IMG/VR virus record: IMGVR_UViG_3300017605_000032
Span: 1-61,703 of that record
Source: a virus
Length of the DNA: 61,703 bases
Reading direction: 5' to 3' (one strand)
Positions 1 through 61,703 of the stretch are shown here, one piece after another (position 1 is the first letter of the stretch; the number at the start of each line of letters is the position of its first letter). A model generated the notes under the pieces. That model made no database searches and had not been told where the DNA came from. It was given only the letters and a program-made list of their open reading frames with translations. A program made the position numbers and the translations under genes.

Positions 1-830
1 AAATTCCTCTTATTCTGAACCTGTGCAAAGTTCTTACTCTCTCCGTAGCTTGATGGGACATATAGGAAGTTAGCATTTGTGAAGTCTCCCTCAGATGGTA
101 TATCTAAAGTTGGTTGATAAACAGTTAATGTGGGGGTTTGTTCTAATTGTGCCCCCCAAATGTAAATCCCTGAAACACCATCTCCTACGTATGAAGATAC
201 TCCTGAATTTGGACTTGGCGAAACAAAAATATTATTTGTAGCATTTGTTATAGTATATCTAAAGTTACATCTATAAAAACCATTTGCTTCAACGGTACTT
301 GAAACAGTAAATGAAGCATCAGTATTACTAAATGTGCCGTTGATTAAATCAAACCATGTAAATTTAGATGTGCCATCAGTTATTCCTAGTAGTATAAATT
401 GTCTTGTCCCACTATACTTTGCATAAATAGAAAAATTAACAACTGTACCAATAGGTAAATTTGTACCTGCTGAACCCTGGGATGTAAATACAGGGTGTGT
501 TAAAGATGCTGTAACGGTTTCTGTAATTTTATCAGCAGTTAAAGTTCCGTTTGGTGCAGTTGTGTTATTTGCAGAAATAGTAATATTTAGTTTACTCCAA
601 TAAGCATTATCAAACTCCTCACTGTAATTAAGTAAGTTTCTTCTAGGAGGAAAAGTAGTCTTCAATATATTATATCCTAACTTTCTTGAAATCTCTCTTA
701 TATTCTCAACATTAGCGGAGAAGTCTTGTGTGATTCCACCGTTTAGTACTGCTCTGTTGTAAGTCCTCTCCATTGCTTTTTCTGATGGAGATTTACCTTC
801 TTTGATTATATTTAATTTTCTATTTCCCAT
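1..830 (-). CDS. Tail fibre / lectin-like protein, partial (C-terminus beyond window)
   Basis: An uninterrupted minus-strand frame runs from an ATG at 830 off the left edge (at least 276 codons). The N-terminal 60 residues are charged (starting MGNRKLNIIKEGKSPSEKAM) and look like an attachment region. They are followed by a segment beginning RRNLLNYSEEFDNAYWSKLN and continuing through TAPNGTLTADKITE. This pattern is common in phage tail fibres and predicts a jelly-roll, carbohydrate-binding-like domain; the WGAQLE motif near the edge is also typical. It starts 10 bases after the stop of the larger fibre gene, so the two are probably co-transcribed. Inferred role: host-surface binding. The C-terminal receptor-binding part is not in the window, so specificity cannot be judged. 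Confidence 0.75.
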   Translation of the reverse strand, partial: MGNRKLNIIKEGKSPSEKAMERTYNRAVLNGGITQDFSANVENIREISRKLGYNILKTTFPPRRNLLNYSEEFDNAYWSKLNITISANNTTAPNGTLTADKITETVTASLTHPVFTSQGSAGTNLPIGTVVNFSIYAKYSGTRQFILLGITDGTSKFTWFDLINGTFSNTDASFTVSSTVEANGFYRCNFRYTITNATNNIFVSPSPNSGVSSYVGDGVSGIYIWGAQLEQTPTLTVYQPTLDIPSEGDFTNANFLYVPSSYGESKNFAQVQNKRN

Positions 831-840
831 AACTATCTGA

Positions 841-3800
841 TTAGATTGAAGTTAGACTTCCATACAGGTGAAATTCTTCTGTAACCCCTACTATATTATC
901 TATTCCTACAAGAGAATATTGTTCTGCTGTTGTAGGAGTTTCAAATGATGAATATCTTAGAGTTGTTCCAGACCCTGTAAAAGTAATTTGTCCTGTTCCT
1001 CTTTGTAATACTTCACAATTAAATCCTGAAGGTAATCCTGAAGGTATTGTTAGAGTTATTGCTGCAGCATTAGTAAATATGATTTGTAATCCATTATCTG
1101 TAGATAATAGTGTATATGTAGTACCTGTTTGTATATTAGTAGTTAAAGATGGTGAAGGTCCTGTAGAAACAGAACCATTTGCCATTAAATATTCAGTGGC
1201 TAAACCACCTGTTTTCTTAATTGTATTAGCATTTAAAGAACCATTAACTTGGAATATATCTACTCCATTATTTGTAGTTCCACCTACTATAACAGTACCA
1301 CTAGAAGAAGAAGCTCCTCTATTTAACCATAAAGGTTTATTTGCAACACCTGTTTGCATTGACTGTATAAATCCATATTGAGAAGTAGTATCAAATCCTA
1401 TTCTAGTTCCTGCAGGACTTCCATCACCAGGATCAGCAGTACCTCCATAAAATAATCCTGAACCACTTACTAAAAATTTAGTACCAGTATAAGAAATTGT
1501 TCCACCAATTAATACATTACCACCATTAGGGTTTAATCCTAATTCTAATGCATTATTACTTAACCTTCCATAACTTTGAATAGTAGCTAAATTTAAATTA
1601 ACACTATTTGAACCAAAAGCTAATGAAGTATATGTATCATCAACAGTTAATTTTAAAACACCACTACCTATTGCTGAAGAATAATTACCATTTATATTAG
1701 CTGAACCAGCAACTTGTAATCTATCAATTCCATTATCGACAATTGTATTAAGTAATGTATTACCATTAATTGAAATTCTCAATTTAGTAAGGTCATTAAT
1801 AGCAAGTGAAATAGGAGACGTTATATTTGTTGTTCTAACTACAATACCACTTGCATCACTACCATAAATACCACCTAATTCAGTTGAACCACTACCTCTA
1901 AAATGTACCGAACCACCAGCAGAACCTTCTAAAGTTATATTAGAAAAACCAGCAGAAATTCTAGGACTATTTGTTCCAACACCTATTAAACTATTAGAAC
2001 TTCCAGTAACAATTAAATTACCAGTTATTTTAGTACTACCATTTACTTGTAATTTATTAGTAACATCATCAGTAGTTGTACCTATTAATGTATTACCACC
2101 ATTTTTAATAGTTAGATGATCAGTAATACCATTTCCTAGACCAATACTAAAATCTAAACCTCCACTACCTACAATACCCATTGACCATTTAGAAGTAGTA
2201 TCAAACCCTATACGAGGATGATACTGTCCACTTCCATAATCTAAATAACCAAAACTAACTGATTTGCCACCAGGTGTTGAAATAAAGCTAGGTGCTGAAT
2301 TTACATTAAATAAACCATCAACATTATATGAAGGAGAGAAATTAGATGAAGCAGATAATGTACCGTTACCTCTAACATAAAATTTTAATTGACCAATACC
2401 ATTCATTCCTTGAAAAATAGTATTATCATCACTTCCTGAGCCTTGTCTTATTGTTAAGGCATTATTAACATTATTAGTTAATATTTCAGGATTTGGTGTT
2501 GAACTATTATATGCACTTTGTAATGTGACAGTACTTAGAGTAGATACACTACCATCTGCCATTAAATATTGAGAAGCAGTACCTAAAGGAATCTTATAAC
2601 CTGCTGCTGTAACTAATGAAGAGAATGTTTTAGCTCCGACTATTGTTTCTGTACCTGAGAGATGCACTACTGTAGAATCATCTGCCTTAGTTAAGAGTCC
2701 AGGAACTGTAGGTAAATCTGCTGTACCTGAAAGATCTCCTGCTAGTTTAAGTACACCTTTGACTGTTGGGGTAGCATCTCCTACTGAAACTAAACTACCT
2801 CCAGAAGATGTTCCTCCTATAGTACCAACTATGATGAATTGAGTTTCATCAGAGAAATCTGTTACACTCTCTTTAAATATAATTCTAGCTATTTCTATTA
2901 CTAATCCTTCAGGAACAATAGCATTTGTAAATGAATGCGTATATACATTAGCCTTAGCAATATCTAAAGTTGTGAATGCTGCTGATGTAGAATGTTCTCC
3001 ATCTTGTATAAAAATACCTCCTCTAACTCCTACGAGAACCCTCTTTACAGAATATGATCCCACATCTAGAGTATCTCTTAGAGTAGTTGTAGTGTTATAG
3101 AAAGATTGATTAATAGCAACTCCTTCAGCTAAATCTGTCCATAAAGTGTGAATAACTGGAGCAGATGTATCAGTTAAGAAGTTTGCATCTATACTTACAA
3201 AGTCCACTATATTATCTCCTAGGTAATTAAACTTATCTACAGAAGATGAATTTGTAGGATTTGTAAGTGTTCTCCAATTTATAGATATACCTGTAATTAC
3301 TCCAGGATTAGTATTGAGTGTAGGAGTACCTATATTATATCCTACAGTTATATCTGTTGCTGTAGTAACAGTTATTCTATCTAGATCATTTAAATTAGCT
3401 AGAATTGGTTGTGAGAACACATTTCTAGCTCCAGGGGTTACTCCCCCTAAAAAGGTAATACTTGAACCAGATTTAACTACAGTTGTAAACCCTAACTGTA
3501 CTACAGCAGAGTTTTCTATAAAACTATCAGGAGAAGACACCACTCCTCCTTGTATATCATATCCTAAATACCTAACATAAATACCATCAGAAACTATAGG
3601 GTCTGTATTTGTATTTAATCCAGTGGCTGTTATTAATTCTGTTAAGGGATATGGGAGTTCTGTAAAGGATCTAATTGCTGTATTAGGGTCTACATCTATT
3701 TCAAATAGTTTATCCCAAAATAAAGCATTGTCTACAATTCCTATAGTAATGGTGTTAGCATCAAAAACATCTAATTTAAATTGATCAGTCTTATCTACTA

Positions 3801-4230
3801 TACCTGTTCTAGCATACAGTCTAGCACCTCTTACAAAAGAATCATCAGTGTAGTCTTTTAATAGGGTTTCTAATGCTAATAACATAGCATCTATTTCAGC
3901 CTGTGTATAATAAGGAAGAGTAGATGGTAGTGTTTGGCTATATATAATAACTACAAAGTCAGTAGGTTCTAGAGTATCTAGTATTGTTACAGTATTAGGA
4001 GGAGTTAGAGTATATTGACTTTCACTTAAAGGACCAACTCCTTTTACTCCTACTAAAAAAACCTGAGCATAATTTTCACTTGTTGTAAATACTTGAGAGC
4101 CTGTATATTCAAATTCCTCTTTTCTTAAAATCCCTGGAGAAGATTGAAGAGCTGTTAATTGATAACCTATACTTTTTACCTGTTTAATAAGGTTTAATAT
4201 AAGATTGTTATCTTCTTTTGTATTAGACAT
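841..4230 (-). CDS. Large tail fibre protein with repeated GxxLIGTTxDxxxDxLQVNGS-type modules
   Basis: This 1129-residue protein is rich in Ser, Thr, Gly and Asn, with no signal peptide or membrane segment. The N-terminal third has fibre-anchor features (for example ALLKDYTDDSFVRGARLYAR at about 120-140). The middle and C-terminal parts carry repeated beta-structured modules: GNTLIGTTTDDVTNKLQVNG near 711, GNTLLNTIVDNGIDRLQVAG near 823 and VIVGGTTNNGVDIFQVNGS near 977. The phrase YLMADGSVS / YLMANGSVS occurs twice. Such modules are typical of long trimeric tail fibres of Bacteroidota phages. It is the first gene after a 141-base gap with an inverted repeat and a candidate promoter, and is followed by a second fibre gene. 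Role in adsorption is inferred from composition and position. Confidence 0.8.
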   Translation of the reverse strand: MSNTKEDNNLILNLIKQVKSIGYQLTALQSSPGILRKEEFEYTGSQVFTTSENYAQVFLVGVKGVGPLSESQYTLTPPNTVTILDTLEPTDFVVIIYSQTLPSTLPYYTQAEIDAMLLALETLLKDYTDDSFVRGARLYARTGIVDKTDQFKLDVFDANTITIGIVDNALFWDKLFEIDVDPNTAIRSFTELPYPLTELITATGLNTNTDPIVSDGIYVRYLGYDIQGGVVSSPDSFIENSAVVQLGFTTVVKSGSSITFLGGVTPGARNVFSQPILANLNDLDRITVTTATDITVGYNIGTPTLNTNPGVITGISINWRTLTNPTNSSSVDKFNYLGDNIVDFVSIDANFLTDTSAPVIHTLWTDLAEGVAINQSFYNTTTTLRDTLDVGSYSVKRVLVGVRGGIFIQDGEHSTSAAFTTLDIAKANVYTHSFTNAIVPEGLVIEIARIIFKESVTDFSDETQFIIVGTIGGTSSGGSLVSVGDATPTVKGVLKLAGDLSGTADLPTVPGLLTKADDSTVVHLSGTETIVGAKTFSSLVTAAGYKIPLGTASQYLMADGSVSTLSTVTLQSAYNSSTPNPEILTNNVNNALTIRQGSGSDDNTIFQGMNGIGQLKFYVRGNGTLSASSNFSPSYNVDGLFNVNSAPSFISTPGGKSVSFGYLDYGSGQYHPRIGFDTTSKWSMGIVGSGGLDFSIGLGNGITDHLTIKNGGNTLIGTTTDDVTNKLQVNGSTKITGNLIVTGSSNSLIGVGTNSPRISAGFSNITLEGSAGGSVHFRGSGSTELGGIYGSDASGIVVRTTNITSPISLAINDLTKLRISINGNTLLNTIVDNGIDRLQVAGSANINGNYSSAIGSGVLKLTVDDTYTSLAFGSNSVNLNLATIQSYGRLSNNALELGLNPNGGNVLIGGTISYTGTKFLVSGSGLFYGGTADPGDGSPAGTRIGFDTTSQYGFIQSMQTGVANKPLWLNRGASSSSGTVIVGGTTNNGVDIFQVNGSLNANTIKKTGGLATEYLMANGSVSTGPSPSLTTNIQTGTTYTLLSTDNGLQIIFTNAAAITLTIPSGLPSGFNCEVLQRGTGQITFTGSGTTLRYSSFETPTTAEQYSLVGIDNIVGVTEEFHLYGSLTSI

Positions 4231-4371
4231 ATTATTAATTATTTTAATTAATTATTTCACTAATTAATAACTAAATTACTTATTATCATTAAATTAGGGT
4301 TTTGTAGTCAAATATAAATATTATATACTTAAACTATAAAACCCTAATAAACTAAACCCTGTATAATATAG
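4231..4371 (-). promoter_or_regulatory. Intergenic regulatory region before the fibre genes: 10-bp inverted repeat and TATATTTG box
   Basis: The 141-base gap between the nuclease-cargo gene and the fibre gene is very AT-rich. A perfect 10-bp inverted repeat (ttagggtttt at 4294-4303, aaaaccctaa at 4338-4347) encloses, on the minus strand, TATATTTG at 4309-4316. This matches the TAnnTTTG -7 consensus of Bacteroidota primary sigma factors. A matching -33 TTTG is not clear. The inverted repeat has no long T-run, so it fits an operator or a weak terminator less clearly than it fits a promoter region; all three remain possible. Confidence 0.4.
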
Positions 4372-7300
4372 CTATTGTCTTCTTGATTCTGCTGTAACTG
4401 TACCTCCCATTTCTTTATATAAATCTGGAGTTAGATAAGGCATTACTTCTGTAAATATTTGAGAACCTACTGGAATGATATTTAGAAATTGCTTAGTAGG
4501 GTGTGTCTTATCCAATAGTTCTTGATCATTAGTTATTCTTCCATAACCCTCATCTGCTAAGCTATCAAATATCCTAGCTACCTTATCAAGCAATCCTAGA
4601 GCAGGTATAATAGAACCTTTAGTCATAGAGTTTGCAGATACTGGGTTATAGTAGAATGACACCTCTTCAACAGTTTTATTAACTAGTTTCATCCAGAACT
4701 TGTAGTTATTTTTCTCTGCAAGAGTAGCATCTTTAGGAGGTCTAGCAGCTTTAGCAGCTAATAACATTCCCATAAGCCCTAACAATAAACCTAGTTCTTT
4801 GAATTGATTAGAGATAGCAGTTCTCATTACATCATAGAATTCTTCCTCTGTAATTTCTAGTTCTTGACCAGTCTTTTTATAATACTCTTCTTTCTTCTCT
4901 GCAAGCATCTCATCAAGGATTTTTAATCCTTCTTCAGTACCATTAACTATGTGTCTTATCTGAAGGATATTTTTAAATCCTAGCTTAGACCATGTTTTTA
5001 TAAAAGCTCTTCCTCTACCATACTCCCAAGAGTCTAATTCAGGGTTCTTTTTAAGATCCATAGTTCTTACATGTACTTGTTTAGGAATCCACCCTTTAAA
5101 CATCATAAATGAATTAAGCATAGTATCTCTTCTGAATCCTGCTTTGTTATCAGAATTCATCTGTCCTGAAAGATTTCTTCCATACTCTATAATCTTAGTT
5201 CTGAATTTGGCTAATTCTTCATCAGATACTCCAGGAATAGAAATCTCTCCATCTTTAAACTCAACCTTATGAATTAGAGATTCTTTTTCTTTAAGTTGTT
5301 TTACTCTATCATTAAAAGTAGACTCTAATTCTTTTCTTTCTTTATTAGACATTTTTAAGTTTCCATTAGAGTCTTTAGCATATTTCTTGATACTATCTTC
5401 CCTTTTTAGTTGTTGTCTAATGTTTACAAGATTACCATCTTTAATCATAGTGTTATCTAAGAAACTCTTAGCATTAGCCCATTCTAATAGTCTTTCAGGA
5501 AAGCTATTGGTAGCCATCATAACATCTGTAAAAGAAAACTCTGATACATAATTTAATATTCCTTGATCTCTAGCAATTTGTCTTCTTTTAATCTCTGATA
5601 CATCTTCATTAAGAGGGAGTACATAATCCAATAGAGCTTTCTCCTTAGTAGATAATACTCCATATGCAGTAATTTTAGCACTGTTTCTTCTAAACTCTTG
5701 GTTAGTGTACATATCTCCATTATTAATAAATGCTTGGAAATTATAACCCATGTAGTTAGCAGCACCTATCAAAGGTTTTAAACCAACAGCTAATGCCTTA
5801 ACTAGGGTATCTGCTGTGCTTAATCCTTTCTTAATAGATACTACTTTCTCCTGTGCTCTTTCTTCATTCTTAATAACCTTTCCTGCTGCTGAAGCAATAG
5901 TTATATTTCCTACAGAGTTAAGATCTTGTTCTATGTTATATAGAGCATCATCCATAATAGCTCTAAGGATATCAGCATTTTTATTCTCAGTTTTATTAAC
6001 CTCTAAATTTCCTAATTCATCAAACTTAACTTTGTTACCTTCCAGTATCAATGAACCTTTTGCTTTCTCTACAGAGTGTAGAACATCTAAAGTAGCTTCT
6101 AGATTCTTATTAGCTTCAAACTGTTCTAAAGCTTGTATCCACAGTACTCCCATTTTATTAAGGTCTGTAGATAGTTGTTTTACATCTTTATTGGTACTAG
6201 TAAAAAATTTAGGTAGTTCTCTTCTAACTTCTCCTGTTTCAGGATCTATTTTAGAGAAACTATTTTGTTCATTATCTCTAAGAGTATATAGGTCTTTAGC
6301 AAATGATGCAGATTCTTTTAAGATACTCTCTGTATTAGAGAACTTCTGAAGAATAGAAGCTTCAATAAGAGGTAAGAATGATGATCCTTGTTTATTTAAA
6401 TACCCCATATCTTTAGCTCTTTTATTTAAGTCTGTGAAAAATTCCCACACTTTAAAAGCAGCTTCATTTTTACGCATCTCTCTAAACTCTTTAGAATAGA
6501 ATTTCTCCTCATCTATAGATTGATTAATCAGATAAGAGAACTGAAAAGACTTATATCCATTAAATTCCTTACTATCTAGATTGATAGAGTTATTTAACTT
6601 CTTAATTCTACTCTGTCTAATACCTTCATTCTTTTCAAAATCAGAAGAGAATACAGTTTTATTGATTTCATCTATATTTCTATCCAAGTAATCTTTAGCT
6701 AACTGATTATAAGTATCCTTATTGATAATAGACTTTAAGTATTCTTTATCTTCAGTTGTCTTAGCATCTTCCATTTTATCCCAGAATTCTTTATCAAATC
6801 TCTTGATAAGATGTATTCCTGAAGGACTTACTTTTCCTATAAGGTCAAATGCTTTCTTTCCTTGTTTAGCAGCTTCTTGTTCTAGGGGAACAAGCAACTT
6901 TCTTAATTCATTAGCTTTGTTTGAAACTTTAATGGAAACTAAACTATTAGTCTGCATTATGAGTTTAGATGCAAGATTTATAATTTTAGAGGATAACTTA
7001 GAGCCTTCTATCAAAGCCTTCTCAAAGGTACTTATAGGGGCTTCAGGAGTAAGAATAGAGTTCTTAGTATTAGGAGAAGTAATGTTCTCTTTTAGGGCTA
7101 ATTGAACCACATATTCATTTTGTAGTTTCTCTATATACTCTAGCATCATTTCTGTCCTTGAGGAAATAGAGTTTAGTTCTGATAGTATCTTCTTACCATT
7201 ATCATCTAAATCATTTCTTTTAAACTGAGATAGATATACATTATCTAATGTTGAGAACTTAGTAGCACTAGCTTTGTAGTCTAATAGGCTTTTAAGCTTA

Positions 7301-9135
7301 TCCTGTACTTCCTCTTTAGACATAGTTGAATAGTCTAATCCTTTAAGTTCTTTTAATATATTAGCTGCATTATCCAAGAAGTCTTTACCTATATTCACTA
7401 ATGGTTCAAAATCTAATTTCATATGTAAGCTACGAATAGCTTTACTGATTTCATTAAGTTTTATATCCTTAGCAAATTTCTCTTCAGGAGATGTAGGAGT
7501 TTTGTACAATTTCTCATACTGAACTCTTAGCTGATTTAGTAATGAATCTATTTTAGGATTGTCTGTAGATTCTGAATTAAGAGGAACTGGTAATAGATGT
7601 AATTCTGTCTTAGTGATATCATTTAAGTTACCTACTTCTAAAGATGTCATTCTCAAACCTTTCTTCTTATCCTTAAGATCTACAGGATAGTAGTTAGCTA
7701 TGAATGGAACCATTCTAGCCTTTCTAATCTGATTAGGATTAGCACCATAGTTCTGCCATATCTTAGTATAATGCCCCATCTGTTGCTTCCATTCCTTTTG
7801 TTTAAACCAAGGAATATCTTCAGAAGTATTTTTATCTACTGTAGTGAATTTCCAGTCTAGTGTATCTATCTTAAATCCTGTTTTTTCATCAGGTTCTATA
7901 GCTGTAAAGTCTACAGTAGAAGCCAGCATTCCCTTTACTTTAGTATCTACAACTTTTCTCTCTACAATAAACCTAGTTCCAGGTTTGTAAGAATCAATAA
8001 GGTTTTTACAGAATTCTTTTAACACCTTAACTTGTTCCATAGTAAGAGTATTCTTAATAGGAATACTATTAGGAGTACTTAACTTATATCCATCCTTATC
8101 TATAAGATTAGTAGAAATATATTCTTCTATAAATTCATGTCCTTTAGAACCCCACTCTCTTTTAGATTCATCATATATCTTTTCTAACTCTGTTCTATCA
8201 GCAGGATTAAATGGAGATTCAGCTTTTACTTTTTCAGTAACAGATCTTTCTACTTTATTTCCTTGAAAAGTATAGTGTCTTTTATCATTAGGAGTTTCAG
8301 GATTTAACTCCATCTCCTTATCATGATTAATGATAGTATCATACATCTTATCAACAGCCTCATTCTTTTGATAGAATACACCTGTAGAAGTTATTTCACT
8401 AACTGTACCATCAGGATTAAGAACCTTTGTAGCTGCTTTCTCAAAAATATCAATGTTAGTTTTTTTATAGACACCTCTCAGATAATCCATAATAGTATTC
8501 CACCAAGAAGAAATTAGATTTCTTTCAGTTTCTTTCATTAGTTCTGGAAACTGTTCTGAGCCTTCAGATTGATTAATAATAACTTCAGATATCAATTTAT
8601 CCACAGCTTCCTTTTTGATCTTCCTAATGTCTGGTTTACCATTAGATAGTTGATAAGCTTTTAAGTTCTTATAGGTATCAAAGGTTTGTTTATAGATTTT
8701 AAACCTATCTATCTTACTTATTAACTCTGTTATTAACTTTGGATTTGTCTGTTCTAGAATAGCTGTAGCCATGTGTACTACTTCTTCTGTAAGGGCAGTA
8801 TCTTCATGACCTTGAGCAACAGCAATAGTCTTCTGAGTTAAATCAGCTAGTCCATTAATACCACCTACTTTAACTTCAGGGTTTCCTTTAAGATACTCAT
8901 TCAATTCCAACATCTTAATTCCCATCTTCTCTGCTGCTTCCTTAACTCTAATTATAGTTTCAGGAGAAGCCTTAGAAGAAGTTTTAGTAGCTAAGTCTTC
9001 TATAGTAGGAAAGTTATCTAACCCATTTTGTTCTTGCCACAAAGAAACCTTTGCAGCAAGAATTATAGGATTAATATTTGATTTTTCTGATAATGCTTGA
9101 AATTCTAGAGAACTTCTATTTACACAATTTGGCAT
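4372..9135 (-). CDS. Virion cargo-type protein with PD-(D/E)XK (RecB/Cas4-like) nuclease domain
   Basis: This is a 1587-residue protein, starting one base after the stop of the giant polymerase gene. Residues about 325-460 hold a convincing RecB/Cas4-type nuclease core: GHEFIEEYI (H333), VERKVVD (E392), STVDF (D409), IDTLDWKFT (D427, K429) and QQMGHYTKIW (QxxxY, Q452-Y456). These are the H, E, D, DxK and QxxxY elements of that family in the right order. Near the N-terminus, LTEEVVHMATAI (E117-H121) resembles a metallopeptidase helix with the first His replaced. Hydrophobic stretches occur in the middle (AVGLKPLIGAANYMGYNF) and near 1446-1462 (LGLLLGLMGMLLAAKAA), and the rest is mostly helical and charged. 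By position it belongs with proteins that are packaged and ejected with the virion RNA polymerase. Possible roles are host DNA degradation or processing of the entering genome. Packaging and function are inferred; the nuclease motif is seen. Confidence 0.75.
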   Translation of the reverse strand: MPNCVNRSSLEFQALSEKSNINPIILAAKVSLWQEQNGLDNFPTIEDLATKTSSKASPETIIRVKEAAEKMGIKMLELNEYLKGNPEVKVGGINGLADLTQKTIAVAQGHEDTALTEEVVHMATAILEQTNPKLITELISKIDRFKIYKQTFDTYKNLKAYQLSNGKPDIRKIKKEAVDKLISEVIINQSEGSEQFPELMKETERNLISSWWNTIMDYLRGVYKKTNIDIFEKAATKVLNPDGTVSEITSTGVFYQKNEAVDKMYDTIINHDKEMELNPETPNDKRHYTFQGNKVERSVTEKVKAESPFNPADRTELEKIYDESKREWGSKGHEFIEEYISTNLIDKDGYKLSTPNSIPIKNTLTMEQVKVLKEFCKNLIDSYKPGTRFIVERKVVDTKVKGMLASTVDFTAIEPDEKTGFKIDTLDWKFTTVDKNTSEDIPWFKQKEWKQQMGHYTKIWQNYGANPNQIRKARMVPFIANYYPVDLKDKKKGLRMTSLEVGNLNDITKTELHLLPVPLNSESTDNPKIDSLLNQLRVQYEKLYKTPTSPEEKFAKDIKLNEISKAIRSLHMKLDFEPLVNIGKDFLDNAANILKELKGLDYSTMSKEEVQDKLKSLLDYKASATKFSTLDNVYLSQFKRNDLDDNGKKILSELNSISSRTEMMLEYIEKLQNEYVVQLALKENITSPNTKNSILTPEAPISTFEKALIEGSKLSSKIINLASKLIMQTNSLVSIKVSNKANELRKLLVPLEQEAAKQGKKAFDLIGKVSPSGIHLIKRFDKEFWDKMEDAKTTEDKEYLKSIINKDTYNQLAKDYLDRNIDEINKTVFSSDFEKNEGIRQSRIKKLNNSINLDSKEFNGYKSFQFSYLINQSIDEEKFYSKEFREMRKNEAAFKVWEFFTDLNKRAKDMGYLNKQGSSFLPLIEASILQKFSNTESILKESASFAKDLYTLRDNEQNSFSKIDPETGEVRRELPKFFTSTNKDVKQLSTDLNKMGVLWIQALEQFEANKNLEATLDVLHSVEKAKGSLILEGNKVKFDELGNLEVNKTENKNADILRAIMDDALYNIEQDLNSVGNITIASAAGKVIKNEERAQEKVVSIKKGLSTADTLVKALAVGLKPLIGAANYMGYNFQAFINNGDMYTNQEFRRNSAKITAYGVLSTKEKALLDYVLPLNEDVSEIKRRQIARDQGILNYVSEFSFTDVMMATNSFPERLLEWANAKSFLDNTMIKDGNLVNIRQQLKREDSIKKYAKDSNGNLKMSNKERKELESTFNDRVKQLKEKESLIHKVEFKDGEISIPGVSDEELAKFRTKIIEYGRNLSGQMNSDNKAGFRRDTMLNSFMMFKGWIPKQVHVRTMDLKKNPELDSWEYGRGRAFIKTWSKLGFKNILQIRHIVNGTEEGLKILDEMLAEKKEEYYKKTGQELEITEEEFYDVMRTAISNQFKELGLLLGLMGMLLAAKAARPPKDATLAEKNNYKFWMKLVNKTVEEVSFYYNPVSANSMTKGSIIPALGLLDKVARIFDSLADEGYGRITNDQELLDKTHPTKQFLNIIPVGSQIFTEVMPYLTPDLYKEMGGTVTAESRRQ

Positions 9136-9136
9136 A

Positions 9137-12100
9137 TTAGCATTCTTTTATTTTAGTTTTTTCTTCTTCTGATAGAGAATCCCATTCTTCTTTAGATAAT
9201 CCATCTGGTATTGTTTCTTCAGGTGTAACACCTTCCATAATATTCACAATAACATTATCATCTACTTCATTAGGAATCTTAGTGAAATCATTGTCTAGAA
9301 CAGATTCTTGATTTGTAGCATAGAACTCTTGAGCTTTGAATGAATCTCCCCAAGCATTTATTCCTCTATAAACATAGTTAAAATAATCCTTTCCTTTAGA
9401 ATTAGAATAGTGTACTAAAGGTACTCTTTTTCCATCTTCTATAGTATAGACTTTTTTCATCAACATTCTGTTTATGTAAGAATAGTCTCCTGTTTTTCTA
9501 GCTTTAATCTTATCTTCCTTAGTAATATAGTTTTCCCATTGATACACTAAGAAATCACTTCTTCCTGATTGAGAACCTACTTGAACATTTATAACTCTAG
9601 GGATAACACCATCCTTAACAGCTTCTCTTAGGTTCTTATCTACAAAGGCTTCATTCATATTCACATATGGAGCACCTTTTCTAAGTTCTTTTAGGAAAGC
9701 CTTATGTTGAGGAACTATATTAGAATTATTCCAGTTATTTCTTTGGAATACAGCTAAGTTATAATAATCTTCCAAATTAGGAAGAGTTTCTAGAATAGAA
9801 AGAGAAGCGTTATATTCTGCTTTGAAATCTTCATAAGGAAGAAGTTGAGAGAAAGCTATTGGTGAATTTGTTAAACCTGATTGTAAAATAGCCACACTAA
9901 CTAGTTTTTTATAAAGATCTGATTGATTAGCTTTTAAATGATCTCTAAGTTCTTGGAAACCTGAAATAACAATATCTTGATTATAGGCTTTACCATCTTT
10001 AGCAGTTAAAGATAAGTTATCTACTTTACCCTCTTTAGCACCAGCCTCTAATCTTAGAGAGTTTATAATGATGTTAGAATGTAAAGGGTGATTAGTATCT
10101 TTAACTACTTTATTTCTAAAGTCTATAATCTCTCTGGCAGCACTCTTTTTCTTATCTGTTCCTACAAGAATAGCAGCAATATCTTTATTAGCCTTAGTAT
10201 TAGTCTGCATAGCCCAATCAAATAGATCAGCTACAGCTTTCTGGGAAGTCTTAACAAAGTCTCTATCATTCATTTCAGTATAAGGAAATAACACAGCTTC
10301 CATTACATCTCTAACAGATTTTCTTCCTTCAGTCTTATTATCTCTATCAGAAAGAAGGATAGTAGACATTGCATTTCTTACTTTAACAAAGTTATCTTTC
10401 AATACTTTAATAAATGAAGCCTCTGCTAATGTATCTATAGAAGAGATGATAGTGTTTCTACCTTTCTCATACTGTATTTGTTTTTTATAAATCAAATAAG
10501 GGTCATTAAGAGTAGCTGTATCAAAGTTAGATCCTTGTGTTACTAAGAATTGGTGGTTAGCCATTTTAGAATACTTTAGAAACTCTTTTAGGATATACTG
10601 TTGTTGAGCTAATTCTAAATCTCCTTCAATAGTTTTACCTACAGTACTCTCAAGCTCTTTCTCAGAAGGGAGTCCTTTAATATCTATAGCCTTAGATGGT
10701 TTAAATTTAGCTAAAGATTCTTCTATAAGAGGTTCAATGAATAACCAAGAATACCCAGAGTTTTCAACTGAAGCTAAGTAATCCTTAATGATAGGCTGAT
10801 TCATGAAATAAGCTATTGTGTTAATAGGAACTCCTAAATCTATTAAGAATAACCAAGTAGATGTAACATTAGGAGTAGCTCCTAGCTCCATAATCCAAGG
10901 TCCTTTAGAAATATCCACATATCCATCAATGAACATTCCATTCAAATCTGATATATATTCCCCTGCTTTGTTTTTAATCATAGCTAGAGCAGGTCTATCT
11001 ACACCATCAATTTTGATTTTATTATATTTCTGGAAGTTAATATCAGTGTCTTTTGCATATACACTAGACATATTGTTAGCTCCTAATACTTCTCTATCTT
11101 CCATAGGAACATTATTCATGTTATCTACATTAACAAAAGAAGGAGTTCTTTGTCTTTGAGCATGTCCTGTTTGTCCTACAGCAGCAATACCAATAGCATA
11201 TTTACCAGATACAAATGCTTGTCTTAATCCTGACATAAATGATCTACTAAGCATGTTTCCTGGAGAGCTATAGTCAATCTCAGGTCTTCCAAGTAAACTA
11301 TTAATTTTCTTAGCAAGATTACTTAACTGAGAAGCATCATTAGGTTTAACTAGGTTATCGTAGTTTTCAGGACTAGATATAAGAGTTTCTAAAGATTCTA
11401 TATAAGCATTCTCTAGAGATTTCATATACAAGGAATCTACTACAGTTTTCTTAATTCCTTCTTCAGATAGTTCTTCTATAAAGTCTGATAATACATCTTC
11501 TTCAGTAAACACACCTAGGTCTCCAAATATTGCTTCCACAAGTTTTCCCTCTAGTTTACCTTGTCTGAATAAATCTATTTCTTCCTGAAGAGCATCAAAT
11601 TGTTTTTTAGTGAAAAACTCTCCTCTATCAAATCTTGAAGAGAATTCATCTTTAGCTTCTTGACCTATTCCATAGAAAGGAACTATTTGTGGTTTACCAT
11701 TAAAGGATCTATATACATTTTTCAAGTATATAGACAATTTATCAATATCAAAATCCGAACCTGCTTTCTTAACCAGAGCTGAAGGTATAACAACAGAATC
11801 TCCAAAGTCTTTAGGTAAAAATTGTTTAATCTTAAAGACATCTATAGAGTTTTGTTTCTGTGTAGGAATACGAAATCCAACACCACCAAGCACTTTCTGA
11901 CCTTCAGGAGTCTCATTAAGATAGTGTAATAGTTCTTCATCAGTCATATTAGAATCAAACCATCTACCTACCATAACCTCGCATACTCTCTTTCCATCTT
12001 CATTCTTGTAGAATGATAAGATATCAGAAGTAAAGATTTTTTTATCTCCTACATTCTCAGCTTTAACTCTATTAGACTCTAACATAGCAGAAGTAATCTG

Positions 12101-15100
12101 AACTTTCATACCTCCAGAGATCTTAGGGCTAACAACATTCTTATCAGCTATAGAAAATAAGATATTTCTCAATTGTTGATAAACTGGTGTAGCTTCTATA
12201 ATAACAGAATCATTAGCTAAATCAGATAGAGCTTCAACAATGTTATTATTGATATCTCTCTTTAGAACCTCATCTTTTAGAGTGGTTACTAGTTTTGCCT
12301 TATCAGCTATCTTGTATCCTGTAGGAGTTTCTTTGATACCTAGTTTATACAACATAGTTTTATATCCTTCATCAATCTTAGCCTCTAGAAGTCTTTGATT
12401 GTTTTTTATCTCTTTGTATAAACTAGATTTTTCTTTTTCAGTTTCATCTAGGGTATTCCAAGTAGCAAATCTTTCTTCAAAAGAAGCATCTGACATAAAA
12501 TCTACAGGTACACCTGCTTCCATAAAGTCCATTGTAGCTAACTTGGTAATCTGTGTACCTTGTCTTACTAATGGAGTATCTTTAGAAGGAACATCAGACT
12601 GTACAGACACAATAGCAAAAGGGATTCTAGATACTCCTTGAGGAACATTAGGGTTTTTAAGCTGTTGTGCTGTTTGGAAAGGTTCTTTAGAGAAAGAACC
12701 ATCTTCATTATACACAGGACTAATTACTTCAGAACCTACTTTAGATCCAGAAGCATATACAGCATAGTCTACATCCTCTTTCTGCATTTTATTGTACATC
12801 TTGATAGCATTAGAATCAGGGTTGATTTGATGTAATATTCTGAAAGATTGTGGCACAAGAGCAAACTTATGAAGTACAATATCATTGTAGTTTCTACCAT
12901 TAGCTTTGTTACCTGCTGTAATAGGTTTTAAAGGAGTGTAAGTGTTTTTAATACCTGGATTTCCTTTAGCATACAATTCTTTTTCAGCATTAGACATTTC
13001 AAGTCTTTTCACTGCTTTCTCATAAGCAATATCATATCTGTATTGCCTTTCATTAGCATCTGACCAATCTCCTGCTCTCAATCTAAATACTCTATAAGCT
13101 TTTAGAGTGATAATTCCTCCACCATCTGTTTCTTCATATGGTTTATCATATCCTTCATTTTCATTAATACTATTAACATCCTCTATAGTTATAGTTCTAA
13201 AGTGGTCTCTTTGCATATCTGTATACCCTATATCTCTAGCATCTCTATAGTCTTTATTATAAGCATTATGTAGAGAAGCATTAATTAGAGGAGAGCCTGC
13301 TATTAATGGTTGTCTAGGAGAGTTGAAGTTCTTGATACGTTTAAGCTCATCTGAATACTGATAAGGATCTGAATATATAAGCTTATGCATCTCTATATTA
13401 GAAATCATATAGTTTACTGATAGAGCTTTCATAGACACCATTAATGTATCTCTAGAATCAAAATTAGGTAGTCCAATATTATCTAGAGAGATTTGTCCTT
13501 CTTCATTGTATTGAAGAATATTATAGTTTTCCAAAAGACTAATAGTTTTATCAGCATCTTGTTTAATAAATGCTTCTACATCTCTATTAATTACAGCTTC
13601 ATAATCATCATAGATTTTCTCAGCTGTTTTACCTTTTCCTGCTACATCCTTCATAACAGAAGTATATACTTCAGGACTAAGAATGTATTTAAAGAATCTC
13701 AAGTCTTTAGTTTTCTCAGCCTTAATCTTATCTGTTTTTCCAGCAACAGTTCTTTTATCTCTAGCTAAACCAATCTCAGATATAAGATAGTTCTTGAAGA
13801 TTGTATTGTATGCTTTATTAATCACAGCTTCTTTACCTACAAAAGGAGAATCTTTCTCAAACATCTTAACACCCCATTCAATAGAAGCATCTCCAGGAAC
13901 TAAGTTTAGGAATACTCCATTAAGGTTTAGATTTATCTCTTGAATAACTCTTTCTCTATAAGTAAGTTTAGAAGACTCTTTCTTCTTACCATTATTCTCA
14001 TTGATAGTTCCATCTATATAAACTGGTCTGAATAGATTCTCTGTACCTGCTCTTCTAGTTCCTTTATCTGTAAACATCTTTTTCAAGATCTGAGAACCTT
14101 TGGTAAATACATCAGTTTTCAAATAGCTGTATTGAGAAAAAGAAGGGTTTGTCTCTACTTCATTAAGATTTTTAAGCTTAGAAACAACATCATAGAAAGA
14201 ACTAACAATGTTAGTACCTATATAAGTTTGTGTTCTATCTCCATTAATATTAAAGTATGTAGATTCATATTCAGGGTTTTCTAAGAATGCTTTTAGAGTT
14301 CCCATAGAAAATAACCTTCCATCAATATTCAGTGTCTGAGTATTAATCAAAGCTAAATCTTTAACTTTAGAAAGAGATTCAAGCATACCTTCAACATTCT
14401 CTTTGAATAGTTTTATTTGTTCTGGGTCTAAGTTTTTAATATCCTCTTTTGTAAAATCAACCCCTAGGTTCTTCAGGAAGTTAGAATAGGTTTCCAACTT
14501 AGAAGGATCTAGTTTCATTCTTGTTAAAGCTGAAGAAGGATTATATTTACCTGTCTTTTTATTATAATCAAACAATAGAGATTTATCAGATTTAATAGTA
14601 TCAATGATATTATTAATCATATCTCTTTTACTTTGTTTAGCAGCACTGGTAAGAGTACTATCAGAAACAATTATATCTCCTGTAGGAAGAACAAATACTG
14701 TTACAGCATCTGCATTCTGTTTTTTCATAGTCTTCCAGAAAGCAGATATTAATTGAAAGTCATGTTCATCCAATACAGAATAATCTACAGGCTTAAATTC
14801 TCTTATACTACCATCAGCAGAAGATTTAGTTAATCTCTTATACAATGATCTGTAATTAGGATCAGTTAGTGCAATTACTCTAAGTCTATTAAGCATATCA
14901 TCTATGTTAACAGAATCATGTAACCTATTCATAAGAGTAATAAACACTTTACTTCCAGGAATTAATGAGTTACCTCCTATAGAAGTTAGCTTATTAATAT
15001 TGGTTGTTTTACCCTCTTGAACTACAGTTTGTTGTTCTATAAGAGTTCCAAGAAGAATCTTTACAGCACTAGAAGCTTTTCTAAATGAATCTATCTGTCT

Positions 15101-18100
15101 AGCATCACCATAAGAATCATCCTTTCTCTTTTCATCACTAGTAACATTTAAATCATCATTATCATCAAATTGAATATCAAATGCTTTTAAATGGTTTTGG
15201 TGCACTTCAACAACATCTTTCCAGTTTTCAGTAATGCTATTGATTAGTTTTCTGTATCTATTAATTTCAGCTAGAGCAGCATCTTTCTTCTCTTTAGAAG
15301 TAGCAGCTTCTCTTTGCTTATTGTACTCTGAGGCTTTCCATCCCATAAGACCTACAACTTCTTTGTATAGTCTGTTGTACAAATCTTTCTTGTTTTCTGG
15401 TACAACATTAAATAGACCTTTATTATCTTTTAGAGCATCTCTTACAGTAGCAAAAGTCATATGCTCTATAATTTCATTTAATTGAACTATGGGCACACCT
15501 GCTACTCTATATTCAGCCATAGGACCAGCTTCTATCTCTTCTATATCTGTTATACCTCTATTAGCATAAGATAGTTTAGATTGATAAGGATTGTATTTAG
15601 CATAGTAACCATTACCTACTCTTTCGAATAATCTATTAGTGTTGTATGCAGCATCTTTACTTATAAAGAAGTGTTTAATAAAAGCAATTAACTCATCAAA
15701 CATTCTTCTTATTAGAGATTTAGGTTTAGCATTTCCTATTAGAATATGATCTCTAAATTCTTCAGCTAATTGTTCTTTAATCTGGTGTTGATTAGCTTGT
15801 TTATAAGGAACAATTTTACCTGTCTCTCTATCCTGAAAAACACCTTCTCTAGATTTAAACTCTTTATATATCTTAGTTCTTTCTTTTACAGGAGTAAACA
15901 TCTTCCATATAGCCTCAAACACCTCATGGTAGGCTGTACCTACTTCAGCATTCTCATATACATAGATAGCTCCATCCTGAAGCATACCCCAAGCTTGTCT
16001 ACCATTGGTAGCTTTAATGATATTCTTAACTCTATAGAAAGGAATATTAGGGAAAGATTGTTTAACAAATTTCTCTACTTCATCCCACTTCTCTTTAGTG
16101 ATATCAAATTTAGATTCTTCTTGTACAGCAATTCTATAGTTTTCATTATCAGGAGCTGTAAAATCTAAGTTCTTTAACCAATCATCAAGGTCTTCTACTT
16201 CTTGATCTTCTACTTCTTCAGTAGTTTCTTCAGTAGGTGTAACTGTAGGAGTAGTTGTAGTCATAATTACTTCTATCTCCTCATCTTCCTCCTGTTCTTC
16301 TTCCTCTTTGATTTCCTCAAAATCATCTTCAACTACTTCTTCTTTCTCCAACTCAGCTCTAATCATAGGACCAAGTTTAGCCATTACACTATTAACAACA
16401 AAGTTTGCATCCTTAGAATCACTGTATTTTAGAGATTTACCTGTAGCTGCATTTGTAGCGCCAGTTAATTCTTCTAAAGCACTAGTCATTTCTGTATCAT
16501 CTTCCCATTTAATAACTTTAGTGTTCCATAATCCTATATTACTAGTGTCTGTAATAGCATCTCTGTCTAGAGTATATTCAAAATCTACTCCTCCCCATTT
16601 AAGAGTATTTAGAGTATGACCATCCATTACAATAGAAGAAGCTTGTTTAGCTAATAAGTCTTTGATAATAGGGATTAGTTTTTGTCTTATAGACCCCTCT
16701 ACAATAGCATTATCCTTAGTATTTGCAATATCTAGGTTCTTACCTGTTTTTTTATTAATAAGGTTTGCTACATCCTCATAAGTAGAATTAAGTCTAAACT
16801 CTATAGCATCCCATATATCATCATCATTAGTGATATCTGATATATCATTTCTATCTATAAGATATTCAAAAGGAGTTTCTAATAGTTCTACTGTATTGAA
16901 TGTCTTACCATCCATTACAACCTCTCCAGGTTTAGCTTTTCTAACTTGAGTAGGTTTTTGTGTAGGTTTCTTTACAGGCTCTTCTGTAACTTCCTCTTCT
17001 TGAGGAACATTGATTTCATCAGCCTCATTAGTTAATGTGAAATAAACTGCTTTTCTGTTTTTATCTTCTTTCCCTAATAGAGGTCTAACATTAGTAGTAA
17101 GAGGAAGATCATTAATATCTCTCTTATCTACAGGTTTACCTTCACTTTTATTATTAGGTTGAGAAGGAGATAACAAGAATGTTTGATAGTTCTGCCATTC
17201 TCTAGTTATAGGTAATCCTGCATTATCTATTCCTATGATTTCAAAATAAGGAGTATTCCATCTAGAATCTTCTTTATTACTATTTACCAAAGAGGCATTA
17301 GTATTGAAGTATAGATTAGACAATAGTTTCTTAATAACAATTTGATCTCTTTGTAAAGCAGAAGGAGTATAGTCTACACTATAACCCATTCCTGAGATAA
17401 ATAGTTTAGTTACAGATTTACCTTGTTCATTAGTAGCATAATCAAACCAAATATTATTATATCCTGGTTTATCCTTTAGATTACCATCTTGGTCTTTAGC
17501 AGTACCCCAATAAGCCACACTTCTTAACCATGTAAAGAATCTTTGTGTTTCCTCTGTTTTCAATGTTTTATGTTCTACAGCATTCTTAGCTGTTTGTACC
17601 ATAACATCATAAATAAGATCTACTTCTCTTTCATTGAACTTTCTATTATCTAAAGGAACAAGACCATTATCAGTTCTTAAGAACACCTTACCAGCAGCAT
17701 TATCAAATGTAGAAGTACCATTAGAGAGTGTATCACTAATAGCTACTTGTACTACAGGAGTGATCTCTAAATCTTCATCACCTATTAATCCTGATTTCTC
17801 TACAGGAATTCTAGAGTTATAATCTCTTTTTTCTTTTCCTTCAGTATCAGTATATGTTACATACTCTAGGATACCAAAAGAAGCTCTCACATCTTGGTAG
17901 TCTCCTAGACTATCTTTTTCTAATTGTGTATCTCTCCATCCTTTATAGATACTAGATAATCTTTCTACTTCATCTTTAGGTGTAGTTTCTCTAAACATAG
18001 ACTCTTTACCATTTCCATAGTCAGCTTGTAGAGTTTCTAAAGGAAACACTTGGTAAATTACATTGTCTAATGTAGGATTCTCTAACACATCTCCAAACTC

Positions 18101-21100
18101 ATCTACTAATACAGGACCATCAGCAGTCTCTTTAACAAAGACTAAAGCAATAGTTGTATCAGGATTTACTCCTGGAATAGCTTCTTTAGTAGTTGGATCT
18201 GTAGCTAAGAATTTAGTTAAGCCTTTTAATCCTAGTTGTGCTTCTGTTTTAGAAGTTACAACCATTCCTTTAATATCCTCATTATTAGGAATCTTAGGAA
18301 ATCTTACACCAAATCTATCTGCTCTTTGAACAAACTCCTTATCAGTAGCAGGTACAATAGTAGATGTTACCAGAGTGATATTATCTTTCTTACTGGCAGG
18401 TTCATAATCTCTAGCTACAGGAACATTCTGTACAGAGTTATCATTAACACCTATGAACTCCTCTTTAAGGGTTTCATTAAGTTGTTGTTCTTGTTCTTCT
18501 CTCTTCTGTGTTTTCCAATCATTAGAGATTTGTCTGAATTTATCTAGGATAACATCATGAGCTCTTAATTGTTTCTCTAGTTCTTTTAGTTCTGTAGAAA
18601 CAATATCCATGTGTTCTTTAAGATCTGTAATCTTATTCTCATTGAGAGTGATTTCATTATCCTCTACATAAGCTAGATAATCTTCTGTTTGTTTGAAATC
18701 TTCTTTATAGTTAGGTCTATCTCTTAGGAATAATGGAGTTTCTCTTAAGAAATCTACCCAAGGTTGTCCATTAGGAGATGGAACACCTTCATATTTTTTA
18801 CCAAAAGCTTCCAATACACCTCTAAGCATAGATACAGCAGAGTCAATAGCTTTTTCTAGAGATGTGATAAGTTTGGTTATAGTAGTCATAGCTCTATTAT
18901 TATCTGTAATAGCCTCTACTAAAAGCATTCTATCAAATCTCAATTGTTCCATAAGATCTTTCATAGGAACAGGAAGGTCTTCCAATTCATCTACAAAGTT
19001 ATCTATGTACTGTATGTTGTATTCTAGTTCTTCTTTTTCAGTCTGTAGTAACTCTACCTCTTGTTGTAGTTGCTCTACTGCTCTAGATAATTCCATAGCA
19101 GTTTTCAAAGCATCAGAAGCAGCTTTTTTAAACTTAAAGAATTTCTTAACCCTCTTATCAGATTCAGATTGAACTATCTCTTTAGAAATTTTATCTAATT
19201 CTTGCTTCTTGTTTTCAATCTGCTTAGTCTTTTGTTCTATAAGCTTATTAGTTTTCTCAACTCTTTGAACCATATCATCTGATAGAGAAGCTAGAATTTC
19301 AAATCTTTGATTAATTCTTCTTTCAATATTAGGGTCTTTCTCAGCAACAAACTCTTTAGTAGCTTCTTCTTGGGCAATAGTAAGCTCACCTATTTTATTA
19401 ATAATAGGTTCTTTAAAGTCTTTTTGAGCCTTAAACATATAGTTCATGGCTTCCATTACTTTAATCTTACCATTCTTATCTCTATAGACAAAATCTAACT
19501 TACGTTTATCTTTAGTGTTGTATCTAAGTCTTCCTGTAACAGGTTTACCATCTGCACCTTTAATAAGCTTATTAGTGAAGATAGAATTCTGGTGTTCATG
19601 GAAGAACTTAAATTTTCTATTAGTAAGTAATTCAGAAGCTTTAGTTAGAGAGTAGTCTTCTAACTTTTCTGGAGTTACATCTTTAATAACACCATTAGAT
19701 TGTTTTATTTTAAAAGATCCATCTTCATTAACCCCAATAACAGTTAGTCTAGGTTGTCTATAAACTTCTTTACCATTAGCATTGTGATATACTACTTTAC
19801 CAAGAACATATTCTGTTCCTAGTTCTATATCTCTATCTCCATTTTTAGTTCTAATAGTGATGGTTTCCTTAGGAGTAGTATCTTCAGGAAGTTCTCCTTC
19901 TTCAGTAACAGTTTTTGTAGAATCAGCTTCTTCTTGCTCTATTTCTTGATTATCTTTAGGATTGTTTTTGATATTAGTATAGTCCTGAAGGTAAGAATCT
20001 CTCTTAAGAGCCATTCTAGCTATATCTTCTACTTGTCCTGCAAGAGTTACTTTCTCATCCTCTATAACTTTTAGAGGTTTAATATAAGTATCAACAATGT
20101 TATTGATCTTATCATCTACCTCAGATAACTCTCCACTAACAACTTCATTAATGAAATCATCTACAGACATACCTAATCCTGCCAAACTAGCAGATACTTC
20201 AGGTATTCTCTTATCATAATCAGCTACTTTAGAGGCTGCATAAACCATTTTATCCATCACAGCTGAAGAATATATAGGTTTACCTTCTTCATCTATCTGG
20301 CTACCATATCTAAGGTTTAGAGATTGATAAAGTGATTTAACATTATTAGCTGTTTGTTCTAGAGAGTTTATTCTTTTAAGATAAGATTCTTGGGTATCAT
20401 CTACTAATGCTTTACCCTCTGCAATAAGTTGTGAGAATCCATCAGTTGAAGAAGCTAATTTTCTATAATCCTCTATCTCTTGTTTAACAAGATCAAATCT
20501 TCCAAACTTAATTCTAGGGGAAAGATAGTTTACTATATAATCCATTTCAGCATCTTTACTCTCAGATACTTTACCCTCTTTTAGATATTGTTCTCTTTCT
20601 TCTTGTATAGATACTCCCCTATTGACAGCATCAAATGTTTCCTTAGAGAAATCAGAAAGTCTATTTTTATTAAAGCTTTCTACAGCTTCTACAGTATTTC
20701 TTTTAATTTCTTGTCCTTCTCTATAATTACCTCTGGCAGTCATTATACTTCCAGATAAACCTCCAGTAATAATACTTTCCATTCCTTCATTAGAACCTAG
20801 AGTATCTCTTACACCTTTTACAAGGCTATCAAATATATCTCCTGACTTACCATTATATTTTTTATTAAAGTAATCTTCTGTACCTTTAGAAATAGCAAAC
20901 TGTGCACCTTCCTCAAATCCTTCTGATATAGAAAATAGATAAGGTCTTACAGTGTTGATTCCTTTAAGTATTTTACTCTTACCTTCTTTAGCTACAAATT
21001 TTCCCCCTTCTTCTACAATCTCTGCTGTTTCTCTAGCCAATCCATTAATCATCCCTTTTTCTGCTTTATAAGTAGAACCTAGAATTTTAGGGAATTGAAT

Positions 21101-22171
21101 ATAGTTAGTAGCAGATAATAGAGCAGCATTAAGAGCAAATGAACTATTACCTACTGAATCAGCAAGTCTATTGATATTAGCTAGAGCTTCTCCTTTAGGT
21201 TCTTCTCCTCCGTTTAAATCTTTGTATTCCTGAATCTTATTGTTTCTAAAATCATTTAAGTTCTGGTAAGCCTCAAATGAAGCTTCTCCTAGTGTACCAA
21301 GTCCAGCTACTACAGCTCTTCCTGCAGGATTAAGAACATTATAGCTTCCAATAAATTTATCAGATAGTGATTTTACTTTACCAAAAGTAGATGTAGAGTT
21401 AATAGCTGTAGCTAATCCTTCTTCTGTAGCAGCTAAAGCTTCTGCTGCTTTACCCATAGAGAATAATCTTGCAGTTAAAGGAATAGATCTAAGTCCTAGG
21501 GTATAGGCATTACCTGCTAGCATAGCTCCTGCAGCAAATCCTAAGTTCTTAACAATACCATCCCAAAGAAAGTTACCTGTAAATAGTTTATCAGGAGAAT
21601 ACCAGTTAGCATTCTTTTCTACATCTGTGTAATAGTTAGGAAGTAAATCTTCTGCTTTTTTATTTATTTCATCTAATGCTCTAGTAAAGTCATTATCATA
21701 GAATGAAGCAGCTCTACCTGTTGCTGCCATTTGTCCTACACCATTAAGCATACCTATTGTTCCTTCAAGAAAGGTAGTTCCTGTAAGCAATAATCCTTTA
21801 CCTACACCTGAAACCATCTTAGACCCAAACCCTTGAGTTTGTCCATAAGCATCTTCATTGTTATAATCTCCAGGCATGAAATTCTGATATCTTTGAGAAG
21901 ATACTTCATCAATAGACCTCATAATAGAACCTCCTTTTAACTTACCTGAAGTTTGAGGACCACTAAAAATATAGTTCTCTAGAGATTGTAAAGGGTCTAC
22001 TTTTATATCATGAGGTTCTCCACCTAAATCAGGAAGAGGAGTTTCTAAACCTTTAAAGGGTGTATTAGGTATAGTAGTAGGGGTATCCTGTGGAATATAC
22101 CCTCCAAATTGTTGATCTAATGCAAACTGATTTAATAAAGGTTCTCCGTTGTTATTAATTGGATCTGGCAT
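9137..22171 (-). CDS. Giant virion RNA polymerase polypeptide (crAss-like, DFDID motif)
   Basis: This single 4344-residue frame is the largest gene in the window. Near the C-terminal third, RIPTQKQNSIDVFKIKQFLP followed by VKKAGSDFDIDKLSIY (D3473, D3475, D3477) matches the catalytic Mg-binding loop of the crAss-like virion polymerase, related to two-barrel RNA polymerases. Other regions: Gly/Ala-rich hydrophobic segments at about 115-152, 202-235 and 282-300; a coiled coil at about 920-1060; a duplicated domain at about 1749-1945; an acidic Glu-rich linker at about 1935-2000; and a zincin-like segment near 2080 (AYHEVFEAIW) with a downstream EQLAEEFRDH, where the second His of HExxH is Glu. 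In studied crAss-like phages this enzyme is packaged and transcribes early genes. The start overlaps the preceding stop by one base (TAATG). At over 4300 residues it is about twice the length I recall for the characterised phi14:2 enzyme, suggesting fusion with other ejected proteins. Confidence 0.9.
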   Translation of the reverse strand: MPDPINNNGEPLLNQFALDQQFGGYIPQDTPTTIPNTPFKGLETPLPDLGGEPHDIKVDPLQSLENYIFSGPQTSGKLKGGSIMRSIDEVSSQRYQNFMPGDYNNEDAYGQTQGFGSKMVSGVGKGLLLTGTTFLEGTIGMLNGVGQMAATGRAASFYDNDFTRALDEINKKAEDLLPNYYTDVEKNANWYSPDKLFTGNFLWDGIVKNLGFAAGAMLAGNAYTLGLRSIPLTARLFSMGKAAEALAATEEGLATAINSTSTFGKVKSLSDKFIGSYNVLNPAGRAVVAGLGTLGEASFEAYQNLNDFRNNKIQEYKDLNGGEEPKGEALANINRLADSVGNSSFALNAALLSATNYIQFPKILGSTYKAEKGMINGLARETAEIVEEGGKFVAKEGKSKILKGINTVRPYLFSISEGFEEGAQFAISKGTEDYFNKKYNGKSGDIFDSLVKGVRDTLGSNEGMESIITGGLSGSIMTARGNYREGQEIKRNTVEAVESFNKNRLSDFSKETFDAVNRGVSIQEEREQYLKEGKVSESKDAEMDYIVNYLSPRIKFGRFDLVKQEIEDYRKLASSTDGFSQLIAEGKALVDDTQESYLKRINSLEQTANNVKSLYQSLNLRYGSQIDEEGKPIYSSAVMDKMVYAASKVADYDKRIPEVSASLAGLGMSVDDFINEVVSGELSEVDDKINNIVDTYIKPLKVIEDEKVTLAGQVEDIARMALKRDSYLQDYTNIKNNPKDNQEIEQEEADSTKTVTEEGELPEDTTPKETITIRTKNGDRDIELGTEYVLGKVVYHNANGKEVYRQPRLTVIGVNEDGSFKIKQSNGVIKDVTPEKLEDYSLTKASELLTNRKFKFFHEHQNSIFTNKLIKGADGKPVTGRLRYNTKDKRKLDFVYRDKNGKIKVMEAMNYMFKAQKDFKEPIINKIGELTIAQEEATKEFVAEKDPNIERRINQRFEILASLSDDMVQRVEKTNKLIEQKTKQIENKKQELDKISKEIVQSESDKRVKKFFKFKKAASDALKTAMELSRAVEQLQQEVELLQTEKEELEYNIQYIDNFVDELEDLPVPMKDLMEQLRFDRMLLVEAITDNNRAMTTITKLITSLEKAIDSAVSMLRGVLEAFGKKYEGVPSPNGQPWVDFLRETPLFLRDRPNYKEDFKQTEDYLAYVEDNEITLNENKITDLKEHMDIVSTELKELEKQLRAHDVILDKFRQISNDWKTQKREEQEQQLNETLKEEFIGVNDNSVQNVPVARDYEPASKKDNITLVTSTIVPATDKEFVQRADRFGVRFPKIPNNEDIKGMVVTSKTEAQLGLKGLTKFLATDPTTKEAIPGVNPDTTIALVFVKETADGPVLVDEFGDVLENPTLDNVIYQVFPLETLQADYGNGKESMFRETTPKDEVERLSSIYKGWRDTQLEKDSLGDYQDVRASFGILEYVTYTDTEGKEKRDYNSRIPVEKSGLIGDEDLEITPVVQVAISDTLSNGTSTFDNAAGKVFLRTDNGLVPLDNRKFNEREVDLIYDVMVQTAKNAVEHKTLKTEETQRFFTWLRSVAYWGTAKDQDGNLKDKPGYNNIWFDYATNEQGKSVTKLFISGMGYSVDYTPSALQRDQIVIKKLLSNLYFNTNASLVNSNKEDSRWNTPYFEIIGIDNAGLPITREWQNYQTFLLSPSQPNNKSEGKPVDKRDINDLPLTTNVRPLLGKEDKNRKAVYFTLTNEADEINVPQEEEVTEEPVKKPTQKPTQVRKAKPGEVVMDGKTFNTVELLETPFEYLIDRNDISDITNDDDIWDAIEFRLNSTYEDVANLINKKTGKNLDIANTKDNAIVEGSIRQKLIPIIKDLLAKQASSIVMDGHTLNTLKWGGVDFEYTLDRDAITDTSNIGLWNTKVIKWEDDTEMTSALEELTGATNAATGKSLKYSDSKDANFVVNSVMAKLGPMIRAELEKEEVVEDDFEEIKEEEEQEEDEEIEVIMTTTTPTVTPTEETTEEVEDQEVEDLDDWLKNLDFTAPDNENYRIAVQEESKFDITKEKWDEVEKFVKQSFPNIPFYRVKNIIKATNGRQAWGMLQDGAIYVYENAEVGTAYHEVFEAIWKMFTPVKERTKIYKEFKSREGVFQDRETGKIVPYKQANQHQIKEQLAEEFRDHILIGNAKPKSLIRRMFDELIAFIKHFFISKDAAYNTNRLFERVGNGYYAKYNPYQSKLSYANRGITDIEEIEAGPMAEYRVAGVPIVQLNEIIEHMTFATVRDALKDNKGLFNVVPENKKDLYNRLYKEVVGLMGWKASEYNKQREAATSKEKKDAALAEINRYRKLINSITENWKDVVEVHQNHLKAFDIQFDDNDDLNVTSDEKRKDDSYGDARQIDSFRKASSAVKILLGTLIEQQTVVQEGKTTNINKLTSIGGNSLIPGSKVFITLMNRLHDSVNIDDMLNRLRVIALTDPNYRSLYKRLTKSSADGSIREFKPVDYSVLDEHDFQLISAFWKTMKKQNADAVTVFVLPTGDIIVSDSTLTSAAKQSKRDMINNIIDTIKSDKSLLFDYNKKTGKYNPSSALTRMKLDPSKLETYSNFLKNLGVDFTKEDIKNLDPEQIKLFKENVEGMLESLSKVKDLALINTQTLNIDGRLFSMGTLKAFLENPEYESTYFNINGDRTQTYIGTNIVSSFYDVVSKLKNLNEVETNPSFSQYSYLKTDVFTKGSQILKKMFTDKGTRRAGTENLFRPVYIDGTINENNGKKKESSKLTYRERVIQEINLNLNGVFLNLVPGDASIEWGVKMFEKDSPFVGKEAVINKAYNTIFKNYLISEIGLARDKRTVAGKTDKIKAEKTKDLRFFKYILSPEVYTSVMKDVAGKGKTAEKIYDDYEAVINRDVEAFIKQDADKTISLLENYNILQYNEEGQISLDNIGLPNFDSRDTLMVSMKALSVNYMISNIEMHKLIYSDPYQYSDELKRIKNFNSPRQPLIAGSPLINASLHNAYNKDYRDARDIGYTDMQRDHFRTITIEDVNSINENEGYDKPYEETDGGGIITLKAYRVFRLRAGDWSDANERQYRYDIAYEKAVKRLEMSNAEKELYAKGNPGIKNTYTPLKPITAGNKANGRNYNDIVLHKFALVPQSFRILHQINPDSNAIKMYNKMQKEDVDYAVYASGSKVGSEVISPVYNEDGSFSKEPFQTAQQLKNPNVPQGVSRIPFAIVSVQSDVPSKDTPLVRQGTQITKLATMDFMEAGVPVDFMSDASFEERFATWNTLDETEKEKSSLYKEIKNNQRLLEAKIDEGYKTMLYKLGIKETPTGYKIADKAKLVTTLKDEVLKRDINNNIVEALSDLANDSVIIEATPVYQQLRNILFSIADKNVVSPKISGGMKVQITSAMLESNRVKAENVGDKKIFTSDILSFYKNEDGKRVCEVMVGRWFDSNMTDEELLHYLNETPEGQKVLGGVGFRIPTQKQNSIDVFKIKQFLPKDFGDSVVIPSALVKKAGSDFDIDKLSIYLKNVYRSFNGKPQIVPFYGIGQEAKDEFSSRFDRGEFFTKKQFDALQEEIDLFRQGKLEGKLVEAIFGDLGVFTEEDVLSDFIEELSEEGIKKTVVDSLYMKSLENAYIESLETLISSPENYDNLVKPNDASQLSNLAKKINSLLGRPEIDYSSPGNMLSRSFMSGLRQAFVSGKYAIGIAAVGQTGHAQRQRTPSFVNVDNMNNVPMEDREVLGANNMSSVYAKDTDINFQKYNKIKIDGVDRPALAMIKNKAGEYISDLNGMFIDGYVDISKGPWIMELGATPNVTSTWLFLIDLGVPINTIAYFMNQPIIKDYLASVENSGYSWLFIEPLIEESLAKFKPSKAIDIKGLPSEKELESTVGKTIEGDLELAQQQYILKEFLKYSKMANHQFLVTQGSNFDTATLNDPYLIYKKQIQYEKGRNTIISSIDTLAEASFIKVLKDNFVKVRNAMSTILLSDRDNKTEGRKSVRDVMEAVLFPYTEMNDRDFVKTSQKAVADLFDWAMQTNTKANKDIAAILVGTDKKKSAAREIIDFRNKVVKDTNHPLHSNIIINSLRLEAGAKEGKVDNLSLTAKDGKAYNQDIVISGFQELRDHLKANQSDLYKKLVSVAILQSGLTNSPIAFSQLLPYEDFKAEYNASLSILETLPNLEDYYNLAVFQRNNWNNSNIVPQHKAFLKELRKGAPYVNMNEAFVDKNLREAVKDGVIPRVINVQVGSQSGRSDFLVYQWENYITKEDKIKARKTGDYSYINRMLMKKVYTIEDGKRVPLVHYSNSKGKDYFNYVYRGINAWGDSFKAQEFYATNQESVLDNDFTKIPNEVDDNVIVNIMEGVTPEETIPDGLSKEEWDSLSEEEKTKIKEC
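16340..16925 (-). repeat. Tandem duplicated ~95-residue domain inside the RNA polymerase polypeptide
   Basis: Two consecutive copies are visible at the protein level. Copy one starts VVMDGKTFNTVELLETPFEY and continues LIDRNDISDITNDDDIW. Copy two starts IVMDGHTLNTLKWGGVDFEY and continues TLDRDAITDTSNIGLWNT. Both end in a helical stretch with IRQKLIPIIKDLLAK or VMAKLGPMIRAELEK. Residues are about 1749-1844 and 1844-1945. The copies are diverged, so the duplication is not recent. The domain is unknown to me. Confidence 0.7.
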
Positions 22172-24816
22172 TATAAAGGTTTTTTAGATATGTTTTTAAT
22201 TTGATTTAGTGTTTGAGAGGTTGCTATCTTACCAGTCAACATTTGGAATATAGAAGAATCATTCAATCCTTGCATTGCTTTAGTAAGTTGATCTTCTGAA
22301 ACCATTCCTGAAGGAGGGTAAGGAATATTCTCAATCCATTTTCCTTTAATAGGGTCATATACATTTAGTCTTATAGTATAACTATTTCCTCCATCAGGAG
22401 TTTCAATATTTCCTGTAACTCCATAAATGCTTGTATTAGGAAAATCTAATTTATTTAAATAAGAGTTTTTAACATTAGTCTGTCCAGGTGCTAATGCTGT
22501 ACTATAACCTCCCATCTTTCTAATCTGTTCTTGATATGGTCTAGCTGCTCTTGCTTCTGGGGAAGCCTCAAACATATTACCAAAAGCTGCTCTTTTCTGT
22601 TCAGGTGTAAGTCTAGCCTTTACTACATTTCCTTTAGAATCTGTAGCTGTCATTTCATACATAGCAGGATTATTAGAAGTACCTTCTACAACTTTAAAGT
22701 TGTATCTAGAATTATTATCTCCAGCAATAAGTCTAGCTGTCTTAGGATCAAACTCAGGAGAATTAGCTAAACCTCCTTTTTGTGTTTCTGATAAATTAGC
22801 AAGACTTGTTAACCTAGAAGCAATAGTAGTTTTCTGAGCAGCACTAGCTGTAGGCATATCATATTCTACACCTTGAGCATATACAAGTCTTTTCTTTAAT
22901 TCATTTGCTGTAATATCATTAATCTGTTTAATCTTATCCTTGTATGGCAGATTAACTCTTTTTCCTACTTCTCTTGCTTTTCCTAAAAGAAAAGATTCTC
23001 CAGAAGTTAAGTTACCATGCATAGATTCTTTCTTATATAATTGGTATAAGTAGTATTCTTTAGGAGATAATTCTTGTTTAGCCTTAGCATCATCAAAAGA
23101 TTTAGGGTTACTAGTACCCATAGGAATTCTAGTGGTTGATGCAGCAGAATAGTATTTAGCATATTTATTAATCTTATTGTTAAAATCAATAAGTTCTTTA
23201 GGAGATAAACTCATCTTACCTGTAGGATAAGTAGCTACTACTGTTTTAATATCAGCAGGAATGTGTTTAGTAATATCACCTACTTGAGCAACTGCTTGCT
23301 TATTAATATTTGTAAGCATTACCATATCAGACTCATTTTGTCTTCTAGCTGCTTCTATTTTATTAAAATGGTAGGCTACTTTAGGATCTACAGAACTAGG
23401 TTTAGCTAACCATGCAGACCTTTGTTGGTCTAACCATGCTTGATCTTTACCCTCTTGTGCTATAAACTGAGCATCTGCTGTTTTAATGTTTCTAGCATTC
23501 TGTTGAACTTCTGCTGTTTTCTTAGCTAAAGTAACTTCAGGAACATCTTTCTGGTCTACAGTAAATGGTGTTCCTCCATATCCCTCTAGTTCTACTTTCT
23601 TAAGTCTGTTTTCTTCTTTCTTTAAAGAAGTATTTTCAGCATCTAAAGCTAATCTTGCTTCTGCTAGTTTTGTATTAATCTGGAAGTGTCTTTCATCTTG
23701 AGAAAGATTAGTTACAAACTTCTTCCAATCCTGTGCTTTATCCTGTCTCCATTTTTCCATATCCTGTGGAGTACCCCCCTCATAGGTTATAGAAGTCTCT
23801 GTGTGAGAAAATGCACTAGCAAAACCATTCATCTGTTTAGAAGTATATAATTTAGCCTTAGCAGCTTCTATATCTCCTGAAGCAAAACTATTAGACACAT
23901 CTTCATATTCACTCTTCATACTATTAACATACTTATCAATAGATGCTATTTGTTGGTTTAATTTTTCTTTTTCAGGAACAGAAGTGGTAGAGCTTAATGC
24001 ATTAGAAAGAACATCTCTCTTCTGTAACATAGCAGATGTGTTATTACCATAAGATTCAGTAACACTAGACATGAATGTTTCTGGGTCTACATTAGCATAA
24101 CTATATCTACCATCAATTTGCATTTGTTTAAAATCTGAAGGTGTTAATCCTACATTAAGAGCTTGTTGAATTTGTTCAGGAGTAACACCTGCAAGTTTAG
24201 TTCTAACATTAGCATCAGCTAATACAAGGTTTCCTTTACTATCTGTAGTAAAAGCATTGTCTGTTATAGTTTCATCTCCTGTTAACCCTTTAATAACCTC
24301 TAAAGCATTCTTTTTCCAGTTAGTGTATTTATCATACTTAGCAGTCATGTCAGCTTTTAAATCATCAGACTGTAACCACTGTGCTGCATCTTTATGAAAA
24401 ACATATTCATTTGAGGGAGAAGACTCCCCTTTCTTTCTAGCTTCTTCCATTAATGATGCTTCTTTTCTATATCTGGCAGAATTAGACACTGCATTAACAA
24501 CATGCCTGTCTTTTGCTATCTGATTTACCATTCCTGAAGTAGAATTTACTAGTTGGAAATCAGAGAAATCACCTGCTGCTACAAATTTTAGATTATTACC
24601 TACCTCATTAAGTTTAGATTGTAAATACTTCTTATCTATATTTCTAATAACATCTAGACCTGCTATATTATCTAAATTAGTTTGTATCTTCTGTATACCT
24701 TCATTATACATTTGTTGTTTCTGCATTCCTACAGAAACCATTGCTTCTACTGGAAGCTGTTGTATATAGGGGTTGAAGTTAGTTAGATACTGTAAATTAT
24801 CTTTATATCCAGCCAT
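22171..24816 (-). CDS. crAss-like internal virion (cargo) protein
   Basis: This 881-residue, mainly helical protein has no signal peptide. Its N-terminus (LTNFNPYIQQLPVEAMVSVG, then QQMYNEGIQKIQTNLDNIAG and FVAAGDFSDFQLVNS) is a pattern I recognise from cargo proteins encoded just upstream of the virion RNA polymerase in crAss-like phages. The centre is rich in charged helices (for example NTSLKKEENRLKKVELEG). It is the first gene after a strong terminator and overlaps the polymerase start by one base, so it shares an operon with the polymerase and nuclease-cargo genes. Likely stored in the capsid or tail and ejected early in infection; this is inferred from family and position. Confidence 0.75.
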   Translation of the reverse strand: MAGYKDNLQYLTNFNPYIQQLPVEAMVSVGMQKQQMYNEGIQKIQTNLDNIAGLDVIRNIDKKYLQSKLNEVGNNLKFVAAGDFSDFQLVNSTSGMVNQIAKDRHVVNAVSNSARYRKEASLMEEARKKGESSPSNEYVFHKDAAQWLQSDDLKADMTAKYDKYTNWKKNALEVIKGLTGDETITDNAFTTDSKGNLVLADANVRTKLAGVTPEQIQQALNVGLTPSDFKQMQIDGRYSYANVDPETFMSSVTESYGNNTSAMLQKRDVLSNALSSTTSVPEKEKLNQQIASIDKYVNSMKSEYEDVSNSFASGDIEAAKAKLYTSKQMNGFASAFSHTETSITYEGGTPQDMEKWRQDKAQDWKKFVTNLSQDERHFQINTKLAEARLALDAENTSLKKEENRLKKVELEGYGGTPFTVDQKDVPEVTLAKKTAEVQQNARNIKTADAQFIAQEGKDQAWLDQQRSAWLAKPSSVDPKVAYHFNKIEAARRQNESDMVMLTNINKQAVAQVGDITKHIPADIKTVVATYPTGKMSLSPKELIDFNNKINKYAKYYSAASTTRIPMGTSNPKSFDDAKAKQELSPKEYYLYQLYKKESMHGNLTSGESFLLGKAREVGKRVNLPYKDKIKQINDITANELKKRLVYAQGVEYDMPTASAAQKTTIASRLTSLANLSETQKGGLANSPEFDPKTARLIAGDNNSRYNFKVVEGTSNNPAMYEMTATDSKGNVVKARLTPEQKRAAFGNMFEASPEARAARPYQEQIRKMGGYSTALAPGQTNVKNSYLNKLDFPNTSIYGVTGNIETPDGGNSYTIRLNVYDPIKGKWIENIPYPPSGMVSEDQLTKAMQGLNDSSIFQMLTGKIATSQTLNQIKNISKKPL

Positions 24817-24846
24817 TAGTTTGAATTTTAGGAATTTAATATATAC

Positions 24847-24896
24847 AAAAAATTGTATAGTCTAACAAATTTAATTTAATTCATTAGACTATACAA
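24847..24896 (-). terminator. Rho-independent terminator after the glycine-rich cargo gene
   Basis: A perfect 13-bp stem (plus-strand ttgtatagtctaa at 24853-24865 and ttagactatacaa at 24884-24896) is followed, on the minus strand, by six T residues (24852-24847). It lies 43 bases past the stop of the 1031-residue gene and before the 881-residue gene, so it separates the tail/cargo unit from the polymerase unit. The AT-rich stem makes its strength uncertain. Confidence 0.75.
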
Positions 24897-24938
24897 TAAG
24901 GAATAATCAGTTTAAGTAATAATTTATAACTAAACTTG

Positions 24939-27900
24939 TTACATTCTCTTCAAGGCTTTTACAATTGAACCATTTCTAGATGTAGCTTCTTTAGGTTTTT
25001 TAGGTTCTCCTTTTGTTGAAGCAACTATACTAGCAGGATTAGGAACATTGCTTGGAGTTACCTCTTTTTCATCACCATAATATACTGTAGGTATAATAGG
25101 TTGGAAAGGAGCATTAACATTGTAAGCTCTCATACCTGGACCATATCTATAGTTATACAAGTTCTCATAAGTCTGTAATGTTTTATTCTCCAGAGCATTT
25201 TGTTGATATTTAGAAGATATAGAGTTAAGAGCTGCTTGTGTTACAGCTTTAGTATTTGCTACAGCTTGTGCTTGTCTATCTGCTTGTTGGTCATACAATC
25301 CTAAATTAACTTGCTTAGCCTGATTCATAGTAGCTCTATTTCTATCATAAACCTGTGCTTTCTCAGCTTGATTCATTCTGAATTGTTCTCCTAGAATCTG
25401 ATTAGCAGGAGCATATGACTGAGCTGCTATAGCTGCTTGAGCTGCTGGATTATAACCAGCCATTCTTTGTGCTGCTCTAGTTTGACTAGTAACTTGATTC
25501 AATTGGTCTTGTAAAGAGATATCATAAGGAACATCTAATTGAGGTTGATAACTCTGTGCTTGCACAGGTTCAACTTGATTAGAAGATAATCCATATAACT
25601 CTCCCATTAATTGATTAGGATCTAATGCCATAGCATTAGAAGGTCTTATGTATGGTAGAGCAGCTCCTATCACATTAGACCAGCCAGCTTTATTGTTTGG
25701 TTCTTCAACATCTACTGCTTCTTCAGCTCCTGGAGTTTCTTGTTCTTGGGGAGTGATATTTAATCTAGCACTTGCTGTTTGTTCTCCAAATTTCTTATCA
25801 TTAGTAATTCTAGCTGCTGAACCAATTGATTTAGCTTTTTCATTAAAAGCTTTTTGGAAGCGATCTGTATGTTCTTCATTAGAAGGATCAAATCCTGTCC
25901 AATCAAACCAAGGATTAGCTGCTTTAGATTCTTCATATTTTTCTGGGGTGACTTCACCATATAAACCAGATTCTTTTCTATGTTGTCCTTTAGGTATATG
26001 CTCTAATGCTTTTGCCTTCCCTGAAGAAGATTTTTTCTTTGTAGCTACCTTAGTTACTTTTACATACTTACCAGTTTTAGGGTCTTGTTTATACCCTTGT
26101 GCTATAGCTTCTGAAGGAGTTAGTTTCTTACCATCTTGTGCTATGGTCATACCATCTCTAGCAATTCTAGTAACAGGATCTTTATCTTTTACAATCTGAC
26201 CATTCTTAGATAATTGCTCTGCAGAGATAGTGTAGCCTAATTGGTCTGATAACTCATCTCTTGTTGAATTGATAGCCTCTTGTAAAGCTGCTGCTCTTTT
26301 CTTTTTATCTGCTATTGCTTTAAGGGACATATCAGAACCCTGCATATTAGCTTGGTAAGAGTTTAAAGTTAGTTTATCAAAAGGAGTGTAAACTTCTAAA
26401 TCATTTAGAGCCTTTGTATTCTTATCTAAGGTTTTGGTATGTTTGTTCTCTTGTTTATTAAGATCAGCTACATAGTTTTTAAACCTTTTTCCTTTAGCTT
26501 TAGGATCTCCTAGTAAATCAGCATTAGCAAATAAATTACCATATACCACTTTATCTCCATTTATATCAGCTATAGGTTCTCTTCTCTCAATTTCAACATC
26601 AGCTTCATTAGGATTACCCCCATTTTGAGCTACTGAAATACCTATACCACTTCTTCCCTGTCCATCAGACTCTCTATGAGATTGTCCATAGCTATTATAG
26701 GTAATGCCTGAACCATCCATATAAGGATTATAGGATTCAGGTTTTACACCACCACCCCATAGAGATTGTATCTCTCCTTCATTCTGTCTCATATTACCTC
26801 CTGTTCTTAGGGTATCCATAGTAGGGTCTGGTTTGAGTAATTGCTTCATAGAGTAATCTCCATAATGTGTAATTACTTGTGGTTGCCAATCATTAGATAC
26901 ATAACCCCCATCTTTCATACTAGTAGCAAATCCTCCTTGTACACTAGCAGCTTGTTGCCCAAAACCAATATTCTGAATATTTCTATTTGTAGCTGCCTGT
27001 GCTTTTGCTATTTTTCCTGCAGGACCAAATGTTTTATCCAACTGTCCACCTATAGCTCCTAATACAGGAGATGCTAATTGTGAAACAATAGGACCTACAC
27101 CAGGTATATACTTAGCCATATCTCCTACAGCTTTACCTGTTTGAAATCCTGCATTATTACCATAAGCAGTTCCTACAGCTGAGGTAGTAGGTCCTGATAG
27201 TGCTTCTGTAATATCTCCAAATCCACCACCTGATTGGTATTGCTTAATATTAGAATCATTAAGAGGTTCATAACCTTCATCTTCATATATGTCATAAGGT
27301 TCAAAGTTATTAGCAATCTCTGTAGGATTACCCCCAATCATAGAACCATTTTGAGCAATAGGGTTTGTGCCTACACCATGAATAGGAAAGAACTCTTCTC
27401 CTGTCATTTCTTGGTCTTCAGGTCTTACATACTTTCTATCATATCTCTCAGGTTTAGTTCTAGAAGCCTTAAGTTGTAAACCTGTTACATTCTTCCACAT
27501 ATCAGCTTCTTTAGCTTGCCTTTTTTCATCTCTCCAAGAAGATATAAGTCCAGGTATAGGAGAACCAAAAGACATAGCTTTTGCTACATCCATTAGACCA
27601 CCTGTTGTATCTCCTGCAGGGGATGGTGTAGCTGCACCAATAATCTGTTGGTCTGCCCCAGCAACCTCATTTTGTACTACTCCTTTTTTAGGGGTTTTGA
27701 TCAAGTCTTTAGCAGAGTCCATCTCTTCTTGTGATGGTTGATTATTTATAGGCTTTAAATAAGGACTTTGATAAGGAGCTTCATAGGCTTCCGTCTTAGG
27801 AGGTATAGGTTGATTCTGAGGACCGAATTGATCTCCTATAGGTTGAATACCTGAACCAAATCTTTGCTTCTTACCACTTATACCTGTATATATAGAAGGA

Positions 27901-28034
27901 TCTATATTAAGACCTGATTGAGCTTTCTTAAAAGATTTTCCTTCCTTACTATTAAAGAAATCATCTGTAGTAGGATATTTTTTATAAAAATCCTTTTCAG
28001 ATAATCCTGTGTGTTTTAAAATTAATGCTTTCAT
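24939..28034 (-). CDS. Glycine/glutamine-rich virion protein with repeated Q(D/N/S)GG motifs
   Basis: This is a 1031-residue protein of no enzyme family I recognise. Short motifs recur along it: AQSG at 38-41, then AQNG, QSGGG, KDGG, AQNGG, ARDG and AQDG, often before hydrophobic or proline-rich stretches. A Gly/Ala-rich hydrophobic segment (GDMAKYIPGVGPIVSQLASP, continuing VLGAIGGQLDKTFGPAGKIA) could insert into membranes. The C-terminal third is Ala/Gln-rich and helical (for example YNPAAQAAIAAQSYAPANQI). It sits four bases after the 326-residue gene, which carries the same motifs, and ends before a strong terminator. Position and composition suggest an internal virion protein that may form part of an ejection conduit or be processed by a protease at the repeated motifs; both are inferences. 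Confidence 0.6.
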   Translation of the reverse strand: MKALILKHTGLSEKDFYKKYPTTDDFFNSKEGKSFKKAQSGLNIDPSIYTGISGKKQRFGSGIQPIGDQFGPQNQPIPPKTEAYEAPYQSPYLKPINNQPSQEEMDSAKDLIKTPKKGVVQNEVAGADQQIIGAATPSPAGDTTGGLMDVAKAMSFGSPIPGLISSWRDEKRQAKEADMWKNVTGLQLKASRTKPERYDRKYVRPEDQEMTGEEFFPIHGVGTNPIAQNGSMIGGNPTEIANNFEPYDIYEDEGYEPLNDSNIKQYQSGGGFGDITEALSGPTTSAVGTAYGNNAGFQTGKAVGDMAKYIPGVGPIVSQLASPVLGAIGGQLDKTFGPAGKIAKAQAATNRNIQNIGFGQQAASVQGGFATSMKDGGYVSNDWQPQVITHYGDYSMKQLLKPDPTMDTLRTGGNMRQNEGEIQSLWGGGVKPESYNPYMDGSGITYNSYGQSHRESDGQGRSGIGISVAQNGGNPNEADVEIERREPIADINGDKVVYGNLFANADLLGDPKAKGKRFKNYVADLNKQENKHTKTLDKNTKALNDLEVYTPFDKLTLNSYQANMQGSDMSLKAIADKKKRAAALQEAINSTRDELSDQLGYTISAEQLSKNGQIVKDKDPVTRIARDGMTIAQDGKKLTPSEAIAQGYKQDPKTGKYVKVTKVATKKKSSSGKAKALEHIPKGQHRKESGLYGEVTPEKYEESKAANPWFDWTGFDPSNEEHTDRFQKAFNEKAKSIGSAARITNDKKFGEQTASARLNITPQEQETPGAEEAVDVEEPNNKAGWSNVIGAALPYIRPSNAMALDPNQLMGELYGLSSNQVEPVQAQSYQPQLDVPYDISLQDQLNQVTSQTRAAQRMAGYNPAAQAAIAAQSYAPANQILGEQFRMNQAEKAQVYDRNRATMNQAKQVNLGLYDQQADRQAQAVANTKAVTQAALNSISSKYQQNALENKTLQTYENLYNYRYGPGMRAYNVNAPFQPIIPTVYYGDEKEVTPSNVPNPASIVASTKGEPKKPKEATSRNGSIVKALKRM

Positions 28035-28038
28035 ATTC

Positions 28039-29019
28039 TTATAAATTATCCAACCATCGTTTGTCTGGTTTATTTGTAAAGTTAAGCAATTGTTTCAATT
28101 CTTTACCATCCTGTGCTATAGGGTATTCAGTTACACTTTTACCCTTAAACTTATAGTCTTTTCCTGGTTTCATTAATTTCTTATCTCCTGTATCTGAAAT
28201 ACCTACTACATCATAAGGAACACCTTTCATTGTAATATCATTAGAAGGTATTCTTGTTACCTCTCCAGGATATTTCCATTGACCCATTTCATCAGTAATA
28301 ACACTACCTGACTGACTAATAGACTTAGGTTCAAAGTCTATTCCTGATTTGTAATAGTTCATATTACCACCATTTTGATAATTAAATCCTCCTGGATAAT
28401 GAGGAGTTACTGTTTGAGTATTTCCTGGTCCTACTTGTCTAAGATCATTAGTATTATCAACTCTATAGTTTGATTGCCCTCCTCCATAAGCATTTATATT
28501 TTCCTGAACATTATAATAATCAGGAGCAGGTTTTGCCATTGGTCTTAGATTCATTTCATTAGGAGTTATACCTTGAGAGGTGTATAATCCTCTAGGAGAT
28601 ATAGATTCCAATGATTGTTGTTTAGCTCTAGGTTTAGGCTTTTCTCCAATTATAACAGGTTGTTTAGGTTTAGTGTGTCCAAGATCTGAAAGACCTATAG
28701 GTTTAATACCTGTTTCTTTAGATTTAGCTCGCACTGCATCCATTAAAGCAGCAGATTCTTTCATTTTTTTCTCAAATTCTTTTTGAGAAATGTTTGGATC
28801 AACATGTCTAGTAGCTAATGCTGCTTTAGACATATTATACAACCCAAGACTATCCTGATAAGCCTTATACCTAGGATCTTTCTTAGATGATACATACAAA
28901 GGTTTCATTTTACCACCTTTCTGAAACTGTCCACCCCAAGCTCCATTATAATCAAATCCCTTATTTGTTGTTCCTTCAAACTGTGCTCCATCTTGGAGTT
29001 TATCTAACCACTTGTCCAT
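28039..29019 (-). CDS. Virion protein with WLDxL and Q(D/N)GG motifs
   Basis: This 326-residue protein starts MDKWLDKLQDGAQFEGTTNK and contains FDYNGAWGGQFQKGG, then YQNGGN, SQSG and AQDG, ending in RWLDNL. The near-identical WLD(K/N)L at both termini is striking. A Tyr/Asn-rich linker lies in the middle. This style (WLDKxQDGG, YNGAWGGxFQxGG) is familiar from tail/cargo regions of Bacteroidota phages, but I know of no proven function. Its first base overlaps the last base of the preceding gene's stop, and it shares motifs with the 1031-residue gene four bases downstream, so the two probably act together. A membrane-interacting or protease-cleaved virion role is possible. Confidence 0.6.
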   Translation of the reverse strand: MDKWLDKLQDGAQFEGTTNKGFDYNGAWGGQFQKGGKMKPLYVSSKKDPRYKAYQDSLGLYNMSKAALATRHVDPNISQKEFEKKMKESAALMDAVRAKSKETGIKPIGLSDLGHTKPKQPVIIGEKPKPRAKQQSLESISPRGLYTSQGITPNEMNLRPMAKPAPDYYNVQENINAYGGGQSNYRVDNTNDLRQVGPGNTQTVTPHYPGGFNYQNGGNMNYYKSGIDFEPKSISQSGSVITDEMGQWKYPGEVTRIPSNDITMKGVPYDVVGISDTGDKKLMKPGKDYKFKGKSVTEYPIAQDGKELKQLLNFTNKPDKRWLDNL

Positions 29020-29882
29020 TACTTGTAAGATATTTGATTGTTAGTTGTAATAAATTGACTCACTAAATGAATCTCTGATGTATTGTCTAATTGATGTCTA
29101 ATTTTTAAATCTTTAGCTCTTAGAGGTTCTTTCTTGAAAGATCTAGAAGAGTAATCCATATTAGCTTGGTTAACTACCTTATCAATAGACAATGATTCAC
29201 AGGTCTTAGTAAAAAGAGTTTTAGTTTTATCTGATACAATAGACCAGAATGTATTATACTGGTAGAAGTTATCAGATTTGGTAAAGAGAATAGTCTTACT
29301 ATCTGTATGGAACTTAGGATAACTAGAGTAAACACTTAAGTTATTAAGAGGTTTAGGAACTAGATTAAGTACTCCTGTACTCTGTTGGTTATTATATAGA
29401 ACAGCTTTATTGAAGAAAGAGTTTATCTCTATTCTCTCATTATCATCAAATACACCTGTATTATTAATAAAGTATTTATAAGACTTTGTATAGTCTTTTA
29501 CTGATTGTAGAATCTCATCATTATAAGAGAATGAGAAAGGGTATTCTATGATATAAGGTTCTATCTTTCCATAGAAAATATTATAGATAGTAGGGTTTGC
29601 TAAGTGTTTCCACATACAGCTTGTCTTAGTAGATGTAGCTCTTGTATCTACATACTCTTGTTTAGTAATAGTCTTTATAGGGAATGATTTTGTAATAGTA
29701 CAATCTCCTTTAGAAACTACTACTATTATATTTGAAGCATCATCTACAATAAAGCTCATACCTGTAATAAGAGATTGTCTGGTAACATCATCAGCAATGA
29801 TATTACCAAACTCATCTTTTATAAGAAAAGGACCATGTTTGATACCTACTCTTGTTAATTTTATAGTTACTGTCTTTGACAT
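29019..29882 (-). CDS. Virion-associated protein with N-terminal GPF module
   Basis: The protein has 287 residues from the ATG at 29882. An upstream TTG at 29894 would overlap the previous gene, and the ATG follows the tandem stops TAATAA at normal spacing, so it is preferred. The first 70 residues (TIKLTRVGIKHGPFLIKD, then SLITGMSF and VSKGDCTI) match a module also found at the start of two small genes at 37224-37933: GPF, SL(L/I)xG and SxGxCT are conserved. The rest is unrelated to those genes, polar, with several aromatic residues, and unknown to me. It lies directly after the 1667-residue tail gene, which suggests a tail-associated role. Confidence 0.6.
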   Translation of the reverse strand: MSKTVTIKLTRVGIKHGPFLIKDEFGNIIADDVTRQSLITGMSFIVDDASNIIVVVSKGDCTITKSFPIKTITKQEYVDTRATSTKTSCMWKHLANPTIYNIFYGKIEPYIIEYPFSFSYNDEILQSVKDYTKSYKYFINNTGVFDDNERIEINSFFNKAVLYNNQQSTGVLNLVPKPLNNLSVYSSYPKFHTDSKTILFTKSDNFYQYNTFWSIVSDKTKTLFTKTCESLSIDKVVNQANMDYSSRSFKKEPLRAKDLKIRHQLDNTSEIHLVSQFITTNNQISYK

Positions 29883-29887
29883 AATTA

Positions 29888-32800
29888 TTAGCAATTTACT
29901 ATTTCTATAATAACACCATCTACAATATGAAAAACTTGATTTAAGCTTCTATATTCATCTGTAAAATACCAACCATCAGGTACAACAGTACAATCAGGTA
30001 ATTCATTAGCAGCGTAAACTGTTTCACCTAAAATAATAGATCTAGCTTGTCCTGATATAATAGTATAAGTTGTATTAGAAAAATCTGATAAACCATTTAT
30101 ATATGCTACAGCACTACAAGCATCCACACTAGAAGCTGTGCTATTTACTGAAGAAGCAGGTGATATTATATTATACCCAGCAATAAGAGCAATATAATCA
30201 ACATCTTCAGGTCTAGTACAAGGTGCAGGTTCTGGTGGTACAGTTATAATAGCTTCTCCTTCTAGTTCACAATCTGTTACAAATCCTTCTCCTTCTACAG
30301 CACACAATAAAGGAGTTATAGTTGTAGTAGATGTAGTAGTACTTGAGGTTGTAGAAGTAGAGGTTGTAGTTGTTGTAGGTGTAGGAACTAACTCTCCAAC
30401 AATACAATCAAAATCTGTACAACATTCATTTATTCCTGAATAGAAGAAGTTATTCTCCCCTATATAGAAATTAGGTAGATAGCTATGAAATGAAATCCAT
30501 GATTTAGTATTCATGTTAAAAGAGATAGTCCATGATTTATTACAGAAGTAATAAGGGTCATTTAATTCTACTTTATTAAATATCTCAAGATCATTGATAA
30601 CTTCCTTAATATAAAACTCTTTATCTTCTTCATTAAAGATAATATCAGAAGTTAAAGGTATATAATCTAATTTAGTTATAATAACTCTTTCAAACTTAGT
30701 ATCAAACACACCATGTAATCCTACTTTAGAGAAATGGTTATCTGTAGATACAGTAGGGAAATATCTAAGTATCTCAAAAGCTAAATGGTCTGTAAAGAAT
30801 CTATTCATACCAGAACCATAAGCTGTTAGTTCTTGTGCTTGTGTACCTGTTATTAAGAATATCTGCCCTCTTTTAGCATCTATAGTTATCTGTCCTTGTG
30901 GAATCTTCAGTAAGAACTTATTTTGACTTCCCACATATCCTAAATCTGTTTCTGCAAAATCTATTGGAGCACTTTTCTTAAATAAAGTAGGATTACCAAT
31001 ATAGGCTGCCTGTGGATTGCTTGTATCAATAGTTAGTAAGTTATCATACATTAAAGATTTGTTATCAAATCTAGCTAGGATAGCTCTATTTTGTATACCA
31101 TCTAATGAAATTAGTCTTCCATAGTTCTGAGGGAAATCAAAATAGGAAATAGCTCTGTAGATTAACCAGTTGTTTACTCTGTTATCAGCATCAGTATTTA
31201 GAGGATCTGAATAGATTGCTCTAAATGGATAATGTGTAAAACATAACTTAGCACTCCAATCAGTAGGTAGGTGACTAAAGAAGTTCTCTTTATTCTGTTT
31301 AGAATAAGTTATGTTGTAATAGTATGTGTTATCATTAAGAATAGAAACATTGTACTCTTGTAACCATTTATCAGGAATCCCTTTTCCTACGTGAGGAAAA
31401 AAATCTCCTTCTTTATTATTGAATGCTTGTCTAAGATCTAGGTTATAGGCAGTCTCACAGTAAAATGATGGTATGCCATATGCAAATAAGTAATAATAAC
31501 CATCATAGAAAGTTCTATTAGGATTTAATGCAGGTGGACCAGGTACTTGACTATTAGGACAATCAAAGTTATGGGCTTTATAAGAGACAATATTATATAG
31601 AATACCTAAATCTTCAGGAACAGTAAAATTACTTAATACAGACCTAGCAGAATGCCAATACTTAGGGAATCCTACATTACCTATCTCATCATAGAATATA
31701 TCTGAATCATCAGGAGCATTTACTCTATTATCATTAAAGAATGGTAATTTAGTTTTATAAGCAAATCTAGAGATAAATGTATCTCCACCAAAGATAGTTC
31801 TTGGTTGAGGATTAGGACTATATAGGTTAACCTGAAATCCTGTATCTATAGTTTCATAAGTGTATATCTGACCCCACTGGTTTACAACATTATTCTTTAA
31901 TGAAGCATAATAAGAAACTACTTCGATATCCTCTTCTTCCTGAGGTATAGAACAATTTCCTGTATCGGATATAGTAAACCTAGAATTATCAGTAACAATA
32001 CTAGTGTTAGTATCATCAAGCATATTTGGAGATTTACTAGGAAAGGGTAGGGGGCTGACTGTTCCTTGGTCACTTAATTCTTGTGTTTTTAGATATACAG
32101 AGGTTTCTCTATTAAAGTTATTGATTGATAAATTATCTCCTGTAGAAATAACATTAGGGATTAAATATCTAGAGATATCTAATCTTCTTTGTTTTACTCC
32201 TAGATTATTAGGAATAGCCCTGTTATAGTCATAACTAGCTATAGAATTAAATGAATAAGCATAATTCTTTCTAGTTATACCATTGATGTATATTGTTAAA
32301 TAGGCTTGGTAAGCTGCAAACATAGCTGAAGCATTAACAGGAGGAACTACATTAGCAATATTATAAGCACTTGTCAATGCATCCTCTTGAGCTTCTTTGG
32401 TTAGCAATTTATACTTAGCATTCTTCTCTACTTCTACAAAGTGTGCTTTACCTCTTCCAAACATTACATTCTCTAGTTTAAGAATACTGCCTAAAAATGG
32501 TTGTCCAAAAGAAGTCTCTGGAGAGTTGAATATTTGTCTATAAGCTAAATCTTCTTGAGATTCTATACTAGTTAAAGGAATCTCTATATCACATGTAGCA
32601 ACATTATCATCTGTAACTGTTCTTAAATAGTATTTTGTTATACCACAATGGTCACAATCATCTATACAACCTACTTCTTCTCCTTGTTTAACATTAATCT
32701 CAAAATCATCATTAAAAGGGCATCCTCGTACCCATTTTTCTTTTAATACACCTGAAGGATCTATCCATTGTGCTCTCCACCCAGCACAAAGTTGTATAAA

Positions 32801-34891
32801 ACAGTTTCCCGTAGATGCTATTCTCCATACATCATAAATAGACTCTGATGCACTACCTTTAGCAGGTGGAGTAATTAGAGGGACAGATAAAGAACATAAA
32901 GAATAAGTACCTTTACTAGTGTATGGAATAGTATTTAATTTATTAGTATTACAGTCTGTATAGGTTACTTCAGCTACTCCATTTGTATTTAGTGCAGTAA
33001 TGTTTACTGTAAAGCTTTTACATTCCTGTAGGTAAGCATTGTTATTCTTATTTATAAATGGGTCTTCTTTTAAGTCATTATAAGGATAGTTAGGGAAATA
33101 GTAGTCTGTTTTATCTCTTGTATACTTATTTACATTTCTAAGCATACCTTTAGCAATAATAGACTTATTAGTACCTCTATTACCTCTTAGTATCTTAAAT
33201 CCTACTATATCTGCTTTTTGTTCTGTAGTTAGATTAGATTGAGATATTAGAGCCTTTATTTGATCTACATCTATCTTTATACCTATAGGATACACAGCTG
33301 TATTCTGAATAGTTAATTCAGGAACATTAGAGAAGTTTGCTGACTCATTTATAGGGGAAACAAGAACATCAGGAAATTTATGGTGTCTTATCTTCTGACC
33401 TACAAGATCACCCCATACATCTGTATTACAAGGATATTCCTCTGTAGATTCCCAATAGGCAAACTCACCATATTGGTAAGGTCCTTTATAATCTACATCT
33501 GGTTGATACTCTGGAGAAAATCCTATAACAGTAGCAGTATTGTATATTTTCCAATATGGTGCACTATTAGATAGAGGATCTGCTTCTCCTATAAAATCAG
33601 GGTTTGTGTTTAATATATTAGGTGCTAAAATCTCATTAGAATTCTTTGCTCTTCCAGGAATGTGAAAACCATCAGTCTGTTTACCATTCTTCAATAAGAA
33701 GCAACCTTCAAGAGCATACACTTCATCTCTTAAATAGCTTCTAAGATTTGTAGCGTTTAATTCATTAGAATAGTCCTCTGTAGGAGGTATTCTGTATGTT
33801 TCCCATTGTGGAGTTACTTTACTCCAGATTTGTTGATAGTTGATTCTATCTATACTTGAGAGTTGGTCCCAAATAAGAACATCTTGTACAGCAGTTAAGT
33901 CTTGTGCTATATCATAGAAAGGAAACTTCTCAAAGATATCCTCTATAGTTAATTGCATAAGAGTAACATTCTGTCCAGTATATATAATCTCCTTAGAACT
34001 ATCATCTATAAAAAAAGTACCTACTAAATCTACTGAAGCAATATCATTAATGGTTTTAATGACAGCTAGGTTAAAATACTCAAAGTGTCCTGTTACATCT
34101 AAATCATTTACATTTATAACTATAGACTTACCTACATTGTAGTTAAAGTTAATTGTAGTAATAAATGGGTCTGCAATAGGAGTAGGGTTGGTTATACTAT
34201 AATAACTAGTAAAAGGATTACCTACAGGATCTGAATACTGCACAGCAAATTGGTAATCTCCAGAGATTAGATTACCTCCAGAAATTACATCAGTTACATT
34301 TACTGAAGGAATACTGAAATTAGGTTGTAGTTTAATAGCATTACAATCTAACTCAGAAGTCTCCATAGAATTACATACTGTACTTCCAGGAGTTAATAAG
34401 TAAGGAATACTGTTTAAATCTAAGTATCTTCTAGGATTAAATCCATCTGTCCAATAGATCTCCAATATGCAATTTGTGATTCTATGAACCACTTTATGAA
34501 TAGGATAGTTGATATTGAAGTTTAAACAAGATGCTTGTATCAAAGTATGATATACACCATCATTATTATCCATATATCCTATTTGACTACCACCAGTCTC
34601 AGGATTAGTTAAGAAGAATATATGTTTACTTGCTTCATTAATAAAATGTTTACCTATAAGAATATATCCTTCAGGAAAAGTCAAAGTAAACTCATTACCA
34701 GGTTCATTCTGATAAGATATACTGTTAGAATCATAGTTCTCAACAGATGCATTTAAGCTGTAAGACAAACTTCCTTTAGGAATCTGACTTAACATATTGT
34801 CCATATTAAGACCTGTAGAAGCAGTATTGTAATCTATCTTTATATTCCCTTGAGGAGTGTTATCTGCTTCATCCTTTTTCTTCTTTGCCAT
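29888..34891 (-). CDS. crAss-like tail muzzle/tube-end protein with C-terminal Thr-linked domain
   Basis: This 1667-residue protein begins with a Lys-rich tail (MAKKKKDEADNTPQGNIKID) and then NTASTGLNMDNMLSQIPKGS and SLNASVENYD. It is a beta-rich protein of the type encoded after the ring proteins in crAss-like phages, where the homologous product forms the distal tail (muzzle). It has many Cys pairs (CNTNKLN, CDDCDHCG, ECCTDFDC), which could be disulphides or metal sites. At about 1502-1530 a Thr-rich linker (PTTTTTSTSTTSSTTTSTTT) leads into a separate C-terminal domain of about 130 residues ending FHIVDGVIIEIVNC. That last domain looks added. Assignment is by order, size and sequence style, not by a computed alignment. 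Confidence 0.75.
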   Translation of the reverse strand: MAKKKKDEADNTPQGNIKIDYNTASTGLNMDNMLSQIPKGSLSYSLNASVENYDSNSISYQNEPGNEFTLTFPEGYILIGKHFINEASKHIFFLTNPETGGSQIGYMDNNDGVYHTLIQASCLNFNINYPIHKVVHRITNCILEIYWTDGFNPRRYLDLNSIPYLLTPGSTVCNSMETSELDCNAIKLQPNFSIPSVNVTDVISGGNLISGDYQFAVQYSDPVGNPFTSYYSITNPTPIADPFITTINFNYNVGKSIVINVNDLDVTGHFEYFNLAVIKTINDIASVDLVGTFFIDDSSKEIIYTGQNVTLMQLTIEDIFEKFPFYDIAQDLTAVQDVLIWDQLSSIDRINYQQIWSKVTPQWETYRIPPTEDYSNELNATNLRSYLRDEVYALEGCFLLKNGKQTDGFHIPGRAKNSNEILAPNILNTNPDFIGEADPLSNSAPYWKIYNTATVIGFSPEYQPDVDYKGPYQYGEFAYWESTEEYPCNTDVWGDLVGQKIRHHKFPDVLVSPINESANFSNVPELTIQNTAVYPIGIKIDVDQIKALISQSNLTTEQKADIVGFKILRGNRGTNKSIIAKGMLRNVNKYTRDKTDYYFPNYPYNDLKEDPFINKNNNAYLQECKSFTVNITALNTNGVAEVTYTDCNTNKLNTIPYTSKGTYSLCSLSVPLITPPAKGSASESIYDVWRIASTGNCFIQLCAGWRAQWIDPSGVLKEKWVRGCPFNDDFEINVKQGEEVGCIDDCDHCGITKYYLRTVTDDNVATCDIEIPLTSIESQEDLAYRQIFNSPETSFGQPFLGSILKLENVMFGRGKAHFVEVEKNAKYKLLTKEAQEDALTSAYNIANVVPPVNASAMFAAYQAYLTIYINGITRKNYAYSFNSIASYDYNRAIPNNLGVKQRRLDISRYLIPNVISTGDNLSINNFNRETSVYLKTQELSDQGTVSPLPFPSKSPNMLDDTNTSIVTDNSRFTISDTGNCSIPQEEEDIEVVSYYASLKNNVVNQWGQIYTYETIDTGFQVNLYSPNPQPRTIFGGDTFISRFAYKTKLPFFNDNRVNAPDDSDIFYDEIGNVGFPKYWHSARSVLSNFTVPEDLGILYNIVSYKAHNFDCPNSQVPGPPALNPNRTFYDGYYYLFAYGIPSFYCETAYNLDLRQAFNNKEGDFFPHVGKGIPDKWLQEYNVSILNDNTYYYNITYSKQNKENFFSHLPTDWSAKLCFTHYPFRAIYSDPLNTDADNRVNNWLIYRAISYFDFPQNYGRLISLDGIQNRAILARFDNKSLMYDNLLTIDTSNPQAAYIGNPTLFKKSAPIDFAETDLGYVGSQNKFLLKIPQGQITIDAKRGQIFLITGTQAQELTAYGSGMNRFFTDHLAFEILRYFPTVSTDNHFSKVGLHGVFDTKFERVIITKLDYIPLTSDIIFNEEDKEFYIKEVINDLEIFNKVELNDPYYFCNKSWTISFNMNTKSWISFHSYLPNFYIGENNFFYSGINECCTDFDCIVGELVPTPTTTTTSTSTTSSTTTSTTTITPLLCAVEGEGFVTDCELEGEAIITVPPEPAPCTRPEDVDYIALIAGYNIISPASSVNSTASSVDACSAVAYINGLSDFSNTTYTIISGQARSIILGETVYAANELPDCTVVPDGWYFTDEYRSLNQVFHIVDGVIIEIVNC

Positions 34892-34894
34892 AAC

Positions 34895-35842
34895 TTATGA
34901 ATTTCTTCTTCTTCCATAATAGTTACTTCTATTAGGGAGTTCATATCTATTAAACCTATTAAGACTCTGTTTTATTCTATTGGCTTTAGTATGGGCATCT
35001 TGTTTCTTGATTTCCATCTCTGCCATAATATATGCTTCATCAGATAATTGTTTATAGTAAACTAACTTCTGTTGAAGTTGGTTAAACGTCTCATCATTAG
35101 TCTGGTTTGTTAGAGATTCAAATATTTTGTATTTGATAAAAGCCTCTACAAACTCTTTAATACGATAGTTATCAGGCATCATCTGATTACCTAGATTATC
35201 ATACTCATCTGCATAAAAGACTAAATGAACTGTTCCTTTTCTAAAGTTTGTAACAAACTTATTATCTCTAATATCAAAAGAATCTATAGTAGAAGAACCA
35301 GGATTCTGAGAGAAATTAGATAGGTGTGAGGCAAAGTCTACTCCACAGTTATTATGTGCTGAAATATTTCCAGGTTTTAATAAGTGGAGTTGTCTATATG
35401 ATCTAGGAATATCTCTATTAGTTTTGAATACATCTTGTGGTTCTTCTGTATTACAACCATTACAACTAAAAGTTGTACAGTTAGGATTACCACAGTTATC
35501 TCCATAAACAGTTACAGGGATGATATTAATAGAACAATCTCCTGTTTGAGAGTAAAAGGAATTAGCAGTCCTATAAGGTCTTAGAGGTAGCTCAGAACAC
35601 ATCCAAGCCTCTCTTACAGCATAGAAGTTATCAGGAAGTCTAGCTTCAAAATCTTCTATATATAATACTGTTTCTGATATAGCATAAGAAGATCTACCTA
35701 ATTTGTTTAAACACTTATTAAGGTATGTAGGAAACATAAGATCATCCACAGCACCAGTGTCCATGTAACTCTTAAGTTCCTCTCTCACTATAGCATAAAC
35801 ACTTTCAGGGCTTATAAACGAATATTTATAAAAATAGGACAT
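34895..35842 (-). CDS. Ring/adaptor-type tail protein
   Basis: The 315-residue product begins SYFYKYSFISPESVYAIVRE and includes LPDNFYAVREAWMCSELPLR, a pattern seen in conserved crAss-like connector proteins next to the muzzle gene. The N-terminal half is helical with Tyr-rich stretches, the middle has clustered Cys (CGNPNCTTFSCNGCNTEE), and the C-terminus is basic (RFNRYELPNRSNYYGRRR). It lies three bases before the 1667-residue gene and 18 after the HU-like gene. Probable role: a ring in the neck or tail, by analogy with crAss-like structures. Which ring cannot be told from sequence alone. Confidence 0.6.
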   Translation of the reverse strand: MSYFYKYSFISPESVYAIVREELKSYMDTGAVDDLMFPTYLNKCLNKLGRSSYAISETVLYIEDFEARLPDNFYAVREAWMCSELPLRPYRTANSFYSQTGDCSINIIPVTVYGDNCGNPNCTTFSCNGCNTEEPQDVFKTNRDIPRSYRQLHLLKPGNISAHNNCGVDFASHLSNFSQNPGSSTIDSFDIRDNKFVTNFRKGTVHLVFYADEYDNLGNQMMPDNYRIKEFVEAFIKYKIFESLTNQTNDETFNQLQQKLVYYKQLSDEAYIMAEMEIKKQDAHTKANRIKQSLNRFNRYELPNRSNYYGRRRNS

Positions 35843-35860
35843 TAGTGTATGTTTTAAATA

Positions 35861-36346
35861 TTAAATATCTGTGTATTCTTTGTATGTATGTTGATACTTA
35901 TCATCAATCCTTATATAGTGTGCAATCAATCTTGATGAAGCTCTACCAGGTTTAAAGTACCATAGATTAGGATATTTTATTCTTGCTGACTTCTTAAACC
36001 AATGCCACCCAAAAAAGAAACCTTCTGTATGGTAATTCATATTATATATGACTTTCCCTTTTTCTCTGGTTTTCTTCCAATCTATAGGAAGGTTTATAAA
36101 CTGTTGCCCTGTTTTAGGGTTTACTTTAAACTGCTTTCTTTTCTTCTTTACTATAGAGAATTCCCCAAAACCAAAGGGGAGTTTCTCTTTATTTCCTGTT
36201 TCCAGAATATAATCTCTGAATGATTCATTATAGAGGTATATAATCTCCTTCCATACAGAATACTCAATCTTTATTGTAGGATTCTTTTTACGGAAGTCCT
36301 TATAATTTTCTCTTGACACACTTCTCCATTCTACCTTTGTGTTCAT
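35861..36346 (-). CDS. HU/IHF-like DNA-binding protein
   Basis: The 161-residue protein has an HU-type layout: helical N-terminus (YKDFRKKNPTIKIEYSVWKE, then YNESFRDYILETG), the FGFGEFSIVKKK turn that matches the conserved GFGxF segment of HU/IHF, and a beta-arm-like KVNPKTGQQFINLPIDW close to the usual RNPxTG segment. A basic C-terminal extension (WFKKSARIKYPNLWYFKPGR) goes beyond the roughly 95-residue family size. crAss-like genomes commonly carry IHF-like genes near the structural genes. A DNA-bending role in packaging or replication is possible. A second, shorter member is encoded at 54545-54901. Confidence 0.65.
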   Translation of the reverse strand: MNTKVEWRSVSRENYKDFRKKNPTIKIEYSVWKEIIYLYNESFRDYILETGNKEKLPFGFGEFSIVKKKRKQFKVNPKTGQQFINLPIDWKKTREKGKVIYNMNYHTEGFFFGWHWFKKSARIKYPNLWYFKPGRASSRLIAHYIRIDDKYQHTYKEYTDI

Positions 36347-36349
36347 AGT

Positions 36350-37087
36350 TTAAGCTTTTTGGGTTCCAGATCCTAAATTAGGGGCTTGTTCATCTAAACC
36401 ATCATTATTGACATCTGTTTTTAATTTGTAATATGTAGTAAGTAGTTTTTGAGAAGTTAGTTCCAATACTTGCTTTGCTAAATATCCTGGAAGAGGAAAT
36501 TCCTTATCTAAAGGATTCTTGCATAGTTCTTCTTCTGTATAGGCAACATTACCACATCCACAATCAGGATACATTATATCATTAGGAACTTCATCCTCAA
36601 AAAATGCACTAACTCTTATTGTTGTTATGTAAGGATTAGAAACATATAAGTAGTCATTATTAATCCAGAAATAAGCTTCTTTCTTAATAATAGGCAGTTT
36701 TAAGGTATTGATATACCTATTTACTGTTGATTCTTTAATTTTAGTTCCATGTCCACCTAATGCATTAATAGAATAAACTCCCTGAATAACATACTGATAG
36801 TTTCCTTCAGATATTCTAGGGAGTTTAAATTTAGTTCTAGCTATAGTACATTCATCTGTATAATCACAGCATTCTGAAATAGGAACTTGACACATCTCTA
36901 AACAAGGAATAGTGGTATACAGAGTATCTGTAGCCCAAAGTTTTCTAAGATTAGTCTCTCTTTTTACCAAGAGAAAAGTGTTATTTCTTAACTCAGATAA
37001 AATGGTACGGTCTGTTATTAAAGAATCTGAACTTAAGAGTTTATGCATGCTCCTAACATCACTTATGTATTTTCTTGCTGTAGCCAT
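36350..37087 (-). CDS. Conserved crAss-like structural protein (ring/tail connector candidate)
   Basis: The start is placed at the ATG at 37087 (245 residues, MATARKYISDVRSMHKLLSS). An in-frame extension to 37201 would encode a hydrophobic, low-complexity leader crossing an AT-rich gap with a terminator, so it is not favoured. Features: helical N-terminus, Cys pairs (PCLEMCQVPISECCDYTDEC; CGCGN), an NNDYLYVSNPYITTIRVSAF beta segment, and a helical C-terminus. This is a familiar pattern next to the HU-like and ring genes of Bacteroidota phages. It is the first gene after the terminator at 37164-37193. Proposed as a virion connector component by position. Confidence 0.55.
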   Translation of the reverse strand: MATARKYISDVRSMHKLLSSDSLITDRTILSELRNNTFLLVKRETNLRKLWATDTLYTTIPCLEMCQVPISECCDYTDECTIARTKFKLPRISEGNYQYVIQGVYSINALGGHGTKIKESTVNRYINTLKLPIIKKEAYFWINNDYLYVSNPYITTIRVSAFFEDEVPNDIMYPDCGCGNVAYTEEELCKNPLDKEFPLPGYLAKQVLELTSQKLLTTYYKLKTDVNNDGLDEQAPNLGSGTQKA

Positions 37088-37163
37088 TTTTATATTTTTT
37101 AGGGTATTTTCTAATACACAATAATTTATTATTATGCAAAAGAAAATATTGTAAATATATGAA

Positions 37164-37193
37164 ATAAAAAATTCCCCTAGAACTCTAAGGGAA
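37164..37193 (-). terminator. Rho-independent terminator downstream of the 154-residue virion gene
   Basis: On the minus strand ATTCCC pairs with GGGAAT, with additional TAGA/CTA pairing inside (37171-37193), followed by a run of T residues (about 37170-37165). The stem is at 31 bases past the stop at 37224. The gap from 37088 to 37223 also holds minus-strand TATATTTAC near 37152-37159, one base off the TAnnTTTG -7 consensus, so a new transcript may begin here. Confidence 0.75.
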
Positions 37194-37223
37194 TAAAACA
37201 AGGATAAACCAATAAACCTGTTT

Positions 37224-37688
37224 TTATGGAATTAAATCAACATCAGTATCACAAGCTAAGTCACCACAATCAGGAGTTGGTTGGAATCCAGTTAGTGTTA
37301 TATCTACAGTACCAGTAGCTGATAAGTTAATTACTGTACCACAATAAGTACCAGTATTAATAGGGTTATTGTGTGTAAAGAATACTAAATCTCCTAAACC
37401 AAATGGTGTTGTTCCCTCTGCAAAGAAAGATACAGAAGATCTACACCCTGATATTTCATAGATAGGTATATCACCTAAAGGTATCAGTATATAATTAGTA
37501 CATAAACCTTTAGATACACACTTTATTGTAGAAGTATAATCTGGTACATTAGGAGATGAAAATCCTGATAATAGAGATGCTTTAGGTACATCTACCTCAA
37601 AAGGAGATGTATACCCATCTAAATTAGAGTATAAATCAAAAGGACCTGAATCTGTTCCTGCTACTGTAAGTGTTATTAGAACTGTCAT
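37224..37688 (-). CDS. Small virion-type protein with N-terminal GPF module
   Basis: The start is the ATG at 37688 (154 residues), which overlaps the upstream stop as ATGA. Residues 1-70 (MTVLITLTVAGTDSGPFDLY, DVPKASLLSGFSSPNVPD, SKGLCTNYIL) are clearly paralogous to the preceding 82-residue gene: GPF, YS, DG(F/Y), VPKASLL, VPD and CTN are shared. After the module comes an about 80-residue beta-rich tail with four Cys. A close relation to the 287-residue gene at 29019 is also visible in the module. Function unknown; probably a small tail or fibre-associated protein. Confidence 0.6.
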   Translation of the reverse strand: MTVLITLTVAGTDSGPFDLYSNLDGYTSPFEVDVPKASLLSGFSSPNVPDYTSTIKCVSKGLCTNYILIPLGDIPIYEISGCRSSVSFFAEGTTPFGLGDLVFFTHNNPINTGTYCGTVINLSATGTVDITLTGFQPTPDCGDLACDTDVDLIP

Positions 37689-37933
37689 AATGTAGTAGTT
37701 GTAGTGGTTGTTGTAGTAAACACATTTAAGTATGTAAAATTTGTACACACACCTGTAGATTTTAATTTAAGTATAGTTGTTCCATCAGGAACACTATTAG
37801 CAGAATAACCTGCTAATAGACTTGCCTTAGGAACATTTGTAGCAAATGCTGATAGAAACCCATCAATATCAGAATAGATGTTGAAAGGACCTGTATCAGC
37901 TTCTGCTAATGTTAATGTTATAAATAGTGTCAT
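37685..37933 (-). CDS. 82-residue GPF-module protein ending in a poly-Thr tail
   Basis: The protein is MTLFITLTLAEADTGPFNIY followed by DIDGF, VPKASLLAGYS, VPDGTTI and GVCTNFTYL. It ends in about ten consecutive Thr residues and a Leu. In other genes here such a Thr run is a linker that leads to another domain, so this gene looks like a module whose next domain is missing or has become the separate gene that follows. The stop (TGA at 37687-37685) overlaps the next ATG, consistent with translational coupling. A -1 frameshift would be needed to join the frames, and I see no clear slippery heptamer. Confidence 0.6.
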   Translation of the reverse strand: MTLFITLTLAEADTGPFNIYSDIDGFLSAFATNVPKASLLAGYSANSVPDGTTILKLKSTGVCTNFTYLNVFTTTTTTTTTL

Positions 37934-37936
37934 GTC

Positions 37937-39856
37937 TTAAGAGGTTAATGTTACTTGTATATCATCAGTAAAAACCCAAGTATAAGTAAAAGTATGACTC
38001 TGACCATTACCTGTAACTCCAGTAAATGTATCTACAAGAATATTATTAACAAAAAGGTTAAGTACTGGTATATTAGTAAATGAGTTATATAAAACAGTAA
38101 GAGATGTTCCTCCTGTAATAACATTACCACTAGTACTTTGTCCATTAACTATAGCAAATGAGTTTACATCTAGTAGATAAAAACTAGGAGTCACATCTGT
38201 CATAACTCCATTAGGGAGATTATCTACATTTGCAATAAATACTCCTGCTCCTGGAGGCACTAAAGTAGTTGTTGTAGTAGTTGTTGTTGAAGTAGTTGTA
38301 GTAATAAAACTATCAGTAACACAACTAGGTTGTTGAGAAGCTCCTGCTGTTCCTTGATCAGAGTCTTTATCCACTGTAACATTATAAGGGAATGTTTTAT
38401 CAATATGATAAGCTAACCCTGAAAAATCAAATCCATAAATTTCATTTCCAGATTCAAATAAACCAACAAATATTACTGGACCAAGATCTATAGAAACTTC
38501 CTGAAGTGTAGTTATATAATCAAATTGTTGAAGTTTACTTCCACTTCCAATTGTTGAAACAATAACTTTATTATCTGTTGTAAATAAAATATCACCTGCT
38601 ACTTCTTCACCTAAATCTAATTGGAATAATACAGTATATGAAGCTAAATCATTTGTTATATCAATCTCTATAATATTTTCATCATAAGAGCATAATAAAG
38701 TTGTGTTATCTATAGCAACTAGACCAGAACCTAATGTTTTAAATGGGGGAAGAGTTACTGTAATACTTCTATTAAAGACAGCACTCCAAGGATTTAAAGT
38801 TATATCGTACTCTCTAATATCATTACCCCCTATAAACCATAATTTAGTGGCAGTACTAGCTATATCAGTACTTCCACCAAAACTAGGAGTGGACAATACA
38901 AATTGACTAACATTTGTATCATAATTATATGCAAAGTAATTTTGAGCATTATTTGTAAATATATCACAAGGACCTACAACAATAGGCAATGTTGTGGTGG
39001 TTGTGGTGGTTGTTGGTATATTAGTTATTAAACTAACAGGAATACAACTAGTATTTTGAGATGCTCCTGTAATAAGCAATCCTGAATCTTGAATCTCTGT
39101 TATATTGTAAGGAGAAACTAAATCTACTCCTCTTACTATCCCTGGACCAGAAATAATAAACAGTTGATTATTAAACTCATATAGCCCATAAGGGTATATA
39201 TCTGTATCCCCTAAATCCAAAGCAACCTCTAATGTTCCTGAAGGATAGTCATATTGATACAAGAAACTGTTTCCACCACCATCAGTAGTTAGAATGATCT
39301 TATTATCTTGAGTTAGGATTATATCCCCTGAAATGAATTTTCCTGTAGGTAGTTCAAAACTATTAGTCTCTACAGCAGTAGAACCTGTAATATCCAATGT
39401 TATAATCCTATTAGGAAGAGTACTGGTATCAGAAGTTATAAGAGTGTTATTATCAATAGCATGCAATCCAACATACAAATTATTAATTGGTAATGTTGCA
39501 TTAATTGTTCTATTAAAAGTAGCGTAGAACGGAGATAATTGCATGTCATACTCATAGATTAATGTACCATTATAAAACCAAATTTTATTATTAGTATTAG
39601 CTATATCTCCTCCTCCTGGAGCAAAATTACCTAAAAATACATTAGTGTTAGATTGTGGTTCATACGCATATAAAACTTCTCCATAATTAAGTAAAACCAT
39701 ACATTCAGTTAAATACGGAACTATAGTAGTAGAAGTAGTAGTAGTTAATGAGCATGGAGGATTCATTCCAATATCCCCCCATTGTGGGTTAGGTCCACAT
39801 GGAGAGCTACTATTCTTGGCAGCTTCAAATATTTTAGATATATCTATACTTCTCAT
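37937..39856 (-). CDS. Duplicated beta-propeller-like virion protein with Thr linkers
   Basis: The 639-residue product has two related about 230-residue units (about 50-275 and 293-513). Each shows matching phrases: KIWFYNGTLIYEYDMQLSP and KLWFIGGNDIREYDITLNP; FNRTINATLP and FNRSITVTLP; HAIDNNTL and VAIDNTTL. They resemble WD/NHL-like propeller blades by repeating beta-strand and Gly-Asp turns. Thr-rich linkers lie at about 35-45, 279-290 and 515-532, and the last leads to an about 105-residue Ig-like C-terminal domain (PPGAGVFIANVDNLPNG onward). The start overlaps the HNH gene stop (ATGA). Likely a surface-exposed tail or head appendage that binds host glycans or proteins; this is an inference. 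Confidence 0.65.
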   Translation of the reverse strand: MRSIDISKIFEAAKNSSSPCGPNPQWGDIGMNPPCSLTTTTSTTIVPYLTECMVLLNYGEVLYAYEPQSNTNVFLGNFAPGGGDIANTNNKIWFYNGTLIYEYDMQLSPFYATFNRTINATLPINNLYVGLHAIDNNTLITSDTSTLPNRIITLDITGSTAVETNSFELPTGKFISGDIILTQDNKIILTTDGGGNSFLYQYDYPSGTLEVALDLGDTDIYPYGLYEFNNQLFIISGPGIVRGVDLVSPYNITEIQDSGLLITGASQNTSCIPVSLITNIPTTTTTTTTLPIVVGPCDIFTNNAQNYFAYNYDTNVSQFVLSTPSFGGSTDIASTATKLWFIGGNDIREYDITLNPWSAVFNRSITVTLPPFKTLGSGLVAIDNTTLLCSYDENIIEIDITNDLASYTVLFQLDLGEEVAGDILFTTDNKVIVSTIGSGSKLQQFDYITTLQEVSIDLGPVIFVGLFESGNEIYGFDFSGLAYHIDKTFPYNVTVDKDSDQGTAGASQQPSCVTDSFITTTTSTTTTTTTTLVPPGAGVFIANVDNLPNGVMTDVTPSFYLLDVNSFAIVNGQSTSGNVITGGTSLTVLYNSFTNIPVLNLFVNNILVDTFTGVTGNGQSHTFTYTWVFTDDIQVTLTS

Positions 39857-40395
39857 GATTGTAATTTGTTAGACTTTTTGATATTGTCAGAGCACCATAA
39901 AGGCTGAAGATTAGTATAATGGCATAATTTTAATACCTCCTCTTCTGTTTTAGCAGAAGAGATAGGTATTTTATGATCTATATGATATCCATGAGTATGA
40001 AAATCTTCTAAAGTTACATCTTCTGGACACTGAGACAATATATAATCTCTAAAGAATTCTAATGTACACCCAAGTATATCTTCAGACTTACTTTTTTTAG
40101 TAATTCCTATATCAGCTCTATAGAAAGACTTTTTTATTAAAGATCTAACTACTTTCTTAAATTTAAAAAAAGGTTCTTTTTTTAATCTATTTCTGACATA
40201 ATTAACATGGTTTCTATAAGCCTTCTGTTTATTATCTTTTTGCCAATTTCTAGAGGTTTCATTAAGTTTTTCCTTATTGTCTAACCTATACTGGTTTAAG
40301 TGATCTTTATTATCTTCTTTCCACTGTTTCATATAGAGTGTTAATCTTTCTTTATTAGCTTCCCTCCAAGCCTTATCTTTCTCCTTATTTCTCAT
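39853..40395 (-). CDS. HNH endonuclease (free-standing, homing-type)
   Basis: The start is placed at the ATG at 40395 (180 residues, MRNKEKDKAWREANKERLTL), because a longer start would overlap the tail-collar gene by 80 bases. The C-terminus has the HNH core: HIDHKIPIS (138-141), TNLQPLW (161-167) and DNIKKSNK (170-177). The N-terminus has four about 13-residue basic repeats (WREANKERL, WKEDNKDHL, RLDNKEKL, WQKDNKQK), probably a DNA-contacting linker. Such genes in phage structural regions are usually selfish homing nucleases inserted between genes. The neighbouring reading frames are intact. Confidence 0.85.
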   Translation of the reverse strand: MRNKEKDKAWREANKERLTLYMKQWKEDNKDHLNQYRLDNKEKLNETSRNWQKDNKQKAYRNHVNYVRNRLKKEPFFKFKKVVRSLIKKSFYRADIGITKKSKSEDILGCTLEFFRDYILSQCPEDVTLEDFHTHGYHIDHKIPISSAKTEEEVLKLCHYTNLQPLWCSDNIKKSNKLQS

Positions 40396-40408
40396 TTTTG
40401 TAAGAATT

Positions 40409-41509
40409 TTAGGGTATAAACATAATGTAATAACATGGTAGAACAGGCTGGATATTAGAGTGTGAATCCCCTCCTCCTGTACTAGCATTAGTAGTGGTTA
40501 CAATAGTTCCTGAAGTATTAACTGTAGCTACTTCAGAAATTCTTATAGCACTGTCTTCATCTCCTACAGAATTATACCCCAATACTCTAGGAGACACTAC
40601 GCCTATTACTTCCTTAATAAAAGGAACTGGTACAGTAGTACTACCTGAAACAACAGATGTAGCTATGTGTGTATGGGAAGGCATCTGAGCAGAAGTAAGT
40701 GTAACTGTATTAGCACCTAAAGGTGTATTTAATACATAATTAGGGTTATCAGGATTTCCTGGATCTACAGCAGGATTATAAGCTCCTCCACCTGCAACTG
40801 TTGTTACACCTACAGGAACTACTCCTCTTTTATCAGGAGTTCCATTAGCACCATTACATAGATATACTTTATCCCATAAACCTATTCCAGCACCCCCTGC
40901 ATTGAAATTAGCTAAAGTACCATAATACTCTACAGCTACAAAAGGAATCATCTTATTAGATATAAGATCACTTGGAGCATTAGCTTCTAAATAAGCAGCT
41001 ATGTAACCATCAAGGTCTTCAATAGCAACATAATTAGTTGTTAAGTTTAAAGTAAGAGCATTTAAGTCTTCTATAGTAGAACACAAAACATCTATCAAAG
41101 CTTGAACTACAGCATGAGTGTTATTTACATCTTCAGGATCTACAAAAGAAGTAATACAATCTAAGGTATAGTCACTATTAAGTGCAGATAGTATAGTGTT
41201 TATATCATCTATACTTGTAACATTAGCACAAACAGCTTTTATAATAGCAGTTATGTAATCATTTAGTGTTGCTATAGAAAGATCAGGTAAATTAGCCATT
41301 ACTTCTGCACAAATATCTTGTGCATCTACTTCAGGTATAATACCTTCTCCTATAATCATACTAAGAATCTTCAAAATAATGTTATCTTCTACTGACATTA
41401 GTGAATCTCCTTTAGTGATGTTCAGTGCAGGTACATCATTACCTGTATATTTTACACATTTATCAGATGTAGTTTCAGTACATCCATTGAAACAATTAGT
41501 ACATCCCAT
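40409..41509 (-). CDS. Tail-collar-domain protein
   Basis: The 366-residue protein has a Cys-rich N-terminus (MGCTNCFNGCTETTSDKC) and a helical middle. At about 185-235 it has a phage tail-collar domain (MIPFVAVEYYGTLANF, GLWDKVYLCNGANG, TPDKRGVVPVG), followed by SAQMPSHTHIA near 275 and the end HSNIQPVLPCYYIMFIP, which is typical of such fibres. Expected role: short tail fibre, or head or tail appendage that binds the host surface. It is two bases after the 88-residue gene and 13 before the HNH gene, within a compact operon. Confidence 0.75.
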   Translation of the reverse strand: MGCTNCFNGCTETTSDKCVKYTGNDVPALNITKGDSLMSVEDNIILKILSMIIGEGIIPEVDAQDICAEVMANLPDLSIATLNDYITAIIKAVCANVTSIDDINTILSALNSDYTLDCITSFVDPEDVNNTHAVVQALIDVLCSTIEDLNALTLNLTTNYVAIEDLDGYIAAYLEANAPSDLISNKMIPFVAVEYYGTLANFNAGGAGIGLWDKVYLCNGANGTPDKRGVVPVGVTTVAGGGAYNPAVDPGNPDNPNYVLNTPLGANTVTLTSAQMPSHTHIATSVVSGSTTVPVPFIKEVIGVVSPRVLGYNSVGDEDSAIRISEVATVNTSGTIVTTTNASTGGGDSHSNIQPVLPCYYIMFIP

Positions 41510-41510
41510 C

Positions 41511-41777
41511 TTATTTATACTTTAAAAGTTTAACTTTAGAGGCTATTTGATTTACTTTATATCTATTAGCATAGCTAGAATTAAAGTATTTGTAAGTAAG
41601 TATTCTTTTATAATGTAATAATGCTACCATACCTGCATAATAAATTGGAAGATTTAGCATCAGAATAGTGTTATTATACATTTTTAAGCTCATCTTAAAC
41701 AATGAACAATCTATCTCTTCAATAAGAGAAAGAATATCTGAGCACTGTTTACATTGTGTTAGTCTTTGAGAAATCAT
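41511..41777 (-). CDS. Conserved small protein of Bacteroidota phages
   Basis: The 88-residue protein has an N-terminal CKQC, a helical DILSLIEEIDCSLFKMSLKM segment, YNNTILMLNLPI, and a C-terminal half with HYKRILTYKYFN and IASKVKLLKYK. I recognise this pattern as a recurring small protein in the structural region of crAss-like and related phages, with no known function. It is packed two bases from both the six-Cys mini-protein upstream and the tail-collar gene downstream, so it is part of the same operon. No membrane segment is evident. Confidence 0.65.
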   Translation of the reverse strand: MISQRLTQCKQCSDILSLIEEIDCSLFKMSLKMYNNTILMLNLPIYYAGMVALLHYKRILTYKYFNSSYANRYKVNQIASKVKLLKYK

Positions 41778-41779
41778 AA

Positions 41780-41875
41780 TTATTTAGGTTTATTGATACA
41801 AGTACCACAAAGACCATTTGTTAATTGACAGCTGCAACCCACGTTTGCACCACATTCAGAACAATTTGCTTTCAT
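41780..41875 (-). CDS. 31-residue six-cysteine mini-protein
   Basis: A short frame starts at the ATG at 41875 and fills the 100-base gap between two genes (two-base gaps on both sides). The product has CSEC (5-8), CSC (14-16) and CGTC (23-26), six Cys in 31 residues, with few other features. The arrangement suggests a zinc knuckle or ribbon. Tight packing and TTATG-style spacing as in neighbouring genes support translation. Its function is unknown; a metal-binding structural piece or a virion factor is possible. Confidence 0.65.
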   Translation of the reverse strand: MKANCSECGANVGCSCQLTNGLCGTCINKPK

Positions 41876-41877
41876 AA

Positions 41878-42435
41878 TTAATGTAACGTAAAATTATTAT
41901 TAGAACATCCACAGTTGTTACTCAAGAAATGGTCTAGCATTCTATCTGCTTGGTTATACAATTTCATTGCTTGGTCTGCAGCACAATTATTAGCAGCTGC
42001 TATAGCCCCTTGTATAAACAAATATATACTATTTAACTGAACCATAGCTTGTGTCTTAATAGCTCTGTCACACTCCATTAAATCAAGTGTTAGAAAAGCA
42101 TTATCAAACTTTTCCTGAAGATTATCTACTCTAACAATAGTTCTTTCTACAAAATTCTCATCTGCAGGTTCTATTGTATAGGTTAAATAATAAATACCAT
42201 CAGGGAGAGCTTCTTCATTACCTTCAGTAGTTATACCAAGATCTGTAGAGTTTAAAAGATTTAACTCCTGTATATCAAATGGAATTTCTACAATATCAAA
42301 TCCAGGAACACTAACTGATAATGTTGGAGAAGATACAATAGGATTTTCATCAGGATATATAGTAGAATCTAATACACCCATTGTCATTGTAGTATATGTA
42401 TTTATAACTAGTAAATCTAATTTTAAAGTAGGCAT
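41878..42435 (-). CDS. Conserved virion-type protein, Ig-like N-terminus and helical C-terminus
   Basis: The 185-residue protein begins MPTLKLDLLVINTYTTMTMG and has SVSVPGFDIVEIPF and LPDGIYYLTYTIEP, predicting a beta-sandwich of about 105 residues. It is followed by a helical part (CDRAIKTQAMVQLNSIYLFI, then AIAAANNCAADQAMKLYNQA) and a Cys-rich end (NNCGCSNNN). It is the first gene after the terminator at 42453-42490 and starts the operon of small genes that leads to the tail-collar gene. The pattern is familiar from crAss-like structural regions. Its exact role is unknown. Confidence 0.6.
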   Translation of the reverse strand: MPTLKLDLLVINTYTTMTMGVLDSTIYPDENPIVSSPTLSVSVPGFDIVEIPFDIQELNLLNSTDLGITTEGNEEALPDGIYYLTYTIEPADENFVERTIVRVDNLQEKFDNAFLTLDLMECDRAIKTQAMVQLNSIYLFIQGAIAAANNCAADQAMKLYNQADRMLDHFLSNNCGCSNNNFTLH

Positions 42436-42452
42436 ATCATTTTTGTTTTAAA

Positions 42453-42490
42453 TAAAAAAGGGAAGAGAAAGATTACCTTTCCTTCCCCTT
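42453..42490 (-). terminator. Rho-independent terminator after the 388-residue virion gene
   Basis: On the minus strand GGGGAAGGAAAG pairs with CTTTCTCTTCCC (one bulge) around a GTAAT loop, followed by TTTTTT (42458-42453). It begins 21 bases past the stop at 42511 and ends just before the 185-residue gene start. It marks the end of the capsid transcription unit. Confidence 0.8.
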
Positions 42491-42510
42491 TTAGAGTTAG
42501 CTACTTAGAA

Positions 42511-43677
42511 TTAAGGAATTAAAGTAGTAGTGGTTGTTGTTGTTGTACTAGAAGTTGAAGTTGTAGTAGTTGTAGTGATACAAGCACCAGACTCATCTAC
42601 TACAGTACCTAAAGCTAGAGCTAGAGCAGCTGCAATTGCAGTTGAAATAGCTGAACCAGCTACAGCAGCAATAATCACTTGATTGTCTGTGGGAACAAAA
42701 TCTCCCCACATTTGATCAGTTCTATCATACTCCAAGAATTTGATATAGTATGTATCATATACAGACCCATCTACAACCCAACTTTCAAAGTTTTGGTTAT
42801 ATCCAGCCATTCTATATAGATGTTTTAAATATCCAGCTTGGTAGCTATAGAAGTTTTTCTCTAGTTGTTTGATTTCATCTGAAGTTCCTTTAGCATAATT
42901 AGCTCTTTGAGTAATTACAGGAGTAGCTACAATATTACAGTTGTCAGCCACAATGAAATCTGCAGTAGTAGCAGGACCTTCATAAACGAAAGTTCTAAAC
43001 CACATTCTGTCATATTCATGAGGGAAAGCTGCAATATCACAAGGAACACCATATCTTGTCAATGGTTTACCTGTAATTCTTAATTTAGCTGAAGCACCAG
43101 TTCCAATTTTCTCAAAAGTGAAAAATGTATTTAAACTAATGTTATCAGGGTTAATACCTGGAGCTACAAATCTAAGTTTAACAATAAGAGCATTAATCAA
43201 TGCATCTACATCAACATCTGCACAAACATCACCATCACATGCACAACAAGGTGCTTGTACTGTAACTGATCTTGTTAGTCCATTGAAATAAAGTGTATCA
43301 ATATAGCTAGAGTGAGCACGTAAAGTAAGAGTAACAATCTCTCCACATTGAACATGGAAATTACCAACTTCAGTAATTTGATTAGTAGCTGTTGCACAAC
43401 CTGTTACTTTATACCATTCAACAATATTTGGTTTAGGATTCACTGCTTGTAAAGGTCCTGCGATTTTATCAGATCTTTTAGAGCCTTGCAAATAGTTGTT
43501 TGTTCTTCCTTGTGCAACATAAAAATAAGCACCTGTTTGAGGAGTTGCTGTTGCAACATAGGCATTTGTAAACAATCCTACTTGTCCTGCTGTCAAGTCC
43601 TGAGTAGAGCTACCTGTAGGCAAAGAAGTTTGCGTACTAGGCACTACAAAGAGCGTGGTTAATGAAAAATCTGCCAT
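42511..43677 (-). CDS. Conserved crAss-like virion protein (capsid accessory or appendage candidate)
   Basis: The 388-residue protein begins MADFSLTTLFVVPSTQTSLP and includes NTFFTFEKIGTGASAKLRIT and GYLKHLYRMAGYNQNFESWV. It has a Cys cluster near the middle (PCCACDGDVC). A hydrophobic Ala-rich stretch (VIIAAVAGSAISTAIAAALA) precedes a Thr-rich tail at 368-386 that ends TTTTTTTTLIP. Placement after the major capsid and connector genes, and a dedicated terminator, suggest high late expression. It could be a head-associated or decoration protein, but I do not recognise it well enough to name it. The Thr tail with no domain after it is odd. Confidence 0.55.
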   Translation of the reverse strand: MADFSLTTLFVVPSTQTSLPTGSSTQDLTAGQVGLFTNAYVATATPQTGAYFYVAQGRTNNYLQGSKRSDKIAGPLQAVNPKPNIVEWYKVTGCATATNQITEVGNFHVQCGEIVTLTLRAHSSYIDTLYFNGLTRSVTVQAPCCACDGDVCADVDVDALINALIVKLRFVAPGINPDNISLNTFFTFEKIGTGASAKLRITGKPLTRYGVPCDIAAFPHEYDRMWFRTFVYEGPATTADFIVADNCNIVATPVITQRANYAKGTSDEIKQLEKNFYSYQAGYLKHLYRMAGYNQNFESWVVDGSVYDTYYIKFLEYDRTDQMWGDFVPTDNQVIIAAVAGSAISTAIAAALALALGTVVDESGACITTTTTTSTSSTTTTTTTTLIP

Positions 43678-43704
43678 TGTTTGTGTGTATTAAATTAATT
43701 AAAA

Positions 43705-44436
43705 TTATTCATTTGTTTGTATTCTTGATTGGGCTGTTTGCATAGCAGAACTGTTTTCTGTATATTCTGCTAGGTTTAATACTGTTAAGTCTAATAATTC
43801 ATCTTCTAAGTAAGCTTCAAGTTCACAATCTACATTTGTAGATTCTGTTCCATCAAACTTTACATATCCTTCTTTATCTATATATACAGGATATCTCATG
43901 TACATTATATAAATACCCTTAGGAGTAAATGTACCATCTGTAAATACTGATATCGCATCAGAAGATAACCAATTAAATGTTTCTTGGTATTCAAAAGAAG
44001 GTTTATAATTCTCATTATTAACTATAAATTGTAAATCTCCATGCTTTGCTAAATCTCTATTAATCCAAATTTTTCTGTTCTTACAAACTCCTTTATCTGC
44101 TAAGATATAGGCATCCTGATAGAACATGTAATCGGGTACTAAATCTGTAAGTTTAGCTTCCCATCTATTTAATATAGGATCTACTAATGTTAGAGATAAT
44201 TTACCCTTATCATAAGGTACTACTAAAGATTGTAAATCTTCATATCTCTTTTTAAAAGAATCCATACCTAGACCTGATACTACACTGATACCATCAATCT
44301 TCTGTTTTATCAACTTAATCTGAGCCTCATTAAGAGCTAAGATTTTATCTTCTAACTGAATCTGTTGGTGGTCATTAGTTGAAAGCTTATTCAACCTCTG
44401 ATCAATCTTGTATAATAAGCTGTCTACTGGTATCAT
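43705..44436 (-). CDS. Head-tail connector/adaptor-type protein
   Basis: The 243-residue protein has a helical N-terminus (MIPVDSLLYKIDQRLNKLST, then LALNEAQIKLIKQKIDGI) and a C-terminal beta-rich part (GTFTPKGIYIMYMRYPVYID). The helical-then-beta layout, and its position directly after capsid genes, are typical of P22 gp4-like or T7 gp11-like adaptor rings; this is by analogy only. It is 27 bases before the 388-residue gene and 25 after the 322-residue gene. Function inferred. Confidence 0.55.
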   Translation of the reverse strand: MIPVDSLLYKIDQRLNKLSTNDHQQIQLEDKILALNEAQIKLIKQKIDGISVVSGLGMDSFKKRYEDLQSLVVPYDKGKLSLTLVDPILNRWEAKLTDLVPDYMFYQDAYILADKGVCKNRKIWINRDLAKHGDLQFIVNNENYKPSFEYQETFNWLSSDAISVFTDGTFTPKGIYIMYMRYPVYIDKEGYVKFDGTESTNVDCELEAYLEDELLDLTVLNLAEYTENSSAMQTAQSRIQTNE

Positions 44437-44461
44437 TCTTTATATTTTAATCTAACCTCAG

Positions 44462-45430
44462 TTATACTGAGGCTAGCTTTTTAGTTTTCAATTTTTGTTC
44501 CAATGTAATTAATTCATCCTGATGATCATCATCAGCTAAATATTTAACTAGAGAATCTTCATCTACAGCAATTTCTAGTTCTCCTTCATAAACTCTACCA
44601 TTAGGTTTTATTCTATAAATAGAGTGTAATACAGACTGTTTAACTAAATCTTTGATATGTAAAATATTCTCTTTCATATCGGCAAATCGGTTAAATACTT
44701 CTACTGGGTTTAATCCTTGAAAAGCTCCTGTTTTAAACTCAGATTGTTTCATGATATTATCAACCTGATTGTAGACAAACTCTTCTTTGGTATCCTCTGT
44801 TACAGGTAAACCTAGTAATCTAGCTACTTTTCTTTGTTTCTCAGGAGTCATACTATCAAATTTAGCAATTGCTTTGTTGACAGTTTGTTTTTTCTTGAAG
44901 ATAACAGCATTTTCTACTTCATCATCTACAACATAAAATTGAGTATCTGCTGGAAACTCTCCTCTTTCCCAAGCTTGGTAGCTTGATGCTATAGTAGGGT
45001 TTACTCTTAACCAAGCAAACGCTAGCTCTTTTTGAGGGATTGATAAATCAAAGAAGTTATCTCCATCAATAAGCTTTACAGGTTGTACATGTAATTCATC
45101 TTCAGAAGAAGTTGAAAGACTGTAATTCCAGAACTTAGAACGAGGTCCAAGATCAATATCACCAAAAGCAGCTTCTAATTTTGCTCTAAGCTTAGTTACT
45201 CTCTCAATTTCGATATCTCTCTCTGTAGGGTCTAGAATTCTCTTGATATAAGAAGCATCAGGGTCTAAACCTGTTCTATACTTACCATCTAATTCTTTAT
45301 AAGGATATTTAAATACTCCAGTTCCAGGAACTCTTGTTAATCCTTTAGATGCTAAATTACTTTGCATCGTTTGCATTTGTGAATTGCTACTATACTCTTT
45401 TTTCAGAGTAGAAATTTTTCCGATTGCCAT
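44462..45430 (-). CDS. Conserved crAss-like head-module protein
   Basis: The 322-residue soluble protein begins MAIGKISTLKKEYSSNSQMQ. Notable phrases are FKYPYKELDGKYRTGLDPDA, LSIPQKELAFAWLRVNPTIA and KAIAKFDSMTPEKQRKVARL. It has no signal peptide or membrane segment. The protein occurs after the major capsid gene, separated by an HNH nuclease, and precedes connector genes, which suggests a capsid or auxiliary head component. I recognise the pattern from crAss-like phages but cannot assign it to a particular particle position. Confidence 0.55.
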   Translation of the reverse strand: MAIGKISTLKKEYSSNSQMQTMQSNLASKGLTRVPGTGVFKYPYKELDGKYRTGLDPDASYIKRILDPTERDIEIERVTKLRAKLEAAFGDIDLGPRSKFWNYSLSTSSEDELHVQPVKLIDGDNFFDLSIPQKELAFAWLRVNPTIASSYQAWERGEFPADTQFYVVDDEVENAVIFKKKQTVNKAIAKFDSMTPEKQRKVARLLGLPVTEDTKEEFVYNQVDNIMKQSEFKTGAFQGLNPVEVFNRFADMKENILHIKDLVKQSVLHSIYRIKPNGRVYEGELEIAVDEDSLVKYLADDDHQDELITLEQKLKTKKLASV

Positions 45431-45447
45431 GTTGGATAAAAATTTAG

Positions 45448-45921
45448 TTAATTAAATTGGTTTTTATTCTTTGTATTATTACTATAATCTCTTCTTTCTC
45501 TTGTAACAATTCTATGACAGTTACAACATCTAATATCACACTTTTCTATTTCTGTTAAAAGTTTTTCTTCACTCCAAAATTGTCCAATAGCTTTTGAAAC
45601 ATTTCCAGATTTTTCTCCTCTAACATGATCAAATTCTAAAACTCTTATATCTGTGATTCCACAATCTACACAAGGATGTGTTTTCAAATACTCTGTTATA
45701 TACTGTCTATTTTTTACTTGTCTAGAACCATCTCCTTTATAAGGGAAATTAGGGTCTCTAGAATTTTTCATAGCTTCAAGAGTTCTGACACGTTCTTTAA
45801 AGTTTGTATGATAAGAAATAGTGGAATATGAACAACCCAATATTTCTTTAATTTCTCTAAACTTTTTTCCTTCATTTCTAAGACGAATAATTTCATCTTT
45901 TAAAATCGGTAATTTGCCCAT
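45448..45921 (-). CDS. HNH endonuclease with N-terminal helix-turn-helix
   Basis: The 157-residue protein combines a helix-turn-helix (EGKKFREIKEILGCSYSTIS, about 18-37) with a zinc-bound HNH core: CVDC (84-87), EFDHVRGEK (D98-H99) and CDIRCCNCHR (128-137, H136). Free-standing HNH genes in phage structural regions are typically homing nucleases. It is placed between the major capsid gene and the head-module gene, after a structured 144-base spacer. The capsid gene upstream is intact at 517 residues. Confidence 0.85.
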   Translation of the reverse strand: MGKLPILKDEIIRLRNEGKKFREIKEILGCSYSTISYHTNFKERVRTLEAMKNSRDPNFPYKGDGSRQVKNRQYITEYLKTHPCVDCGITDIRVLEFDHVRGEKSGNVSKAIGQFWSEEKLLTEIEKCDIRCCNCHRIVTRERRDYSNNTKNKNQFN

Positions 45922-45945
45922 ATGTAGTTATTTATATTGGTTTAG

Positions 45946-46047
45946 AAGATGTTGCCCATCGAAGGGCTGACCAGCTTTTTTAAGGCTATCACATCTTGGT
46001 GAGAATCTCCTTCCTGCCTGTGGGAGAAGGGGAGGTTAGGCAGGAAG
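45946..46047 (-). other. Structured spacer downstream of the major capsid gene (two hairpin units)
   Basis: The spacer between capsid and HNH genes holds a perfect 10-bp stem (cttcctgcct at 46010-46019 with aggcaggaag at 46038-46047, 18-base loop) and a second unit of 52 bases closed by a 7-bp stem (45946-45952 with 45991-45997), which contains a 4-bp hairpin GCCC/GGGC with a TTCGAT loop (45954-45967). It is unusually GC-rich for the genome. It may end the capsid transcript, stabilise its 3' end, or be a homing-element remnant. It is not a tRNA. Confidence 0.6.
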
Positions 46048-46065
46048 TACACATCCTCTGTTATG

Positions 46066-47619
46066 TTAGAACTGTGGAATTTCTTCTATCAAAACTGTTC
46101 TAGACAAGTCTTCAATGAATACATCACATCTGTCTTTCATCCAAATTTCATATCCTGGGAATTTGTTAGCAGAAGACATACCTTGAGACTTAGCAAAACC
46201 TAAGTGGTGTCTTGTACCATCAATATAACCCCAAGTCATAGAAGGAGCACCTTTCATTCGTACTTCTCTAATGTTGTTTACCATAGAACCATCAGACATT
46301 GGAGAAACATCAAACACCATAAATACAGGAGTAGATTTTTTGTTTTGTCCAAATTCTAGGTTAGTTTGAGGTAAATCAAGTTCTTTCAAGTGAATTAACT
46401 CAACTCTACCAGTTTCTCTTGTAACCATAGCATCAAATGCAAAGTTATAAGTGATGTGTTGACCTTCTCCTTGCATGTATCTGTTTCCAGAATCTGCCAT
46501 GAAAGTAAGACCAGAGTTAAGTGCATCTTGTTTCAAAGCTTGTTGGAATACATCAAACCCTGCCTCATTAGTATACATTTTAACTCGTCTGTCTTTAACA
46601 TCTACTCTTCTGTAGAATAAATCTCCAAAGACTGATCTAATAAGGTTAGCTGAAAACTCACCTCTGTTGTACTGCACTAAGTTACCATTATTTCTCATTC
46701 TATGGTAAACCCCTGCAGAAGTTCTTTTAACTTCCTGTCTAGAACCATTAGTTTTAACTGTACCTGGTTTAGACCAGATCATACGTTTAACTTTAAGCTC
46801 TAACATAGATTTACGCATCCAAAACTCAATAAATGGTTCCCATTTAACATCATTACGAGTAAGAGGTAATTGATTTCTTCTTTGTGGAGCATGAACTAAA
46901 ATGTCTAAAGGTTGTCCTGAAGCATCTCTCATCATTTTATCATCAGCCCATTCTGTGATTTTGTGTTCAAAACCATATGCAGAACCTAAAGATTCAAACA
47001 TTGTGATTTCTTCACCTAATCTAGGAAGACCTAACAAATCTTGATCAAACTCTCCAATAACAGCATCAATCAATTCACATTCAATTCCTACTTGTAAGAA
47101 TACAGGAGAAACGAAATCTACTTGAGGGTTGTCTGTAATTAAAGTGAAAGTGTAGAGATAACCATTGTTCCAGTTTACAGGGTCTTTGATTACATAGAAT
47201 CTTGGACCATATTGGCGAGTACCAACAGAGATTACTGCATTTTTAGAAAACTCATTAGTATCAAGTACAAGTTGGAATTCTTGCCCATCAATACCTGGTT
47301 TAACTAAGTTAGTTGTTACAGTAGGAACATCAATGATTTTAGGGAATTTGTATGGAACAGCAATTTTCCATTTCCAAGCATCACTGTTATTATCAATGTA
47401 ATAAGGTGTGCTTTTGTTAATCATATCTAGAAAGTCATTGCTATACAATGAACTTTGCGTATAAAGACTAATGATTTTCTTATCATAGTCAGCAGGCTCA
47501 GTAGAGTGAAAAGACTCTAGGTGATTTGCGTCTGTTAATTTCCCTACTGCACGCTTATCCATAGAGGACACCCTAGCGTAGGTAAACCCAGTTAATCCTG
47601 GAATAGTTTGAATACTCAT
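46066..47619 (-). CDS. Major capsid protein (crAss-like)
   Basis: The 517-residue protein begins MSIQTIPGLTGFTYARVSSM and includes NLVQYNRGEFSANLIRSVFG, GQHITYNFAFDAMVTRETGR and a C-terminus EDLSRTVLIEEIPQF. The order terminase, portal, scaffold and this gene, and a length near 500 residues, fit the crAss-like major capsid protein, which forms the shell with an HK97-type fold. Its codon use includes codons (such as CGT) that are rare in neighbours, as expected for high expression. It starts 31 bases after the scaffold gene. Confidence 0.9.
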   Translation of the reverse strand: MSIQTIPGLTGFTYARVSSMDKRAVGKLTDANHLESFHSTEPADYDKKIISLYTQSSLYSNDFLDMINKSTPYYIDNNSDAWKWKIAVPYKFPKIIDVPTVTTNLVKPGIDGQEFQLVLDTNEFSKNAVISVGTRQYGPRFYVIKDPVNWNNGYLYTFTLITDNPQVDFVSPVFLQVGIECELIDAVIGEFDQDLLGLPRLGEEITMFESLGSAYGFEHKITEWADDKMMRDASGQPLDILVHAPQRRNQLPLTRNDVKWEPFIEFWMRKSMLELKVKRMIWSKPGTVKTNGSRQEVKRTSAGVYHRMRNNGNLVQYNRGEFSANLIRSVFGDLFYRRVDVKDRRVKMYTNEAGFDVFQQALKQDALNSGLTFMADSGNRYMQGEGQHITYNFAFDAMVTRETGRVELIHLKELDLPQTNLEFGQNKKSTPVFMVFDVSPMSDGSMVNNIREVRMKGAPSMTWGYIDGTRHHLGFAKSQGMSSANKFPGYEIWMKDRCDVFIEDLSRTVLIEEIPQF

Positions 47620-47650
47620 TTTATAAAATTTGTTTTGTTATTAAAAGGAT

Positions 47651-48886
47651 TTATTTGAACCATCTACTTGGAGAACTAGCAGAGCTAGAAGCACCTGTTG
47701 ATTTATTACTTGTTACTTGTTTTGCAACCTCACTAAATAATTGATCTGATTTCTTTGTAATTCCTGTTTTTTGAATTGTAGAAAGAGAAGGATCTTTTTC
47801 TAAAATCTTCAGTAAAAGAGCAACTTTAACTTTCATAGAGTGATTCTCTGGTTTTTTCAAATCAAGAATAGTTCTATCAAAGTCTGTTAATGTCTCTCCT
47901 GAATTAGTTTTCCATTTATCAACAAGTAAGAAATCTTGTAACTCACCAGCTAATTTAGGGTTCAAAGGAATGCCATCAAATTCTTTAGTTTTTAGCTTTT
48001 CTTGAATAACACCATTAACATTATTAATGTATTGATTCTTTATAGCTGCTTTTTGTTGCAATTCTCTCTCAGCTTCTACTTCTAATTGTTGTAGTCTCTG
48101 AGCATCTTTTTTGATTAAAACTTTGTGGTGTCTCTGAGATACAGATTCTAAATCACCATAATTTTTCAATCTTTCAATCTCAGTTTCAATATCTTCAGCA
48201 TCAAAACCTTGATCATGTAAAGCTTGTTTCATTACTCTAACCTGGTTATCCTCTTGGGAAAGGTCTAATTCTGAATAATTAACAATGCTGTTATAAACAC
48301 CAAAATACTCTTTAGGGCTAACCCCTTTTACAAATATGGCATCAAATGCATTCTGATAATCTTCTCCAAATTGTCCAATGAAATTGTCTACAATTTCTAT
48401 TGCTCCTTTTTTCTTTTCAGAATTAAATCTTTCTAAGAATTCTTCTGGAGAGCTTATAGTTACATCTCCTTCTGATTCATCTTTAGTAAAGACACCTAGA
48501 TTAAAAAGATCATTAGCTAAAGCTGAAAATTGTGTTCCTGAAGGTTCATCTTCTTCTTTAGGGTCTTCAGTAACAGCAGCTTTTGTAGGCTTAATGTCTT
48601 CTTCCTCATCTTCTTCATCTCCTCCTAAAAAGGATGAAATTAGTGATTGTCCTGAAGGACCTTCTTTAGGATCTTTTGGTTCATCAGTAATCTCTTTTAC
48701 TGTAGAAGTAGTAGGTGCAGGAGTTTTATCCTCAACCTCTTTAACTATAGGAGTAATCTCAGCAGGATTCCCTGTGGCTGTTTCTGGGGCAAATAAATCG
48801 TTTAACAATTCTTGGCTTCCCATTCCCATTTCCATAGTATCTTGAATACTAAAATTATCCAATGAAGGATTATTATTTGATTCCAT
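47651..48886 (-). CDS. Capsid scaffold-type protein
   Basis: The 411-residue protein, between portal and major capsid genes, has an acidic, low-complexity N-terminus (about 1-120, for example GGDEEDEEEDIKPTKAAVTE) and a helical second half (QRLQQLEVEAERELQQKAAI, about 260-290). The C-terminus is Ser-rich and basic (STGASSSASSPSRWFK). This acidic, then coiled-coil layout is typical of scaffolds, whose basic C-terminus binds the capsid protein. Function is inferred from order and composition. It starts after a gap of 134 bases downstream of the portal gene. Confidence 0.7.
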   Translation of the reverse strand: MESNNNPSLDNFSIQDTMEMGMGSQELLNDLFAPETATGNPAEITPIVKEVEDKTPAPTTSTVKEITDEPKDPKEGPSGQSLISSFLGGDEEDEEEDIKPTKAAVTEDPKEEDEPSGTQFSALANDLFNLGVFTKDESEGDVTISSPEEFLERFNSEKKKGAIEIVDNFIGQFGEDYQNAFDAIFVKGVSPKEYFGVYNSIVNYSELDLSQEDNQVRVMKQALHDQGFDAEDIETEIERLKNYGDLESVSQRHHKVLIKKDAQRLQQLEVEAERELQQKAAIKNQYINNVNGVIQEKLKTKEFDGIPLNPKLAGELQDFLLVDKWKTNSGETLTDFDRTILDLKKPENHSMKVKVALLLKILEKDPSLSTIQKTGITKKSDQLFSEVAKQVTSNKSTGASSSASSPSRWFK

Positions 48887-48958
48887 ATGTAGTTAGTGTA
48901 TTTTTGGTTTTTATTTATAAGTAAAACTAATTAATGAATAAGTAATAACAAAGGGATT

Positions 48959-49006
48959 AAAGAGGTAGGAAATAACTTTACTTGTTAATATCGCTTTAAC
49001 CTCTTT
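48959..49006 (-). other. Weak inverted repeat between portal and scaffold genes
   Basis: An 8-bp inverted repeat (aaagaggt at 48959-48966, acctcttt at 48999-49006) lies in the 134-base gap (48887-49020). There is no continuous T-run directly after it on the minus strand, so it could be an attenuator, a weak terminator or chance. Confidence 0.3.
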
Positions 49007-49020
49007 ATCTCTTTATAATA

Positions 49021-51615
49021 TTATTTGTTTTTTTTGTTATTTCTATTCTGAGCATTAATCCTCGCTATTTTCTCATCATTCTTCATATTCTCTCTTTCTA
49101 CTTGCATTTTTTCTCTCTCTAAAGCTAGTTTATCATTAGATTGCTTATTCTTAGAGTGAATATCAGCCATTTTAGCATTGAAATCCTTGTCAGCTTTATT
49201 CTGTTCATGCGATAACTTAGAAGCTTCTAGAACATCAGGAACTGCATTCTTATCTACATCCTCAGATTCTACCTTTCCAAAACCTGTAGCCTGAATAATT
49301 GCAATTTTCTCTTTAGAAAGCCTATCAAGTTGTTTTTGGTAATCATCATGTGCCTGTTGTTCTTGCTGCATTTGTTGAGCATTTGCAAGGGCAGCCTGTG
49401 CTTGTTGATTTTGTTGGTCAAGTTCTTGTTGTTTTTGTTGAGCAGCTTGCTGTTGTTGCTGTTCTTGTTGTTCTTTAAGCCTTTTAAATGCTTTCTTAAT
49501 CTCTCTAATAGAGTTAGTAGTGTATAACATAGACACATCATAGATAGAAGCACCATTCTGAAGCATTGCTTGAGTAAGAAGCTTCATTTCATTAAATGCT
49601 TGGTTATCTGCAGGACTATTAGTAGGAAACACTTTAAGATCTCTGAACTTCAAATCTGTACCATTAACTTGTACAAAAGCAGAAGTACCCTGAGAGTTAA
49701 TATAACTTATTGTAGATTGTGGGTTCTTGCTCTCTGTGTACAGAGAAGCATCTATAATAGCTTGATATAACTGTCTCAATAGGTATTCATGAGCCACATA
49801 TAAAGGTTCTGTCTGATTATAAGACTGTTGCATTGCTGTATTAGTACCTGTAGCTGATTCTGAGGCTGATACAGCTCCCATTCTCTGTTTAGACATACCA
49901 ATTAACTCCCAACACTCATTCTTAACCTGAATAGCTAAATTATACCTAGATTGAATCTCATTAGTTCTAGTTAAATCTACATTTCTAGCTACAGATTGAT
50001 TTGTTACAGGAGCTTTGGTATTCTCTGGACTATCATCATCAAACATGATTCCCCGTTCTCTAGCTTCTAATTCCCAAATATCAATATCATCTTGAGCATC
50101 CCCATCTTTAACCCTAGGAACTCTTCTGATGTTTACTGAAGCAACATTACCAATCTCTTTCTCTAATAATCTATACATCTGATTCATACAGATATTATAT
50201 ATCACTTGAAAAGGTTTCATTAAATCTACTAGAGATCTTCCTTCTGTATTTTTAATCTCATGATTTAATCCTATAATAGGACAATAATCTAGTAACTTGA
50301 ATGGTTTCATGTGGTAGATGTCTGGTCCAATCTTAATACCTTGATACCATTGGTTAATCCATCCCCATTCTAGAGATATTTGTGTGGGAATTGTTCCTGA
50401 TTTATAGTTTTCATCTACAATCATAGATTGTCTATTACCAAGTTCATCCTCAAATGTAAGTTTACCTATTTTCTTTTTGGAAGCCCAATAAGACCTTACT
50501 ACAACATACTTATAACCAAAACTACTTACATTAGATGTTAACCCTAGGAAGTCCTGAAGACCATCAGAGTTCTCTTTCATTTCTGATTCTATAATCATTC
50601 TTGTCTGAAGAACAAGAGGATCAAAGGTATCATACATTACAGACTCTTGACCAGGAATAGCATCTGGATTCCCTAAATTAGATTCTCTAACATTGATAAG
50701 TCCATAATCTTGGAGAGATGATCTAAGGTGGTCTATTTCTTCTTTTGTTAAATCAGGAATAGATTCTATAATTTCAGAAAGTTCCATTACTTGTACAGTA
50801 CCAGCTGCATAAGCTCCTTGATTTCTTCCTGTTGGATCTGAAGTATATTTCTTATCAGGTGTAGTTAAGAACCAAGTGTTCTTTGGATTGGCTACTTCTA
50901 TATTAAATCCTAATTTAGAGTTGTCCTCAAATATGTGAAAAGCCTCTCTATTAGTAATCAATAAATCTCTCATAGCTTCTTCAGATTTCTCCTTTAGATT
51001 GAAATCTGCTTTGGTTGCTGTAAGAATATGATTAGCCCATTTCTCTGCTATAGAAGTATAGGAATCAATATCATCCTTTACTTGTTCCATAGACATCTGT
51101 TCTATTTCTTCATCAGAAGGTACTTCTCCACCAGCCATTTCTATCTGCTCATATATCTTTCTCTTAGCTTCTGACATTATATACTTATTAAGTATTTCTG
51201 TCTTAGCTTCTAGCTCTTCAGCTTTAGAATCATCATCATAGGCTTTACACTTGTATAAGTCAGGTCTCTTAGACAACTCTCCTATTAATTCATTAATAGG
51301 TGTAGTAAGAACAGAATAGTGTTTTACATAACTTGGAAGATTAAGATCTCCTTGAAGCATATCAGTAAAGCTTTTGACTTGAGGTTCTTGATAGAAGTCT
51401 TCCATTCTAAGAATACCTTTTACTAAATCATAGTTCTTTACAAAAGTTTCTCTATTCTTTACATACTCTGCATAAGCCTTATTAGCAAAGTAGTCCATAG
51501 TATTCTTTATGTAAGACTCATCTGATTTCTCCTTCTCAGTTTTAAACTGGTCAGGGAATATGTTAAGATATGCATACCTAATTGTAGCATCCTTTGTATA
51601 TCTAATTATTGGCAT
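49021..51615 (-). CDS. Portal protein (crAss-like)
   Basis: The 864-residue product follows terminase by three bases and precedes the scaffold. Its middle has the helical and beta segments usual for portal proteins, including LRQLYQAIIDASLY near the crown region. The C-terminus is unusually rich in Gln (about 705-757, with runs such as EQQEQQQQQAAQQKQQELDQ), followed by a charged coiled coil that ends RNNKKNK. Portal rings form the entry channel of the capsid and dock the packaging motor. Assignment rests on size, position and protein style; no structural alignment was possible. Confidence 0.85.
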   Translation of the reverse strand: MPIIRYTKDATIRYAYLNIFPDQFKTEKEKSDESYIKNTMDYFANKAYAEYVKNRETFVKNYDLVKGILRMEDFYQEPQVKSFTDMLQGDLNLPSYVKHYSVLTTPINELIGELSKRPDLYKCKAYDDDSKAEELEAKTEILNKYIMSEAKRKIYEQIEMAGGEVPSDEEIEQMSMEQVKDDIDSYTSIAEKWANHILTATKADFNLKEKSEEAMRDLLITNREAFHIFEDNSKLGFNIEVANPKNTWFLTTPDKKYTSDPTGRNQGAYAAGTVQVMELSEIIESIPDLTKEEIDHLRSSLQDYGLINVRESNLGNPDAIPGQESVMYDTFDPLVLQTRMIIESEMKENSDGLQDFLGLTSNVSSFGYKYVVVRSYWASKKKIGKLTFEDELGNRQSMIVDENYKSGTIPTQISLEWGWINQWYQGIKIGPDIYHMKPFKLLDYCPIIGLNHEIKNTEGRSLVDLMKPFQVIYNICMNQMYRLLEKEIGNVASVNIRRVPRVKDGDAQDDIDIWELEARERGIMFDDDSPENTKAPVTNQSVARNVDLTRTNEIQSRYNLAIQVKNECWELIGMSKQRMGAVSASESATGTNTAMQQSYNQTEPLYVAHEYLLRQLYQAIIDASLYTESKNPQSTISYINSQGTSAFVQVNGTDLKFRDLKVFPTNSPADNQAFNEMKLLTQAMLQNGASIYDVSMLYTTNSIREIKKAFKRLKEQQEQQQQQAAQQKQQELDQQNQQAQAALANAQQMQQEQQAHDDYQKQLDRLSKEKIAIIQATGFGKVESEDVDKNAVPDVLEASKLSHEQNKADKDFNAKMADIHSKNKQSNDKLALEREKMQVERENMKNDEKIARINAQNRNNKKNK

Positions 51616-51618
51616 GGT

Positions 51619-53634
51619 TTAAAATAATTTACGTTTGTTCAAAAATAAACCTTTTGATTGAGTGAACATTACATTTTTCTTTTTAGGTTTAACCAGATTC
51701 TTCATTCTCCCATCTGAATCTGCAGATACAGCTCCTAGTATAGGATCTAACTTCATTGCTAGAGCTATAGCTAACTCTGCTGCAATTAATCTATCCGTAT
51801 TTAAATCATCATTAAACTGTATGACTTCTTCTAGAAGAACAGGATCTAGTATCTTAGATACACCTAAAATCTCTTTAATAACATTCCCTTCTTCATCTTT
51901 TTCTTTATACACAGATTCCTCTAGATATTTCTTGAGAGAACCATGTAAGAAAGTCCTAATCTTTTCTGCAGACCTATGTATACCAAATTCCCTTCTTACT
52001 GTAGTGTTAGGAACTATTTCTGTAAGCCATTGTGGTTGTCTCTCTAGATAATGTGAATCTCCTTTAGATATCATATAATCTATAAAAGAGATTTCATCAT
52101 TCTCACATAGTGTTCTTGCATTATAATACTTAATCAATAATCTAGCTTGCTCTTCCCATGTTTCTTTCTTATCAGGTCTTGCACAATAAGAGGCTACAAA
52201 CATATCTGCATACTTATCTCCTGTAATGGTATGCATCCTTTTGTAAATATAAACAGCTCCTAATGATGCAGAATAAGCAGACTTACCTTGTCTATAAGGG
52301 TCAACCCCTGCTACATATAACCCATAAGGAGGATTTTCCATAGGAAACTCATATATAACAACTGGAGCATCTTTACTATCTGATTGCTTTAGTGGAAAGT
52401 TAGATATTGGTAGCTTATCTGTAAACTCATGTTTAATATTTCCTTCATCATTATATAGAATAACAGGAGTTCCTTGTTTACCTAAATTGAGAAGTTTTTG
52501 TTTCTGCCTTTTAGCAGATTCAATATCAAACATATTCTCTTGAGAAGATAAGAAACATTCATCTACTGTTAGAGGATAATACATTATCTCTTTAAGATAA
52601 AGAGTTCTGTCAGGATTTAGTTTCTTAGCTTCCCTTTCTTTGAGAATAAGCTTTGTTGCTTTATCCTTATTAGCTACATTAATCTCTATTTTATGTAATT
52701 CAGAGTTCTTCTTAAATTCTAAACCTTTTTCTTGAGATAGCCAGTTAGCTAAAGTCATTTTCTCTTTACAATCCTGTCTGTATACACCTGATAAAAATAA
52801 ACCTGTTTTCTTTTCATCATCTATAGAAGCAAAGTTATTCGCTTCAGGATTATAAAAGAAAGCTTCTGCATCTTTACCATTATCAAAAGCACCCCCTGTA
52901 CCAACAAGGATAGGAACAGCTCTCCAACCATTCTTACCTTTAAAAGCAGGGGCTGCAGCTGCAAAGGCTGCACCAAAGCTATACTTACCAACCTCATCCA
53001 TAATGAATGACTTAGCCGTTGTTCCAGCAGCAACCTCTGTTTTATTTCCATCTTGTGCATTTCTGATTACAATATAACTCCAAACTTGATCTTCATTGTT
53101 TGGAGACTTATACCCTAACCTAACTTGGTTAGATCTCCAAGTCTTATCTAATCTAGGAATCTTAATCCCATCCCATAGATTGTTAAGTCCAAAATCTACT
53201 TTGTCCTTCAGTAAGGATAAATCCGCATCATTACCACAAATGATAACATTCTGTGTATTCTTAAAGAGTGTAGCATTCATACCAAAATAAGAGGCTTCCA
53301 TTTCTGATTTACCCCCTTGTCTACCCCCTACCTCTATATATCCTTTTCTCTGAACCTTACATTTCTCTAAATGCTCAGCTCTAATCCATTCATTATCTCT
53401 TAATTCAGGAAGGGATGTAATCCTAATATCATTCCCATACTTATCTGTATCATCTATTCTAATCCACCAATGATTCAAATGCCAATATAACCAACCTGAT
53501 ATATATACCCCATTGATTGTTACTCCTCCTGTACATTTCTCTACTTCCCAATCAATAAGATCATTAAATTCTTTTGTACCAGGAGGAGGTAGGGATTTCA
53601 TGTTCTTAAAGAACTCTGTAGTTTTGATTTCCAT
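51619..53634 (-). CDS. terL: Terminase large subunit
   Basis: The 671-residue packaging ATPase-nuclease has Walker A GGRQGGKS (103-110), a hydrophobic strand ending DE (FIMDEVGKY, D213-E214) as Walker B, and a C-terminal RNase H-like nuclease. The nuclease has its first acidic residue in YVAGVDPYRQG (D445), a second acidic cluster ENDE (511-514) and a third in NTDRLIAAE (D614). The length and arrangement match crAss-like terminases. It packages concatemeric DNA through the portal, which is encoded next. Its start overlaps the preceding stop by one base, so translation is coupled to the small gene upstream. Confidence 0.95.
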   Translation of the reverse strand: MEIKTTEFFKNMKSLPPPGTKEFNDLIDWEVEKCTGGVTINGVYISGWLYWHLNHWWIRIDDTDKYGNDIRITSLPELRDNEWIRAEHLEKCKVQRKGYIEVGGRQGGKSEMEASYFGMNATLFKNTQNVIICGNDADLSLLKDKVDFGLNNLWDGIKIPRLDKTWRSNQVRLGYKSPNNEDQVWSYIVIRNAQDGNKTEVAAGTTAKSFIMDEVGKYSFGAAFAAAAPAFKGKNGWRAVPILVGTGGAFDNGKDAEAFFYNPEANNFASIDDEKKTGLFLSGVYRQDCKEKMTLANWLSQEKGLEFKKNSELHKIEINVANKDKATKLILKEREAKKLNPDRTLYLKEIMYYPLTVDECFLSSQENMFDIESAKRQKQKLLNLGKQGTPVILYNDEGNIKHEFTDKLPISNFPLKQSDSKDAPVVIYEFPMENPPYGLYVAGVDPYRQGKSAYSASLGAVYIYKRMHTITGDKYADMFVASYCARPDKKETWEEQARLLIKYYNARTLCENDEISFIDYMISKGDSHYLERQPQWLTEIVPNTTVRREFGIHRSAEKIRTFLHGSLKKYLEESVYKEKDEEGNVIKEILGVSKILDPVLLEEVIQFNDDLNTDRLIAAELAIALAMKLDPILGAVSADSDGRMKNLVKPKKKNVMFTQSKGLFLNKRKLF

Positions 53635-53948
53635 TATTTCCCTTGCATTCTATGTGGAACTGTACCTGAACCTCTAGCTTCCTTCTTAGATTCTTCTTTC
53701 TCTCTCATAGCATCTACCTCTTTGAGTAGTTGTAGGTAATTCTTCATGGTTTCCTGAACAAATTTACCTTGTGCTTCTATAGAGGCTATTACCATAGGCA
53801 TAACACCCCCTTTAGCTGTAGGCTTCCATTCTATCCTATCCTTTAACTCATGAAGAGGATTAGCATCTACATAAGATTTCCAAGTAGATAATTGTTGTTC
53901 AGCCCACTCAAGCTCTACATCTATATATGTGTTTTTTCTTACTGCCAT
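53634..53948 (-). CDS. Small protein upstream of terminase (small-subunit candidate)
   Basis: The 104-residue, largely helical protein begins MAVRKNTYIDVELEWAEQQL and includes ELKDRIEWKPTAKGGVMPMV and a charged coiled C-terminus (EVDAMREKEESKKEARGSG). Its position immediately upstream of the large subunit, with one-base overlap, is where many phages encode the small terminase subunit. No helix-turn-helix is obvious, so this is a positional suggestion only. It overlaps the 113-residue gene by one base on the other side. Confidence 0.5.
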   Translation of the reverse strand: MAVRKNTYIDVELEWAEQQLSTWKSYVDANPLHELKDRIEWKPTAKGGVMPMVIASIEAQGKFVQETMKNYLQLLKEVDAMREKEESKKEARGSGTVPHRMQGK

Positions 53949-54289
53949 TATATTAATTCATTAAGTTCATCATCAGAAATAGGCTTTGAGGAATCCTCTG
54001 CTTGTCTCTTCTTTATGATATCTAGAATATCATCTTCTTCATCCTCATCATCATCATCAAATTCTTCATCTATAATCCTCTCTTGCTCTAACTCTTCCTC
54101 TGTAGCCATATACTCTGGTCTAGTATTAATAGTAACCACATTCTGTTCTTCTTCAGGAAGAATCTTAAATTCTAAATCAATAAAGTTAGCTCCTGATTCA
54201 TACAATGTCTCCAGAATGGTCAACAAATCATCTAAAGGAATCTTATTAATCCTAATAAGACCATCCTCACTTTTCTCTATATTATCCAT
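53948..54289 (-). CDS. Acidic small protein of the terminase operon
   Basis: The 113-residue protein has a normal N-terminus (MDNIEKSEDGLIRINKIPLD, then DLLTILETLYESGANFIDLE) and a very acidic C-terminal third (ERIIDEEFDDDDEDEEDDIL), ending SDDELNELI. Acidic tails like this occur in DNA mimics, chaperone-like factors and scaffolds. Its function is unknown. The reading frame is tightly packed in the operon, supporting that it is real. The opposite-strand frame here is a shadow of the acidic repeat. Confidence 0.55.
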   Translation of the reverse strand: MDNIEKSEDGLIRINKIPLDDLLTILETLYESGANFIDLEFKILPEEEQNVVTINTRPEYMATEEELEQERIIDEEFDDDDEDEEDDILDIIKKRQAEDSSKPISDDELNELI

Positions 54290-54293
54290 AACA

Positions 54294-54548
54294 CTAAAGT
54301 TTTTCTATTCTTAACCATTTCTTTAAAGGACAATCACAATCTAAACACTTAGTCTTTGCATTGAGATTACATCCACACTCTACACAATGATCATCAGGTC
54401 TTAGTGGAGTGGAATGATTCTTTGAATGCTTCTCACACTTATTACACTTATTCATCCTAGATTGACTAACCTGATTAATCAACTCTGCTTTATCTCTAGG
54501 GGGAAGAATATTATTCCTCCATCCCTCTATTAAATGCTTTAGTTTCAT
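54294..54548 (-). CDS. Cysteine-rich zinc-ribbon-like protein
   Basis: The 84-residue protein has eight Cys in the pairs C35-C38, C55-C58-C60 and C68-C71-C73, within CNKCEK, DDHCVECGCNLNAKTKC and LDCDCPLKKW. The pattern is familiar from small proteins near terminase genes of Bacteroidota phages and predicts two zinc-binding knuckles. It may bind DNA or proteins; its true function is unknown. The start overlaps the preceding gene by four bases. Confidence 0.65.
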   Translation of the reverse strand: MKLKHLIEGWRNNILPPRDKAELINQVSQSRMNKCNKCEKHSKNHSTPLRPDDHCVECGCNLNAKTKCLDCDCPLKKWLRIEKL

Positions 54549-54901
54549 AAATTAATTCTTATTTTAAGTTCTTCAAGATCCTTAGTGATACCTTTTATCT
54601 TATGATGAATAATAGCTATCTCCTTATCTGTTAAAAGAGGATTCTTTAAATGCTCATTCAAATGATGCAAAGAATTCTCATGACCCTTAAGCTGTTTATT
54701 AGCTTTCTGATCTGAAAACATAAACCTACCAAATCCAACTATCTCTAATGACTTATGTAAGTAAACAGCCTGATTAGCTGAATCAAATTGATGTGTTATA
54801 ATTGCCTCTATGGTAGAGTAAGGGATATTCTTCTGTAAAGATATCCTCTTCATTAACCAATCTCTCAAAGGCATTGTAATGGGCTTTTCTTCTGGATTCA
54901 T
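54545..54901 (-). CDS. HU/IHF-like DNA-binding protein, short form
   Basis: In this 118-residue protein, residues about 8-70 follow the HU layout: PLRDWLMKRISLQKNIPYST, then IEAIITHQFDSANQAVYLH, then LEIVGFGRFMFSDQKANKQL, with the family's GFGxF turn. The C-terminal part is helical and charged rather than the usual HU DNA-binding arm. crAss-like phages carry IHF-like genes, and this gene pairs with the longer member at 35861-36346. A role in DNA bending at packaging or transcription sites is possible. The four-base overlaps with both neighbours show tight coupling. Confidence 0.65.
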   Translation of the reverse strand: MNPEEKPITMPLRDWLMKRISLQKNIPYSTIEAIITHQFDSANQAVYLHKSLEIVGFGRFMFSDQKANKQLKGHENSLHHLNEHLKNPLLTDKEIAIIHHKIKGITKDLEELKIRINL

Positions 54902-55242
54902 GATAGCTGTATTTGCATTACTATATTCTTAGAGAAATCTAATACAATCTTAGGATTAACTTTTACCTTCCCTTTCTCCTTTACAAAAATATTCTTCTTC
55001 TTAAGCTTAGATACAATATTACTTATTGTTGGTCCTGTAGTATTATACTTCTCACAAAAATCAACCCTAACATTAGGTGTTGTAATATTACCCCTTATAG
55101 CCACATAAGCTATAAGCTGTATCTCCCTCTCAGTAAGATAAAGACCATTAACACTAGACAATAAATTATAATATATCTCTGCTCTAGAAAATTCGTCAGA
55201 AGATGGTTTGTTAAGCTTTTGAATAATCATTTTGGTTTCCAT
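54898..55242 (-). CDS. Winged-helix-type regulator-like protein, first late gene
   Basis: The 114-residue protein has a helix-turn-helix-like middle: LTEREIQLIAYVAIRGN, then TTGPTISNIVSKLKKKNIFV, followed by KEKGKVKVNPKIVLDF (a likely wing). It is the first gene on the leftward late operon. Immediately upstream, on the same strand, is TATATTTG (55262-55269), a good Bacteroidota -7 element. It could be a transcription regulator or part of the packaging machinery; no family is named here. The gene ends in a four-base overlap with the next. Confidence 0.6.
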   Translation of the reverse strand: METKMIIQKLNKPSSDEFSRAEIYYNLLSSVNGLYLTEREIQLIAYVAIRGNITTPNVRVDFCEKYNTTGPTISNIVSKLKKKNIFVKEKGKVKVNPKIVLDFSKNIVMQIQLS

Positions 55243-55261
55243 AATGTAGTTTCTTATTACA

Positions 55262-55269
55262 CAAATATA
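55262..55269 (-). promoter_or_regulatory. Candidate late promoter -7 box TATATTTG
   Basis: The minus-strand octamer TATATTTG, matching the Bacteroidota TAnnTTTG consensus, lies 20 bases before the ATG at 55242. The same octamer occurs before the fibre genes (4309-4316). A -33 TTTG is not evident in the A/T-rich run upstream. The phage polymerase may use other signals, so confidence is limited. Confidence 0.45.
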
Positions 55270-55412
55270 ATCAATCTCGTTAGAAAAATTTTTTTTTATT
55301 TTTTGAAAATCTTATTTGTGTCATAGAGGTATGACCAATTCCAACTCCAACCCCTCCTACAAATTGCGAAGTTGGGGATAGTCCCTGACTAAATATTTAA
55401 ATACTTATTATT

Positions 55413-55796
55413 ATGGAAACAGCAGTTGTTGAAAACCAAGTAGAATTCAAAGCAGTAGAAACAGTTAAAGAATTCATCGGAGGAAAAGGTCAGTTTGAAT
55501 TTCTTGACACTAACTTTGATAATCCTAATGCATTAGTGATGATTACCATTCATCCTGATAAGAAGACTAAAAAGAAACCATTAAAATGCTTTCTTTCTAC
55601 GTCTTTAAGTAAGGAGATGCGAGCAAAAACTTTGACTACTAAGCAATTGCTTGGTCTTAGTTATGGTGTTGGTGCTCATGGTAACAATTACATCACTAGA
55701 CCAATAGGTAATAGTTTCATTGTTGACGTTGATGTTAAAGACGCAATTGAATATGAGGCTAAAGAAATCAATATGGAAGAATTGATTGCTTTGTAA
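55413..55796 (+). CDS. 127-residue unknown protein, likely strongly expressed single-gene unit
   Basis: The first rightward gene begins METAVVENQVEFKAVETVKE and includes KGQFEFLDTNFDNPNALVMI and KKTKKKPLKCFLSTSLSKEM. It has no membrane or signal segment and I do not recognise a family. It stands alone: a long 5' leader (about 80 bases with possible pairing of ccaac and gttgg near 55348 and 55373), and a strong terminator directly after it. Codons such as GTC/GAC/TCG appear more often than in neighbours, suggesting selection for expression. Candidates include a small DNA-binding or host-takeover protein; no claim is made. Confidence 0.7.
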   Translation: METAVVENQVEFKAVETVKEFIGGKGQFEFLDTNFDNPNALVMITIHPDKKTKKKPLKCFLSTSLSKEMRAKTLTTKQLLGLSYGVGAHGNNYITRPIGNSFIVDVDVKDAIEYEAKEINMEELIAL

Positions 55797-55797
55797 T

Positions 55798-55826
55798 GAA
55801 AGGGGCTTTGCCCCTTTCTTTCTTTT
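55798..55826 (+). terminator. Strong rho-independent terminator after the first early gene
   Basis: A 9-bp GC-rich stem (gaaaggggc at 55798-55806, gcccctttc at 55810-55818) with a TTT loop is followed by a T-rich tail (tttctttt, to 55826). It lies two bases past the stop. It is the clearest terminator in the window. Confidence 0.9.
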
Positions 55827-55875
55827 CATATATCTTACCATATATAATCATCCAAAACTTAAACTATAAATTACT

Positions 55876-55891
55876 CCTATATATATATAGG
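55876..55891. repeat. 16-bp AT-rich perfect palindrome
   Basis: The sequence cctatatatatatagg is its own reverse complement. It lies 19 bases before the 51-residue gene at 55911, so it could be an operator or a simple AT-repeat feature. Confidence 0.4.
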
Positions 55892-55910
55892 TATAAATAA
55901 ATACATAAAA

Positions 55911-56066
55911 ATGGCAAACAGTAAATCATATCAAGTAGATATATTCAATATCATATGTATAATACTATTCATTGTATTCTGCTACATTAGTGCTCAAACT
56001 CCTTCAAGTAAGGATAATTTTGAATGGGATTATGGTTACGACATACATGTAGATGGGCATAATTAA
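55911..56066 (+). CDS. 51-residue membrane or secreted peptide
   Basis: The product begins MANSKSYQVDIFNIICIILF and has a hydrophobic stretch (about 10-28, IFNIICIILFIVFCYISA) followed by a polar, acidic tail (SKDNFEWDYGYDIHVDGHN). The stretch could be a signal anchor or a cleavable leader. The gene follows the strong terminator, so it probably has its own promoter. Its function is unknown. Being short, it is supported by a clean start and stop and by an absence of competing frames. Confidence 0.5.
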   Translation: MANSKSYQVDIFNIICIILFIVFCYISAQTPSSKDNFEWDYGYDIHVDGHN

Positions 56067-56285
56067 GCCAATATTACATTATTCTCAGTAAATTGAACAA
56101 ATTACTGAAAGAGGTATATTCAAAAAAGATATAATACCGTGTTTTTTTTGTCTCCATTGCGAATAATGCAATGAAATGAGTGTGGAAATAGGTTGAAATA
56201 ATGACCAGATACACACACATAAGAGATAATAGATGGAGAAAATAGTGATATTTCTTACAATAACAATAACAAATAGCTTTAAACA
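56067..56285. other. 219-base non-coding gap
   Basis: No convincing gene is seen. It holds a T-run (gtgtttttttt near 56130-56150) preceded by a weak ggtat/atacc pairing, and a 6-bp hairpin (cattgc/gcaatg near 56157-56175). A minus-strand frame of 70 codons over this gap is low-complexity and has no support. Confidence 0.4.
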
Positions 56286-56408
56286 ATGAATAATCTTATA
56301 ACATTACAAGATTATATATCTTATTATGGAGATGTATTTGGTTCTATTAGGTATAATGAGGCTTATCCTTCTTATGATGTATTTACATCTATAGATTGTG
56401 ATTATTAG
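56286..56408 (+). CDS. 40-residue peptide
   Basis: A short frame MNNLITLQDYISYYGDVFGS continues IRYNEAYPSYDVFTSIDCDY and ends in TAG. It is acidic and Tyr-rich with no membrane segment. The start (aaacaATGAAT) and stop are clean, but there is no neighbour on either side in close packing, so it is less certain than the dense genes downstream. Its function is unknown. Confidence 0.4.
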   Translation: MNNLITLQDYISYYGDVFGSIRYNEAYPSYDVFTSIDCDY

Positions 56409-56685
56409 CCTGTACAGAAGAATATCAAAGGGTTTGTCCATTTCCTATTAGGGACTAATAGGGTGGTTTATGTTGAGGTTTGTCTCAGCTTAAAGCTCCC
56501 TAAAATAAATGACATTATCAAGTAATTTTGATTCTATTAATCTATAAGATATATCTATGCTAATAGGTATTTCTTATAGTTATAATAGATATATCTTATT
56601 GTCATTGTCTATTGTAATAGACATAATCTATACACACCTAGAGAATATTGTGTACAGGTTCTAATTAATTTAAATAAAACATATT
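56409..56685. other. Non-coding region with a cluster of perfect inverted repeats (origin, operator or RNA)
   Basis: No gene is seen in 277 bases. Perfect inverted repeats: cctatta/taatagg (56444-56462, 5-base loop), ataagatatatctat/atagatatatcttat (56544-56558 and 56585-56599, 15 bp), and gtctatt/aatagac (56607-56622, 2-base loop). The sequence is AT-rich. Such clusters can be replication origins, regulatory operators or structured RNA leaders; the data do not separate these. Confidence 0.6.
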
Positions 56686-56910
56686 ATGGCAAAGCATTAT
56701 GTGACATTTGGTCAAGTTCATAAGCATATAGTTAATGGACATACATTAGATAAGGATTGTGTAGCTTGTTTTGAGGCTGTTGATTCTATGGATGGAAGAT
56801 TTAAAGCTTTTGAATTCTTTGATGATAAATTCTTTACAGATTATCATGAAGATGAATTTAATATGAATCATCTTGTGTATTTTCCTAGAGGTATAATAGT
56901 AATAGACTAA
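56686..56910 (+). CDS. 74-residue conserved small phage protein
   Basis: The protein begins MAKHYVTFGQVHKHIVNGHT, then LDKDCVACFEA, an acidic middle (DFHED-like region: FFTDYHEDEFNMNH) and ends LVYFPRGIIVID. The pattern TFGQxHxHxxNG ... YFPRGxI is one I recognise from many small Bacteroidota phage and host proteins of unknown function. It starts the dense early operon after the inverted-repeat region. No membrane segment. Function not known. Confidence 0.6.
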   Translation: MAKHYVTFGQVHKHIVNGHTLDKDCVACFEAVDSMDGRFKAFEFFDDKFFTDYHEDEFNMNHLVYFPRGIIVID

Positions 56911-56912
56911 TT

Positions 56913-57065
56913 ATGAGGAAATATATATTATCATTTATAGATAGAATGGGAACAAGAAGAACTCTTACATTCTTGTTCTTCTGTATAGGTCTATATTGTG
57001 CTATTCTTTATGGAGTTCATCTTGTTGTAGAATACATCTGTAGTTTAATCTTTAATCAAATATAA
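56913..57065 (+). CDS. 50-residue membrane peptide
   Basis: The product is MRKYILSFIDRMGTRRTLTF and then LFFCIGLYCAILYGVHLVV, with one long hydrophobic segment (about 18-46) and an amphipathic N-terminal half. Two bases follow the previous stop. It is probably a small inner-membrane peptide; the role is unknown. Confidence 0.5.
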   Translation: MRKYILSFIDRMGTRRTLTFLFFCIGLYCAILYGVHLVVEYICSLIFNQI

Positions 57066-57067
57066 TC

Positions 57068-57277
57068 ATGGGAATAAAATTAGAAGATTGTAAGCTTATT
57101 AATAGCTTAGAGTATTTAGATTTAGTAAATCCTCAATTTGTAGGACAAACAAGAGCTAATAAAGAAGGAGATTATCATATGGTATTCTCCTCTCAAGATG
57201 AGTATTATTCTATTAAGCATAATATGCTTCATTTAGAAGAATATGATGAATGTATTGATGGAGAATTAAGTGTTTAA
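57068..57277 (+). CDS. 69-residue acidic small protein
   Basis: The protein begins MGIKLEDCKLINSLEYLDLV and has VFSSQDEYYSIKHNMLHLEE. It is soluble and acidic, and unknown to me. It is three bases from the gene before and 16 from the next, in the same orientation, supporting an operon. Confidence 0.5.
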   Translation: MGIKLEDCKLINSLEYLDLVNPQFVGQTRANKEGDYHMVFSSQDEYYSIKHNMLHLEEYDECIDGELSV

Positions 57278-57293
57278 TTAAAATAAAATAGTC

Positions 57294-57542
57294 ATGAATA
57301 TATTTTGGATATCATTCTCTTATAGAGGAAAAAATAATGGTGTGTGTCTTGTAATGGCTGATGATGAGAACAGTGCATTAGATAAGGCAGATAATTTAGG
57401 TATTAAACCTGATAATGATGATATTATGGTATTAGCATTGTCAGAATTAGGTAAAGAAGATTCTAAATTAGAATTCAATAGATTATATTCTAGAGAAGAA
57501 ATGATAGAGTTTAAATATAAATCTGTAACAGTAATTAAATAG
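57294..57542 (+). CDS. 82-residue conserved small protein
   Basis: The protein begins MNIFWISFSYRGKNNGVCLV and has ADDENSALDKADNLGIKPDN, predicting an alpha/beta fold; it ends in TAG. The pattern of a Gly-Asn-Asn turn followed by an EENALxKA-like helix is familiar in Bacteroidota phages, with no known function. The next gene begins two bases after the stop. Confidence 0.5.
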   Translation: MNIFWISFSYRGKNNGVCLVMADDENSALDKADNLGIKPDNDDIMVLALSELGKEDSKLEFNRLYSREEMIEFKYKSVTVIK

Positions 57543-57544
57543 TT

Positions 57545-57736
57545 ATGAATAATATAGTTAGAATATTGTTATGGGTAGTATTTATATTACTCATAACTAT
57601 TGGTGTATTGTGTTATAATATATCAATGAGTGCATTTACAAACTATTGTATATTCTTATTACCAATGGCAGGTATAAGACTAGCACATAATCTATTATTA
57701 ATCAGTATTAGCAATGATAACAACAACAGGCAATAG
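57545..57736 (+). CDS. 63-residue two-span membrane peptide
   Basis: Two hydrophobic segments are clear: IVRILLWVVFILLITIGVLC (about 4-23) and NYCIFLLPMAGIRLAHNLLL (about 33-52). The tail is polar and Asn-rich. No homologue is recognised. Membrane insertion, in an early operon of several such peptides, suggests a host-envelope effect, which is an inference. Confidence 0.5.
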   Translation: MNNIVRILLWVVFILLITIGVLCYNISMSAFTNYCIFLLPMAGIRLAHNLLLISISNDNNNRQ

Positions 57737-57743
57737 TTATATT

Positions 57744-57971
57744 ATGCCTAATTCAGGTTTATTAACTACTGGTATTTATACTATGAATAGTATAACTATT
57801 AGTGGTTCTCTTGCTTATATTAATAGCTCTGGTAAAACATTATATACTATGAGTGATCTTAAATATAATTATGGAGGACATGATAAGCCTGTATATATTA
57901 GTCATACAGGAAGAGCATTTATCTTTGTTTATAGTAAAAATAGTCGTGAATACAAATTATATTTAAAATAA
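57744..57971 (+). CDS. 75-residue small beta-rich protein
   Basis: The ATG at 57744 (75 residues, MPNSGLLTTGIYTMNSITIS) is preferred because its spacing (seven bases after the previous stop, ttATG) matches neighbours. The ATG at 57714 would add ten residues and overlap by 23 bases. The protein has a beta-rich pattern (KPVYISHTGRAFIFVYSKNS) and no membrane segment. Unknown function. Confidence 0.45.
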   Translation: MPNSGLLTTGIYTMNSITISGSLAYINSSGKTLYTMSDLKYNYGGHDKPVYISHTGRAFIFVYSKNSREYKLYLK

Positions 57972-57972
57972 T

Positions 57973-58059
57973 ATGTTTGATTTAATCTATATAAGCCTAT
58001 GCACATTCTGTATAGGCTTTTTCATTGGGTATTTAATTAGAAAATTTAAAAAGAAATAA
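57973..58059 (+). CDS. 28-residue membrane peptide with basic tail
   Basis: The product MFDLIYISLCTFCIGFFIGY then LIRKFKKK has a single span (about 3-20) and a Lys/Arg tail, like many small membrane peptides. Its start is two bases after the previous stop and it ends three bases before the next. A terminator-like hairpin (57993-58019) lies inside it, so it may be a terminator read through or an overlapping element. Translation is plausible but not certain. Confidence 0.45.
   Translation: MFDLIYISLCTFCIGFFIGYLIRKFKKK
57993..58019 (+). other. Hairpin inside the 28-residue frame
   Basis: An 8-bp stem (aagcctat at 57993-58000 and ataggctt at 58012-58019) is followed by ttttc. It could be a terminator or attenuator overlapping the small gene. 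Confidence 0.45.
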
Positions 58060-58061
58060 TT

Positions 58062-58301
58062 ATGTCAGTTAGGAGATTTACAATAACACATAATTGTATG
58101 TTATATGGTTCTTATCCTACAGAAATAGCAAATAATATAGATAAGTTATCTGTTGAAGTAGTTAAGATTTCTCCATTTAAAGAGAAAGTTACATTTACAA
58201 TAGATAATGATAAAGAGGAAGATTTCTTTGTTATTTGCTATGAATTAGGAAGCTTAACACAGTCTATAATATGGGCTAGAGATAAAAAACAAAACAAATA
58301 A
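58062..58301 (+). CDS. 79-residue small protein
   Basis: The protein begins MSVRRFTITHNCMLYGSYPT and includes KVTFTIDNDKEEDFFVICYE. Alpha/beta pattern, no membrane segment, no family recognised. It is closely spaced in the operon and precedes a larger gene by 12 bases. Confidence 0.5.
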   Translation: MSVRRFTITHNCMLYGSYPTEIANNIDKLSVEVVKISPFKEKVTFTIDNDKEEDFFVICYELGSLTQSIIWARDKKQNK

Positions 58302-58313
58302 AAATAATAAGAT

Positions 58314-59048
58314 ATGGAAACTACACAACCAAAATCAATTAGATTACAATTAGAATCTCTTAAAGGAGGATATATATCTGATATATCAGGAGAAAGAACT
58401 ATTTATAAAGATTCATATGAAATACTTGAATGTTTAGATCTTGAAACTATTATTAATAGATTAGAACCTAATCAATATCATTTGAATATTGATATTATAC
58501 CTAAATCAGAGTATGATGATTATGTTGACCTATTAGCTCTTCACAAAAAGGTAGAAGAGCCTGTAATGACATATGAAGAGGCTAAGGCTTCAGGATTAAT
58601 TCAAGTAGAAAAGTTTAATCCTAATCCTGTTGTTGAACCTAAACCTATTGAGAAAGAAATTAAAGTGACAGCTGAAACTGCTTATAAAGCAGGTAAACTG
58701 AAACAAATTGATTGGAAGATGTTTGATGAAGAATTACCATTAACTAATGCAGAGAAAATGGAAATTAGTGGAATGTCTTCACAAGCTATGTACAATCAAT
58801 TTAGAAAAGCTAAAGCAGGTACAGCATCATTTCATTTATCTGAAACAAGAATAGGTATGACTATTCTAGCTAAATACTATGAGGCTAATCTAGGTATTAG
58901 AACATCACAGAAAGACACAATAGATTTACTGAAGAAACAAGTGCTGGATACTATTAGAGAAGTAGAACTATTAACTAGTAATAATAAGTTTGTTAAGTCT
59001 TCTGCTATCATAGCTAAACTTGCTGATTTAAGAAAGAACTTCATTTAA
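58314..59048 (+). CDS. 244-residue unknown protein
   Basis: The largest complete early protein before the envelope cassette. It begins METTQPKSIRLQLESLKGGY, has a short proline-rich part near 125 (NPNPVVEPKPIEKEIKVTAE), and a helical C-terminal half (MTILAKYYEANLGIRTSQKD, then LLKKQVLDTIREVELLTSNN). It is soluble with no recognised motif. The C-terminal half could mediate oligomerisation. No function is proposed. Confidence 0.55.
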   Translation: METTQPKSIRLQLESLKGGYISDISGERTIYKDSYEILECLDLETIINRLEPNQYHLNIDIIPKSEYDDYVDLLALHKKVEEPVMTYEEAKASGLIQVEKFNPNPVVEPKPIEKEIKVTAETAYKAGKLKQIDWKMFDEELPLTNAEKMEISGMSSQAMYNQFRKAKAGTASFHLSETRIGMTILAKYYEANLGIRTSQKDTIDLLKKQVLDTIREVELLTSNNKFVKSSAIIAKLADLRKNFI

Positions 59049-59054
59049 GGCTAT

Positions 59055-59243
59055 ATGAAGGACTTTTTATTTATATTGGCTGGTATATGTGTATTAATGA
59101 TAATAATTGCTCTAGCAAACTATATACTAGCTCAAATCATATCATTTGTATTTGGTGTGATACTACCAATAGTATTTGTATTAGCTATAATTATAATAGC
59201 TGTATCATTAATAAGTGGATTGTTTAAGAAAAAATCAAATTAA
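59055..59243 (+). CDS. 62-residue two-span membrane peptide
   Basis: Nearly the whole protein is hydrophobic: DFLFILAGICVLMIIIALAN (about 3-22) and FVFGVILPIVFVLAIIIIAV (about 31-50), followed by a basic KKKSN end. Predicted inner-membrane hairpin. The size and basic tail are typical of small phage membrane proteins, including some holins and host-interaction peptides, but no function is assigned. Confidence 0.5.
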   Translation: MKDFLFILAGICVLMIIIALANYILAQIISFVFGVILPIVFVLAIIIIAVSLISGLFKKKSN

Positions 59244-59245
59244 TT

Positions 59246-59527
59246 ATGGAAACAATTAAGGAAATTCAGGTTAAGGAAACTCATTTAGCAACATTAGAAC
59301 AATTATTAAAAGATAATAATTGGGCTCTAATTGTTGGAGAAGGTATTAATGATGGTTTGTATTGTAATGGATTTAAATCTATTTCAGTACATAACAGTTA
59401 TGAAGGATTTGTTATGTCTATTCTATATAATCAGAAGCTTTTAAAGAAAGTATATGATATAGAAGAGATAATGAGTGATGCTCTATTTGTGTATTTCATA
59501 CAAGAATACTACGAAAATGCTGTTTAA
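59246..59527 (+). CDS. 93-residue small soluble protein
   Basis: The protein begins METIKEIQVKETHLATLEQL and includes ALIVGEGINDGLYCNGFKSI and DIEEIMSDALFVYFIQEYYE. It is alpha/beta-like and unknown. Its 3' end overlaps the next frame by 11 bases. Confidence 0.5.
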   Translation: METIKEIQVKETHLATLEQLLKDNNWALIVGEGINDGLYCNGFKSISVHNSYEGFVMSILYNQKLLKKVYDIEEIMSDALFVYFIQEYYENAV

Positions 59528-59636
59528 TCTTTGGCTGGCTTATAGATTTAATAAGCCAGCTCACATAGTTAAAAGTGAGCTATGTAAGGATTGTATAGAG
59601 AATCTATACAGAGAATATTTAGAACTAAGTAATTAA
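59517..59636 (+). CDS. 39-residue peptide overlapping the previous gene
   Basis: The product is MLFNLWLAYRFNKPAHIVKS then ELCKDCIENLYREYLELSN. It starts inside the previous gene (11-base overlap). Its first part overlaps two adjacent hairpins (59535-59581). It has a CKDC pair. Translation is plausible but the segment may instead be a structured RNA; both are kept open. Confidence 0.35.
   Translation: MLFNLWLAYRFNKPAHIVKSELCKDCIENLYREYLELSN
59535..59581 (+). other. Two adjacent hairpins in a short frame
   Basis: Hairpin one: ctggcttat at 59535-59543 with ataagccag at 59551-59559 (9 bp). Hairpin two: agctcac at 59558-59564 with gtgagct at 59575-59581 (7 bp). They share two bases, so they cannot both form fully at once. 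No T-run follows, so a terminator is unlikely. Possible attenuator or RNA element. Confidence 0.45.
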
Positions 59637-59643
59637 TAATAAG

Positions 59644-59766
59644 ATGAATATAACATTCGCAGATTGGTTAAAAGAAAGAAGTATTGATGTTATGGATTTA
59701 ACACCAGAAGAAACAGATAATTTGTTTAATGATTATAAAAAGGAGGGTAATAATTTAGATATATAA
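59644..59766 (+). CDS. 40-residue acidic peptide
   Basis: The product MNITFADWLKERSIDVMDLT then PEETDNLFNDYKKEGNNLDI is soluble, acidic and amphipathic. It starts seven bases after the previous stop and is followed, three bases on, by the next gene. No family recognised. Confidence 0.45.
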   Translation: MNITFADWLKERSIDVMDLTPEETDNLFNDYKKEGNNLDI

Positions 59767-59769
59767 AAA

Positions 59770-59955
59770 ATGAATGAAGAGATTAGTGTATATGTAGTAA
59801 ATGTCAATAAGATGTTTATGTTAGAGGAAGAGAATGTGGGGAGAACATTTACTCTTTCAGAATTTGAATTGGAATTTAATTCAGAGAGAATTAATCCAGA
59901 AGTAGATATTATCAGGTTTATTTATAATAAAAAATCTAAAAAGAAAGTAGCATGA
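59770..59955 (+). CDS. 61-residue small protein
   Basis: The protein begins MNEEISVYVVNVNKMFMLEE, has TFTLSEFELEFNSERINPEV and a basic tail IYNKKSKKKVA. It overlaps the next gene by four bases (ATGA), so the two are probably coupled. Function unknown. Confidence 0.5.
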   Translation: MNEEISVYVVNVNKMFMLEEENVGRTFTLSEFELEFNSERINPEVDIIRFIYNKKSKKKVA

Positions 59956-60527
59956 AAAAATTAATAATAGCTATATGTATGTTTAGCTCTCTTGTATATT
60001 CACAAGATAAAGACAAAGACAATTATTTCTCTGCATCTTGGGGATTTGATGTTAAAAATGGTTTTGTAGGTTCTAAACCTACAGGAAATGAGCCTGCATT
60101 AGATTGGACTGCTGATTTGCATTTTGTATCTGATGATGTGGATTACAATGTAGGTTATGAACAATTTGATGCTATTAAGTTTGATAGGAGATATGTATCT
60201 GTAGGTTATCACTTTTATATATCTGATCTTAATCATACACCTATTAGATTTAGTATTCAACCATCTATAGAACTGTCTAATATTGGTAGAAGATATAATG
60301 AGACTTATATTGGATTAGATGGATTGAAACATTCTCAAGAAGTTCCTAATAGTTGGTTTACACCATCATTGAATGTGAATTGGAATTGGGATATTGGAAA
60401 GTATTTTGCTATTCAATTAGCTACTAATTGGCTACCTAGACCAGATACAAGAGACATTTACCACTTGAAACATAATAAGTATGTTACTAGTGTAGGATTT
60501 AAAACAGTAATTAAAATACCTTGGTAA
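59952..60527 (+). CDS. Predicted outer-membrane beta-barrel-type protein
   Basis: A signal peptide is clear (MKKLIIAICMFSSLVYSQ, about 1-18), with the YSQ ending often seen in Flavobacteriia. The mature 173 residues alternate polar and hydrophobic/aromatic residues (for example YVSVGYHFYISDL, FTPSLNVNWNW, YFAIQLATNW) and end in an aromatic Trp (FKTVIKIPW), as required for outer-membrane insertion. This suggests an eight-stranded barrel of the OmpX/opacity type. A phage early gene of this kind could change the host surface, for example by blocking further phage adsorption. That role is inferred. The start overlaps the preceding gene by four bases, and a lipoprotein follows two bases later. Confidence 0.65.
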   Translation: MKKLIIAICMFSSLVYSQDKDKDNYFSASWGFDVKNGFVGSKPTGNEPALDWTADLHFVSDDVDYNVGYEQFDAIKFDRRYVSVGYHFYISDLNHTPIRFSIQPSIELSNIGRRYNETYIGLDGLKHSQEVPNSWFTPSLNVNWNWDIGKYFAIQLATNWLPRPDTRDIYHLKHNKYVTSVGFKTVIKIPW

Positions 60528-60529
60528 TT

Positions 60530-60949
60530 ATGAATAAACTATTACTACTTGTATTAAGTATCACAATGATATCTTGTACAGCAGAACCTATTGAAATCAA
60601 ACCTAATGGTATGACGTATGAAGAAGCAACTAATCTTCCTACACATACATTTACTGTAGTGTGGTATTCTAATCAAGAAGAACCTTATGTTGAGTTTATT
60701 AAATATGTCTTCAAAGATTGTGAAGAAATAGATAGAACAACAGAGGTTCATAGAGAGAATAGATTTAATATCACACTAAGACAAGGACAAGTGTTTGATA
60801 TACAAATCAAAAGACAATCTTCTGTAAAGAATCCTGAGTTATATCTTGCTATTTATAAAGGAGATGAACTTCAGTATGAACAAGAAGTAAATACAGGGGG
60901 ATTTCTAATGTCTAACCACGTTGATTATAACGGTAATATTAGTAAATAA
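60530..60949 (+). CDS. Predicted lipoprotein
   Basis: The start is set at the ATG at 60530 (139 residues); an upstream TTG would overlap the preceding stop. The N-terminus MNKLLLLVLSITMISC is a lipoprotein signal with Cys16 after MIS. The remainder is beta-rich and soluble (THTFTVVWYSNQEEPYVEFI, then ELYLAIYKGDELQYEQE), resembling small periplasmic domains. It is encoded two bases after the barrel gene, so the pair may act together at the outer membrane, for example in superinfection exclusion. Function is inferred from context only. Confidence 0.6.
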   Translation: MNKLLLLVLSITMISCTAEPIEIKPNGMTYEEATNLPTHTFTVVWYSNQEEPYVEFIKYVFKDCEEIDRTTEVHRENRFNITLRQGQVFDIQIKRQSSVKNPELYLAIYKGDELQYEQEVNTGGFLMSNHVDYNGNISK

Positions 60950-61128
60950 TGGATAGGGAGAACATAGGAGCATTTATGTCTGGATTATGTATAGGAGTTA
61001 TTGTAATAGCATTTATAACTATGCCTCAAATAGGATTTATAAAATCAAATAAGAGAATTATTCCTGAAATAGAAGTATTAATTAAGAATGGTAAAGTAGA
61101 TTCAACATTCATTTATAAAAATAAATAA
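60949..61128 (+). CDS. 59-residue single-span membrane peptide
   Basis: The product has one membrane span (about 8-27, AFMSGLCIGVIVIAFITMPQ) and a basic then mixed tail (KSNKRIIPEIEVLIKNGKVD). It overlaps the preceding stop by one base (TAATG) and precedes the Cys-cluster gene by one base. It belongs to the envelope cassette, but its exact role is unknown. Confidence 0.55.
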   Translation: MDRENIGAFMSGLCIGVIVIAFITMPQIGFIKSNKRIIPEIEVLIKNGKVDSTFIYKNK

Positions 61129-61129
61129 T

Positions 61130-61703
61130 ATGAGTTTTCATAAAGAACATGAAGAAGCTTTGTTTGAAGAAGCTACAAAACTTATTCCTCAATTTAATTT
61201 TTTAAAAGAGGATATAGGATCTTTGGGAATGATACAGGTTATCTATGAACATATAGATACAGCAATGGAAAAAGCAGGATTATGGGAGAAAGCTACATGT
61301 AAAGGTGCATGTAGCTTTTGTTGTCATGATACTATCCTAATGCCACCATTAGAGGCTGAATATGTACAAGAGATTCTTAACATGAATGATATTAGAGGTA
61401 ATACTAAGAGAAAAGAACTACAATCTTCAGGAAAGGATATATCATTTATGGATAAAGCTTGTCCTTATCTATTAGATGAAAATGAAGATGGTAATAGATT
61501 GTGCTCTATCTATGAAGTGAGACCTATTGTGTGTCGTACACACAATTCTACTGAACCAATTGAATTCTGTAATAAAGAAGAATATCCTAATAGATTTATC
61601 AATGAAGGTAGAATCATTCCTGTTGAAGCTGTTACATTAGCTCTAATGATGATGAAGCATGAAGTAGATGAAAAAGGTATTCCTACAATGATACCAATAC
61701 ATA
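61130..61703 (+). CDS. YkgJ-type cysteine-cluster protein, C-terminus beyond window
   Basis: At least 191 residues are present; the frame is open at the right edge. It has the YkgJ pattern: CKGACSFCC (57-65), CPYLL (111), CSIYEVRPIVCR (125-136) and FC (147), eight Cys in all. That family is predicted to bind zinc or an iron-sulphur cluster; its biochemical role is poorly defined. The protein is soluble, with no signal peptide. It is the last gene of the early envelope cassette. Presence in phages is not rare, but here it follows membrane genes, which is suggestive but not proof of a link. Confidence 0.8.
   Translation, partial: MSFHKEHEEALFEEATKLIPQFNFLKEDIGSLGMIQVIYEHIDTAMEKAGLWEKATCKGACSFCCHDTILMPPLEAEYVQEILNMNDIRGNTKRKELQSSGKDISFMDKACPYLLDENEDGNRLCSIYEVRPIVCRTHNSTEPIEFCNKEEYPNRFINEGRIIPVEAVTLALMMMKHEVDEKGIPTMIPIH

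Follow-up and report, generated by a model that had tools for sequence, protein, structure and literature searches.

A crAss-like virion RNA polymerase fused to a second cargo protein, and a terminal-cysteine pattern that may reflect head-to-tail tying of crassvirus cargo

The virion RNA polymerase (RNAP) of phage phi14:2, gp66 (2180 aa), is encoded next to two other large virion genes, gp67 (1797 aa) and gp65 (1421 aa), and the record of this phage annotates gp65-gp67 on the basis of mass spectrometry (MS). In crAss001, gp47, gp49 and gp50 were found by MS in the virions, which they are expected to leave in a partly unfolded state (PMC10172136). We refer to these modules as A, B and C, in the order of phi14:2 gp67, gp66 and gp65 and of crAss001 gp47, gp50 and gp49; they are the three RNA-polymerase-associated proteins of the virion, thought to enter the host together with the DNA. 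According to a review, crAss-like enzymes reach up to ~6000 aa (PMC10136315), and in p-crAssphage the protein has been annotated as an RNAP fused to a further subunit. The virion RNAPs of N4-like phages are devoid of Cys, which their authors tie to passage through the tail and the periplasm (PMC3715699, PMC3915230). How crassviruses, which abound in the human gut, move a cargo of megadalton size in an ordered way through a narrow tail has yet to be answered.

The DNA analysed here (the window) is a 61.7 kb virus record, in which an open reading frame (ORF) at 9137..22171 on the minus strand, where A, B and C all lie, runs from an ATG start over 4344 codons without an internal stop, as the first-pass annotation had reported. 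Many independently assembled relatives, among them L001 (4711 aa, 48% identity) and L011-L090, have this frame open as well, and we therefore reject an assembly artefact as the source of its length. Searches of the polypeptide (P0001) against Pfam, PHROGs and, as a single sequence, the PDB gave nothing useful, so that profiles were needed. The cassette is accompanied by genes for the terminase large subunit, portal, major head protein and other virion proteins (PHROGs), a statement about gene content and not about taxonomy.

The C-terminal part of the polypeptide, module B (~residues 2231-4344, 9140..15481), is a homologue of phi14:2 gp66. A profile built on the region 2851-4050 from 44 relatives matched ~1000 positions of the gp66 structure (PDB 6vr4) with an E-value of 4.1e-79, the aligned stretch being ~2855-3863 (10583..13609), and in blastp residues 2897-3797 matched gp66, gp50, the B protein of cr128 and others. 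The AlphaFold model of B (pLDDT 86, pTM 0.84) found 6vr4 (E 2.8e-28) and QDE-1 (E 9e-5) as the best folds in Foldseek, and B thus resembles the two-barrel RNAP 6vr4 in both sequence and fold. The catalytic motif DFDxD is present in its conserved context, as DFDID at 3473-3477 (11741..11755) with RIPTQ upstream at 3434-3438 (11858..11872), DFDID being where it had been placed before, and the earlier assignment to the crAss-like virion RNA polymerases is borne out by profile and model alike. N4-like virion RNAPs are T7-like single-subunit RNAPs, unlike module B, and given the best folds such an enzyme was rejected as an identity for B. As a separate observation, in cr108_1, whose chain is likewise A+B, a group I intron (17811-18129 of L005; Rfam RF00028, E 3e-20) interrupts the DFDID codons, and the record annotates two hypothetical proteins; in bajarodcaudo virus 1 the gene for the polymerase is broken at DFD too (15251-16146 of L260), and an endonuclease ORF separates its pieces, suggesting that DFD is a recurrent intron site.

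The N-terminal part, module A (~residues 1-2230, 15482..22171, with an approximate boundary), was recognized by blastp, in which residues 144-764 (the conserved N-terminal part, 19880..21742) and ~2048-2250 match the A proteins of crAss001 (gp47), cr128, Dulem virus 41, where the homologue is named 'structural protein', and an epsilon phage. Its identification as the counterpart of phi14:2 gp67 is based on position together with the survey HMM, by which the N-terminal domain of A falls in a separate ORF of phi14:2. Since the polypeptide has both A-side and B-side matches, it represents A+B, and the next protein (P0002; 4372..9135, 1587 aa), homologous to crAss001 gp49 and to C of cr128 and corresponding by position to phi14:2 gp65, represents C. 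By itself, protein C displays a zincin-like EEVVH near its N-terminus and, by eye, a PD-(D/E)XK-like region, for which a relative gave only a weak match to Pfam PDDEXK_1 (E 0.034). Upstream of A-B-C lies an 881-aa Cys-free protein (22171..24816, minus strand), which by position only occupies the place of phi14:2 gp68 and crAss001 gp46.

Several elements that the first-pass annotation had listed for this chain were found again. The duplicated domain consists of copies at ~1751-1843 (16643..16921) and 1847-1944 (16340..16633) with 33% identity over 99 residues (pairwise E 3e-16), followed by an acidic linker at 1946-2010 (45% D/E; 16142..16336), and heptad-like stretches at 964-1066 (18974..19282) and 1176-1206 fit a coiled coil according to a crude script. 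The membrane-like segments received no support, as no 19-residue Kyte-Doolittle window in the 4344-aa chain exceeds 1.4.

It is virtually certain that the ORF encodes an in-frame fusion of cargo protein A with B, a crAss-like virion RNA polymerase. The proposal of a natural fusion of several ejected proteins is thereby upheld, A and B being separate virion cargo in other crassviruses. The companion statement that the chain is far longer than the known crAss-like enzymes does not hold: YP_010110695.1 of cr1_1 has 4551 aa with the same A+B content, quite apart from the lengths given in the review and the p-crAssphage annotation. A scan with the DFDID region retrieved >500 relatives, of which the best 80, the nearest IMG/VR loci, are nearly all single ORFs of ~3750-5100 aa, and the start-to-DFDID distance falls into two classes (~1200-1900 or 2800-3500). 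Among 251 loci analysed with domain HMMs, A and B share one ORF in 145 (in one of them also with C), and B is joined to C alone in 15. With fused relatives this common, neither length nor fusion is new, and the giant fused polymerase in itself is an already known type. Packaging has been shown for the relatives only, and we infer the virion content of this phage and the order of ejection.

At the border of A and B lies a zincin-like domain (~2043-2200, 15572..16045) with the motif HEVFE at 2082-2086 and a conserved Glu in EQLAEEF. The zincin-like element of the earlier description is thus present, but 'degenerate' is doubtful: in 137 distinct sequences with HExx[H/E] the fifth position is always either E (54%) or H (46%), it switches between the two at least 13 times on the tree, and the downstream Glu is conserved in 97%. 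The restriction of this position to H or E argues for retention of a putative metal-binding site rather than decay. The window itself has HEVFE and not HExxH with a third ligand, and Foldseek of the modelled zincin-like and duplicated region (pLDDT 68) gave no match below E 1.

Such a domain could mean that the polypeptide is a precursor in which the zincin-like domain severs A from B, either while the virion is assembled or on entry. Its exact location at the A/B border, with gene breaks on either side (upstream in L138, L148 and L201, downstream in crAss001), and its conservation in the 137 relatives agree with this, as does L012, a member of the window's own clade, which lost exactly this domain and has its chain split at the same place. 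The domain is also present in 144/155 loci of the A+B/A+B+C class vs 11/68 loci with separate B, but the idea that it tracks fusion had to be dropped, as the independent contrasts are not significant (median p 0.375). Moreover, unfused crAss001, cr128 and Dulem virus 41 hold an intact HExxH, and both the window's HEVFE and the missing fold match speak against cleavage, so that we regard self-processing of this kind as rather improbable.

A different feature of the cargo, absent from the first-pass annotation, is the distribution of its cysteines: the A-B-C proteins are almost Cys-free except within ~10 residues of the ends that face the next module. In a survey of 202 non-redundant loci, with an end Cys defined as one within ~10 residues of the terminus, it occurs at the C-terminus of separate A in 66/68 cases, at the N-terminus of B in 73/73, at the C-terminus of B in 169/174 (53/56 for B and 116/118 for A+B) and at the N-terminus of C in 154/156. 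The outer ends have none (A N-terminus 0/44, C C-terminus 0/144), nor does the C-terminus of B+C or A+B+C chains (0/16); for other ORFs of at least 200 aa in the same loci the counts are 20/204 and 24/204, and the frequency of inner Cys is 0.00025 (A+B) vs 0.0091 per residue. In the window, the last residue of A+B is Cys4344 (TGC, 9140..9142) and the next protein, C, has only two Cys, at position 4 (TGT, 9124..9126) and at 376. In phi14:2, gp67 has a single Cys as its last residue, gp66 has two (positions 3 and -2) and gp65 has one (3); in crAss001, gp47 has one (-3), gp49 one (5), and gp50 has them at 5 and -9 plus one internal. Further named phages that fit are p-crAssphage, frurule, cr4_1, cr50_1, cr118_1, cr130_1 and cr271_1, with only the protein ends being read in cr4_1 and cr130_1, whose in-frame stops (probably an alternative code) were left untreated. 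A large virion protein elsewhere in the window (29888-34891; PHROG virion structural protein) has 30 Cys, vs the Cys-poor cargo.

The terminal Cys covary with gene fusion. With the junction called without reference to Cys, the N-terminal Cys on B agrees with separation of A from B in 173/173 loci; these loci are related by descent, and phylogenetic pairing, with 10 changes in each character, leaves 9 contrasts, all in agreement (9/9, p=0.0039). The cut-off of 2545 residues for 'fused' was chosen after a few borderline loci had been seen, and we therefore also give the test without seven uncertain loci (166/166; 6/6 pairs, p=0.031). A definition of fusion by length only was abandoned, as it is wrong or doubtful for five long B-ORFs that start with Cys (L168, L186, L201, L220, L246); the final calls are domain-based, with length as a fallback. 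Where the break lies upstream of the zincin-like domain (L138, L148, L201), the Cys pair sits at that break, and within 250 residues of the domain a Cys is present in only 2 of 117 fused chains. In crAss001, cr128 and cr85, A is encoded on the strand opposite to B and C with the Cys still in place, so that the Cys is not a local DNA or translation signal and an origin in translational coupling can be discarded; both TGT and TGC occur as terminal Cys codons. As the residues around the C-terminal Cys vary, the Cys itself is what is kept. The one clear exception is L095, whose A lacks a terminal Cys. Most of the other misses trace to a frameshift, a contig end or a Cys lying just beyond the limit (L135, L144, L160, L207, L236), and in L241 the Cys is ~29 residues in. 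crAss002 and the bajarodcaudo C protein fit after correction of the start (internal MSC and MAKSC, respectively); the annotated start of crAss002 gp33 (L264, 15243) is probably too far upstream, its internal MSC fitting the family. In csAssE-Sib the polymerase was not located, and its N-terminus stands outside the Cys comparison; the A protein of epsilon phages has a Cys at its end. The separate B and C of L012 (6476 and 12925) open with similar sequences (MGVCPNIKLPEW, MATCPNINLPEW), which suggests a docking element common to both N-termini.

As the cargo is almost Cys-free, like the N4-like RNAPs, except at the facing ends, and as inter-protein disulfides do exist elsewhere in crAss001 virions, the simplest reading is a head-to-tail link. 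Where modules are separate, the Cys near the C-terminus of the first would bond the Cys near the N-terminus of the second, most likely as a disulfide; where genes are fused, the peptide bond would take over and the Cys pair would be lost. In the window, A and B would be held by fusion and B and C via Cys4344 and Cys4, while the nearly Cys-free interior would keep unwanted disulfides from forming during the unfolded passage of the chain through the tail. Once in the reducing cytoplasm of the host, a disulfide would come apart, whereas in this phage A would remain on the polymerase by its peptide bond; both the inter-module bond and its release are what we infer from the pattern. That A, B and C travel as one string, linked by Cys pairs or fusion, seems to us slightly favoured; the odds look even for the fuller version, in which single Cys at facing ends tie the modules, fusion is interchangeable with them and cytoplasmic reduction frees the polymerase if the bond is a disulfide. 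The overall account, A+B identity plus head-to-tail linkage, we consider reasonably probable.

Against the tie, the cytoplasm is reducing, so that any disulfide has to arise in the virion or the periplasm, and many hosts are anaerobes. The crAss001 study used reduced and non-reduced MS samples, and no cargo disulfide is reported in the text searched (PMC10172136). The other disulfides of crAss001 virions also leave room for a plain fusion of two cargo proteins, itself certain, in which the terminal Cys are unrelated to linking and serve targeting, portal or tail docking or stability, for instance by binding other virion proteins. Yet the Cys occur only at module-facing ends (none at the outer ends) and are gone once modules fuse; so exact a match to fusion is not what one would predict of a docking signal, and we consider this explanation unlikely, if worth keeping in mind. 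Alternatively, the Cys pairs might bind metal or form a non-covalent clasp, which shares the same pairing logic and suits a cytoplasm that is reducing during assembly; however, an end usually has a single Cys and lacks the further conserved ligands, at least two, that Zn would call for, and the neighbouring residues vary, so that we give this possibility little credence. Thioredoxin or TRX-family genes are annotated near the transcription block of four loci (L005, L259, L260, L263) and could bear on thiol chemistry.

In the openly accessible literature searched, which excludes the phi14:2 RNAP paper, we found no mention of terminal-Cys linkage of crassvirus cargo. For a cargo that is indeed linked end to end, the order of delivery and the co-delivery of the polymerase would be readable from sequence; gels of isolates already available (crAss001, phi14:2) could test this. 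For annotation, too, the terminal-cysteine rule is of use, having flagged likely wrong starts (crAss002 gp33, the bajarodcaudo protein) and frameshifted ORFs.

Among the known systems, the N4-like virion RNAPs (Schitoviridae) resemble the present one in being giant, injected and without cysteines (PMC3715699, PMC3915230), there being no Cys in the examined stretch of N4 gp50 nor in gp51 and gp52, and differ in that no terminal Cys was seen. The crAss001 proteins gp47, gp50 and gp49 are a homologous cargo detected in virions by MS (PMC10172136), but they are three proteins, with A on the strand opposite to B and C. In p-crAssphage (Intestiviridae), gp44/gp45 include an annotated giant fused RNAP and a zincin-bearing A protein, but B is joined to C instead of A and the Cys pair lies at the A/B border. 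phi14:2 gp67-gp66-gp65 shares the A-B-C order, homology of B to gp66 (6vr4) over ~1000 residues and the terminal Cys at the B/C border, whereas its A (1797 aa) and B (2180 aa) are two proteins, each bearing a Cys at the end that faces the other, and gp67 has no zincin motif. Finally, YP_010110695.1 (RefSeq, 4551 aa) of cr1_1 (Suoliviridae), from a distant clade and with HEAFH in place of the window's HEVFE, likewise combines A+B, the zincin motif and DFDVD in one chain, with a C-terminal Cys on A+B and an N-terminal Cys on the C protein.
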